Source: a virus
Strand: one strand, 5' to 3'
Length of the DNA: 38,555 bases
Virus record (IMG/VR): IMGVR_UViG_3300030339_000119
Location: 1 to 38,555 of that record
Below, one piece after another: positions 1 through 38,555 of the stretch. The notes beneath the pieces are model-generated. The model worked only from the letters and a program-made list of their open reading frames with translations, had not been told where the DNA came from and ran no database searches. The translations under genes were made by a program, and so were the position numbers. Positions within the stretch are counted from its first letter, which is position 1; each line of letters opens with the position of its first letter.

Positions 1-1
1 G

Positions 2-421
2 ACTAGCGAGGTTGTAATATCCGCTGATGAGTTTAGACAGCTAATGTATGGCCAAAGATATTATGCAGAGGGCAAGGCTATGATGTGGGCCACAAGAGAT
101 ATAAGTTTAAAGATACTTATGCAGCAGGGCGTTAATATAATTATAGATGAGACTAACACCACAGTACAAGCAAGAGCTAAGCTGCTAAAGTTAGCTACTA
201 AGTATGACTACTATGCAGAGGCTATATGGATAGATGCAACACAGTATATGTGTAGGGTAAGGGCAGCACAAGCAGACCAAAAAGACCTAATACCTATAAT
301 TGAGAAAATGAGCGACCAACTAGAGCCACCTGAGTACTCTGAGGGGTTTGGTGATATATGCTATGTAGGTAAGGACCCTGATTTAAGGGAAAAATATAGC
401 CCACTAGGAGAGAGCAGGTGA
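2..421 (+). CDS. Polynucleotide kinase-like P-loop kinase, 3' part (5' end outside window)
   Basis: The frame is open from the first bases, so this is the C-terminal ~139 residues of a longer gene; the ATG at 44 is internal. Visible landmarks fit the P-loop kinase family of T4 Pnk and 'predicted kinases': a VVISADEFR segment, a helix with GKAMM, then IIIDETNTT followed by R, the usual strand plus Asn/Arg signature of these kinases. The Walker A motif would lie upstream of the window. Such enzymes phosphorylate 5' ends of nucleic acid and help repair nicked RNA or DNA in infected cells. It ends 4 nt before the terminase start, so it is co-transcribed with the packaging genes. Family assignment is fairly safe; the substrate is inferred. 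Confidence 0.7.
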   Translation, partial: TSEVVISADEFRQLMYGQRYYAEGKAMMWATRDISLKILMQQGVNIIIDETNTTVQARAKLLKLATKYDYYAEAIWIDATQYMCRVRAAQADQKDLIPIIEKMSDQLEPPEYSEGFGDICYVGKDPDLREKYSPLGESR

Positions 422-425
422 GCAC

Positions 426-1001
426 ATGCAAGCCCTAACTAATGAGCAGATTCTTGAATACCAGATAAAGCATAGGCCCAGCATCTGGGCCCAGTATTAC
501 ACAGGCCTCAGAGGTAAGCCTTATAGATTCGAGCAGCTAAATAAAGATGGAAGCTATGATATAAGACGAGCTAATCAGATAAGCCCAGCAGAACAAAGCA
601 TAGGACTCAGAGGGCAGCGACAACTATTGCAGCAGATACTAGATGACCAGCACCCACACAAAGCTACTCAAAAGTCCAGACAATGTGGTATGAGTGAGAA
701 TGAAGTTAGAGAAACCTTATGGTTTTGTGATACTCATCCATACACTAAAGCAGTATATGTATTTCCAACCTTTGACCAAGTAGCCGATTTTAGTAAGACC
801 AGAATAGAAGAGGTTATGAAAGACAGCCCGTATATTAAAGACCGTATGGGTATTGACGTAACCACTGGTAAGAAGAAGCAAGGTGAGGATATAGTAGATA
901 ATGTAAGGCTAAGAAGAATAGGTAGTAGCTTTATATTTTTCAGGTCAGGACATAGTGCTAAGCTCGGTGAAGGTGTTGATGCTGATGTTATCATATTCGA
1001 T
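426..1001 (+). CDS. terL: Terminase large subunit, exon 1 (ATPase half, GpA-like)
   Basis: First exon of the packaging motor ATPase/nuclease (192 residues). The start ATG follows an AGGTG ribosome site 4 nt after the kinase stop. A Walker A-like loop KSRQCGMSE lies at residues 83-91, in the position and style of the lambda GpA family. The exon ends inside the Walker B motif: VIIFD, with D192 as its last residue, followed at once by an in-frame TAA that belongs to the intron. The catalytic Glu (E193) is the first codon of exon 2 at 1922. Read through, the junction gives VIIFDEIDRM, a standard Walker B. The spliced protein would be 604 aa, a normal length for this family. Confidence 0.88.
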
Positions 1002-1219
1002 TAACAACATGGTCGAATTAAAAAGTAGCCATATGCGGGAACGTCCCGAAGACATGCATACTAACCTCAGGTAGTGATACACTGAGGGGCGAAGGGTAAC
1101 GCCTTAGAGATAGTAAAAAGTGCAATGGAAGGGATAATCCGCAGGAAAGACGTACTCCTAAGGGAGTCGAATCCTCAACGACTATACGCTACTGAATGGA
1201 GATTTATTTATAATGTAGC

Positions 1220-1249
1220 TTGACATTGATTGACAGGATGTAATATAAT
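1220..1249 (+). promoter_or_regulatory. SigA-type promoter inside the intron, for the HNH gene
   Basis: TTGACA (1220-1225), an 18-bp spacer and TATAAT (1244-1249): both hexamers match the consensus. It lies 39 bp before the HNH start, so the endonuclease can be made apart from the terminase transcript. Confidence 0.6.
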
Positions 1250-1287
1250 ACCAGTAGAGGATATTTTATATAAAGGGGTGTTATATT

Positions 1288-1845
1288 ATGCTATGTAAAG
1301 ACTGCGGGCAAGAGTTTGATAAGCTCTATGCACCAAGTAAACAACAATGTCGCAAGTGCTATAAGAGAGAGTGGGAACGCAACGCCAACAAAGACCCTGA
1401 ATTGCACAAGAAGATTAGAGCAAGGGCTAAGAGAACCTATGGAAATAATAAAGATACTATACTTCAAAGGAACAAGGCCTTCAGGGAAAAAGAATATTTT
1501 GACAGCAAGAGGCAAGAGCTACTAATAGCGTGTAATTATACTTGTAGCAAATGTGGACAGCAGTATGATGAAAAGAACTTAACTGTACATCATAAGGACA
1601 GACATGGCAGAGGCGTTAAAGACCCAAACAATGAGGACAGCAATCTAATAGTTGAATGCAGAAAATGCCACTGTAATGAGCACCAAGAGGAGCTTATAGC
1701 AGCACGTAAGGCTAAGTATGCAGGTCGTTGGGCTAGGAACTACGATTGTTGTACTATGTGTGGTACTACTCAAACTAAGCACAATAGCGGAGGCCTATGT
1801 AGGAACTGCTATATGAGAGCACGTAATAAGAATCAAAAGGGATGA
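1288..1845 (+). CDS. Intron-encoded HNH homing endonuclease
   Basis: 185 aa, ATG with an AAAGGGG ribosome site. Zinc-binding Cys pairs lie at C3/C6 and C21/C24, a basic helix follows, and the HNH core is C86-x2-C89, HH at 101-102, Asn near 119, C124/C127 and H131. A third Cys-pair zinc site (C155/C158, C171/C174) is at the C terminus. Proteins of this kind cut intronless alleles of the host gene so that repair copies the intron in. Its stop codon directly abuts the 3' strand of intron helix P7, which is typical of ORFs lodged in the P8 loop. The coding sequence has its own promoter at 1220-1249. Confidence 0.88.
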   Translation: MLCKDCGQEFDKLYAPSKQQCRKCYKREWERNANKDPELHKKIRARAKRTYGNNKDTILQRNKAFREKEYFDSKRQELLIACNYTCSKCGQQYDEKNLTVHHKDRHGRGVKDPNNEDSNLIVECRKCHCNEHQEELIAARKAKYAGRWARNYDCCTMCGTTQTKHNSGGLCRNCYMRARNKNQKG

Positions 1846-1921
1846 TATAGTCTAGTCCGACCTCTTCAGTGGGTGACTATTGAAGAGGTGTTAAAGTACC
1901 TAGTAATAGGCGGTGGAATCG

Positions 1922-3160
1922 GAGATAGATAGAATGGCCTCAGGTGTTACTATAGCATTCAATGAGTCTCTAGCCTCTTCAGCATATGGATGGAGAAGGG
2001 ACGTTAGTACACCAAGTCTACCAGGTGTAGGAGTTAATGCAAGTTTTAAAGACTCCGACCAGCAGCACTGGTGGATTAAATGCCCACACTGTGGCACATG
2101 GACTACACTAATACACGACTTTCCTAAAAATGTGATGGAGCTAAGCAAGGACAGCAGAGGCGCACCTAATCACAACCTACACTTAAAGTATCCAGGTATA
2201 ATAAATGAACATGATACACATGCCTATATATGCTTAAAGTGTCATGAGCCTATATCTGATGAGACCAGGATTAAAGGACTATGGAGGCCACTGTATGATT
2301 ATAAGACAGCAGTAAGAGGCTACCAGATAAGCCAACTAGTATGCCCCTGGATAAGTGCTACACAGCTAATGAAAAAGAAACTAGACTATAACCTAGACCA
2401 GCTATTTGAGAACTATGTTATAGGCAGACCTTACCTAGGTGATAATGTAATGATTACTAAGGCTGATATAATGCGGTGTATAGATACTTCACTTAAGAGC
2501 CCTTATGACATACGTAGAAGAGATATTTGCCAGGGTGTTGACTGGGGTAATATGTCATGGGGTGTTAATGCAATGCAGATGCCTGATAATCCAGAAAAGG
2601 TTTTAATACTAGATATATGGAATGCAGAGGACTCAGAGGCAGAGACTATAGACGGTCGAAAGACTAACCCACATATACAGCGAGCAGGCGAGAAGATGAG
2701 ACAGTGGGAGGCAGTGACAGGGGTATTTGATGCTGGTTATGGTAAAGATAGGAACTTTGAACTTATGCAAGATTTCCCAGGAAAAGTATTCTCATGTTTC
2801 TACCCTAACTTATCAAGTGCCTCTACAACTAAAGTTAATGACGTATGGAATGAAGAGGACTCAAAGGTAAGCGTAGATAGGACCTTAACCCTACAGACTA
2901 TGGCTAAGATGTTCAGGGATGGAAAAATAGTTATACCTTTGTGGGTATCACAGAATCCATTGTTTGGTACATTCATTAAGCACCTAACCAATATAGTAAT
3001 GATAAGGGATATTGAAGAGGATGAGAAGACACACAAAGAAATTATCACTATAAGAGTCGGCTGTATGCCTGGTGGAGACCATTTCGCACATGCTATGAAT
3101 TACCTAACAATAGCTCTAAGAAAAGAGAGAAGCTCAGGAGGTTCATTCTATATAGAATAA
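1922..3160 (+). CDS. terL: Terminase large subunit, exon 2 (Walker B Glu, zinc pairs, nuclease)
   Basis: This exon begins with the GAG codon for E193, completing the Walker B Asp-Glu. There is no credible ribosome site for separate translation: a GTG at 1913 opens the frame but lies inside the intron. Cys pairs CPHC and CLKC near the middle match the GpA family. Candidate metal-binding aspartates of the RuvC-like nuclease are D399 (GVDWG), D462 (FDAGYG) and D578 (GGDHFAHA). The protein packages concatemeric DNA through the portal and cuts it. The small terminase subunit is not in this window and probably lies upstream. Confidence 0.88.
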   Translation, partial: EIDRMASGVTIAFNESLASSAYGWRRDVSTPSLPGVGVNASFKDSDQQHWWIKCPHCGTWTTLIHDFPKNVMELSKDSRGAPNHNLHLKYPGIINEHDTHAYICLKCHEPISDETRIKGLWRPLYDYKTAVRGYQISQLVCPWISATQLMKKKLDYNLDQLFENYVIGRPYLGDNVMITKADIMRCIDTSLKSPYDIRRRDICQGVDWGNMSWGVNAMQMPDNPEKVLILDIWNAEDSEAETIDGRKTNPHIQRAGEKMRQWEAVTGVFDAGYGKDRNFELMQDFPGKVFSCFYPNLSSASTTKVNDVWNEEDSKVSVDRTLTLQTMAKMFRDGKIVIPLWVSQNPLFGTFIKHLTNIVMIRDIEEDEKTHKEIITIRVGCMPGGDHFAHAMNYLTIALRKERSSGGSFYIE

Positions 3161-3182
3161 TAAATAAAAGGGAGAGGGTATT

Positions 3183-3989
3183 ATGAATATAGGACATGAT
3201 AACAGTAAACTAGAAACAATGAGAGATTACAGAACAGCAGACAACATGGACGCAGCAACCAAGGAAGAGGCACTAAGAGCTGCAGTAGAGCAAGCAATGG
3301 CAGTAGAAGCAGCAATGGCAGCAGTACCTGAGGAGACTAAAGCCAAGATACCACCAGAACTAGTAGAAGAAATTGAGCGTCAAGTTGATGAATCAATTCT
3401 AAAAATAATGGCGCAACGTACTATAACAATAGCACCAGGTACAACTGATGCGGAGCTTGAAGCATTTAAAGATATGTGGCGTAAGGACATGCATACAATG
3501 GCGCCTAGCCCTTTTGTTGATACAGCTATGAATATAGCAGCAAACTATGACCCAGCAACAAATGATATAAGCATATGGAAGGGTATGACTAAGAGACCAG
3601 CGCCAGATTTCAGTACACCGCTAGATACTATACTGCAAAATATAAAGGCAGAAAAAGCAGACCTCTACACGCTCACAGTAGACAACAGTGTAAGCGACCA
3701 CAAAGTAAGTCAGATAGCAGAACAACTAAGTAACCTATTTAGTGCTAAGGATATCACAGCACCACTAGTTGTAGTAAGGGATACAACTAGGTTAGCAGGC
3801 CAAGAGTACTTTGAGTTTTCAGTGGCTCTACTACTATTACAAGCAGGCTACAGAGTACAACGTGAGAATTGGGACGGCTACCTCTTCATGATGGATAATG
3901 TTATATATCACAGCAACGATAAGCCAGGTAAAGCCTGGGTTCCAACAAATAAAGCACTGTGTGCGCTTAATTGGAAAGTAGTAAGATGA
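3183..3989 (+). CDS. Virion-region protein with C-terminal Tad2/DUF2829-like domain
   Basis: 268 aa, ATG 22 nt after terL with a GGGAGAGGG ribosome site. Residues 1-75 are Ala/Glu-rich and helical; 75-205 are unrecognised. Residues 209-268 match the pattern of DUF2829 (PF11195), the Tad2-like fold: an F-x2-AL-x2-L-x-AGY-x-V-x-R opening, an ENWDG turn with W230, a short beta section, then WVPTN and a closing ALNWKVV. Tad2 proteins bind the Thoeris signalling nucleotide and block that defence, but most family members are untested. Here the domain is fused to a longer protein between terminase and portal. The family match is by eye and fairly strong; an anti-defence role is inference. Its stop overlaps the next start (ATGA). 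Confidence 0.6.
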   Translation: MNIGHDNSKLETMRDYRTADNMDAATKEEALRAAVEQAMAVEAAMAAVPEETKAKIPPELVEEIERQVDESILKIMAQRTITIAPGTTDAELEAFKDMWRKDMHTMAPSPFVDTAMNIAANYDPATNDISIWKGMTKRPAPDFSTPLDTILQNIKAEKADLYTLTVDNSVSDHKVSQIAEQLSNLFSAKDITAPLVVVRDTTRLAGQEYFEFSVALLLLQAGYRVQRENWDGYLFMMDNVIYHSNDKPGKAWVPTNKALCALNWKVVR

Positions 3990-4234
3990 CTACGTTTATA
4001 GCACTACTTATGTGGATATGTGTAGCAGCTGTGCTAGAAGACAGGGAGAGCAAAAGAAGATATAAAGACGCAGAGGAGCAACCAATAGAAGAGCCTAAAG
4101 CATCTACAGATGACACATACAGCGGAGCACAGATATATGAGTATGCTAAATATAAAGACCTACCAAGGCATGAACCAATTAGGTCACAGGGGCGCAGCAA
4201 GCGAGAAATAGGTAAGCACAAAAAGCCTAAATAA
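3986..4234 (+). CDS. Small single-pass membrane protein
   Basis: 82 aa, translationally coupled to the gene before it by an ATGA overlap; a TTG 15 nt upstream is a weaker start. The N terminus MTTFIALLMWICVAAVL is one hydrophobic segment, followed by a charged, Lys/Glu-rich tail of about 60 residues ending in a basic patch. It could be a type of small anchored protein or a signal-anchored factor. No family recognised. Confidence 0.6.
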   Translation: MTTFIALLMWICVAAVLEDRESKRRYKDAEEQPIEEPKASTDDTYSGAQIYEYAKYKDLPRHEPIRSQGRSKREIGKHKKPK

Positions 4235-4311
4235 GCTATTAATAATATATGCAAAATGGTACTATATAGATGAATAGCCAGATATTACATGAGTAAGGGA
4301 GTTGATATTTT

Positions 4312-4503
4312 ATGGCAGACCAAATAGGTTTAACAAGAATCTACACTAATGTAGAAGAAAAAACTAACCCAGCTAAGGTACAGTGCTCACTATGCAAGGT
4401 ATACGCAGTGCCTAGAGGCATAACTAGTACTAGACCTAATGCAGCTGGAGAGAAGCACTGTCCTAATTGCGGACACATTAATGACAGGGACAACTTTAAC
4501 TAG
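4312..4503 (+). CDS. Small zinc-ribbon protein
   Basis: 63 aa with ATG and a GGGAG ribosome site. Two Cys pairs, CSLC near residue 26 and CPNC near residue 50, form a likely zinc ribbon. It sits between the membrane protein and the portal gene. Many phages carry such tiny zinc-ribbon proteins next to head genes with no known role. The spacer 4235-4311 before it holds nothing I can name. Confidence 0.65.
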   Translation: MADQIGLTRIYTNVEEKTNPAKVQCSLCKVYAVPRGITSTRPNAAGEKHCPNCGHINDRDNFN

Positions 4504-4511
4504 GTAAGAAC

Positions 4512-4549
4512 AAAAGGAGCTGAGGAGGCCAGTCTTCCGAGGCTCTTTT
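4512..4549 (+). terminator. Possible weak terminator before the portal gene
   Basis: An imperfect hairpin: GAGC (4517-4520) with GCTC (4542-4545) and an inner GGAGG/CTTCC stem, separated by a 3x3 internal loop, then TTTT. The stem is interrupted, so read-through into the portal gene is likely. Confidence 0.35.
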
Positions 4550-4569
4550 ATAATATAAGGAGGTGTACT

Positions 4570-6327
4570 ATGAGCGACATTCTAGACATATATGAGCAAG
4601 CGCCTAAAGCAGAAGAGCTATTGAAAGCCTTTGACAGTGGCAAGCTAAGCAATGTAAAAATAAATGAGCCTAAGTCAGCAATCATTGACCCTTATGATGT
4701 AGAGGGCATAATGGGACTAAGGGCTAAGCCTACAGCAATAACATTCTCTACCCTAAGAAGCATGGCCCAGGTGCCAGCTATAGCAGCTATAATAAATACT
4801 AGACTAAATCAAGTAGCAAGGTTTGCAAGAAGACCAAGGTTTGAAGGTGACATGGGCTTCAAGATAGTGCTTAAAGACAGTGACGCTACTATGACAGACC
4901 CACAAAAGAAGAGAGCTTTTGAGATAGAAGAGTTTTTCATGCGTACAGGGGCAGCACCTAATGCTAGGCGTAAAGACAACTTTGATAGCTTCTTAAGAAA
5001 AATAGTAAGAGATACACTAACACTTGATGCAATGGTTTGGGAAAATGTAGCTAGTAAGAGAGGTGAAGCCTCTGAAGTGTGGGCCGTAGATGGTACTACT
5101 ATTGAAATAGTATCTAGTAATCCAGCAGGTGAAGAGGCGCAGGTGCCCGTATATGAACCAATTACAAACAGAGGTAAGAAGGACAGTGGCCACATAGCAT
5201 ATGTACAAAAAATAGATGGTCAAATAGTGGCAGAGTACACTGAGGATGAGCTCACTTATGCAATTAGAAACCCACGTACAGACATAAGAACCGTAGACTT
5301 TGGTATGTCAGAACTAGAGACTTTAATAGAGATAGTCACAGGTATCATGAATAGCATAAGATATAATACCAGCTACTTTAGTAATAGTCATTTACCACAG
5401 GGTGTACTTGAAGTTGTGGGTAAAGTTAAAGATGAGCATCTAGAGGCATTCTCAAGGCACTGGAAGACAATGACAGAGGGTGCAGGTGGTAAGTGGTCGG
5501 TGCCAGTACTAGGCATATCTGAAGGCGCTGGAGTTAAGTTTACACCCTTTCATAACTCTAATAGGGACATGGAATTTAACGAGTTCCTTGAGTTCTTATT
5601 CAATATAGCATGTGCAGTGTATCAGATAGACCCAACTGAAGTAGGCTTTAAGAGCTGGACCAGCGGCAACAGCATGAGTGCTTCAGATAATACAGAGGCT
5701 AAGATGGACCAGTCTAAGGACAAGGGCTTTATACCTCTAATGCAATTCTTAGCTAATACGTTTAACTCTCAGATAGTAGACCATATAGACGATGAATATT
5801 GTCTTATGTGGGTAGGTATAGATGAAGAGGATGAAGATGCTAAGTGGAATAGATACAAAATACAGATAGATTCAGGTGTAGTACAGGTAGCAGAGGTCCG
5901 TAAAAAAGAAGACATGGAAGAGGTACTAGATGAAGAGGGTAAACCTGCCTCATGGACCTTAGCACCAGGTAATACAGTACTTATGCAGGTATTTATGTCA
6001 GAGTTACAAGCTAAGCAGCAGGCAGAGCAAGCAGAGCAGCAGCAAGCACAGCAAGGCCAAGAGCAAGAGCAAGCCCAAGCAACTTCAGACGATGCGCATA
6101 AAAAGAACCTTGAAGTTATGGATAAACAACACGGCCAAAGCATAGACATGCAGAACCTACAGCATAAGCACGACATGGAAGGTAAGAGCGCAGACCAAAA
6201 ACACCAAACAAATATAGAGGCTATGAAACAGAAGGCAGCTGCTAAGGCTAAACCAGGGCAACCAATAAAGAAGTCATTAAATGATGATGAGCCCCTTGAG
6301 GTAATAATAGACTGGGCAGATTATTAG
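4570..6327 (+). CDS. Portal protein
   Basis: 585 aa, ATG after a strong AAGGAGGTG site. Identified as portal from place (after terminase, directly before the MuF-like gene), length and sequence style: an N-terminal region with repeated I/L-rich helices (VPAIAAIINTRLNQ), a central WENV/VWAVDG section, FSNSHLPQG and a YQIDPTEVGF segment, all typical of myovirus portals. The C terminus (about residues 480-570) is a Gln/Glu/Ala-rich helical stretch with a likely coiled coil. Twelve copies would form the DNA entry ring that binds terminase, scaffold and connector. Its stop is 11 nt before the next start. Confidence 0.85.
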   Translation: MSDILDIYEQAPKAEELLKAFDSGKLSNVKINEPKSAIIDPYDVEGIMGLRAKPTAITFSTLRSMAQVPAIAAIINTRLNQVARFARRPRFEGDMGFKIVLKDSDATMTDPQKKRAFEIEEFFMRTGAAPNARRKDNFDSFLRKIVRDTLTLDAMVWENVASKRGEASEVWAVDGTTIEIVSSNPAGEEAQVPVYEPITNRGKKDSGHIAYVQKIDGQIVAEYTEDELTYAIRNPRTDIRTVDFGMSELETLIEIVTGIMNSIRYNTSYFSNSHLPQGVLEVVGKVKDEHLEAFSRHWKTMTEGAGGKWSVPVLGISEGAGVKFTPFHNSNRDMEFNEFLEFLFNIACAVYQIDPTEVGFKSWTSGNSMSASDNTEAKMDQSKDKGFIPLMQFLANTFNSQIVDHIDDEYCLMWVGIDEEDEDAKWNRYKIQIDSGVVQVAEVRKKEDMEEVLDEEGKPASWTLAPGNTVLMQVFMSELQAKQQAEQAEQQQAQQGQEQEQAQATSDDAHKKNLEVMDKQHGQSIDMQNLQHKHDMEGKSADQKHQTNIEAMKQKAAAKAKPGQPIKKSLNDDEPLEVIIDWADY

Positions 6328-6338
6328 AGAGGTGGAAT

Positions 6339-7697
6339 ATGAAAGTGCAAATGACACTACCACTTAAAATGAAAGAGCTTACAGAGGCACAGAGAGCTGC
6401 AGTAGTAGAAGAGTTAAGCAAAGCTATGGGAGTAGCAGGACCTATTACCTATATGCAAGCACCTGAAAAGGAACACAATATATGGGCGCTTAATGATAAT
6501 AGTATGCTAGCAGATGCAGAGGAGGAGCTATACCATGAGCTAGTAGAGCCAGCGTTCAATAACATGGCTGAGCTTATAGCAGCGCTAGGCCTCTCCAATG
6601 AACATGTAGAAATGACTAAATCACTAGGTACAGAGTTTATGGCATATCAAGAAGAACTCATAAAGAGTGCACGTAGACCCAATAAACTAACAGAGCTATG
6701 GAATATAGCCAAGCGTAAGCGTAAGGACTTTATCAAGTATCTACAGGGGCAGGATAATTGGAGCAAGCAAAAGCTCAAGCAGATAGACGGTATATTAAAG
6801 CAAGACCTACCAAACGCTGAGAAGGTAGCAGAGAAGTATGCAGTAAGAGCGGCATTTATAGCTAAGATAAGAAATAAGCAAGATACAGAGGCACTGAAAG
6901 CTACAGGCGCTTATGTGGACCGCTTTCCTACCACTATAAAAGCAGCTAGGCATGAGGGTGTAGTGTTAACAGCAGCTAAAGACCCTGCAATAGAAGTTCT
7001 AGCTAATTTAAGTCCTACAGTTACAGAGGCTGAGTTAGACGAAGCACTAAGAGCAGCTAGAGCTAAGCGTAATCTAGCTATGCATAATTATGAGATATTA
7101 CCTCTACAGCCTCAGGAAATAAGAACTGTAGAGAATGCAGAAATAAGGACCGCAGATAAGATAGCAGAGGTAGCAGAAAAGCACAGAGCAGGTATAAAGC
7201 AAGTAGTACTACAAGCTATCAATGGTCGTTGGTCCGCTGCTAAATTAGCCCAAATGTTATTCGACAAGTTCGGCGAGCAAAACAGGGACTGGAGGCGTGT
7301 AGCTATCACAGAGCTTGCAATGGCCTCTAGTGACGCATTCTTAGCAGGATGTGAAGAAGGGGACCAAGTAACAGTGAATACTGTAGAGGGCTCATGTAGA
7401 TACTGTAAGCAATATCTAGAAGGTAGAACCTTTACAGTAACTCACAAGGCAGAGCTAATGGGAACTAATTACAGTGACGAAATGAACTATGTTTGGGTGG
7501 GTAAGACTAACTATGGCAGGCGTGTAGCAACTTATATACCTTGTATTCCGCTGCATCCTAATTGTAGACATATGTGGCATAAACTATCAAGATTCTACAG
7601 CATGGTAGATGGTAAGCCAACACTGAGATCACTTAAAGACTTGATCAATGAAGAACGTATCAGAAGGGGAATTGGAATTGATGAAAATTTGAAATAA
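6339..7697 (+). CDS. MuF-like head morphogenesis protein
   Basis: 452 aa, GAGGTGG ribosome site. The C-terminal third carries the Mu gpF signature (PF04233): AITELAMA, the EGSCRYCKQYLEGRTF segment, and PLHPNCRHMW near residue 410. The N-terminal part is helical and probably contacts portal or DNA. MuF proteins are minor head proteins of portal neighbourhoods and in many phages precede toxin or polyvalent-protein genes, as here. The last ~25 codons differ in texture (more AT-rich) and hold the only two GATC sites I found in the window (7627 and 7643), just before the inserted minus-strand/HNH pair. Confidence 0.8.
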   Translation: MKVQMTLPLKMKELTEAQRAAVVEELSKAMGVAGPITYMQAPEKEHNIWALNDNSMLADAEEELYHELVEPAFNNMAELIAALGLSNEHVEMTKSLGTEFMAYQEELIKSARRPNKLTELWNIAKRKRKDFIKYLQGQDNWSKQKLKQIDGILKQDLPNAEKVAEKYAVRAAFIAKIRNKQDTEALKATGAYVDRFPTTIKAARHEGVVLTAAKDPAIEVLANLSPTVTEAELDEALRAARAKRNLAMHNYEILPLQPQEIRTVENAEIRTADKIAEVAEKHRAGIKQVVLQAINGRWSAAKLAQMLFDKFGEQNRDWRRVAITELAMASSDAFLAGCEEGDQVTVNTVEGSCRYCKQYLEGRTFTVTHKAELMGTNYSDEMNYVWVGKTNYGRRVATYIPCIPLHPNCRHMWHKLSRFYSMVDGKPTLRSLKDLINEERIRRGIGIDENLK

Positions 7698-7725
7698 AAA
7701 AGGGGCCTGCTATTTGTTAGCAGAC
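7695..7725 (-). terminator. Terminator for the minus-strand RHH gene
   Basis: Read on the minus strand, CTGCTA-5 nt loop-TAGCAG (7707-7723) is followed by GCCCC and six T. The stem includes the stop codon of the gene. The GCCCC between stem and T-run makes it a less than perfect terminator. Confidence 0.45.
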
Positions 7726-7868
7726 TCTAGTAATAATTTTATTGCTCTATCTAATAATTTAGACAGAGGTATATCAGTTTCTTTTGAGTAGTCTTTAAGC
7801 TCCGTCCATATAGCTGTATTGACTGAGTTAGCTATCGGTGTTCTTGTTTTTAAATCTTTATTTGCCAC
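7710..7868 (-). CDS. Small ribbon-helix-helix (CopG/Arc-type) protein
   Basis: 52 aa, GTG start with a GAGGTGA ribosome site. The sequence has the RHH layout: a short N-terminal strand (KTRTPIAN), helix A (AIWTELKDYSKET), the turn DIPLS, and helix B (KLLDRAIKLLLESA). The IPLSKLLDRAI part is close to small phage and plasmid regulators of this fold. It lies antisense to its neighbours with its own SigA-type promoter (7887-7915) and terminator, so it is a stand-alone 'moron'-like unit. Two adjoining perfect 10-bp palindromes in the divergent promoter region (7908-7925) are candidate operators, suggesting it represses itself and the HNH gene opposite. Fold: likely; targets: inferred. Confidence 0.72.
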   Translation of the reverse strand: MANKDLKTRTPIANSVNTAIWTELKDYSKETDIPLSKLLDRAIKLLLESANK

Positions 7869-7886
7869 TATAATCACCTCAAAAAT

Positions 7887-7938
7887 ATTATACTACAGCT
7901 AGATAATACTTGCAAGTCCTAGGACATTGGAATATAAT
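7887..7938. promoter_or_regulatory. Divergent promoters sharing one -35 box
   Basis: TTGCAA at 7910-7915 is its own reverse complement. Exactly 17 bp to its right is TATAAT (7933-7938) for the plus-strand HNH gene. Exactly 17 bp to its left is TATAAT on the minus strand (7887-7892) for the RHH gene. Both promoters are near consensus and cannot both hold RNA polymerase at once. Confidence 0.65.
7908..7925. promoter_or_regulatory. Candidate operator: two adjoining 10-bp palindromes
   Basis: ACTTGCAAGT (7908-7917) and GTCCTAGGAC (7916-7925) are both perfect palindromes, overlap by two bases, and cover the shared -35 box. RHH dimers bind short palindromes cooperatively, so these are plausible sites for the 52-aa RHH protein. 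Confidence 0.4.
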
Positions 7939-7956
7939 AGTGGTAGAGGTGATTTT

Positions 7957-8787
7957 ATGGAAATGAAAATTTGCAGTAAGTGTGGGGCTGAGCTACCTGC
8001 AACTAAAGAGTATTTCCATATTAGGAAAGATGCTAAGGATGGCCTTAGAAACGAATGTAGGGAATGCAGAATTAAAAGAGAGCGGCAGCGCTGGGAAAAG
8101 AATAGAGTGGCTATAAGTAAAAGGCAAAAAGCCTATTGCTTGGAACATAAAGAAACTATTGCTGCAAGGGCAAAGCAGTACTACGATATAAATAAGCTAA
8201 GTATACAGGCACAAAAGAAGCAATATAATAGCAAAAACAAGGAGCACAAGGCTACATGGAGCACCCAGTATCGTAAGGAACATAAGGTGGCCATAGCTGA
8301 GCAAGCAAAACAGTACTATGAAACACATAGGAAAAGCATCCTTGAACAGAAGAAACTGTACCAGGCAGAACATGCTAAAGATATTAGTGTACGTAGAAAA
8401 CGCTACTATGAAGAAAATAGGCCAGCTATATCTGAGCGCAGCAAGCAGTGGGCACGTAATAATAAAACTAAACGTGTTATCATACGTCAGCGTAGAAAGG
8501 CTAGAGAATATGCGTTGCCTGCAACGTTAACAGCTGAACAGTGGGCGCAAACTAAAGAATACTTTAATAACAGGTGTGCTTACTGTGGCCGCAAACTTGA
8601 GTTAACACAGGAGCACATTATACCAGTAGCCAAGGGAGGCCATTACAGCCGAGAGAATATTATACCAGCATGTAAGACATGCAACAGCAGCAAGCGAGCT
8701 AAGGACTTTATGCAGTGGTACCCTACTTATAAATACTACTCAGAGGAGCGAGCAGACGCTATTATAAATTATATGAACTCTATATAA
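7957..8787 (+). CDS. Free-standing HNH endonuclease
   Basis: 276 aa from the ATG behind a GAGGTGA site; a TTG at 7927 in frame overlaps the -10 box and is rejected. Residues 6-37 form a four-Cys zinc ribbon (C6/C9, C34/C37). Residues 40-180 are a run of near-repeats of about 16-22 residues of the form Y-Y-x3-N/H-x3-I-x3-K, a basic helical arm likely to lie along DNA. The HNH nuclease is C-terminal: C207/C210, H220 (EHIIPV), H229, then Asn and a C-x2-C-N pair. It sits between intact genes with no sign of splicing, so it is a free-standing homing-type endonuclease. A 19-nt stretch at its promoter resembles that of the intron HNH gene. Confidence 0.85.
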   Translation: MEMKICSKCGAELPATKEYFHIRKDAKDGLRNECRECRIKRERQRWEKNRVAISKRQKAYCLEHKETIAARAKQYYDINKLSIQAQKKQYNSKNKEHKATWSTQYRKEHKVAIAEQAKQYYETHRKSILEQKKLYQAEHAKDISVRRKRYYEENRPAISERSKQWARNNKTKRVIIRQRRKAREYALPATLTAEQWAQTKEYFNNRCAYCGRKLELTQEHIIPVAKGGHYSRENIIPACKTCNSSKRAKDFMQWYPTYKYYSEERADAIINYMNSI

Positions 8788-8803
8788 CAGAGGAGGTTAC
8801 AGC

Positions 8804-11800
8804 ATGCTATATGACGCAGACAAACTAGAAATTATAAGCAAATCAGTGCTCTATGATTACTTAGACCCAGCAGCATTTCCAATGGAGGCTTCACAGATGC
8901 TATTTAGAGGTATAGGTGCTAATGAGCTAGCATTTATAAAGGAGCACGGATATATAGCTTCTAAAGGAAAGGGAAATGATTCAGACCAACAGCAGGCGGT
9001 AACCTGCTTTTCCCAGTTATTTAGTCAGGCAGAGGGTTATGCTATCAGCAATTATACATTGTATGGTGAGAAACAAGCTTACGTGCTTGTAGTGACACCA
9101 CCAATAAACGCTGTAGAAAATGAGCTAGGAGAGACAGAGGTACCAGGCACAGTGCCTGAAAGTGCTATAGTAGCCATAATACCAATAGAGCAGCTACAGA
9201 AGTCAATCACAAGAGCAGAGGCTAAGAAGGTGCACAAAGACCTACCGCCTGGAGGTGAGTGGAAGACAGTCAGAGGAAGACATATATATGTACTCAATGG
9301 TAAAATACTGGCAGGCAGCTTAGAGGGTGCTAGTGGTAATGCTAAAAAAGCCACACGAGCACAGCTAAGCGAACATCAAGTTGAACTAGATAAAGAAGTT
9401 AAGAAGAAAAAAACTACAGCTAAAACCTCTACAGTGGCTAAGAAGCCAGTAGCTAAGACAAAGAAGACCACGGAGGTTAAGCCTGCCCCTAAAAAGACTA
9501 TAAAGCCTGTAACAGATAAAAAAGCAGCTGCAGCAAAGACTACAGCTAAGGCACGTAAAGATATAGATGCTATAGCTAACAGCAGACCAAAAGAAAAGAA
9601 AAAGGCTGAAGTGCTACCAAAGGATAATAAAAAGAATGTAGAGGCAGTACTAGCAGGTGCCAACAATAAAGGTACTAAGCTAAAAGCTAAGACAAATACT
9701 AAAGCGGAGCTAGACAAACTAATAGCAGCCAGTGATAAAAAGAAGAGACAACCTAAACCACCTACGGTCAAAGACTTAGATGAAATGTTTGGTGCCTCTA
9801 CACCTAAAGCTAAGCCAGAGGCTAAAAAACCTATTAATAGCAGGTTTAAAAAGGTGCAGGATGCAGGTACTTCTACAGGCGAAAAAATACCATCTAAAGC
9901 GGCCAATACAACGGGTAGTAAGAAAACCAAGGTAGCTGACATAAGGTCTGAGAAGCAGGTTAATCATGATGTAGCCTACGATACAGGGGTTAAGATAGGT
10001 GGTGCTAGGAAGGATATGGCAGAGCTTAGGAAAGCCACTGATAAGCTGATGAGCGACAGCACAGGACAATCCCTCGATGCACTGGAGAACATGGCGCCTG
10101 AAGTAGCACAGCGCTACTGTATCAAGAAAAATTTAATAAATCCAGTGGATTTTGAGGCAGACTACAAGAACGGCATGGATATAAAAACAGCTATGTGTAA
10201 ACAGCTTATCTATGACCGCATAGCACCGAAGCCACCAGGAGATACAGCAGAAGATAGGCAATTATACCTAAATGCAATAAGAAGCCTACAGAGGACACTA
10301 GAGCCTATTAAATCGTGGGATGATTTTAGAAATGCAGTAAGTGACTTAGGTAATCAAATGAAGAGGGAAACACCAGCATTTTTAAAGAATCAACAAGACT
10401 ATTTAGACTATGCTAAAAGGGAAGCAGCCAAAGAGCCTAGTGCCTCAGACTTGATGGAGCGTGATTATAAGGCTGATAAGTGGAACCACATAACACCCGA
10501 AGAGTGGAAAGCTAAGAAGCTAGCCCGTATAAAGGAAGTTGAGAACTCTATAAAGCAGCATCATGAAGCAGCTGCTAAGCCTTATGCGCCTCTGGGTGAT
10601 AAGCTAACTAACTTCTTTACTAACTATGAAAGCCGTAACAGAACCTATGACACTATGAATAAGAAGAAGCTAGACTGGGGTAACTACTTTGCTCAAGCTA
10701 AGGCAGAGGCCGACAAGCCTAAGGAAAAGAAAGTGCCTAATAACACAGTCAGGTGGGAGCGTGTAATGCCTAGAAAGATACAGAGGTCAGGTGGTAGACC
10801 TACACCAGTTAAGAAGCCTGAAGACATGGTAAAGACCTTTAAGTTTAAAGGTGTTGAGTTTGGGAACTATGTAGATGACAAAAGTGGTAACTTCCACTTA
10901 ATAAAGTGTGCAGAGGCCTTCCAGGACTTAGCTGATATATTAGGTATGAAGGACAAAGACGTATCGTTAAATGGTAGTTTATCAATGGCATTCGGAGCCC
11001 GTGGTAAAGGTGCAGCATTAGCTCACTACGAACCAGTGGCAAAGGCTATCAATATTACTAAGAATGGTGGCGCTGGAACACTAGCTCATGAGTGGGGTCA
11101 TGCACTTGATAATCTTATGTATCAAGCAAGTGCTGGGCATAGTTCACTTAACTACGCTTCAGAGGGTATGCAGGACCAAGGGTCTCCAGCAGTTAAAGCA
11201 GCCTATAAGGACGTTATGCACGCTATAATGTTTGGTAATGGTAACGGTAAAGACACCGTGGAGAATAAGCATAAGACGTACTATAGCTTCCACCCTAGCT
11301 TTAAGAAGGCCGTAGAAGAGTTTGGTCTAGGTGGCGCTATAAAGAAAGCTACAGATATGATTAATGAGAAGGCTACTCATAACAACGAATACTATGAGAA
11401 GCTCAGAGGCAGATACGATGATAAAACTATAGATAAAAAGATACTAAGCAATGAGCGTAAAAGAAAGATGGATATAAATGACATGGTTCAAGAAATGGCC
11501 TACCACCACGAGAAGCGTACAGGAGAGAAGTTAGATAACATACCAGTATACTCAGGTCACTCTCAGTACTATGTGGACTCTAGTAAGCAAGGTGGAAAAG
11601 ATAACAAGTACTGGACCAGCAACTGTGAAATGTTTGCCAGAGCCTTTGAGAACTATGTTGAAGGTAAAATGAAGACAGGGCCTATTAAAAATGATTACCT
11701 AGTACACTATACCTACGAGAAAGGTTTTGCTACGTGTCCAGCACCTTACCCACAAGATGAAGAGAGAACAGCTATTCATGCACAATTTGACAAGCTAATG

Positions 11801-13105
11801 GGAGCTATAAGAAGCTCAGGGGCTATACAAAAGGCGCTAGCTATAGAAGCACTAGAAAAATCTATGGGTATTAATATAGCCGAGCATATAGACCAGTCTA
11901 ACCGCAATGCCTACAATGTGCCCAACACTGAGGGTGTGCTATGGATACCAGTAAATAGATTAAGCTGCCCCTACCAAACAGAGGCTGCATTGAACTTTGA
12001 CAAGATACAAGAGAACGTAGAGCATATGAAAGCAGGTGAGAACCTGGAGCCCGTAGTAATTGGCTACGATTATGATGTGCATGATGGTCACCACAGGATA
12101 GAGGCTAGCAAGATAATGAAGTACACCCACATACCCTGCATAGTAGGTGGTTCAAATGACCTACAGGTGCAAAGAGCTGATGAAATGTATAGAGAGATAT
12201 GGAAGTCTGTCAATAAAGAGTTACCACCTGGTGGCCGCTGGGTCACTGTAAGAGGTAGACACACATATATTAAAGATGGTAAGGTACTAGCAGGCGCTAT
12301 ATCTAGCGTACACTTATCTAAAAGACCTTTGTATAGTAATAGTAAGAGGGGTAAGCAGGACAGTGACACCAGCCCCCAAAACAAAAAGGATGTGTCAAAT
12401 ATGAAAAAGAAAGAGGGAATTTCTAACAGTGGAAGAGAAGAAAGTAAAACAAGAGCTATCGGAGGAGACGCTAGCAAGGCTAGACAAAATGAAGCAGGAC
12501 GTAATAGCGGAAATGATAGCAAGAGGATGGAGCAAGGAGCAAGCGGAGGAGCAAGCGGAAGCACTCATGTAAAATACCATGAAGTAGCGCCTAGGGAATT
12601 TCACAGTGCTATAGCAGCTGCAAAAGCTAACAATAGCCACGGAGCCTTTGTAGACCTACACGACCTGGACGACTATAACGGTGACAAGCTGCTAATGTCA
12701 CCAAACGGCGGTGCAGGTGTAGCAGTAACACCTGATGGCAATATAATATCAGTGTTCAAGGACCCAGCTAGTAAAGAAAAGGGAGCTATGCATAGTATCC
12801 TAATGAATGCACTAGAACACGGAGGTAAGAAGTTAGATTGTTTTGATGGAGCGCTACCTACGATGTATGCTAAGTATGGAATGACACCAGTAGCTAAGTG
12901 CAAGTTTAGCAGAGAGTATGCACCTGAAGGTTGGAACTTTGAAAGGGATGGAGAACCAGATGTCATCTTTATGGTCCACAACGGAGACTCAATGGATAGG
13001 GTAAAAGATAACTTTGGAAAATACCCAGCAGCGGACCTGAGTAAGGCGCCCTATGTAGACGAATACGATGAAGGCCTAGCTATGCAGGATAAGTATCTAA
13101 AATAA
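8804..13105 (+). CDS. Giant polyvalent protein: ART-like, metallopeptidase, ParB-like and C-terminal domains
   Basis: 1433 aa, ATG after GAGGAGG. Order by eye: residues 32-130 resemble an ADP-ribosyltransferase fold (FRG with R35, S70 in TCFS, and E110-T-E112, an R-S-ExE pattern). An LPPGG motif at 147 is followed by W-x-TVRGRHIY and GKILAG; a second copy is at 1140. Residues ~190-400 are Lys/Ala/Thr-rich. Residues ~684-770 look like the LPD1-type region of polyvalent proteins ending in H762-EWGH-766, a zinc-peptidase motif. Residues ~1040-1130 look ParB/sulfiredoxin-like with D1094-GHHR. The C-terminal ~175 residues match a domain seen at the end of phage polyvalent proteins (ALPTMYAKYGM, EYAPEGW). 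Such proteins are packaged in heads and ejected; activity is unproven. Confidence 0.75.
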   Translation: MLYDADKLEIISKSVLYDYLDPAAFPMEASQMLFRGIGANELAFIKEHGYIASKGKGNDSDQQQAVTCFSQLFSQAEGYAISNYTLYGEKQAYVLVVTPPINAVENELGETEVPGTVPESAIVAIIPIEQLQKSITRAEAKKVHKDLPPGGEWKTVRGRHIYVLNGKILAGSLEGASGNAKKATRAQLSEHQVELDKEVKKKKTTAKTSTVAKKPVAKTKKTTEVKPAPKKTIKPVTDKKAAAAKTTAKARKDIDAIANSRPKEKKKAEVLPKDNKKNVEAVLAGANNKGTKLKAKTNTKAELDKLIAASDKKKRQPKPPTVKDLDEMFGASTPKAKPEAKKPINSRFKKVQDAGTSTGEKIPSKAANTTGSKKTKVADIRSEKQVNHDVAYDTGVKIGGARKDMAELRKATDKLMSDSTGQSLDALENMAPEVAQRYCIKKNLINPVDFEADYKNGMDIKTAMCKQLIYDRIAPKPPGDTAEDRQLYLNAIRSLQRTLEPIKSWDDFRNAVSDLGNQMKRETPAFLKNQQDYLDYAKREAAKEPSASDLMERDYKADKWNHITPEEWKAKKLARIKEVENSIKQHHEAAAKPYAPLGDKLTNFFTNYESRNRTYDTMNKKKLDWGNYFAQAKAEADKPKEKKVPNNTVRWERVMPRKIQRSGGRPTPVKKPEDMVKTFKFKGVEFGNYVDDKSGNFHLIKCAEAFQDLADILGMKDKDVSLNGSLSMAFGARGKGAALAHYEPVAKAINITKNGGAGTLAHEWGHALDNLMYQASAGHSSLNYASEGMQDQGSPAVKAAYKDVMHAIMFGNGNGKDTVENKHKTYYSFHPSFKKAVEEFGLGGAIKKATDMINEKATHNNEYYEKLRGRYDDKTIDKKILSNERKRKMDINDMVQEMAYHHEKRTGEKLDNIPVYSGHSQYYVDSSKQGGKDNKYWTSNCEMFARAFENYVEGKMKTGPIKNDYLVHYTYEKGFATCPAPYPQDEERTAIHAQFDKLMGAIRSSGAIQKALAIEALEKSMGINIAEHIDQSNRNAYNVPNTEGVLWIPVNRLSCPYQTEAALNFDKIQENVEHMKAGENLEPVVIGYDYDVHDGHHRIEASKIMKYTHIPCIVGGSNDLQVQRADEMYREIWKSVNKELPPGGRWVTVRGRHTYIKDGKVLAGAISSVHLSKRPLYSNSKRGKQDSDTSPQNKKDVSNMKKKEGISNSGREESKTRAIGGDASKARQNEAGRNSGNDSKRMEQGASGGASGSTHVKYHEVAPREFHSAIAAAKANNSHGAFVDLHDLDDYNGDKLLMSPNGGAGVAVTPDGNIISVFKDPASKEKGAMHSILMNALEHGGKKLDCFDGALPTMYAKYGMTPVAKCKFSREYAPEGWNFERDGEPDVIFMVHNGDSMDRVKDNFGKYPAADLSKAPYVDEYDEGLAMQDKYLK

Positions 13106-13108
13106 AAG

Positions 13109-13142
13109 AAAGCCAGTGAGTTATTAGCTCGCTGGCTTTTTT
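13109..13142. terminator. Bidirectional intrinsic terminator
   Basis: A 12-bp stem (13109-13120 with 13128-13139, one G-T pair, 7-nt loop) is followed by six T. It lies 4 nt after the giant gene's stop and 8 nt beyond the stop of the convergent minus-strand gene; the reverse strand has a T-rich tail too. Confidence 0.85.
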
Positions 13143-13149
13143 GTTGTCC

Positions 13150-13380
13150 TCACAGGCTCATTAATATAGAAAAGGCGTAGAGCAGATTTAGCATGCCTAG
13201 AATTAGGCCAGTAATGGCAAGCCCCTTTTTTGTATGGCGTTGGCCTATAGCAATGGAAGAAAATGTAATTGCTAATATTGCTACTATACCAAAAAAATTT
13301 AAAAAGCATGAGACAAGTCCTAATACAAACCCTGCAACAGCTGTTCCACTTGTAGATACATTTCTATGTTGTTCACTCAA
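13150..13380 (-). CDS. Small membrane protein, DUF4190-like
   Basis: 76 aa from TTG at 13380, which has an AAGGAG site 8 nt upstream; the in-frame GTG at 13389 overlaps that site and is unlikely. Two hydrophobic segments (GFVLGLVSCFLNFFGIVAILAI and GLAITGLILGMLNLLYAFSIL, each slightly over 20 aa at most) surround a short GQRHTKKG loop, the standard DUF4190 layout. It is convergent with the giant gene and divergent from lysozyme, with its own promoter, so it looks like a separately expressed extra gene. Phage-borne small membrane proteins of this kind may alter the host envelope or exclude other phages; nothing here proves this. Confidence 0.65.
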   Translation of the reverse strand: MSEQHRNVSTSGTAVAGFVLGLVSCFLNFFGIVAILAITFSSIAIGQRHTKKGLAITGLILGMLNLLYAFSILMSL

Positions 13381-13423
13381 ATTAATCACTCCTTTTTTAT
13401 CAATATACTATTTAATACCTAAA

Positions 13424-13453
13424 AGTATACCTAATTTTTCTAGCTAATGTAAA
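13424..13453 (-). promoter_or_regulatory. Minus-strand promoter for the DUF4190-like gene
   Basis: On the minus strand, TTTACA (13453-13448), an 18-bp spacer and TATACT (13429-13424): each hexamer is one base off consensus. The -35 coincides with the TGTAAA block of the plus-strand promoter motif 13447-13477. Confidence 0.5.
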
Positions 13454-13477
13454 TAAATGTGAATATCTGATAGAATG
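13447..13477 (+). promoter_or_regulatory. Phage promoter motif, copy 1 (lysozyme)
   Basis: A 31-bp element with TGTAAA (13448), 17 bp, then TAGAAT (13471), preceded by the shared block AATATCTGA. It matches the element at 14575-14605 at 27 of 31 positions. It lies about 55 bp before the lysozyme start. Conservation in noncoding DNA upstream of two genes supports a promoter. Confidence 0.55.
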
Positions 13478-13531
13478 GGTTATAGATGGAAAGTCTTTAA
13501 CGAAATTTATATAGGAAAGAAGGATGATAAA

Positions 13532-14569
13532 ATGAGCTATATTAAGGGCATTGACATTTCAAACAACAACGGAAGCATTGACTTCAAGGCAGTAGCAGTA
13601 GATGGCGTAGGTATTGTATACCTAAAAGCCTCTGAGGGTACTACCATGCAGGACTCTACCCTAGCTAGCTTCTATACAGAGGCTAAGGCACAAGGATTAA
13701 AGGTGGGGGCGTATCACTTTTTAGTTGGCACAAGTGAACCAGAGACACAAGCTGCAAACTTCTATGCACAGATAAAAGACTATGACTGGGACTGTGTACC
13801 AATGATGGATGTAGAGACTAACTTCACAGGTTTAGCTGACTATGTTATAAGGTTTATTGCTGCATTTAATGCACTAAGTCCACTTACACTAGGTATCTAT
13901 AGCTACACTAGCTTTATAGAATACTTAGCAGACGCAGAGGCCACTATAAAAGATATGCCTTTCTGGGAAGCTAACTACGACAACGACCCTTGGAACCTAC
14001 CTACTAACACTATCTTTACTAACAGAGTAGGCCACCAATACACTGAGACAGGCTCTATTAGCGGTGTAAGTGAGGGCTGTGATGTAGACTCTTTCACAGA
14101 GGGTATATACTCAGATGCTACTACAAGCACTGCAGGAGCATGGACTGAGACAAATAACAAATGGTGGTATAAACATACAGATGGCACTTACTCTAAGTCA
14201 GCCTGGGAAAAGATTGATGGTAAGTGGTACTACTTTGACTCAGAGGGCTATATGGCCTATGACTGGAAAGAAGATGGTAATAACTGGTATCTATTAGGCC
14301 ACGCAGACGATGGAGCTATGAAAACAGGTTGGAATAAAACAGGGGGCAAATGGTACTACTTTGACCTAACTACTGGGGCTATGCAAACTGGCTGGCTAAA
14401 GATAGATGGCGAGTGGTACTACTTAGGTACAGATGGAGCTATGAAGACTGGGTGGATAAGTGACGGTGGTAAAGACTATTGCTGCTACTCATATGGTGCT
14501 ATGATAAGCAATTGTGACCTATATGGTTATAGATTCGATACTAACGGGGTAGCTACTAAAATAAGCTAG
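13532..14569 (+). CDS. GH25 lysozyme (endolysin) with cell-wall-binding repeats
   Basis: 345 aa from ATG at 13532 (GAAAGAAGGA site). An in-frame upstream ATG at 13475 lies inside the promoter region and lacks a ribosome site. Residues 1-190 are a GH25 muramidase: GIDISNNNG with D8, AYHFL, and the MMDVE pair D93/E95 as likely catalytic acids. Residues ~205-330 hold about five aromatic repeats (WYYF...GAMKTGW type), the choline-binding/CW_binding_1 module that anchors to teichoic acid or choline. There is no signal peptide, so release would need a holin, which is not visible in this window, or the protein acts in the virion. It is placed unusually, between the two giant genes. Confidence 0.92.
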   Translation: MSYIKGIDISNNNGSIDFKAVAVDGVGIVYLKASEGTTMQDSTLASFYTEAKAQGLKVGAYHFLVGTSEPETQAANFYAQIKDYDWDCVPMMDVETNFTGLADYVIRFIAAFNALSPLTLGIYSYTSFIEYLADAEATIKDMPFWEANYDNDPWNLPTNTIFTNRVGHQYTETGSISGVSEGCDVDSFTEGIYSDATTSTAGAWTETNNKWWYKHTDGTYSKSAWEKIDGKWYYFDSEGYMAYDWKEDGNNWYLLGHADDGAMKTGWNKTGGKWYYFDLTTGAMQTGWLKIDGEWYYLGTDGAMKTGWISDGGKDYCCYSYGAMISNCDLYGYRFDTNGVATKIS

Positions 14570-14574
14570 TTCTA

Positions 14575-14605
14575 GTGTAAATATCTGTTAATATCTGATA
14601 GAATG
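14575..14605 (+). promoter_or_regulatory. Phage promoter motif, copy 2 (second giant gene)
   Basis: TGTAAA at 14576, 17 bp, TAGAAT at 14599; 27 of 31 positions match copy 1. It contains a tandem TAAATATCTG/TTAATATCTG. The last base of the -10 is the first base of the terminator stem at 14604-14641. Confidence 0.55.
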
Positions 14606-14641
14606 TGGTGTAAAGACATAAATATTTACACCACATTTTTT
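14604..14641 (+). terminator. Intrinsic terminator overlapping a promoter
   Basis: A perfect 11-bp stem (TGTGGTGTAAA 14604-14614 with 14625-14635), 10-nt loop and six T (14636-14641). It ends the lysozyme transcript. A transcript started from the promoter above would begin near 14611 and lack most of the left arm, so it should escape. Confidence 0.85.
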
Positions 14642-14662
14642 AATAAAGGGGGTACACAAATT

Positions 14663-17600
14663 ATGGATACAACAGAACCTATATTATATATAGACTTACA
14701 GAAGAGTGTAAGCTGGAAAGAAGAACTCCATAAGCGTACAGCTAATGGCCGTTTCACTACAGTTCGTACAGGGTCTAAGATTGTTACATCCACTGGTAAA
14801 ACAGGCGTCGTAACAAAAGTAGGCGATGAGCACTACCACTATAGGGATGACTCAACAGGTAAGCTAGGTAAAGTCGCTAAAAACAACGCTATACATCATG
14901 CAGACCACGCTAAGGCTATGGAAGCTCAAAAGAAGGCAAAGAGAAAAAAGGCTGCAGCAGCTAAAGGAACAGCCACAAAAGTTACCAATAAAGCTAATGG
15001 CCATGGTAAGGCAAAAGAGCTACCAATACCAAAGACTAAAGCTGCAGAGGCTAAGAGCACAAAGAAAACCTCTACAGCAGCAAAGAAGGCTACAGTGGCA
15101 GCCCCTACTACAAAGGTGACAAAGACTAAGCCTACAGAGGCTAAAGTTACAAAGACAGCTGCAAAAGCTAAGCCAGCCACAACTAAAGCGGCTACAAAGA
15201 AAGCTACAGTAACACCAGCTGCACCACTAGTAATTACACCAAAGGGCACAGCTAAAGCTAAGTCTAAGAAAGTGAAGAAGGTTATACCTCCAGCACCGAA
15301 GCCAACTGACAGCGTATTTGATGCGTCACCCAACTCAAGAGGCAACGTAGCTGCAAAGGTTAAGACTACACCTATTAAGAATGCAGGCAAAAAAGCAGTA
15401 GACCCTATGGATGATAAGCAAAATCAAGAATTAAAGAAATATGAGAATATGGAAAATGATAGGGATACAACTCAAGATATAGACAATATGTGGAACAGCA
15501 AGCCAGTGCAAAGACTAATGAACCGTGCCCCTGAAAAGCGCTCAGAGGACGATATTAGAGCACTAGCAGGTGATATAACAACAAAGAACGATAAGCTAGC
15601 TAGACACGCAACGCTTCAAATGGGTAAGGCCAGAGGCTTAAACCTACTAATGCAACAAAATAGAATAGGTGATGTAGGCCAAAGTGGTAATGGTGAGGTA
15701 ATCAATCAAGAGACAGGTTACTACGGAGACCTATTACAAGCAGCTAGAACTTCCATGTATGAAACTCTGTACAAGATTATGAAGGGCAGCCAAAACCCTA
15801 AAGCAGGTGCAAGTATAGGAGCGCATGTAGTAAACAGGATGAAGCAACAATTACACGGTGACATATATGACCTTATGCATGATGTACCAGCACCGCATGA
15901 GATACGTACTGCTATAGCTGATATGGAAAGTGGTAGAAAAACATTGCAGCAAACACTGGGACGTAATCCTGAGGACAAGGAACTAGCAGAGCATCTTCAA
16001 GCAACTTCTAAGCGTTTCAAAGAAGCACCTATAATGGACCACCCAACATATGATGAAAAGACTAATCAATGGGTAGGTTTTAAGAACCGTATTGCAGACC
16101 CAGTGGAGAGGCTAAGAGCTTTAAGCACTTATGCAGCTCAACAAAAGGCTACATCTATGGACAAAAACATGGCCTCTGAGGGTGAAAACGAGGTAAATGT
16201 AGGCACTAACCTTAAAGACGAAAACCTAACACCTGATGAAGCCTATGAGAGAAAAGAGAGACAAAAGGAACTAGAGACTGATATACCAGCAGCCCTAGAC
16301 CAACTAGGCCTAAATGAAAAAGAAAAGATGGTATTTATGACTATGTTCGGAAGCCCTTCAGCTAAGATTAAACGTGGCAATCTTACAATGGACGAGACTG
16401 CAGAGATTATTAATAATGAAGGTGGCTATGACGGTGGCCAAAAAGCTAATAAACAGTGGGTAAATAAATACTATAGGTCAGCTATGGAAAAAATCATAGC
16501 AGCTAGAAAGAGCAATCATCCAGCATTACAAGAACTACAAAGTAAGTTTATGAAGTCTTTATTCTTTGACTTAGTGTTTAAAGCTCTATATGAATATGAC
16601 CTTATTAAGTCTATGCATAGCTGGGGTATAGGTATAGAGACACTACACCAGGAATATACTAGAACAGCTGGAGCAGCTAACCTTTTATCACTAAGGAAGT
16701 CATTAGCACCATATGAATATATAGGCTCAGTAGTAACTACAGAGGACGGGGGTATACACGCTAGAATTGTAGAGTTCGCAGTACCAGATGATACAGCACT
16801 TTACAAGTCATTTTCAGCGTCAATGGACCAATTAAAAAAATCCATGTTCCCCCACGTAGGAAAATCTAACCATGAAATAAATAAAAAAGCTGCAGACTAT
16901 GTAAAAGCAAATAAAGCTAAGTATAGCTCAGCCTCTGACGCACAACATGCAGCAGCAAAAGCTAAGAAGGGTGACCTTACTTGGTCAGAGAAATTACTGC
17001 TAGACAATCCTGGCAGTGCTTGGCTTAGCTGGGGTGGTAAACGTATCCTTATTGCCGTGGGGGACGGTAAGGTACTATATGACTCTAGCAATGAACAGCA
17101 CAGAGACACACATAACAATGGAGCCTCTGAGGATAAGATAGACTTTCACCACGAAAAAGATAAGCTAGCAGAGCAAGGACTAGAAGACACTGAGGAGAGT
17201 AGAGCTAAGGTAAACGATGGTATACAAGCCTTTAAAGAACAAATGGACGATATGAGAACTGAGTGGAAAACCAAAGTACAGCCTAAGCTTAGGGATGAGA
17301 ATGAGCATAAAGTAGGTAATGCCTACATGAATATGACTGAGGCTCAGCGTAAGGAAGTAGAGGACGCTCAGGACAAGAAATATGCCGTGGGTAAAACTAT
17401 ATTTGAGTGGCATGAGGCAGCTATTACTGAGGCTGCAAATGAACTACGAGCTAAGGCAAAGGACATTGATGCAGACGACTCACTTGATAAAGCAGGTAAG
17501 AAAGCAGCCCTAGACGCAGCTAAGGAAGAGTTTGCACTTAAAATGCAGAAAATAGGCGGTGCAAAGTCTAACGGTATGGGAACTAAAAAGAAAATGATAC

Positions 17601-20600
17601 CAGTAGGCACCACTGTACTTAACCTGCCAGATGTGGACTCAGACAGCTCAAAGGCTGCAATAGCTAGGCACATAGGAGAAGCGGAATTAGGTAGAGGTAG
17701 AGACGACGTAGGAAAGAAGATGCTTCCTGAGGGTACTTTCATGATAGGTAATCCCGTAACAGGCAAGACAATGGTAGTTAAGATTAAAAATGGTTTTGGT
17801 ACTGGAGGTACTAAGACTACATGGACCTCAGCTATTACAGAGGCTTTTGACCCAGACGGAGGTGAGCATGAAGCACTAACATCTTGGGGTGGACTTGGTA
17901 GAGCTCTAGGTCTTAAGAGTAAAGACATGCAAAATGACATAGTCGCAAAGGCTAATGACCAGGAAGATAAACCCTTTGTTAAGCAAATAAGCGAAGAAGA
18001 ATACAATAGCATGAGAGCAAACACTAAGGTAGGCCTACAAGAGAGTATGACCCACAAGGACTTTAAGCTAGTAGACCAGCGCCTTGATAAGGACAACAAG
18101 TTATCAAGTAGCACCTATGCACAAGATATGCCAGACGGGACACAAAATACCTTTACAGTGGACGCTAAGGGGCATATCACTGACCCAGTAATGGCTAGAC
18201 TTATAAGCCAAACTAAGCCTATTAAGAGCGTAGATGACCTACACGATGTATTAAAAAATGCAGTAGGTAATAGAGCCTGGGTAACTGCTCACTTCGGTAG
18301 TGACATACATGTAGGCAGTGCACTAGGTCATCACGTACAATTGGAATATGATGGTAAGGGAGCGCCTAGAGTAGTCGGTGGTGTATATGATGGCTATAGA
18401 TTTATAGACACCAGAGATATACCAAAGGACTCAATAGACCCAGCCACAGGGGAACCTATTAAAGCATTATTTAAAAATGGTAAGCTAGTCGACAGAGGCT
18501 TAACTACTAAGAATGATGTAGCAATGGATAAGGGCAACCCAGTAATGTACAAGGATGGAGACAAGTACAAGAAGGGTAAAATACACTCTATAGAAGACGG
18601 AAGCTATAAAATAACTGATAGCAAAGGCAACGTAGTCGGAATGTTTAAGAAGGACCAATTGAAGCCAGTTAGAGCAGAGGGTAAGACTAACTCAAAGAGT
18701 GGCCAAGCCGTAGTGAGACTAGCTCAAGATGGAATGCACAGAGCCGATACTAATGCTATGTTTACAGCTGAAAATGACAAAGACCAAAAGAAATTAGATA
18801 AGGCTAGAGACCTATTTAGTCAAGCCCTTCAAAAGGCAGGGGTAAGCAGAGCCTTTGATAAAGAGGGTGTACTAAATAAGGACCTAGAATTAAATGATGA
18901 AACTATGGCTAAGCTTAAAAAAGTACTCGGTAGGTCAAAGGCAGGAAAAGTACTTCTTGACCAATTTAAGAGTGCTTACACTAAAGAGTTAGAAATACAC
19001 GTTCCTGATAGTTTAAAGGCTCAAATAGAGGCTGAGGGTGTTTCTGTTGGACCTAACGGTACAGCTAGAATATCGGTAGGTAAATTTGAGCAATTAAGGG
19101 ATGTACTCGGTGGCTTATCTATAGACAGTGGCGCAAGAAAGCACCTAGAAGAGCACTTTAACAGAAAAGATAGAAAGCCTATGGAAGAACGTATGCCTGA
19201 GATAATAAAGAACTACGACCCACGAAGCGTAGATACAAAGACAGCCTTTGGTAAAGCCTACAGAGACCAGTTTAAAGACGATAGCTTTATGATGGAAAAG
19301 GATAAAGGCCTCTACGGTGTTCAACTTCAAGGTGTAACGCACTTAATTGAAAGAGGCAGAGGTATTGTAGGTCACGGAATGGGTATAGGTAAGACAGCCA
19401 CAGGGGTTGCAGCTGCTATGCACTATAAAGCTACACAAATAGCTAACGGTGAGAAGCCTAAGAAAACTCTTATAGTATCACCAGCTGGTATTCAAAGCGA
19501 CTGGGGTAAGGAAATAGGAGGTAATACTAACTCTAGGGCCCTTTATATAGGCTCACAGGGCACACTTAAAAAGAACAATGCAGACGGTACAGTTATGAAG
19601 GCAGCTAATGGTAGAAATATGTTTGGTCAAAACGGTACAGAGCAAGAGAGCGTAGGTGCTAAACAATTCCTAAAGAACATGGATAGCATAGGCAAAGAAG
19701 ACCACGACTTCCACATCATGAGTTACGACCAATTTAAAAAGATGAGGCATGAGATAGCTAATTCAGGTCTATACGACAATATCATAATAGATGAAATCCA
19801 TGCATTTAAAAACCAAAGTGGCCAACGTGGTAAGTCACTTGCAGAGACTACTGATAAGTTTAAAAACGTTTGGGGGCTATCAGGTACACCTATGGAAAAT
19901 GACGCCAGAGAAGTGTACTCTCTAATAGACACAGTAACAGGTGGTAAACATGCTCTAGGTACTAAAAAAGAGTTTACAGACAACTATCTGATGAAGGATA
20001 AAAATGGTAAAATCATAGGTGTAAAAGAGAATAAGGCACATAAGCTAGGGGATATTTTAGCTAACGTGGTCCAATTTAGAGCAGGCACAGACGTTAAGCG
20101 TACTGACAACAGCACAATCCAGTTCCCACAATTAGTAGGAGCAACCTCAGAGGCTAATCCTAACCCACAAAGTGACTTCATAGGCAACATGGTAGACAGG
20201 AACCGTGACCATCAAACTACTGACTACTATGGAACTAAGCACTCAGTGTTTGACTACAAAGGTGACATGCAGACAGTGACAGCTAAAGATGGCAGCACAT
20301 ACGAAGTACCAACTACAGAGCCTACAAACCTAGATAAGGATACAGAGGACTTCTATAGCAAGTACAGAGAGCTACAAGCACAGCATCTACCTGAATCTAA
20401 GTTAAAGGAACTAGCGCAAGCAGCCTCTACAGGTTATGACACTGGAAGTGCAAATAGCAAGAGCAGCGGTAAGAACTATCTTACAGCTATGCAAAAGCTA
20501 CAAAAATACCTAAACGGTGGTAAGCATATAGAGAACATGTATGTACCTGGAGGTGGAAGTGCACTTGACTCAGAGGCTACAGGGGAGCAAACAATAGCAA

Positions 20601-21610
20601 AGGCACCAGGTAAAAAGAAAGCTGAGGGTATGAAGCCTTATAATCCAGTAACAGGTGAAGGTCATTACACAGTGGACAGCGACGGGCACAAAAGATACTT
20701 TGAAAGTGATGGTAAAGGTGGCTATAACAGAAATGCAGATGGTTCTCCGAAGCTACTACCGCCACTACACTATAACAACCCTAAAGCACAGTACCTAAAG
20801 CAAAGACTAAATACTTACTTAGACGCATTAGCTAATGAAAACGCTAGTCGTAAAAAGGCAGGGCAGCCAGAGCTTATGCCTAAGGTAGTGTGTAAGTCTT
20901 CTTATACAACTTTTGGTACTGACATAATGGATAATGTTATAAGAGACGTACAGAGGGAGCATCCTCACTTAGCATACTGGGCTAATAAGCTTAAGAAAGA
21001 AGGAAAGCCACCATTAGACGCAGGGCAATTTACTGGGGAAGCAACTGACAGAGAGTCTACAAAGACTGGCTTCAGAGGTAATAAAAAAGACTATGCTAAC
21101 AACCAGGGTAACTTGTGGGCAACTACAGTATCTCCAGCAGGTAAGGAAGGTGTAGACTTTGGTAATGCACACCTTATGCTTATGTATGACCAAGACTGGA
21201 ACCCACAGAGGATGGCACAGTTCACTGCCAGAGTTAGACGTTCGGACTCTGCAGAGAAAGCTCATAATCAAGTAGGAAGGTCGAACTCAGTAAGAGTAGA
21301 GTCTCTTCATATGCCAGGCACAGTGGAGGACTTTATGTTTAATGCTGAAGATGCTAAGATGAGGGACATTAACCAGGTTACTAGGGCAACTAGAGACGAA
21401 GAGGAGTCCCGTAAGTTTGGGGACTCAGAGGCGCAAATAGGTACTAGTAGAAGATTCTCCAGAGGCGCAAACCGTAAAGTGGGTAATACACCTAAGAATA
21501 CTAAACTAGCACCTGACAGAGAAGTGGCTATACCTGAGCCAAGAAAAAGAGCTGCAGCAAGGCAAGAAGTTGCAGCAACAAAAGCACTGAAGCTAGTAAT
21601 TTTATTATAA
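14663..21610 (+). CDS. Giant polyvalent protein: sigma-70-like region and SNF2-type helicase
   Basis: 2315 aa from the ATG behind AAAGGGGG (an ATG at 14603 lies in the promoter and is rejected). Residues 1-80: a small beta region (TANGRFTTVRTG). 85-250: Lys/Ala/Thr-rich, like histone H1 tails. About 300-620: sigma-70-like, with a region-2-like stretch around 314-420, a region-3-like LGRNPEDKELAEHL at 432, and a region-4-like segment with LTMDETAEI at 574. Around 1293-1320: a short SH3-like stretch. 1550-2240: SF2/SNF2 helicase with GMGIGKT (1572-1578), DEIH (1710-1713), GLSGTPMEN and motif VI QFTARVRR (2186-2193). It is probably packaged in the head and ejected. The helicase call is firm; the sigma call is moderate. 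Confidence 0.8.
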   Translation: MDTTEPILYIDLQKSVSWKEELHKRTANGRFTTVRTGSKIVTSTGKTGVVTKVGDEHYHYRDDSTGKLGKVAKNNAIHHADHAKAMEAQKKAKRKKAAAAKGTATKVTNKANGHGKAKELPIPKTKAAEAKSTKKTSTAAKKATVAAPTTKVTKTKPTEAKVTKTAAKAKPATTKAATKKATVTPAAPLVITPKGTAKAKSKKVKKVIPPAPKPTDSVFDASPNSRGNVAAKVKTTPIKNAGKKAVDPMDDKQNQELKKYENMENDRDTTQDIDNMWNSKPVQRLMNRAPEKRSEDDIRALAGDITTKNDKLARHATLQMGKARGLNLLMQQNRIGDVGQSGNGEVINQETGYYGDLLQAARTSMYETLYKIMKGSQNPKAGASIGAHVVNRMKQQLHGDIYDLMHDVPAPHEIRTAIADMESGRKTLQQTLGRNPEDKELAEHLQATSKRFKEAPIMDHPTYDEKTNQWVGFKNRIADPVERLRALSTYAAQQKATSMDKNMASEGENEVNVGTNLKDENLTPDEAYERKERQKELETDIPAALDQLGLNEKEKMVFMTMFGSPSAKIKRGNLTMDETAEIINNEGGYDGGQKANKQWVNKYYRSAMEKIIAARKSNHPALQELQSKFMKSLFFDLVFKALYEYDLIKSMHSWGIGIETLHQEYTRTAGAANLLSLRKSLAPYEYIGSVVTTEDGGIHARIVEFAVPDDTALYKSFSASMDQLKKSMFPHVGKSNHEINKKAADYVKANKAKYSSASDAQHAAAKAKKGDLTWSEKLLLDNPGSAWLSWGGKRILIAVGDGKVLYDSSNEQHRDTHNNGASEDKIDFHHEKDKLAEQGLEDTEESRAKVNDGIQAFKEQMDDMRTEWKTKVQPKLRDENEHKVGNAYMNMTEAQRKEVEDAQDKKYAVGKTIFEWHEAAITEAANELRAKAKDIDADDSLDKAGKKAALDAAKEEFALKMQKIGGAKSNGMGTKKKMIPVGTTVLNLPDVDSDSSKAAIARHIGEAELGRGRDDVGKKMLPEGTFMIGNPVTGKTMVVKIKNGFGTGGTKTTWTSAITEAFDPDGGEHEALTSWGGLGRALGLKSKDMQNDIVAKANDQEDKPFVKQISEEEYNSMRANTKVGLQESMTHKDFKLVDQRLDKDNKLSSSTYAQDMPDGTQNTFTVDAKGHITDPVMARLISQTKPIKSVDDLHDVLKNAVGNRAWVTAHFGSDIHVGSALGHHVQLEYDGKGAPRVVGGVYDGYRFIDTRDIPKDSIDPATGEPIKALFKNGKLVDRGLTTKNDVAMDKGNPVMYKDGDKYKKGKIHSIEDGSYKITDSKGNVVGMFKKDQLKPVRAEGKTNSKSGQAVVRLAQDGMHRADTNAMFTAENDKDQKKLDKARDLFSQALQKAGVSRAFDKEGVLNKDLELNDETMAKLKKVLGRSKAGKVLLDQFKSAYTKELEIHVPDSLKAQIEAEGVSVGPNGTARISVGKFEQLRDVLGGLSIDSGARKHLEEHFNRKDRKPMEERMPEIIKNYDPRSVDTKTAFGKAYRDQFKDDSFMMEKDKGLYGVQLQGVTHLIERGRGIVGHGMGIGKTATGVAAAMHYKATQIANGEKPKKTLIVSPAGIQSDWGKEIGGNTNSRALYIGSQGTLKKNNADGTVMKAANGRNMFGQNGTEQESVGAKQFLKNMDSIGKEDHDFHIMSYDQFKKMRHEIANSGLYDNIIIDEIHAFKNQSGQRGKSLAETTDKFKNVWGLSGTPMENDAREVYSLIDTVTGGKHALGTKKEFTDNYLMKDKNGKIIGVKENKAHKLGDILANVVQFRAGTDVKRTDNSTIQFPQLVGATSEANPNPQSDFIGNMVDRNRDHQTTDYYGTKHSVFDYKGDMQTVTAKDGSTYEVPTTEPTNLDKDTEDFYSKYRELQAQHLPESKLKELAQAASTGYDTGSANSKSSGKNYLTAMQKLQKYLNGGKHIENMYVPGGGSALDSEATGEQTIAKAPGKKKAEGMKPYNPVTGEGHYTVDSDGHKRYFESDGKGGYNRNADGSPKLLPPLHYNNPKAQYLKQRLNTYLDALANENASRKKAGQPELMPKVVCKSSYTTFGTDIMDNVIRDVQREHPHLAYWANKLKKEGKPPLDAGQFTGEATDRESTKTGFRGNKKDYANNQGNLWATTVSPAGKEGVDFGNAHLMLMYDQDWNPQRMAQFTARVRRSDSAEKAHNQVGRSNSVRVESLHMPGTVEDFMFNAEDAKMRDINQVTRATRDEEESRKFGDSEAQIGTSRRFSRGANRKVGNTPKNTKLAPDREVAIPEPRKRAAARQEVAATKALKLVILL

Positions 21611-21613
21611 GTG

Positions 21614-21631
21614 GAGCCTCTACGGAGGCTC
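21614..21631 (+). other. UNCG-tetraloop hairpin, copy 1
   Basis: GAGCCTC, loop TACG, GAGGCTC: a perfect 7-bp stem closed by C(UACG)G, an extra-stable RNA tetraloop. No T-run follows, so it is a poor terminator. It lies between the giant gene stop and the next ribosome site and may act as an RNA end-protecting or processing element. Confidence 0.6.
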
Positions 21632-21652
21632 TGTATAAAAGGAGGCATAATT

Positions 21653-22726
21653 ATGAGCGATAACGTAGCTAATCAAATTAACAGCATTAGGCTAGCATTA
21701 GAAAACCAGCGAGCTTACTTTAAGGATAAGACAGATGGCCACGCAACACAAATAGCTAGTCTAAATACAAATAAAAGAATATTCAAGCCAAAACTATGTA
21801 CTATGATGCTTGATACAGCTATGAGTCCTGAATGGGAAAATTATTATTCAGATGCGAGTCGCACAACAGGTTTAGATAATATACAAGAATATGGGTATGA
21901 TGGGTATATAGCAACGGTTGAGATACAACCTAGCAAAGCACAAAGAGACGCATTCATAGCAGGAACATTAGCAGAATCAGCATTAGTATATAGAAGTTAT
22001 TCTTCAATAGATATACTTGTGCAAGAAATAGCTGACGCAACAGCAAGAGGACTTAAAATGTTAGGCTTAGAAGTACATTGCATATGGGCAAGGGATAACT
22101 GGAGTAAATTAACACCCGCTACATTCTTTTCTCAATTTGATATAGGATTGCAAAATTTAATGACAAATATTAATTGCGGAGAATTTATAACTTTATTCAA
22201 CGAATGTGGCTCAGCTAATATTTTAGCAAGTAGTAACTATTCTTATATTGAAACATCCTTAGCTAAAGTACAAGCAAAAGGGTACAAAACTGGTCTTGCA
22301 GGCGATGGTGTAATAACTGGTCTAATGAACTATGTAGATATTATATCTATTCATAGTTACCCAACTATTAGCAATAAAGGCACAGGGGTTACCATACAGG
22401 ATGGTATAATTGCGTGGGAGCTATCAAGACTAAGAGATACTATAAGAAACTACCATGTTTCATACCCAACTAAAGATATATGGATATCGGAAACAGGCAC
22501 ACAAAATTATTATGAGTCATTAGTATGGCCAGAGGCATACTTAGCTACAGGAACTAAGAGTTCTAATAATATAGTGCAAAGGATTTATCAAGAAGGATTA
22601 TTAGAATACTTCAAAAATGAAACTTACATTAAAGGGGTGTCTCTTTTCTACTTAGATACATCTGCACACTACCAATTGTTACAAGAATTATATGATTTCT
22701 ATTTAAGGAATGGGGGCGAATCATAA
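21653..22726 (+). CDS. Virion-associated glycosidase-like TIM-barrel protein
   Basis: 357 aa from ATG at 21653 (AAAGGAGG site). Residues 1-40 are a helical, coiled-coil-like leader common in phage structural proteins (NQINSIRLALENQ). The rest reads as a clan GH-A glycoside hydrolase barrel: E184 in LFNECGS fits the acid/base after Asn, and E280 in WISETG fits the nucleophile near the barrel end, with HSYP between them. The substrate is unknown; it could be host surface or gut polysaccharide. The stop overlaps the next start (TAATG), so the two are translationally coupled and probably form one virion module. Confidence 0.6.
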   Translation: MSDNVANQINSIRLALENQRAYFKDKTDGHATQIASLNTNKRIFKPKLCTMMLDTAMSPEWENYYSDASRTTGLDNIQEYGYDGYIATVEIQPSKAQRDAFIAGTLAESALVYRSYSSIDILVQEIADATARGLKMLGLEVHCIWARDNWSKLTPATFFSQFDIGLQNLMTNINCGEFITLFNECGSANILASSNYSYIETSLAKVQAKGYKTGLAGDGVITGLMNYVDIISIHSYPTISNKGTGVTIQDGIIAWELSRLRDTIRNYHVSYPTKDIWISETGTQNYYESLVWPEAYLATGTKSSNNIVQRIYQEGLLEYFKNETYIKGVSLFYLDTSAHYQLLQELYDFYLRNGGES

Positions 22727-23517
22727 TGATAGGATGTGTCAAATCATACGGAGAACTAGCACCAATAAGCTTAGACTATAGTGCATATGCGGTTGCATTG
22801 TTTAGAATTAAAATTACAACAGCAGAAAGAGTGGATATTAATAATTTAGGCGCATTAGTAGTTAGACTTTACTCTATAGGTGCATCTATAAAATATAGGG
22901 ATTTAGCAATAAAGGTAGAGTCTACTGATGGAACAACATTTGTAGTAAATATGAATGAGTTTTTAAAAAATTCAGCTTCAGACATCCCATGTCGTATTAA
23001 AATAGTTGGCAATTATGCATATTTTTATGCGCAAGCATGTAATAAATATGAATCGTTAGCCTTCCAAATTTTATATGCTGTGCATCAAGGCTATGTGGAA
23101 ACCCTAGATTCGAGTTATACAATGACTAATGCAGATTTCATAGCAACTACAAATTCCTATGCACCTGGAAACTATGCGTTTTATACACCAAGTATCACTT
23201 ATAATGCATCATATTGTAGTGTATCTAATGATAGCCAAGTAGACAATAATACCATCGACGAGTTTGTAGTTGCACATATTACTACAAGAGTGTGTATAAC
23301 CGCAGCATGCCCAGCAGGTACAGTACTATTTACCTGTAATAAGCTACCTTTAAATAGGTCAGTCGTATTTTTTGCGGACATTCAAGCTGCTTATGATATG
23401 ACGGTCACACCTACTAGGGTGCCTATGAGTATTAACACTAGTGGGCAATGTACTTGCAAGCAAGCGTTAGTATCAAGTAATAATTTATACATTGATGTAC
23501 GCTATAAATTTCAGTAG
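22726..23517 (+). CDS. Hypothetical virion surface protein (fibre/baseplate-like)
   Basis: 263 aa, coupled to the glycosidase-like gene. It is rich in Thr, Ser, Asn, Tyr and Val, with alternating hydrophobic residues that suggest mostly beta structure. The style is that of phage fibre, upper-baseplate or decoration proteins, but I recognise no family. No signal peptide or membrane segment. The base composition is slightly more AT-rich than the head genes, as often seen for receptor-contact genes that are swapped among phages. Confidence 0.55.
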   Translation: MIGCVKSYGELAPISLDYSAYAVALFRIKITTAERVDINNLGALVVRLYSIGASIKYRDLAIKVESTDGTTFVVNMNEFLKNSASDIPCRIKIVGNYAYFYAQACNKYESLAFQILYAVHQGYVETLDSSYTMTNADFIATTNSYAPGNYAFYTPSITYNASYCSVSNDSQVDNNTIDEFVVAHITTRVCITAACPAGTVLFTCNKLPLNRSVVFFADIQAAYDMTVTPTRVPMSINTSGQCTCKQALVSSNNLYIDVRYKFQ

Positions 23518-23563
23518 TGGGCTTGTTTGATTATGTCTAGTAAAATAATTTTAATATAGTTAG

Positions 23564-23581
23564 GAGCCTCTACGGGGGCTC
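23564..23581 (+). other. UNCG-tetraloop hairpin, copy 2
   Basis: GAGCCTC, loop TACG, GGGGCTC: the same hairpin as at 21614 with one U-G pair, again just before a ribosome site (TAGGGGGT). The two copies share left arm and loop exactly. Confidence 0.55.
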
Positions 23582-23599
23582 GCTGTAGGGGGTAGAACA

Positions 23600-23854
23600 A
23601 TGGAAGACGCTGATAGAATGTTTGATAAAGCCTCATTCAGAGGTCTAAACAGTGCCTCAGAGGCCAAGTCAGCTGTGCACTACTTAGCACACAATGAGAT
23701 TAAGTTTAGGCAAGAGCTAGCCACTGAGGGCTTAAGCTATGAAGAGACACAGAAAGAAGTTGCAGCTATATGGAAGTCAGTACTAGCCGCCTGTGACAAG
23801 TACAAATACTCAGACTACATTACAATAAGTAAAAAACAAATATATAAAGTTTAG
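23600..23854 (+). CDS. Small hypothetical helical protein
   Basis: 84 aa, ATG with a TAGGGGGT site. Charged and mostly helical (SEAKSAVHYLAHNEI, SYEETQKEVAAIWKSVLAAC). No family recognised. It lies between structural genes, 11 nt before the next start, so it is probably a small head or assembly factor. Confidence 0.6.
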   Translation: MEDADRMFDKASFRGLNSASEAKSAVHYLAHNEIKFRQELATEGLSYEETQKEVAAIWKSVLAACDKYKYSDYITISKKQIYKV

Positions 23855-23865
23855 GAGGTCCTAAT

Positions 23866-24462
23866 ATGGGATATGCAGAATCACAAAGATACTTTAATAC
23901 AGCTGCAGGCCAAACTGAGGTACTACAAGGTAGCAACGGTCTGTTATATGAGACTACACCTGCCTTTACAGTGCAAGCTTCTATAACAAGAAGTAGCACC
24001 GTAACTACCTATACAGCAGGTCAGCTAATATTAGGGTCAGGAGCTACAGTGCTCCCAGCATTAGACTTAAGCTCTCTTGTAGGGCTAAGCTTAGCAAATA
24101 GAAAAATAGCAATTACAGGTGCCTTTTTAGTATCTAGTAATGGCGCAAATAGTGCTTTTAATGGCTCTATAGATTTTTTTAATGTCAATAGCCCAGCAGG
24201 CACAGCGTATGCAGATTATGTAGCATTCACACCGACTGCAGCTGCACTAGCAAGTAATTTTGTGGGCACTCTAGACAACATGAATAATACTAGAAAATAT
24301 GGTACAGTGTCTAATTTATCTATGCAGACAGAGGTGCTAAGAAAATGTACACTTGATGCAAATAGTAAGCTGTACTTTGCTCCAATAGTTGGGGCAAGTG
24401 GCTATACACCTGCAAGTGGTGAAGTGCTTACACTAATACTAAAATTCTACTTGTTAAACTAG
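23866..24462 (+). CDS. Structural/head-decoration-like protein
   Basis: 198 aa, GGAGGTCC ribosome site. Thr/Ser/Ala-rich and beta-strand-like, with a PAFTVQASITRSSTVTTYTAGQ section followed by a closing LTLILKFYLLN strand. This layout (a TRPxDTTaYTaGD-like opening and a hydrophobic last strand) recurs in small phage virion proteins of unknown or decoration role. It lies in a run of surface-protein genes. The assignment is by style only. Confidence 0.5.
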   Translation: MGYAESQRYFNTAAGQTEVLQGSNGLLYETTPAFTVQASITRSSTVTTYTAGQLILGSGATVLPALDLSSLVGLSLANRKIAITGAFLVSSNGANSAFNGSIDFFNVNSPAGTAYADYVAFTPTAAALASNFVGTLDNMNNTRKYGTVSNLSMQTEVLRKCTLDANSKLYFAPIVGASGYTPASGEVLTLILKFYLLN

Positions 24463-24475
24463 AGGAGGCGCCAGT

Positions 24476-25378
24476 ATGAGTATACTGCTTAATAGTGCAC
24501 CTAAAAAAGGAATAGTAAAAAATGGCTTGATTTTAAATTTAGATGGTAGAGACTTTCAAAACAAGCCGTCTACAACTACCTGGAAAGACAGAGGACCAGG
24601 AAGTTCTTATCAGTATTCTAACATGTGTACTAATGGTGATTTTAGCCTAGATACCAATGCAGATGGGATAGCAGATGGGATTGGAATAAGCACATCAACA
24701 GCAAACAATTTATCTGTAAGTAATAATACACAGTCATTTACACCTACTGCTATTTACGGGGGAATAGCATTTCAAATGTCCTTTGTACAGAATCATGTAT
24801 ACTATGCATCAGTAAAGGTTAATTCTACCCATATCATCACAGTACAGTTTAATGACGCTCCCACATATTCAGCCAGTCACAACTCAGGAGTAGCTAGTTT
24901 TCAAAGAATAACCCTAAGGTATGTTAAGACATCTGCTAACGCAGCAGGAGCACTTAATATACAAGATAATAATACTAGTGGGTTTGTGCCAGTACAAGTG
25001 CAACAGCTACTAATCTTAGATTTAACTACAATTTTTGGAGCAGGAAATGAACCTACACAAGCATGGTGTGATGCCAATCTAGGCTCTGTATCAGCTACTG
25101 GCCGCACAATAAAGGGTAACGATGCTATTCCCAGTAATTTTAGCTATACCTCAAGTAGTGGCAGCGATAACAGAGGTGGGGTAGTATTTGATGGTGTAGA
25201 TGATAAGATAACCATACCCAACTCAGGTAGTTTTATATCTATGTATAAAAACGGTGTTGCAATAACACCAAGGGACACTATAAGCGATGCAGGCACTGTG
25301 AAAAGCATTCTAGCTTATAACAGAACTTTAACTCAATCAGAAATTGTGCAGAACTATATAGCTGTTCAAAAAAGGTAA
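24476..25378 (+). CDS. LamG/concanavalin-like fibre protein, apparently shortened
   Basis: 300 aa, GAGGAGG site. Residues 15-40 (GLILNLDGRDF, TWKDRG) open a LamG-like sandwich. An inserted carbohydrate-binding-like module follows (NMCTNGDFSLDTNADG to LTTIFGAGNEP, about 50-200), a phrase common in phage tail and fibre proteins. The sandwich resumes at GVVFDGVDDKITIP and ends with LAYNRTLTQSEIVQNY, the usual LamG close. Only about 30 residues lie between those two marks, where a full LamG domain has about 100-130, so the middle strands appear lost. It likely binds glycans or another fibre. Confidence 0.6.
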   Translation: MSILLNSAPKKGIVKNGLILNLDGRDFQNKPSTTTWKDRGPGSSYQYSNMCTNGDFSLDTNADGIADGIGISTSTANNLSVSNNTQSFTPTAIYGGIAFQMSFVQNHVYYASVKVNSTHIITVQFNDAPTYSASHNSGVASFQRITLRYVKTSANAAGALNIQDNNTSGFVPVQVQQLLILDLTTIFGAGNEPTQAWCDANLGSVSATGRTIKGNDAIPSNFSYTSSSGSDNRGGVVFDGVDDKITIPNSGSFISMYKNGVAITPRDTISDAGTVKSILAYNRTLTQSEIVQNYIAVQKR

Positions 25379-25384
25379 TTGCTC

Positions 25385-25424
25385 AAAATAGCAGGAGATA
25401 TAATATCTTCTGCTATTTTATTTT
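25385..25424 (+). terminator. Strong intrinsic terminator
   Basis: A 15-bp stem (AAAATAGCAG plus GAGAT, paired with ATCTT plus CTGCTATTTT; 25385-25399 with 25405-25419), 5-nt loop ATAAT, then T-rich ATTTT. It ends the surface-protein transcript just before the structured leader. Confidence 0.88.
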
Positions 25425-25501
25425 GTGGTGCTAAACTTAAGCAATTTTAGCCTTGCTAAACCTTTCCAAAGTTGGTATATTTGTAGTGTAAATTTATGTA
25501 A

Positions 25502-25646
25502 GCAGTGCACTATACAACAAAACCACGTAAGGGGTAGTATAGAGTCGTGTGTGTACCAGTCAGGTCGGTTCTGCCAGCTCTACCGCCCTACTTTGAGCAC
25601 TGCACACGGTTCTATAGTGCCCCTTAAGTCATATATTCAAGGGAGG
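25502..25646 (+). ncRNA. Structured RNA leader, possible switch, before the protease gene
   Basis: No gene lies in 25425-25654. A long hairpin pairs 25529-25551 with 25603-25625 (22 of 23 positions, three of them wobbles). Upstream, GCAGTGC (25502-25508) can pair instead with GCACTGC (25597-25603), and GCACTATA (25507-25514) with TATAGTGC (25613-25620). Both compete with the long hairpin. The hairpin's last bases CCCTT (25621-25625) can also pair with AAGGG (25639-25643) of the ribosome site. A small hairpin (25446-25460) lies further upstream. No known riboswitch class is recognised. Confidence 0.5.
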
Positions 25647-25654
25647 TGGTACAC

Positions 25655-27229
25655 ATGCAAGACAGTATTGAAGACAGCTACAACCTGTTTATACCTATCG
25701 AAGACCACGACCTTATGAAGTCCGTAGAAGCTGACGAAAACGGGGACTACATAGTACAGGGCGTTATGACCTCCGACGATGTAGATGAAGAGGACGACAG
25801 CATTACACCTGAGGGTATGGACTGCAGCTACTTTTTAACTAAGGGCTGGATTAAATACGAACACGGTAATGCACCTAACCAGTTTATAGGGGAACCTCTA
25901 GAGGTTAGAGTAGGCCAGTTTGAACACCCTACATTGCACAAGTCTGTCAGTGGCATCTATGTCAAAGGTAGACTGTTTGCTCAAAGAGAGCTCACAAAAC
26001 AAGCTGTAGGTATGCTTCAGGACTTACAGAAGTCCAATACAAAGCGAAGGATGGGCTGGAGCATTGAAGGCAACGTAAAAGAGCGGGACCGTGACTCAGG
26101 TAAGATAGTTAAATCTATCCTTAGGAACGTCGTGCTTACGCTAAATCCTGTGAATACGACCACTTGGGCCGAGCTATCTAAATCCTTTGCTAAGAACCAT
26201 GAGCTAACTATAGACATGGAGAAGGCTATGGACATAGGTGCAGCAGCTGCTATAAACAAGCAATCACTCGAAGGCGACTGTGTCCCCGTAGATGGAGAAC
26301 CAGGAGAGCCTGCGAAATGGATTAAGCTTTTCAGGGAATTTGTAAAAGGCTGCCTAATAAGCAAGTCTTTACGTAATGAGTTCGTAGCTAGTCCTCCGAG
26401 CGTAGTAGGAATGACCGCCTACACATACGCACTGGATACAGGGCTAGATAACGAGGATGCATACGAATTTGCATCTTATATATCCGATAGACACGAAGTC
26501 CTAAAATCCTTGTTTGGGACTACTAATTTTGGAGGTGGCACAATGGCAAAGATAAGTAGTTTGTTAGATGCAGACTTAGAAGAGCTTCAAAAGTCTTTCG
26601 ATAACGAGGACAATGAAGACGAAGGTAAAGATAAAAAGAAGAAAAAAGACGACGAGGACGACGACGAAGGCAGCGAAGATGATAATAAAGGCAACGAGGG
26701 TGATAACGAGGACGATGACAAAGAGAAGTCTTTAACACCAGACTTTGCTAAATCGTTTGCAGCTGAAGACGGCAACGCCCAAGCACTTGACGTATCTGAG
26801 TTCTTATCTAACTTAGTAGACGAAGTAGGTTACAGCATGGACGGGTTCGCTAAGTCAATGACACACGTAACTAAGCAGAATAACGTAATAGCTAAAGCAC
26901 TAACTTCAGTGTGTGAGCTAGTTCAAAGTCTATCTGATAAAGTAGAGGACCTACAAACAGAGAACGGTGACCTTCAAAAGTCGCTTAACGATGTATTAAA
27001 TATGCCAGTAGGTAGAAAAAGCGTAGTAAGTGGTAAAGAAGTAGTAACACTTCAAAAAAGCTTAAATGCTGATAGAACGCCACTTAACAGAGCTCAAGTA
27101 GGTGACATTCTTATGAAGTCATTTGATGCTGGAGAAATACCAGGTAGCACAGTGTCTCGTTTTGAAGCAGGTGTAAATTTAAGTCAATTAAGTCTACCAA
27201 AATCTGTCACTGACAAATTAGGATTATAA
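25655..27229 (+). CDS. Capsid maturation protease-scaffold fusion
   Basis: 524 aa from the ATG 6 nt after GGGAGGTGG (a GTG at 25646 is inside that site). Residues ~1-180 fit a prohead protease: WIKYEHG with H70, a VKGRLF strand, GWSIEG with S136 (Ser near the end of the fold), then LRNVVLTLNPVN. A linker follows. From ~297 the protein is a scaffold: an Asp/Glu/Lys-rich stretch of ~60 residues, then coiled coils (LSDKVEDLQTENGDLQKSL) and a C-terminal region before the capsid gene. The scaffold organises prohead assembly and is then degraded. It lies directly before the capsid gene. An internal start at 26543 should give scaffold alone. Confidence 0.8.
   Translation: MQDSIEDSYNLFIPIEDHDLMKSVEADENGDYIVQGVMTSDDVDEEDDSITPEGMDCSYFLTKGWIKYEHGNAPNQFIGEPLEVRVGQFEHPTLHKSVSGIYVKGRLFAQRELTKQAVGMLQDLQKSNTKRRMGWSIEGNVKERDRDSGKIVKSILRNVVLTLNPVNTTTWAELSKSFAKNHELTIDMEKAMDIGAAAAINKQSLEGDCVPVDGEPGEPAKWIKLFREFVKGCLISKSLRNEFVASPPSVVGMTAYTYALDTGLDNEDAYEFASYISDRHEVLKSLFGTTNFGGGTMAKISSLLDADLEELQKSFDNEDNEDEGKDKKKKKDDEDDDEGSEDDNKGNEGDNEDDDKEKSLTPDFAKSFAAEDGNAQALDVSEFLSNLVDEVGYSMDGFAKSMTHVTKQNNVIAKALTSVCELVQSLSDKVEDLQTENGDLQKSLNDVLNMPVGRKSVVSGKEVVTLQKSLNADRTPLNRAQVGDILMKSFDAGEIPGSTVSRFEAGVNLSQLSLPKSVTDKLGL
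26543..27229 (+). CDS. Nested in-frame scaffold protein (internal start)
   Basis: An ATG in the protease frame (codon 297) has a perfect GGAGG at 26531-26535, 7 nt upstream. That is better than chance inside a coding region and lies exactly at the protease/scaffold border. The product would be 228 aa: acidic arm plus coiled coil. Phage lambda makes scaffold Nu3 within protease gene C in the same way, giving excess scaffold over protease. Confidence 0.65.
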   Translation: MAKISSLLDADLEELQKSFDNEDNEDEGKDKKKKKDDEDDDEGSEDDNKGNEGDNEDDDKEKSLTPDFAKSFAAEDGNAQALDVSEFLSNLVDEVGYSMDGFAKSMTHVTKQNNVIAKALTSVCELVQSLSDKVEDLQTENGDLQKSLNDVLNMPVGRKSVVSGKEVVTLQKSLNADRTPLNRAQVGDILMKSFDAGEIPGSTVSRFEAGVNLSQLSLPKSVTDKLGL

Positions 27230-27242
27230 GGGGGTAACACAC

Positions 27243-27357
27243 ATGGACGAAATTACAGGATACGGCTCATCTACTCTAAGAATTAGATGAACTTAATAAA
27301 GCATTAGGAACTGGTGAAGTAGGGGATGCCTACGTAGGTGCTGGTGTCGCAGGTGAC
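27243..27357 (+). pseudogene. Displaced 5' end of the major capsid gene (frameshift)
   Basis: A good start (ATG 27243 behind AAGGGGGT) reads MDEITGYGSSTL and then stops at TGA 27288. From 27280 the capsid frame reads ELDELNKALGTGEVGDAY and runs without a stop into 27358. Skipping one A (27279) joins them into a natural capsid N terminus of 486 aa in all. Either a true or sequencing indel or a +1 frameshift is needed. Confidence 0.6.
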
Positions 27358-28704
27358 ATGACTGCCCTTAGACCTCAGTCACTTGAAGGTACTTTAAAGG
27401 TAGTTACAGCTACAATAGAACAAATCAAGATGTGGAAAAGAATAGGTAAGAAAAAAGCATTTAATACTGTAGAAGAATTTAATGTAATGGACAGCATGGG
27501 AGGTAACACTTCACCGTTCTTCACTGAAGGTGGGTTACCTAACGAAGAAGATTCTAACTACATCAGACAATCTCAATACGTTAAGTTCTTAGGTACTACT
27601 AGAGTTATTACTCATCCAGCTACCTTAGTAACTAACACAGTGGGAGATATAGTAGCTAGAGAAACTACTAATGGTACTTCATGGTTACTACAACAACTTG
27701 AAAAAGGGCTATACTTTGCTGATTCCAGCTTAGACTCATTAGCTTTTGATGGTATCATCCCTCAAGTTAAGAACTTTGTAAAAGGTAAACCATATGAAAC
27801 TCAACATGTTATTGACATGAAGGGCGCTCCATTAGATGAAAGCACTTTGGAAGACATATGTACAGTTATTGCTGATAACTTCGGAAGAGGGATGCTAGAA
27901 CTTCATATGACTAACCAAGTTAATAAGGACCTTTCAAAAATCATCATGGGAACATCAGGAAGACAAAGAGTAATAGGCACAGGGACTGAAGTGGACTTAG
28001 GTGCACCAGTTAGAGGCTACTTAGCTAACACAGGTAGAGTAGAGTTCGTAAACAACGTATTCATGAAACCTCAAGCTACAGTGCCAACTGCAAGTGCTAA
28101 CGGCGCTCCAGCGGTACCAACTTTCCCAGCTTCTCAATTAACAGCAGCTGCAGATACTGCAAGTAACTTAGCAGCAGGAACTTACTACTACTTTGTAACA
28201 GCTAAAAATAGTGCAGGAGAATCTGCTCCAGTATCGTTGGGCTCAATAGCTACAACTGCAGGGCAAGCAGTAACTATACTTATTAATAGAGTAGTAACTT
28301 CTCCAGTAGCTAAGTCTTACAAAGTGTACAGAGGCTACTATTCAGATGCTACTAAAGCTCAATTCATGGTAGAAGTTAAGGATGCAGGTACAGGTACTAC
28401 ACAATCTATTGTGGATGAAAACTTGAATATCCCAGGAACTCATACAGCGATTCTTATGGATAATGACCCAGACCAAGTTCTAGCATTCAAACAATTAGCT
28501 CCATTAATGAAATTACCGCTTGCTAGAATTTCAGCAGCAGAAAGATTTATGATACTGCTTTATGGAATGGTGCAAGTGTACAACCCAAGAAGAATGGTAG
28601 TTCTTAAGAATATCGGAACATTAGGTCTTAACAGTAATAGAGAATTATTTACACCTAGCTATGGTGCAGCTTCTTATGGTACTGTTCACCCAGTGCTTCA
28701 ATAA
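27358..28704 (+). CDS. Major capsid protein with inserted Ig/FN3-like domain
   Basis: HK97-fold capsid (448 aa from this ATG; the natural start is probably 27243 with a frame change). ALRPQSLEGTLK, the KAFNTVEEFN strand, an ITHPATLVTN segment and the closing FMILLYGMVQVYNPRRMVVLKNIG are typical of the large phage capsid family with an SU10-like N terminus. About residues 240-358 are extra: LAAGTYYYFVTAKNSAGESAPVS, then SYKVYRG and a Thr-rich strand, which read as a fibronectin-III/Ig-like domain that would stand on the capsid surface. The ATG has only AGGTG 2 nt away, so it is a poor start. A terminator follows at 28726. Confidence 0.85.
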   Translation: MTALRPQSLEGTLKVVTATIEQIKMWKRIGKKKAFNTVEEFNVMDSMGGNTSPFFTEGGLPNEEDSNYIRQSQYVKFLGTTRVITHPATLVTNTVGDIVARETTNGTSWLLQQLEKGLYFADSSLDSLAFDGIIPQVKNFVKGKPYETQHVIDMKGAPLDESTLEDICTVIADNFGRGMLELHMTNQVNKDLSKIIMGTSGRQRVIGTGTEVDLGAPVRGYLANTGRVEFVNNVFMKPQATVPTASANGAPAVPTFPASQLTAAADTASNLAAGTYYYFVTAKNSAGESAPVSLGSIATTAGQAVTILINRVVTSPVAKSYKVYRGYYSDATKAQFMVEVKDAGTGTTQSIVDENLNIPGTHTAILMDNDPDQVLAFKQLAPLMKLPLARISAAERFMILLYGMVQVYNPRRMVVLKNIGTLGLNSNRELFTPSYGAASYGTVHPVLQ

Positions 28705-28725
28705 TCTTAAATTAATTGAATAAAT

Positions 28726-28759
28726 AGGGAGCTGGGGCTATTCTTGGCTCCCTTATTTT
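28726..28759 (+). terminator. Terminator after the major capsid gene
   Basis: AGGGAGC (28726-28732) pairs with GCTCCCT (28747-28753), followed by TTATTTT. A 14-nt loop separates the arms. Confidence 0.75.
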
Positions 28760-28801
28760 AATAAAAATAGGTCTAATTGGTATGAGAGGAGAGTAAAGAG
28801 C

Positions 28802-29146
28802 ATGGCAAAAATAGTTAAAAAATTGTTTGGACATAGTAATTTTCCAGAGAAGGTTCATGTACTGAAAGAGGCAGCAGAGTTTGACCACAGAGGCTTAGCT
28901 AAAGTATCAGATGAGGCAAGCAAAGTATTTGATGAACTACCTGGCTATGAGCTTTTAGGGGAAGCAGCTGAAGAAGGCATAGAGGTTCTAGCTACTGAGG
29001 ACAAAACTGAAGCTAAGGAAGAAGATAAAGTGGAAGACACTGAGCCTGAGAATATTGAAGAGGTAGACACCGAAGAGACAACAGAGGCTGATGACAATAC
29101 AGAAATGCCAAAGTTAAAGAAGCTTAAAAAAGCGGTACCAAGATAA
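28802..29146 (+). CDS. Small acidic head-region protein
   Basis: 114 aa; a weak AGGAGAG site lies ~10 nt before the ATG. Residues 1-60 form a compact start (KKLFGHSNFPEKVHVL, ELPGYELL). Residues 60-105 are Glu/Asp/Thr-rich and disordered, and the last ten residues are basic. It lies between capsid and connector genes; small proteins here often complete or line the head. Family not recognised. Confidence 0.6.
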   Translation: MAKIVKKLFGHSNFPEKVHVLKEAAEFDHRGLAKVSDEASKVFDELPGYELLGEAAEEGIEVLATEDKTEAKEEDKVEDTEPENIEEVDTEETTEADDNTEMPKLKKLKKAVPR

Positions 29147-29165
29147 ATAGGGGGAGGTGCATTCT

Positions 29166-29438
29166 ATGTCAGGTTTAAGGGGCTGCAGAAATGTACAGGT
29201 GCTTACAAGCGTATCAAGTGGAACACTCGGTACACCTAGCATGTACGTAGAAGTAACCAATAACAACGCTACAGATATTCTTATTTACATTAATGATTAC
29301 CCTGACCAGGGGCATCCTACAGCAGGTGTAGCTTCTCAAGGTATACCTATAAAAGCTGGGACTACCCGTGAAATTCCTATGTATGTGTACAACTTCACTG
29401 CCACTGGTGCAGTTACAGTAGTTGCATACACAGCCTAA
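29166..29438 (+). CDS. Small beta-rich head protein (decoration-like)
   Basis: 90 aa from ATG at 29166 (GGGGGAGGTG site; a GTG at 29157 lies in that site). Almost all of it can form beta strands (TPSMYVEVTNNNATDILIYIN, TREIPMYVYNF), a fold often seen in head decoration or stopper proteins. No family is certain. Confidence 0.5.
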   Translation: MSGLRGCRNVQVLTSVSSGTLGTPSMYVEVTNNNATDILIYINDYPDQGHPTAGVASQGIPIKAGTTREIPMYVYNFTATGAVTVVAYTA

Positions 29439-29450
29439 GGAGGCGGTCAT

Positions 29451-30287
29451 ATGACTATGACTAGCTACTCAGACACTAACTTACCAAGTGTTGCTGAAAT
29501 GCGCAGACGATGGTGCTTTGGGCTTCCACTTTATGATAGCTCTGGCATTCCTATGGATGATGATGATATACAACTAGCTATAAATAGTGCTATTAGCAAG
29601 ATGGAGCGTTATGTAGGTATATACCTGAAGCCTATGGTAATCTGCAGTAATGCAGTGGAACGTGGCTTAGTAAAGGGTACAGACTATGAAATAAGCGAAC
29701 CTGCATACGACTACAGGGCTAAAGCCTTTGGTAACTGGGGCTTCTTGCAACTTAGAGAACGTCCAGCACGTGACCTTAAAAGTGTACAGCTAGTCCTACC
29801 AAACGGACTAACAATTATAGACTTTATGACTAGGCCTGAGTGGATTAAGTTCTATGGAAAACAGGGGCAGCTACACATAGTACCATACGCAGGAGACCCT
29901 ACAGTGTTCGCACTGCTCGGTGGCTCTCAGTCTGGTTACTCTTTTGTAACAGGTCAAATTAACCAAAATATGCCTCAGATGTGGTATATAGACTATACTG
30001 CAGGGTATGACTTAGGTGAGGTACCCAATGATATAAGAGATATAGTTGCTAAGCTGGCAGCTATAGATATTCTAGGTATAGCAGGTGAAGGGCTTGCAGC
30101 AGGTGTAACTAATACATCTACATCTATTGATGGTTTATCTGAGAGCTCAGGTACAACTGTCAGCGCCTCTTCAACTCTGTACAATGGGCATATAAATCAA
30201 TTCCAAGCTGAAGTAGATAAGTTCTTTGACGAAAAGGACGGAGGCGTTAGAAGCTCTGAGAGGGGCATTACATTCACAGTGTTATAA
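29451..30287 (+). CDS. Head-tail connector/adaptor protein
   Basis: 278 aa, GGAGGCGG site. The N-terminal helices (MDDDDIQLAINSAISKMERYVG) are typical of head-tail adaptors, which start with a DDxxI-type helix bundle. WYIDYTAGYD and IRDIVAKLAAIDIL recall the closing helix of gp6-like connectors, though here with a long Ser/Gly-rich insertion (about 215-245). It sits in the correct place for a connector, between capsid and tail completion genes. Confidence 0.65.
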   Translation: MTMTSYSDTNLPSVAEMRRRWCFGLPLYDSSGIPMDDDDIQLAINSAISKMERYVGIYLKPMVICSNAVERGLVKGTDYEISEPAYDYRAKAFGNWGFLQLRERPARDLKSVQLVLPNGLTIIDFMTRPEWIKFYGKQGQLHIVPYAGDPTVFALLGGSQSGYSFVTGQINQNMPQMWYIDYTAGYDLGEVPNDIRDIVAKLAAIDILGIAGEGLAAGVTNTSTSIDGLSESSGTTVSASSTLYNGHINQFQAEVDKFFDEKDGGVRSSERGITFTVL

Positions 30288-30301
30288 GGGAGGTGGCAGC
30301 T

Positions 30302-31033
30302 ATGGGACAGACACCAATACTTCATGCAGCAAATTTTGAAGAGATGATAGACCGCAGAGGCAGAACAGTGTCATGGCAAGAAGCTATTACATGCTCTTGC
30401 TGGAATTTAGACAGTGGCCAACCATCCTATGCATGTAATGCTTGTAGTGGTAAAGGCTTCATATATCAGGCACCAAGTGATGTTAAAGCACTAGTAACTA
30501 GTGTTACTTTAAATAAAGAATATGCAGATATGGCAGGTGTATTTGATGTAGGGGATGCTGTTATGACAGTACCTAAACGAATACCTGTAAGGACTTTAAC
30601 AGGTGCACTTACATCCAATTTTACAGACAATCCAATGTTTGACATAGGTGTGAATGATAGGATTACCCTGCTAGATGATGAGTTTAAAACCTCGGAAATC
30701 TTAATTAAAGGAGAATCTATAGGCCACCGTAGCCCAGATACACTTTTAAATGACCAGATAACCCGTATAAAGGGCGTTAGTTACTTTGATAGACTAACTG
30801 GTCTAGAGACAAAGTACAAGGTAACAACGGACTATGTGCTAAATGGAAACACCATTGAGTGGATAGCTGGGGGAAGTGCACCTACAGACGGAGCTCAATA
30901 TAGCGTAACGTATGCACATAGGCCAGTTTACACTGTAATTGCAACACTACCGAAGCCAAGACACCAAGACGGTCAAGATTTCCCTAGATATGTAGCTTTA
31001 AGGTACCTATCAGGGGCGGTAGATAGACCATGA
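30302..31033 (+). CDS. Head/neck completion protein with a zinc-binding region
   Basis: 243 aa from ATG at 30302 (GGGAGGTGG site; a GTG at 30293 overlaps it). A Cys cluster CSCW and CNACSGKG near residues 30-55 suggests a zinc site resembling a DnaJ-type knuckle. The remainder is beta-rich (DRITLLDDEF, YSVTYAHRP), as in head-completion proteins of contractile-tailed phages. Its stop overlaps the next start by ATGA, so the two are co-translated. Confidence 0.55.
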   Translation: MGQTPILHAANFEEMIDRRGRTVSWQEAITCSCWNLDSGQPSYACNACSGKGFIYQAPSDVKALVTSVTLNKEYADMAGVFDVGDAVMTVPKRIPVRTLTGALTSNFTDNPMFDIGVNDRITLLDDEFKTSEILIKGESIGHRSPDTLLNDQITRIKGVSYFDRLTGLETKYKVTTDYVLNGNTIEWIAGGSAPTDGAQYSVTYAHRPVYTVIATLPKPRHQDGQDFPRYVALRYLSGAVDRP

Positions 31034-31872
31034 GTGTGTTGACTATAACCGCTGACCTACCTGAATTAGACAGCGTACTAAAAGCCGTAGCAAGCGCCCA
31101 ACAAGGTAGACTTCCATATACACAGGAGGCAGTTAGAGCTGCCCTTACAGATGTAGTTCAAAGGACCTGGATACAATATGCTTCAGGGGCTACTGTATCT
31201 TACTCAGGGGGTGAGTTCGTAGTCCACGTAGTCTCAGGTGAGTATGTTAGAAGCATACAAGAAGGCTTCCGTATGGATGGTGACCTAGCAGGTGAAATAA
31301 CATCTACCTCGCCACACGGAGCCACTATAGAGGGTGGTATCAGCGCATACGACATGAAGGAAAAGCTGCTAAATTCGCCTAAAGCTAAGATAGGCAAAAA
31401 CGGTAATCGCTATATAACTGTGCCCTTTAGGCATGGTACACCAGGCGCAAGCACTATGCCAAACATGCCAAAAGCTGTATATAAAGACGTTAAGAAGCTG
31501 GGCTATAGTAGACGTAACAATGCGCTTACAGCACAGAGTACAGGCCGCCAGTATACATGGGGTGGCAGGTATAAGAACACCTCTGAAGGTATGAGAAGTA
31601 AAATTGTGAAAAAAGAGCAAGGATATGGTAGATATACGTGGAAAACAGGGATGTTTAGTGGTATGGTAAAAGTAGGAAGTGCAAAGCATGGACAGTATTT
31701 AACTTTTCGTAGAATATCGTCTAATTCGGACCCTAATTCGTGGCAATTTCCAGGTGTAAAGGCCAGACCTATTCGACAGGCGGTCATTGAGAATACAAGA
31801 GAAGAGGTACTACAACTCATTAGAACTGGGTTTGAAATGGACTTATACTTTATGGGATTAGGGGGTAATTAA
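31030..31872 (+). CDS. Neck/tail completion protein (HK97 gp10-like)
   Basis: 280 aa, coupled to the preceding gene by ATGA. Length and place fit a gp10-like tail completion protein: an N-terminal helix AVRAALTDVVQRTW, then basic loops with PFRHGTPG, a GRYTWKTG section and a closing ENTREEVLQLI helix. These proteins link the connector to the first tail ring. The assignment rests on synteny and style. Confidence 0.5.
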   Translation: MSVLTITADLPELDSVLKAVASAQQGRLPYTQEAVRAALTDVVQRTWIQYASGATVSYSGGEFVVHVVSGEYVRSIQEGFRMDGDLAGEITSTSPHGATIEGGISAYDMKEKLLNSPKAKIGKNGNRYITVPFRHGTPGASTMPNMPKAVYKDVKKLGYSRRNNALTAQSTGRQYTWGGRYKNTSEGMRSKIVKKEQGYGRYTWKTGMFSGMVKVGSAKHGQYLTFRRISSNSDPNSWQFPGVKARPIRQAVIENTREEVLQLIRTGFEMDLYFMGLGGN

Positions 31873-32421
31873 ATGAGTTTTACATTTAACACGGTAGACG
31901 TAAAAGATGAATTAGTTAAAAGGCTTAAAGTGGAACTAGTAAACTTTGGGTATACAGGAAATCTTACTGTAAAAGTACTCAAGGCAGACCCACAGAGTCC
32001 CGCAGAGCTTCCGTGTATTGGGATAAACCGTACAGACGATAGTGAGACCTCGCAATCTATAACAGATGGTGAAGGCACACGCTACAACTCAACTACTAAA
32101 GAACTCGACACATTCTATGGTACCTTCTTTGATGAATCAATGGAAATACGTGTGTGGCACACTAACGCAGACGAGAGAGACAAGTTATACCAAGTTGTGC
32201 GAGCTACTTTATTCGCTGTAAGGTCTGACCTTGTAAGCAGCGGCCTTCTTAACATAGCGCTAAGAGGTGGTAGAGACGAGCAAGATAGCACTATGGCGCA
32301 GGCACCTATGGTTCTGTACTGGTCTACCATTACAATGACCTACTTAAACCCACTAGACGTAAACTTTGTAAGCACTGTAGACAGCATTGATAGTATTACA
32401 GCAGCTACATCACTTAAATAA
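31873..32421 (+). CDS. Tail terminator-like protein
   Basis: 182 aa, starting directly after the preceding stop with a GGGGGT site. An early helix (VDVKDELVKRLKVEL), a mid EIRVWHTNADERDKLYQVVRATLF helix-strand set and a strand WSTITMTYLNP match the usual order in tail terminators, which cap the tube and join it to the neck. It lies just before the repeat protein and sheath genes. Confidence 0.5.
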   Translation: MSFTFNTVDVKDELVKRLKVELVNFGYTGNLTVKVLKADPQSPAELPCIGINRTDDSETSQSITDGEGTRYNSTTKELDTFYGTFFDESMEIRVWHTNADERDKLYQVVRATLFAVRSDLVSSGLLNIALRGGRDEQDSTMAQAPMVLYWSTITMTYLNPLDVNFVSTVDSIDSITAATSLK

Positions 32422-32449
32422 AAAAAAAATTAATAGGAGGATGATATAT

Positions 32450-32941
32450 ATGGAAGAAGATACTACAACAGTTACACCTGAAGCAGCAGCGGAAGTTACA
32501 CCTGAAGCAGCAGCGGAAGTTACACCTGAAGCAGCAGCGGAAGTTACACCTGAAGCAGCAGCGGAAGTTACACCCGAAGCAGCAGCGGAAGTTACACCTG
32601 AAGCAGCAGCGGAGGTTACACCTGAAGCAGCAGCGGAGGTTACACCTGAAGCAGCAGCGGAAGTTACACCTGAAGCAGCAGCGGAGGTTACACCTGAAGC
32701 AGCAGCGGAGGTTACACCCGAAGAAGTGGCAACAGGAACAACAGCTGAAGAAGCTGCAGCAGCTATGCAAACTATAAAAGATGCTATGCTTGTATTGGAA
32801 GATTTTGTAAAGTCTGAATCAATTAATCCAGGACTTCTTGCAAGTTTTAAAGTAGAACCAGCAAATGACAGGGAAACACCAAGAAGTAAAGAAGAGTGGG
32901 AAAGAGACTTCGACACTCAATCCCGCAGAGTATACAGATAA
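32450..32941 (+). CDS. Repeat protein with ten VTPEAAAE units
   Basis: 163 aa from ATG at 32450 (AGGAGG site 9 nt upstream; the ATG at 32441 is directly at that site). MEEDTTT is followed by ten perfect VTPEAAAE repeats and one partial (VTPEE). Then come an Ala/Thr-rich helix, LVLEDFVKSES and a charged end. The repeats should form an extended or lightly helical spacer. The gene lies just before the tail sheath. The role is unknown: a virion surface or adhesive spacer is possible. The last ~50 residues are the conserved-looking part. Confidence 0.7.
   Translation: MEEDTTTVTPEAAAEVTPEAAAEVTPEAAAEVTPEAAAEVTPEAAAEVTPEAAAEVTPEAAAEVTPEAAAEVTPEAAAEVTPEAAAEVTPEEVATGTTAEEAAAAMQTIKDAMLVLEDFVKSESINPGLLASFKVEPANDRETPRSKEEWERDFDTQSRRVYR
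32471..32710 (+). repeat. Ten tandem 24-bp repeats (in frame)
   Basis: Ten units of exactly 24 bp differing only at two silent sites (CCT/CCC, GAA/GAG). The near identity suggests recent expansion by slippage or recombination, so copy number probably varies. Unlike a CRISPR array there are no spacers. Confidence 0.95.
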
Positions 32942-32957
32942 AAGGAGGTAACACAGT

Positions 32958-34043
32958 ATGGCTATTAATATATCTTTCGGAGGCGCTACTATTCAGCGTC
33001 CAGGTTCCTATTCAACTGTAGATACGACTAGCATGACAGCTGTAACTGCAGGTGGTTTTAAAACTCTAGCTATGGTTGGAGTACCAAATGCATCTAACAC
33101 CTGTACTGTAGGCTCAGTGTCTGACTTCAATGACCCTATTCTAGCAGCCGCCGCACTAGGACAATGCGAAGCACTAGAACTTATGAAGATAATGTGGGCG
33201 CATGGAGCTGACCTTATAGAGTTCTCTCCAGTAGCACAATCAGCCACAGACACAGACTGGCAATCAGCTATTGACTGTCTACAAAGTGCCAGCATAGACG
33301 GGATTGTAGTGGCATCAAACTCTGTATCTATTAATGCTAAGGCTTTTGCACATTGTACCCTAATGTCTAGTGTGCTAAATAAGAGAGAAAGATGGGCCTT
33401 TGTGGGTCATGCGGCAGGACTTACAGTATCTGCAATAGCAGCACTACAAGCAGCCTTTGCCTCTGAGTTAGTAGTACTAGCTACACCAGAGGTTTATAAC
33501 TATGATTCAACTGGTGCTTCAGTACTCTGTGGTTCTGAGTACCTAGCAGCAGCTTATGCAGGTACCTGGGCTGGTCAAGAACCTGAAGTCCCAATCACTT
33601 ATAAATACGTATCATTCCCAGGACTAGGAAAAATATACAATGGTACTGACATTAATACGTTATTAGCGGCACATATAGCACCAACAGAGTATGTACGTAA
33701 TAAAGGCTATAGAATAGTTCAAGGGGTTACTACATCTGCAAGTGCTGACTTAACAGAGTGTGAATTATCTGTATCAACTACAAAAGTTTATATGAACCAA
33801 ACTATTAGAGAATACATGGACGACAAGTTTGTAGGTCAAGCAGGTGTAGTAGGCATAGAGACTACTATGTACAATGATTTAGTAACTTTAATAGAAGGGT
33901 TCAAAACAGCTAAGTATATATCTGGATACGACTCGGCTACTGTATCTGTAGTAAAAAACGGCACAGCATTTATACTACAGTGGGAAGGTTACCCTACATT
34001 ACCAATCAACAACTTCCTATTAACTACACATTTAACACTATAA
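32958..34043 (+). CDS. Tail sheath protein
   Basis: 361 aa, AAAGGAGGT site. Sheath hallmarks: a start with GGATIQRPGSYS, a VVLATPEVYNY strand, EYLAAAYAGTWAG, and the C-terminal pattern GYRIVQGVTTSASADLTECELS, NQTIREYMDDKFVGQAG and IEGFKTAKYI, where sheath subunits exchange strands. Hundreds of copies form the contractile sleeve round the tube. This is the clearest sign that the phage is a myovirus. Confidence 0.88.
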   Translation: MAINISFGGATIQRPGSYSTVDTTSMTAVTAGGFKTLAMVGVPNASNTCTVGSVSDFNDPILAAAALGQCEALELMKIMWAHGADLIEFSPVAQSATDTDWQSAIDCLQSASIDGIVVASNSVSINAKAFAHCTLMSSVLNKRERWAFVGHAAGLTVSAIAALQAAFASELVVLATPEVYNYDSTGASVLCGSEYLAAAYAGTWAGQEPEVPITYKYVSFPGLGKIYNGTDINTLLAAHIAPTEYVRNKGYRIVQGVTTSASADLTECELSVSTTKVYMNQTIREYMDDKFVGQAGVVGIETTMYNDLVTLIEGFKTAKYISGYDSATVSVVKNGTAFILQWEGYPTLPINNFLLTTHLTL

Positions 34044-34062
34044 TCAAAGGAGGTATACGTAT

Positions 34063-34500
34063 ATGGCTAGTATTAGTAAACAAACTGCACATGCAGGGCA
34101 TACTATAAAACTAAAAATAGGTGGTGTAGAAGTCGGAAGAGCACAGTCTGTAGACGGTAAGCGTTCTTTCGGTCAAGAAGGCCAGTATGAAATAGGCTCT
34201 ATTATGCCACAAGAGCATGTACCATTGAAGTATGATGGCACAGTGTCCCTTGATAAATTTAAGATTAGAACTAAGTCTTTAAAAGATTTAGGGCTAGCTG
34301 CACTAGGTGTAGGTATCTTAAATATGGGTGTAATTGATATTGAGATTACAGACAGATTCACAAATGACATAGTAGTAGTTTACAGAGGTTGTTCACTTAA
34401 TGACTATTCTGAGAACTTTAAAGCTAATGCTATAGCAGGTGAAAATGCCACATGGTCTTACTTAGCAGCTGACCAAGGAACTGCCGAATCAGTTTCGTAG
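34063..34500 (+). CDS. Tail tube protein
   Basis: 145 aa, AAAGGAGGT site. Place directly after sheath, and size. The beta pattern fits XkdM-like tube proteins: an opening HTIKLKIGGVEVGRAQSVD, a KYDGTVSLDKFKI strand, and a closing FTNDIVVVYRGCSLNDYSENF with ATWSYLA. Stacked hexamers form the inner tube. Confidence 0.85.
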   Translation: MASISKQTAHAGHTIKLKIGGVEVGRAQSVDGKRSFGQEGQYEIGSIMPQEHVPLKYDGTVSLDKFKIRTKSLKDLGLAALGVGILNMGVIDIEITDRFTNDIVVVYRGCSLNDYSENFKANAIAGENATWSYLAADQGTAESVS

Positions 34501-34528
34501 GTATCCTACAGGGTATTTTAATTTTAAT

Positions 34529-34558
34529 AGCCTCTACCTTTTTGGTGGAGGCTGTTTT
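34529..34558 (+). terminator. Intrinsic terminator after the tail tube gene
   Basis: A 10-bp stem (34529-34538 with 34544-34553, one G-U), loop TTTTT, then GTTTT. It starts with AGCCTCTAC like the UNCG hairpins but has a U-run. Confidence 0.82.
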
Positions 34559-34607
34559 ATAATCTAATTATGGTAAATATATAAAAATATGAAGGAGCTG
34601 GTTAACA

Positions 34608-35054
34608 ATGGAAAAGGCACAAAATGCAGAAAATATGGAAATAGTAAAAAAACTTATGGAAAATGCAGAGCAAGTTAGATTAGGTAGTGAAGCGCAAGAA
34701 GGTATACGTATAGACTATATGTCATTATATGGTAATAAGTATGAAGGCACCGTAGTATTCAAAAGACCTAGCATGAAGGACTATATGAGAATGGGAGCTC
34801 TAAAATCAGAGTACTTAAGACTCAATGGTGTAGTAAATATTAACCTAGTAGATAGTAGTATAAAGGAAATGGCTCAAGTTATGGCTACTCTTACAGTGCT
34901 GCTAGTTAAGCGTCCTGAGTGGCTAATGAAGCTTGAAGAAGTAGAAGAACTTGATATGCTATTCCATGTATTTGCAAAGTACGAGGTATGGGAAAACTCC
35001 TTTCGTAAACCACGTGAGACAGAACCTACAGGAAATAGCGGAGTTACCGAGTGA
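34608..35054 (+). CDS. Tail assembly chaperone, short form (G-like)
   Basis: 148 aa; GAAGGAG lies ~15 nt before the ATG with ribosome site AAGGAGCTGG. It sits between tail tube and tape measure, the place of the chaperone pair. The protein is helical with a VVFKRPSMKDYMRMG segment and ends in a different frame from the extension that follows. The T-domain frame is +1 (or -2) to this one, so a frameshift is expected. Chaperones coat the tape measure during tail assembly. Confidence 0.65.
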   Translation: MEKAQNAENMEIVKKLMENAEQVRLGSEAQEGIRIDYMSLYGNKYEGTVVFKRPSMKDYMRMGALKSEYLRLNGVVNINLVDSSIKEMAQVMATLTVLLVKRPEWLMKLEEVEELDMLFHVFAKYEVWENSFRKPRETEPTGNSGVTE

Positions 35055-35337
35055 GCGTAAACTTTGGACGCTAAGGAAGTTTTATGCAGGTAACGGTGGC
35101 TGCCTGCCCCCTACTGACCCTAGAATACTAAGTATGACACCAGAACAAATAGACCTAGAGTTTACACATATGGCAGTGGACCAAAGGCTTAGTGACGAGG
35201 CTAGTGGTAATAAAGTATACGAAGATGCAGAATATGAGAACTATGACAAGGACACTGATGATATGGATGATAAACTATCAGATATGCCTAAAATAAACTA
35301 CAATAGTGATAGTGATAGTTGGCAGGATGTAGACTAA
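34951..35337 (+). CDS. Tail assembly chaperone extension (T-like), reached by frameshift
   Basis: Open from 34945 in the next frame; the only start codons (TTG 34951, GTG at 35014) have no ribosome site. From about QEIAELPSERKLW on it looks like a real protein: an acidic tail follows and the stop is 19 nt before the tape measure start. A shift at the UUU-C site (35001-35004) would give a 242-aa fused product. Confidence 0.6.
   Translation: MICYSMYLQSTRYGKTPFVNHVRQNLQEIAELPSERKLWTLRKFYAGNGGCLPPTDPRILSMTPEQIDLEFTHMAVDQRLSDEASGNKVYEDAEYENYDKDTDDMDDKLSDMPKINYNSDSDSWQDVD
35001..35004 (+). promoter_or_regulatory. Candidate +1 frameshift site TTT-C
   Basis: In-frame TTT followed by C: a Phe tRNA (GAA anticodon) could slip from UUU to UUC, a better pair, giving NSF then VNHVRQ. 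This is the best site I see in the overlap, chosen on pairing logic only. Confidence 0.35.
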
Positions 35338-35356
35338 TTAATAGGGGGTGAGAATT

Positions 35357-38300
35357 ATGGCAACGTCAGAACAGTCCATAAGAGTTTCAGCCAAAGGTGA
35401 ATTTACGCAGCTAGAACGTAGCCTAAAAGACCTTAAAGGTGACCTTAAAGGCGTTATGGGTGAAATAGACAAAGGCGCACGGAAGGGTGGAATTTTTGAC
35501 GATTCATCTTTCCGTGCGCTTGACACGTTTAAGCAGCGTTTTAAGGGCACTATGGATGAGGTAAACGGTCAGTTCAAAAAGCAAAATGATATAATAGACG
35601 ACCTCACAGATAAAATGCGGTCTGCTAATATGGTCGATAAGATAGAAATTAATGATAAAATCAAAGCCAGGGAAAAAGAGCTAGATGTACTAAGAAGACA
35701 AGTCTTTGAGGTAGAAAAGCTATATAAGAAAAGGGACTCAGAGGCGAACAAATTTGAGTTTAAAGTACCAGGTAGTGGCAGCTCAGGTAGTGGCTCAGGC
35801 TCTTCAAGCGGCGGCGGTGGTAATAGCTTTTCAGCTGGGGCTATAACTAGCGCACTGGGTGGTGCAATCAGTAAAATTGGTAGCATTGCAGGCACTGTAG
35901 GTAAGTTTACCTTAGGCTTAGCAGGTCTTGGAAGTCTTATGTCAATGGCTACAGATGCATACCAAATTGCATACCAAAGGCAGGTAGGCTCGTTAGACCT
36001 AGCACAACGTATCAGAGGCTATAGCTATAACGGCTCTGCAGTCGATATGTACAAGCAAGCAGCAAATACAGGTAGAAGAAGCAATATGGGATACACTGAG
36101 TCAGAGTCCTGGGCACTTCAAGATGCTTACAGCTCAAGAGGTGGCGCTCTCGGTGCTAACCAACAATATGGCTTACAAATGTTTTCCAGAGGCTATGGTT
36201 TAGACTCAGCTCAAGTAGGTAGTAGCATAGGGGGCATTAAACAGCTAGGTGGTGTTACACAGCCTAAAGAATTTGCAGATATGATAGCAGGCTCTGTAAG
36301 CCAATCAGGTATGCTTCCCCGTATTATGGAGGTTATGCAAGCACATACGTCCTTGCTTAGCAATATCAATACAACCTTTAAAGATGGAAGCTCCTCTCAA
36401 ATACTAGCCTATCAGACTACTTTAGATAGGATAGGTAACGAGAACGGCATGACTAAGCTTACAGGGCAACAAGGTGCTAATGTTATCAGTGGCTTAAACG
36501 GTATTTTCCAACCTGATAATGATAAGTGGCAATGGATGGGAATGTCAGCCCTACAAAAGTATAACCCTGGCAAATACGGTGGCATGGGGCTTTATGACTT
36601 GCAATCAAGTTTTGAAGACGGTCTGCAAAATGGAGATAACCTACCAGCTATGGCTCAAGAGCTTAAGCAAATGTCAGGCGGTAATAATGATATATTTAAA
36701 AGAATGATGCAATCCTGGCTTCAAGATGGTGGCTTTAACGCTACTAAGAGTCAGGTTACTGAGCTGGATAAAGTAACCAACGGTTTCTCAGCTTTTGACA
36801 AGACTGCAATTGATAGTGTAATGAGCACTAATGCAGCTACAGACTCTGGGGCTAAGTATACTGCAGAAAGACAAGATGAATACGGCCAGCACATTCTAGA
36901 CGTTGAAGCTAACTTTGATAAGGCACTCGGAGACTTAGGTGAGAAGTTCTTACCTATAATTACAGACCTTAAAGAAGGTGCTACAGGTATTCTTAATGAA
37001 CTTAATGACCATACGCAGTACTTAGATAAGATACTAGAGGGCGTATTAGGCATAGCCGCTATTGTTGCAATAAGTAGCTTAGCAGGTGGGGCAAGTAGTC
37101 TGCTTAGTAAGCTATTTAAGAAAGGTGGTGGCAGTGGTGCGGCTGGTGAAGCTATAGAGGCAACCACTGCAGAGGCCAGTGCTGCTGAAAAAGCTGCAAG
37201 TGGCTACACTCGTAAAGACTTAGAGGAAATAGGGGTAGGCCGAAATGGTAAAGCAGGCGCACTTACTGATACAGAGGTTGCGAAGCTAAAAGAGCTAAGT
37301 GGTGGAGATACCTATGCCCAAGGAAAACTTGAGCAACTATATAGGGCAACAGGTGACATGGAGTCTGTAGAGTATGCAGCCAGTGGAAAAGCAATGCCTA
37401 GTGACCTTATAGATATGATGGCTAGAGGTGACAAAGGTGCTTCAGCAAAATTATCTGCTTACTATGAAAAAACTGGTGACTTGGCTGCAACTATAGACAA
37501 AGGTTCAGCTTTAAGTAAGGGTGTATCCTCCGCAGCAGTAGATGCAGAGTCAAGCAGTGGCCTATTGAGCAAACTCTTAGGTGGCGGTAAAAAAGTACTA
37601 GGTTTTGGTAGTAAAGTGCTAGGTGGGGGTTCCCTGCTAGGCGGTGCTATAGAACTAGGTACCAGCCTATACAGCGGCGAAGGTCTAGGAAGGTCTGCTA
37701 GTAAAGCAGGTGGCACAATGCTAGGGATGGCAGGCGGTGGCATGGCAGGCGGTTCTCTAGGTACTATGCTAGGTGGCGGTATAGGTGCCCTCTTCGGTGG
37801 TGTTGGTGCAATTCCAGGTGCAGCTATAGGTGGCTTTTTAGGGGAGCTCTTAGGCAGTGTAGGTGGTGGTATGGCAGGCTCCCAACTTGGGGGTGGCTTA
37901 TATGATTCACTTAGTGGTAGCAACAGTGCAGCTAGTAAACAAGCCGCTACACAGCTACAAGACTTTGCACAAAAAGGGACCCTTGATATTAGTGGTTTAA
38001 ATACAGAAGGGCTTGCAAAACTAGAAGAACTGAAGTCTCAAGGCCTTCTAAGTTACACAGACTTAGCTAAAAATGGGAAGTTACAAATAACCAATCTATC
38101 TACAGAAGGTGCAACTAGCTTACTTAGCTTGCAGAAAAAAGGTGATGTTTCCTTAATTAGTATGGATAACACCACAGCAACTAAGCTTGCACAGATAAGA
38201 AAAGATTCTAGTGACACAATGGATGACATTTATAAAGAGCATAAAAATATGAGTGCAACAACAACTGGATTTTTTGATAATTTTTGGAATGCTATAAAAG

Positions 38301-38555
38301 GTTTTCTAGGCATTACAAGTCCTGGTAGCTCAAGTAGCTCAGGGGGTAGTCACAATTCAGGGGGTGCGGCAGCACGAACTGGTGGCTCAAGTATAACTGC
38401 AGATACAGACGTAAGAGGTAATACAAACTCAACAACAGCAGGCGCTCTTAACTCATTATTAGGAGGTAAACTTGCAGGCCACGGCCAGGACTTCATGGAT
38501 GCAGGTGCTGCCTATAATATAGACCCTAGCTTCCTAGCCGCTGTATCTATGCATG
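35357..38555 (+). CDS. Tape measure protein (3' end outside window)
   Basis: Starts at ATG behind AGGGGGTGAG, open to the end of the window (1066 residues shown). Residues 70-135 are a coiled coil; a Gly/Ser-rich linker is near 140. Hydrophobic segments ALGGAISKIGSIAGTVGKF and ILEGVLGIAAIVAISSLAGG could span membrane. About residues 750-850 have a long Gly/Ala/Leu-rich zipper. The last visible stretch, HGQDFMDAGAAYNIDPSFLAAVS, reads as the start of a peptidoglycan-cleaving (SLT- or glucosaminidase-like) domain, common in tape measures. The protein fixes tail length and enters the cell envelope with the DNA. Confidence 0.85.
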   Translation, partial: MATSEQSIRVSAKGEFTQLERSLKDLKGDLKGVMGEIDKGARKGGIFDDSSFRALDTFKQRFKGTMDEVNGQFKKQNDIIDDLTDKMRSANMVDKIEINDKIKAREKELDVLRRQVFEVEKLYKKRDSEANKFEFKVPGSGSSGSGSGSSSGGGGNSFSAGAITSALGGAISKIGSIAGTVGKFTLGLAGLGSLMSMATDAYQIAYQRQVGSLDLAQRIRGYSYNGSAVDMYKQAANTGRRSNMGYTESESWALQDAYSSRGGALGANQQYGLQMFSRGYGLDSAQVGSSIGGIKQLGGVTQPKEFADMIAGSVSQSGMLPRIMEVMQAHTSLLSNINTTFKDGSSSQILAYQTTLDRIGNENGMTKLTGQQGANVISGLNGIFQPDNDKWQWMGMSALQKYNPGKYGGMGLYDLQSSFEDGLQNGDNLPAMAQELKQMSGGNNDIFKRMMQSWLQDGGFNATKSQVTELDKVTNGFSAFDKTAIDSVMSTNAATDSGAKYTAERQDEYGQHILDVEANFDKALGDLGEKFLPIITDLKEGATGILNELNDHTQYLDKILEGVLGIAAIVAISSLAGGASSLLSKLFKKGGGSGAAGEAIEATTAEASAAEKAASGYTRKDLEEIGVGRNGKAGALTDTEVAKLKELSGGDTYAQGKLEQLYRATGDMESVEYAASGKAMPSDLIDMMARGDKGASAKLSAYYEKTGDLAATIDKGSALSKGVSSAAVDAESSSGLLSKLLGGGKKVLGFGSKVLGGGSLLGGAIELGTSLYSGEGLGRSASKAGGTMLGMAGGGMAGGSLGTMLGGGIGALFGGVGAIPGAAIGGFLGELLGSVGGGMAGSQLGGGLYDSLSGSNSAASKQAATQLQDFAQKGTLDISGLNTEGLAKLEELKSQGLLSYTDLAKNGKLQITNLSTEGATSLLSLQKKGDVSLISMDNTTATKLAQIRKDSSDTMDDIYKEHKNMSATTTGFFDNFWNAIKGFLGITSPGSSSSSGGSHNSGGAAARTGGSSITADTDVRGNTNSTTAGALNSLLGGKLAGHGQDFMDAGAAYNIDPSFLAAVSMH

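Follow-up and report, generated by a model that had tools for sequence, protein, structure and literature searches.

What kind of protein is encoded by the very long reading frame in the head gene region of this virus, and what could a phage use it for? The window, i.e. the whole analysed stretch of 38,555 nucleotides, carries here a single uninterrupted ORF, named giant 1, preceded by a strong ribosome-binding site. An identical copy of giant 1 is present in 2 other IMG/VR records.

8804..13105, + strand: giant 1, polyvalent protein of 1433 aa
8790..8796, + strand: ribosome-binding site of giant 1, gaggagg, 7 bases 5' of the ATG at 8804

A residue check located all of R35, S70, E110, E112, H762EWGH766, and D1094-G-H-H-R1098 in this ORF, as listed in the original prediction, and fold or profile matches were obtained for all three regions named there, so the claim survives the challenge of a missing fold match. 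The polypeptide combines at least two domains of disparate biochemistry, with an ART fold, a zincin, LPD1, a ParB/sulfiredoxin (Srx)-like domain, and a GNAT-like end domain. The zincin, LPD1, ParB/Srx, and ART-fold domains, found together inside a phage head module, bear out the proposed polyvalent-protein architecture and place giant 1 among the polyvalent proteins of phage type, a known class proposed to enter the host along with the DNA and to disarm it or take it over. Like the proteins described by Iyer et al. 2017 (PMC5512222), it has several unrelated catalytic domains, a zincin hub, LPD1, ParB/Srx, and ART, and its gene lies among late virion genes. It differs from them in a repeated junction tag, the GNAT-like end domain, and a conserved sigma-70/SNF2 partner.

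Genes surrounding giant 1 follow the order portal, MuF-like, HNH, giant 1 and, further on, protease, major capsid protein, and sheath, i.e. late virion genes, which places giant 1 between portal/MuF and prohead protease/major capsid protein.

4570..6327, + strand: portal protein (Pfam Phage_portal, E 5e-22)
6339..7697, + strand: MuF-like minor head protein (weak PHROG match, phrog_115, E 8e-6)
7927-8787: HNH gene, between the MuF-like gene and giant 1
25646..27229, + strand: head maturation protease/scaffold, candidate processing enzyme (phrog_1028, E 3e-44)
27358..28704, + strand: major head protein (phrog_752, E 3e-75)

Giant 1 had been described as lying beside MuF; the MuF-like gene is indeed nearby upstream, but the HNH gene intervenes. 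In relatives L024, L028, and L029, the first large ORF met when going upstream from the giant 1 counterpart is the MuF homologue. Rfam matched nothing in the window, neither a group I intron nor any other known RNA.

8870..9193, + strand: ART-fold domain core, residues 23-130, with R35/S70/E110 (AlphaFold2, Foldseek, 11-sequence alignment)

Residues 1-145 are predicted to adopt a fold that matches the ADP-ribosyltransferase superfamily. The AlphaFold2 model is of moderate confidence (mean pLDDT 70), with a pLDDT of about 81-93 in the core, and TM-scores are near 0.5. Foldseek matches in PDB belong to the ART superfamily or are ART-like through about rank 37, with a probability of 1.00 to cholera-group and Tpt1/KptA ARTs and 0.98-0.99 to the pertussis group (E 3e-4 to 3e-2), and phage ARTs/DarT are also matched. 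The fold was recognised by structure prediction only; an HMM search of Pfam, PDB sequences, and phages using residues 1-145 and their relatives disclosed nothing significant. No ART relatives were found in bacterial genomes.

Alignment of 11 sequences shows R35, G36, E41, N58, D59, T67, F69, A76, Y79, A80, G109, and E110 as invariant, and S or T at position 70. Most relatives have another residue in place of E112, and this lack of conservation rules it out as a catalytic residue. The suggested E110-x-E112 motif accordingly gives way to a set limited to R-[S/T]-E, short of the conserved R, S, and E-x-E of the R-S-E clade with ExE (arginine-type). The pattern alone is not evidence and was rejected as such, because 21% of shuffled versions of residues 1-180 show comparable R/S/ExE spacing, which is near chance; the evidence is supplied by conservation and fold. 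R35 lies in strand 1 and T67-C-F-S/T70 in strand 2, and a late strand begins at E110. The ART clade reported for polyvalent proteins, Tox-ART-HYD2, is characterized by an H-Y-D set (PMC5512222) placed in strands 1, 2, and 5, respectively, which giant 1, unlike those proteins, does not carry. Reading of the L028 sequence indicates that a different, HYD-like ART replaces the giant 1-type ART in this relative.

10778..11320, + strand: zincin-like metallopeptidase core, with H741 and D769 (NCBIfam CLCA_X, E 6.6e-32, invariant ligands)
11087-11101, + strand: HEWGH (H762-H766) of the zincin, invariant ligands
11594..11812, + strand: LPD1 domain, residues 931-1003 (Pfam LPD1, E 5.4e-20, above cut-off)
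11627-11629, + strand: E942 in LPD1, in a predicted helix

The CLCA_X match (NF041907) scores 110.9 bits, below the 260-bit family cut-off, and judged by its sequence the zincin is a domain homologous to CLCA_X and not a member of that family. Its model has a weak Foldseek match to the lethal-factor zincin. H741, H762, E763, H766, D769, and E942 are invariant in 12 sequences, and E942 is probably the third zinc ligand. In the phage polyvalent zincin clade, a His is conserved before HEXXH and an Asp three residues after it (PMC5512222); the extra H741 and D769 of giant 1 fit this clade. The third ligand in the clade is a Glu from a further helix on the C-terminal side. The zincin-LPD1 unit is widespread in bacterial genomes. 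Residue shuffles of giant 1 give expected values of 0.06 HExxH and 0.015 [DE]GxHR per shuffle, the latter motif being that of the next domain.

11846..12211, + strand: ParB/sulfiredoxin-like domain, residues 1015-1136 (phrog_26754 ParB-like, E 1.2e-34)
12083-12097, + strand: DGHHR of the ParB-like domain, GxHR-type motif

The model of this domain matches Noc/ParB/Srx with a Foldseek probability of 1.00. D1094-G-x-H is nearly invariant among 12 sequences, while R1098 is K in two relatives (L013 and L025), so arginine-dependent ParB activity is not strictly conserved. The closest relative found is not P1 DdrB but the ParB-like gp2.12 of Bacillus phage SPO1, 51% identical over 121 aa. Unlike giant 1, it is a solo protein of 207 aa, and its gene sits after terminase and before a sigma-factor gene. 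A SPO1-type ParB protein is not mentioned as a virion component in a paper on Goe2/Goe3. P1 DdrB and DdrB-like proteins share with giant 1 the association of ParB/Srx and zincin within one phage protein, while giant 1 differs in domain order and in the extra ART and GNAT-like modules. In P1 DdrB, processing precedes packaging (PMC5512222).

The variability of R1098, the position of giant 1 in the head module, and the metallopeptidase-containing N4 vRNAP region needed for encapsidation (PMC5512222) would all be in line with a structural or internal head protein, in which enzyme-like folds are largely inert or the zincin only matures the virion. We consider this improbable, as active-site-type residues are kept among relatives at 38-60% identity. 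Furthermore, module order is shuffled between relatives and stand-alone tagged ORFs also occur; such swaps and permutation fit effectors, not a fixed structural part.

12572..13102, + strand: end domain, probable GNAT-like, residues 1257-1433 (phrog_2563, E 5e-10)

The end domain, singled out earlier as deserving attention, turns out to be a probable GNAT-like module, assigned by sequence pattern only, that is found on a capsid protein as well. Its homologue forms the C-terminus of the minor capsid protein gp4 of Microbacterium phage Caron (36% over 169 aa), where it is fused to a VG15 capsid domain without zincin or ParB. One homologue is annotated as acetyltransferase. Comparison with GNAT chains gave E values of 1.2-1.5 only, the predicted model of the region is of low confidence, and neither a Pfam GNAT match nor a significant GNAT profile match was obtained. 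A mixed alignment (A8) was left out of folding because its GNAT rows were misaligned.

Large proteins are not always packaged, and giant 1 could instead be expressed during infection and stay in the cytoplasm, its gene merely residing among head genes. This is less probable still than a structural role: the position between MuF and giant 2, the neighbouring large gene, is conserved in many records, the end domain is joined to a minor capsid protein elsewhere, and ART-fold matches include proteins annotated as structural and head-morphogenesis. Homologues of its individual modules occur on or beside virion genes, as in the Caron VG15 fusion and the SPO1 ParB gene after terminase, which speaks for a packaged giant 1.

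Modules of giant 1 are accompanied by a short repeated sequence.

9224..9328, + strand: junction tag copy 1, residues 141-175, KKVHKDLPPGGEWKTVRGRHIYVLNGKILAGS (tag HMM, E 1.6e-22)
12203..12307, + strand: junction tag copy 2, residues 1134-1168 (tag HMM, E 1.9e-21)

This tag of ~35 aa recurs at module starts in giant 1 and ten related records, and two separate small ORFs begin with it. In bacterial control loci totalling 1.24 Mb, its pattern has 0 occurrences. A general phage motif was considered and rejected, as tblastn with 57 aa against 50,697 phage records returned nothing. The tag is a candidate packaging or processing signal, although it could also be a structural linker.

Directly downstream of giant 1, and kept there in relatives, is giant 2.

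14603..21610, + strand: giant 2, 2335 aa, sigma-70-like region and SNF2 ATPase
15593..16582, + strand: sigma-70-like region of giant 2, residues 331-660 (Sigma70_r3, FliA_WhiG)
19328..20095, + strand: SNF2-related ATPase of giant 2 (Pfam SNF2-rel_dom, E 6.8e-19)

Sigma70_r3 was found in all nine giant 2 sequences examined (9/9, best E 2e-6) and FliA_WhiG in 8/9, and the region has a SigA profile match in PDB (E 8e-5). The Pfam match covers mainly sigma region 3; regions 2 and 4 are supported by longer NCBIfam matches and by reading of the alignment. Descent of this region from SPO1 gp2.21, the sigma factor encoded next to gp2.12, is not supported: no homology is detectable, and gene order alone is similar. 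A T7-type RNA polymerase gave no match in relatives, nor did the control.

We propose, with a probability of roughly two in three, that giant 1 is a packaged and ejected polyvalent protein which, together with giant 2, most likely serves early takeover of host RNA polymerase; this purpose is favoured because the conserved partner gene encodes the sigma-70-like/SNF2 giant. Giant 1 would be synthesised late, together with head proteins, enter the head, and leave it with the DNA on ejection, and its modules would act at once inside the cell. The ART-fold domain, and probably also the C-terminal GNAT-like domain, would covalently modify host proteins, while ParB/Srx may bind or hydrolyse nucleotide, or nick DNA. 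The zincin-LPD1 unit may cleave the polyprotein at module boundaries, and the tag would mark the start of cargo units, probably as a head-targeting and/or processing signal. The working analogue is T4 Alt, a head-packaged, injected ADP-ribosyltransferase that modifies host RNA polymerase. Both have R-S-E type residues, with ExE not conserved in giant 1; no sequence relationship between the two was detected, and Alt is not polyvalent.

The main alternative, to which we assign a rather low probability, is that the injected modules chiefly counter host defences (restriction, CRISPR, NAD- or nucleotide-signalling immunity) and not transcription. Counter-defence is among the roles proposed for the class, and when polyvalent proteins contain SNF2, it usually belongs to an SNF2-methylase module directed against restriction (PMC5512222). 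In addition, a Tad2-like Pfam match (Thoeris anti-defence), E 6e-4 and below threshold, was obtained for the ORF at 3183-3989. On the other hand, neither Pfam nor NCBIfam gave a methylase match for giant 2, and a search that did not include the PADLOC library found no known anti-defence domain in giant 1. Because giant 2 carries a sigma-70-like region, transcription takeover has no less support than counter-defence.

A fuller version of RNA polymerase takeover can be put forward only tentatively, and we doubt it more than we favour it: a head-delivered kit in which sigma-70/SNF2 is virion-borne, ART and acetyltransferase act on RNA polymerase, and the tag at the start of each cargo unit serves as a signal for both head targeting and cleavage. 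The giants would then be fused strings of separately addressable cargoes, a clear and dissectable example of a phage delivering several enzymes together, and the recurrent tag might supply the address label so far missing for polyvalent cargo. With a sigma factor carried in the virion, the phage would have a direct means of starting its transcription with host polymerase. The sigma-70-like domain would also be an addition to the domains predicted to be injected; the text of the 2017 survey (PMC5512222) nowhere contains the word "sigma". The same survey reports RadC in polyvalent proteins for conjugative elements only; in relatives of giant 1, a RadC domain is located within a phage polyvalent protein.

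Giant 1 is a variant of the known class of polyvalent proteins, with added interest coming from a junction tag, an R-[S/T]-E ADP-ribosyltransferase (ART) domain, and a partner, giant 2, with a sigma-70-like region and a SNF2 ATPase. Genes in the window follow the order TerL (HNH-split), portal, MuF-like, HNH, giant 1, GH25/choline-binding endolysin, giant 2 and others, continuing with head protease, major capsid, adaptors, sheath, virion structural/tube-like, chaperone and tail lysin. The nearest matches of the major capsid protein, at about 35%, lie in SPO1-type and Bacteroides DAC-type phages. Features of the segment are:

426-3160, split TerL: ORFs 426-1004 and 1913-3160, with an HNH endonuclease ORF (1288-1845) between them
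3183-3989, 268-aa ORF; C-terminal Tad2-like (Thoeris anti-defence) match, sub-threshold (E 6e-4)
8804-13105 (+), giant 1, 1433 residues, uninterrupted; gaggagg 7 bases upstream of the ATG
13475-14569, GH25 endolysin with choline-binding repeats, between giants 1 and 2
14603-21610 (+), giant 2, 2335 aa
21611-22726, 371-aa ORF right after giant 2, of glycosidase-like look; minor head phrog_6042 (E 1e-10)
32470-32723, 24-bp (8-codon) tandem repeat, 10.6 copies, 97% identity, just ahead of the tail sheath gene

The original prediction of a polyvalent protein was right in kind, and the residues it named in giant 1 (R35/S70/E110-x-E112, H762EWGH766 and D1094GHHR) are all in place. Residue shuffles put the chance expectation for giant 1 at 0.06 occurrences of HExxH and 0.015 of [DE]GxHR, so either motif carries weight by itself. 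The R..S..ExE pattern does not: shuffling residues 1-180 produces a comparable spacing 21% of the time. Pfam LPD1 matches residues 931-1003 above cut-off (E 5.4e-20). Among PHROGs, ParB-like families cover 1015-1152 (E 1e-34 and 7e-31) and phrog_2563, of unknown function, covers 1295-1391 (E 5e-10). NCBIfam CLCA_X aligns to 673-788 (E 6.6e-32) with 111 bits against a 260-bit cut-off; giant 1 has a domain in common with this family and is not its member. Residues 1-180 were recognised by none of the profile libraries searched.

This N-terminal domain is predicted to have the ART fold. Its AlphaFold2 model has a mean pLDDT of 70, most of the core lying near 81-93. In a Foldseek search of PDB, the matches down to about rank 37 are structures of the ART superfamily or ART-like ones (best E 3e-4, probability 1.00, TM about 0.5), including cholera-group and pertussis-group toxins, Tpt1/KptA, TreTu and CC0527. 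The viral structure library yielded DarT-like and other phage ARTs, annotated structural/head-morphogenesis proteins, and parts of proteins annotated as ParB/sulfiredoxin or ParB nuclease, so ART probably accompanies ParB elsewhere too. Of the proposed R-S-ExE pattern, R35 and E110 hold (invariant among 11 aligned sequences), but E112 differs in most relatives and the spacing is near chance. Position 70 is S or T. The alignment thus reads R-[S/T]-E, matching neither the ExE of arginine-type ARTs nor the H-Y-D residues that PMC5512222 reports in polyvalent ARTs. The same survey states that T4 Alt-type R-S-E enzymes are absent from genuine polyvalent proteins.

In the zincin-LPD1 unit, H741, H762, E763, H766, D769 and E942 are invariant among 12 aligned sequences. 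H741 and D769 fit the conserved His ahead of the motif and the Asp three residues past HEXXH that characterize a widespread phage zincin clade (PMC5512222). E942, located at the start of LPD1 within a predicted helix, is the leading candidate for third zinc ligand, and LPD1 would form the peptidase's C-terminal half. In the fold search the zincin matched lethal-factor zincin weakly (probability up to 0.75), a superfamily match also reported in PMC5512222. Stand-alone relatives of about 625 aa in two Bacillaceae genomes (L049, L050) cover the region up to and including zincin-LPD1 at about 32% identity; no ART, ParB or tag was detected in them.

For the ParB-like domain, Foldseek matched Noc, ParB and sulfiredoxin with probability 1.00 and E-values from about 2e-3 upward. 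With K in place of R1098 in loci L013 and L025, any activity that strictly requires the arginine is not conserved. Among named proteins the closest is SPO1 gp2.12 (51% identity over 121 aa), the product of a solo gene between those for the terminase large subunit and a sigma factor.

Relatives of giant 1 in other phages were collected by alignment-driven scans of IMG/VR, and their module layouts were read with HMMs from our own alignments. The order in the window is ART-tag-zincin-LPD1-ParB-tag-end domain, and nine other loci (L013, L024, L025, L029, L030, L037, L038, L039, L041) carry zincin-LPD1-ParB-ART. Being N-terminal in the window phage and C-terminal in relatives, ART behaves as a mobile module. 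In L028 another sequence, with the pattern YHTT...GRGLYVSP, stands in its place; we read it as HYD-type. The L027 giant is truncated before ParB. An N-terminal RadC-like JAB domain occurs in the L013 giant (residues 280-395, E 2e-21), and L025 and L027 share this region by sequence; the 2017 survey (PMC5512222) reports RadC in polyvalent proteins of conjugative elements only.

The tag, of ~35 aa and consensus about KxVHKDLPPGGxWRTxxGHHIYIxDGKILAGS, occupies giant 1 residues 141-175 and 1134-1168 and occurs 1-2 times per locus in ten related loci. It leads the giant in eight of the nine loci, the exception being L037, whose record starts inside the giant; a second copy lies behind ART in L013 and L025 and behind ParB in L039. 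It also occurs in two distinct ORFs located between MuF and giant 1 (L041:1532-2962, L039:629-2140); the L041 copy is near the ORF start, and that ORF has a PARP match below threshold (E 0.009). A looser variant in giant 2 was found by pattern search and missed by the tag HMM, and the pattern gave no hits in 1.24 Mb of bacterial control loci. In the simplest reading, the tag is a putative start mark of a cargo unit; it may serve for head targeting, as a site of cleavage or as a plain linker.

Homologues of the end domain include a short Streptomyces phage protein annotated as acetyltransferase and the C-terminal part of the minor capsid protein of Microbacterium phage Caron (L118 2906-4483), which carries a VG15 domain at its N-terminus. 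To our eye the conserved pattern resembles GNAT, an identity that profile searches did not establish. Fusion to a capsid protein gives good, if indirect, support for delivery of this module by the virion.

Giant 2 is probably more novel than giant 1, which it directly follows in L013, L024, L025, L029, L030, L037, L039 and L041; in L024 the two adjoin without an endolysin between. Its sigma-70-like region (about residues 331-660) matches Sigma70_r3 in 9/9 sequences (best E 2e-6), FliA_WhiG in 8/9, RpoD_Cterm across positions 83-271 of this stretch, and bacterial SigA in PDB (E 8e-5). The word "sigma" is absent from the text of the 2017 survey (PMC5512222), and no report of a virion-packaged sigma factor was found in open papers. 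In SPO1 (L120, 3217-6282), TerL is followed by ParB-like gp2.12 and then by sigma gp2.21, an order like that of ParB in giant 1 and sigma in giant 2, with no detectable homology between gp2.21 and the giant 2 region.

We favour a scheme in which giant 1, encoded in the head module, would be packaged in the head and ejected, its modules would be separated by proteolysis, and ART, possibly also the GNAT-like domain, would modify host RNA polymerase together with giant 2. The working analogues are T4 Alt and Rac, a phiKMV-type acetyltransferase treated in PMC7824862. The main rival is that giant 1 acts in counter-defence instead, as originally proposed.

The window, a virus record, is colinear with and >99.9% identical to an 80,258-bp IMG/VR contig (contained in L006-L009), and a 12.9-kb IMG/VR contig is 100% identical to it across its whole length. 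No Rfam match to an intron was obtained in the window; TerL is split as if by a homing element. The choline-binding endolysin suggests a host with a choline-decorated wall.

Follow-up and report, generated by a model that had tools for sequence, protein, structure and literature searches.

A divergent sigma70-family module joined to an SNF2 ATPase in a giant head-module phage protein, with a co-occurring class of phage-specific promoter-like sites

The giant 2 protein of a contractile-tailed phage contains, at residues 294-670, a divergent yet complete sigma70-family module with regions 2, 3, the 3.2 finger and 4. The module is under purifying selection, its gene stands among the head genes, and a class of promoter-like sites co-occurs with it in related phages. 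We analysed a window of 38,555 nucleotides (IMG/VR record IMGVR_UViG_3300030339_000119), which matches part of the 80,258-base IMG/VR contig G001 at 99.99% identity. We propose that giant 2 would be a polyvalent protein packaged in the head and delivered together with the DNA, that its sigma module would bind host core RNA polymerase (RNAP) through region 2.2 (and region 4), and that the polymerase would be directed to phage-specific promoters (variable -35, -10 of the form CCTnTGTATAgT, 5' hairpin) before non-structural genes. The SNF2 ATPase in the same chain could then move along or remodel the incoming DNA or the polymerase. A head-packaged working sigma that redirects host polymerase to phage-specific promoters, with an SNF2 motor attached, is the reading we narrowly favour. 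Its stronger form is put forward tentatively, as something short of an even chance: the packaged protein would make host polymerase read private promoters from the first minutes, region 4 and the -35 drifting together while the -10 and region 2 stay nearly fixed.

The sigma70-family module of giant 2

Run alone against NCBIfam, giant 2 matched FliA_WhiG (1.5e-6, residues 416-474), RpoD_Cterm (414-601) and sigma70-ECF (519-604), and against Pfam it matched Sigma70_r3 (2.9e-4), the scores of this single sequence lying under the curated cut-offs. A profile built from 13 giant 2 family sequences was then run against PDB sequences at E<=10. The results showed 64 matches, with 60 of the 60 among the matches listed being sigma factors (best, SigA at 2e-6), and the alignments ran collinearly through regions 2.2-3.1, 3.2 and 4. 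Foldseek searches with two AlphaFold2 models returned sigma factors or RNAP-sigma complexes as the best 50 PDB matches of each (best E 7.7e-5), and the leading named matches in BFVD were stand-alone phage sigma factors. Both models have a sigma fold with the sigma70-family domain order, are of moderate confidence (mean pLDDT 64 and 69, pTM about 0.40) and gave low global TM-scores (about 0.2), as expected where linked domains may be placed differently; they were used for domain assignment alone and not for domain arrangement. We regard homology of the module to sigma factors as nearly certain. Sigma regions 2, 3 and 4 had been proposed here by a sequence-only reading, which also called for a profile search; that search was positive, and profile and fold now agree with the proposal. 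The borders it gave, 15560-16530, were somewhat narrow, the true span being slightly wider at 15482-16612 (Table 1).

Table 1. Coordinates of the features discussed (window positions unless stated otherwise)
Feature	Position	Strand	Remarks
Portal protein	4570..6327	+	
MuF-like minor head protein	6339..7697	+	
Giant 1	8804..13105	+	LPD1 polyvalent-protein domain and ParB-like domain
In-window copy of two-block element (GTACACTT..CCTTTGTATAGTA)	12306..12345	+	inside C-terminal part of giant 1 ORF; followed by GGGG..CCCC
Second 31-bp motif copy	13444..13484	+	before endolysin ORF
Giant 2 leader with 31-bp motif	14586..14641	+	extended -10 at 14596-14605; hairpin 14604-14635 and T-run
Giant 2 ORF as listed	14603-21610	+	2335 aa
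Giant 2 with probable start Met21	14663..21610	+	2315-2335 aa; sigma module, middle part, SNF2 ATPase
Sigma70-family module, residues 294-670	15482..16612	+	sequence profiles, fold matches
Sigma 1.2/2.1-like helices, residues 294-345	15482..15637	+	model secondary structure and alignment; weakest-supported part
Sigma region 2.2-2.4, residues 372-425	15716..15877	+	family alignment and profile
Sigma region 3.0-3.1, residues 426-480, LGRNPEDKELAEHL	15878..16042	+	NCBIfam, Pfam, profile
Sigma region 3.2 (finger)-like segment, residues 516-560	16148..16282	+	profile alignment to SigA
Sigma region 4.1-4.2, residues 561-632	16283..16498	+	one of the sigma regions that differ most from phage to phage
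SNF2 ATPase N-lobe, residues 1576-1831	19328..20095	+	intact Walker A GHGMGIGKT and DEIH box
SNF2 C-lobe motifs V/VI (Helicase_C)	21125..21241	+	in giant 2
Head maturation protease / scaffold	25646..27229	+	
Major capsid protein	27358..28704	+	
G001 copies of two-block element	52080, 53404, 58521, 73997		reverse-complement coordinates of G001

We mapped giant 2 residues onto E. coli sigma70 through the family profile and compared the 13 sequences. In sigma70, D403 and Q406 serve core binding, Y425, F427, Y430, W433 and W434 promoter melting, and H455/E458 the extended -10. The results showed that D376 and Q379 of giant 2, equivalent to D403 and Q406 in region 2.2, are invariant (13/13), while the E407 and N409 positions are altered, the latter to an invariant Arg. 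The five melting positions are non-aromatic, with the exception of a Tyr at 430 in a distant clade, and position 434 is an invariant Arg; the H455/E458 contacts are not kept either. Aromatic melting residues are not universal among alternative sigma factors, and their loss weakens a sigmaA-like mechanism without weakening sigma70-family membership. These residues suggest a module capable of binding polymerase, whose promoter contacts would be either peculiar to it or absent; it may not open DNA in the usual way, since most of the aromatic melting and extended -10 residues are unconserved.

Scanning IMG/VR with the SNF2 part of giant 2 gave 22 loci, and the sigma region is present in every distinct giant whose sequence covers the N-terminal half. 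Main-clade giants were matched by profile at E 1e-99 to 1e-248, and a separate clade with 31% SNF2 identity has a sigma70-ECF match of its own (3.3e-5). Homologues run singly also reached sigma models, with RpoD_Cterm at 6.7e-6 in L031 and Sigma70_r3 above the curated cut-off in L023. For the pair L010/L032 (dS about 1), omega was 0.020 in the sigma region, 0.114 in the N-terminal part, 0.033 in the middle part and 0.059 in SNF2, so the middle and SNF2 parts are strongly constrained too. A second pair, L031/L024, gave 0.016 for the sigma region from few changes, and L026/L025 were too close for an informative value. The sigma region is thus under purifying selection, its omega being the lowest in one good pair (L010/L032) and not across a broad sample. 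A genome-contig search returned no relatives of the sigma and SNF2 regions, so no host or prophage was assigned, and tblastn of the phage collection returned no relative. Three weak fecal-contig matches to the sigma region were rejected as an RpoD fragment, an overlap with a sigma-factor-like frame and an unrelated protein.

The SNF2 helicase named in the sequence-only reading was found at residues 1576-1831. Domain scans of giant 2 recognised only the SNF2 core as regards RapA-family identity, and no adenine methylase domain appeared in the Pfam, NCBIfam and PHROGs scans.

Head-module setting and the giant 2 leader

Genes in the window run in the order TerL pieces, portal, MuF-like minor head protein, HNH/EndoVII-like, giant 1, GH25 endolysin, giant 2, minor-head-like, protease/scaffold, major capsid protein and sheath. 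Wherever the loci of relatives reach, the order portal, MuF-like, giant 1, giant 2, protease, capsid, sheath is kept. Phage polyvalent proteins are regarded as being packaged in the virion and injected (Iyer et al. 2017, PMC5512222), and giant 2 has their traits, being large, multidomain and encoded among head and packaging genes. Domains of the polyvalent class are present in both giants, SNF2 in giant 2 and LPD1 and ParB-like in giant 1. Judged purely by gene position, giant 2 is probably packaged in the head. Ten records searched for an RNAP beta subunit yielded none (14/14 controls positive), so the host polymerase is presumably used. An ART-like part previously suspected in giant 1 gave no Pfam or PDB match.

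The start of giant 2 is probably ATG 14663 (Met21) rather than ATG 14603, because homologues begin at an equivalent Met and ATG 14603 lies inside the promoter -10. That promoter belongs to a 31-bp motif, which the earlier reading had offered as the target of the sigma. The motif occurs in only two copies in the 80-kb genome (13444 and 14572), and both contain TGATAGAAT, a host-type extended -10 (TGnTAnAAT); on these two grounds we rejected it as a private promoter, and a host-type promoter with a hairpin in its leader describes it better. The extended -10 lies 67-88 nt upstream of the giant 2 start in 9/9 main-clade loci checked, a copy stands upstream in L045 too, and six of the nine showed a terminator-like hairpin and T-run. 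A promoter with a terminator-like hairpin immediately behind it suggests attenuation or a small leader RNA.

The GH25 endolysin between the giants (13475-14569) carries choline-binding repeats, which suggest a Firmicutes-type host; no matching endolysin was seen between the giants in the relatives examined.

The two-block promoter-like class

Word enrichment in the non-coding DNA of G001 brought out CGTATACTTT, which is part of a 40-bp element made up of a -35-like GTATACTT, about 18 bp, a -10-like CCTTTGTATAGT and, in most copies, a G-rich hairpin; one example reads CCGTATACTTTCTGGGAAGACCTTTGTATAGTAAGAATAG. We compared G001 with six more genomes (G002, G003, G005, G006, G007 and G008, from L066-L099). 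The results showed that each of the 7/7 giant 2 phage genomes has its own version of the element. The -35 blocks are GTCCACT (G002), GTAGAG (G003), AAGAGTT (G005) and TAGAATT (G006 and G007), and a -10 block of CCTnTGTATrgT or near it is common to six genomes; the distant G008 differs, having GTCACAG with CCCGGTGTACG. Pattern counts were 5, 7, 13, 7, 6, 10 and 11 (about 59) in G001, G002, G003, G005, G006, G007 and G008, respectively, with 0 on the opposite strand, 0 in 20 shuffles per genome and no cross-matches between genomes except G006/G007. As the patterns were written after the sites had been seen, the strand and shuffle controls weigh more than the counts.

The weight-matrix set held 58 sites, one G006 coding outlier having been removed by hand. 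Most were intergenic (52/58), 56/58 lay outside the TerL-to-sheath segment, and many stood 45-70 nt upstream of an ORF. The 45 nt after the sites form more stable folds than their mononucleotide-shuffled versions do (mean z -2.2 to -4.0). Downstream genes, assigned by eye, include a small SNF2 helicase (G002, G003, G007), thymidylate kinase (G003, G007) and dUTPase (G007), and we infer that the genes behind the sites are early genes. Host sigmaA-like promoters also precede some non-structural genes. A scan of 2.9 million IMG/VR contigs with one form of the core found these phages, a fragment with the copies of G007, and one unrelated coding match on three contigs. The single in-window copy, with 0.00 expected by chance, lies within giant 1; there the element, GGGG..CCCC and AAAACAAAAAGG (12306-12400) are in frame from residue 1168 on, and this suggests that the last ~240 residues of giant 1 may, in addition, form a gene in their own right, its leader being read through.

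The giant 2 sigma is the only sigma detected in all seven genomes. Stand-alone sigmas were detected in 3/7 (G003, G005, G007) and none in G001, G002, G006 and G008, no record being known to be complete. Mean identity is 63% in sigma 2.2-2.4 and 41 and 40% in 4.1 and 4.2; region 3.2 is variable as well (38%), so region 4 is not the only part that varies. The shared -10 and variable -35 appear to parallel the conserved sigma2 and variable sigma4, a parallel and not a proof, and the distant G008 departs from the others in its sigma as well as in its promoter blocks. The recognition-helix stretch NKYYRSAM is found in G001 and G002, whose -35s resemble each other, and G006 and G007, with the same -35, share NR after WV-x; overall sigma4 pairwise identity does not single out the latter pair. 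The pairing is correlational, coming from seven related genomes with shared ancestry. Three relatives, L057, L058 and L059, have strong stand-alone sigmas in open frames of 412-490 aa.

Alternative explanations and known systems

Docking without promoter choice is the chief rival to a promoter-selecting sigma. The module would then be a docking device for host core RNAP, and the SNF2 motor would evict, recycle or disable the polymerase in a RapA-like manner, or pull DNA in. Such a role would suit a module that keeps its core-binding residues while losing most aromatic melting and extended -10 residues, whose fusion partner, an intact SNF2 ATPase, belongs to the same superfamily as RapA, and that coexists with host-type promoters before some non-structural genes. 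However, regions 3.2 and 4, which are needed for initiation beyond docking, are kept, purifying selection acts on the module, and the co-occurring phage-specific promoter-like class needs a reader; we consider docking unlikely. That reader might be another factor (a stand-alone sigma, an undetected phage activator or a host alternative sigma), with the giant 2 sigma acting otherwise, and we rate this slightly lower still. The strong stand-alone sigmas of G003, G005 and G007 speak for it, but the other four genomes have the promoter class with no stand-alone sigma detected (records possibly incomplete), and a single host sigma would have to serve hosts that presumably differ (genome G+C 43-60%).

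A relic, retained solely to bind DNA or to serve as a structural part of a head protein, would also fit the module's strong divergence from cellular sigmas and its altered DNA-contact positions. Against this stand the very low omega in the informative pair and the ordered sigma regions in distant phages, which make it improbable. The chance of a fortuitous sigma resemblance, for which the single-sequence scores below curated cut-offs might be cited, is negligible given that the PDB matches listed and the leading fold matches are sigma factors aligned in register. Returning to the promoter-selecting sigma, we think it likely, granted the rest of the scheme, that giant 2 reads the two-block promoters.

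Compared with SigA/RpoD, FliA/WhiG and SigB, the giant 2 module has regions 2, 3.0-3.1, 3.2 and 4 in the same order and shares the D403/Q406 equivalents. It differs from the sigma70 family in being embedded in a 2,300-aa protein, in its inserts between 2.1 and 2.2, before region 3.2 and within 4.2, and in the absence of most aromatic melting residues. Stand-alone phage sigmas (the BFVD matches and L057-L059) are likewise phage-encoded, have a similar fold and redirect host RNAP, as proposed for giant 2, but they are free and presumably made after infection, whereas the giant 2 sigma is part of a predicted virion protein. RapA, an SWI2/SNF2 RNAP-recycling ATPase, works with RNAP as the SNF2 part of giant 2 might; it is cellular and has no sigma domain. 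The poxvirus factor VETF is a virion-packaged promoter-specificity factor with an SF2 ATPase, from an unrelated lineage and serving a viral polymerase in eukaryotes. Closest in setting are the phage polyvalent proteins, among them P1 DarB, like giant 2 a head-module giant with an SWI2/SNF2 ATPase and presumed packaging; a neighbouring giant with LPD1 and ParB-like domains is a further shared trait (PMC5512222). DarB fuses an adenine methylase to its SNF2 helicase, whereas giant 2 has no methylase found and a sigma module instead. The word sigma is absent from the main text of Iyer et al. 2017 (PMC5512222). The N4 virion RNA polymerase is a precedent for a giant protein that brings transcription machinery for early genes in the virion, and T4 Alt is a virion protein that acts on host RNAP at injection (PMC5512222). 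N4 carries in a whole polymerase, while giant 2 would bring only a specificity factor for the host polymerase, and Alt acts by covalent ADP-ribosylation rather than as a sigma.

There is thus precedent for sigma factors, including those of phages, for polyvalent proteins and for polymerases carried in the virion; no predicted virion protein containing a sigma came up in the literature searched, most subscription papers and preprints being outside its scope. The usual view is that tailed phages lacking a polymerase begin transcription with host sigma factors and make regulators of their own afterwards. If our proposal is true, phages that deliver a specificity factor along with their DNA would escape this initial dependence on host sigma, and in the stronger form of the proposal each phage would have its own transcription code. 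The promoter-like sets of the seven genomes allow the idea to be tested directly and provide a natural series of sigma-promoter pairs.

Several minor features were also observed. The terL gene is interrupted at 1004-1913 by about 0.9 kb with a 185-aa ORF; TerL is contiguous in most relatives and interrupted also in G007, and an Rfam scan of the window, including this insert (as an intron), gave nothing at the gathering threshold. At 32399-32800, a 24-nt tandem repeat of about 12 copies encodes TPEAAAEV repeats. Outside the window, G001 (reverse-complement 64256-67690) encodes what looks by eye like a family A-like DNA polymerase, seemingly split by a small ORF at 64957-65490.
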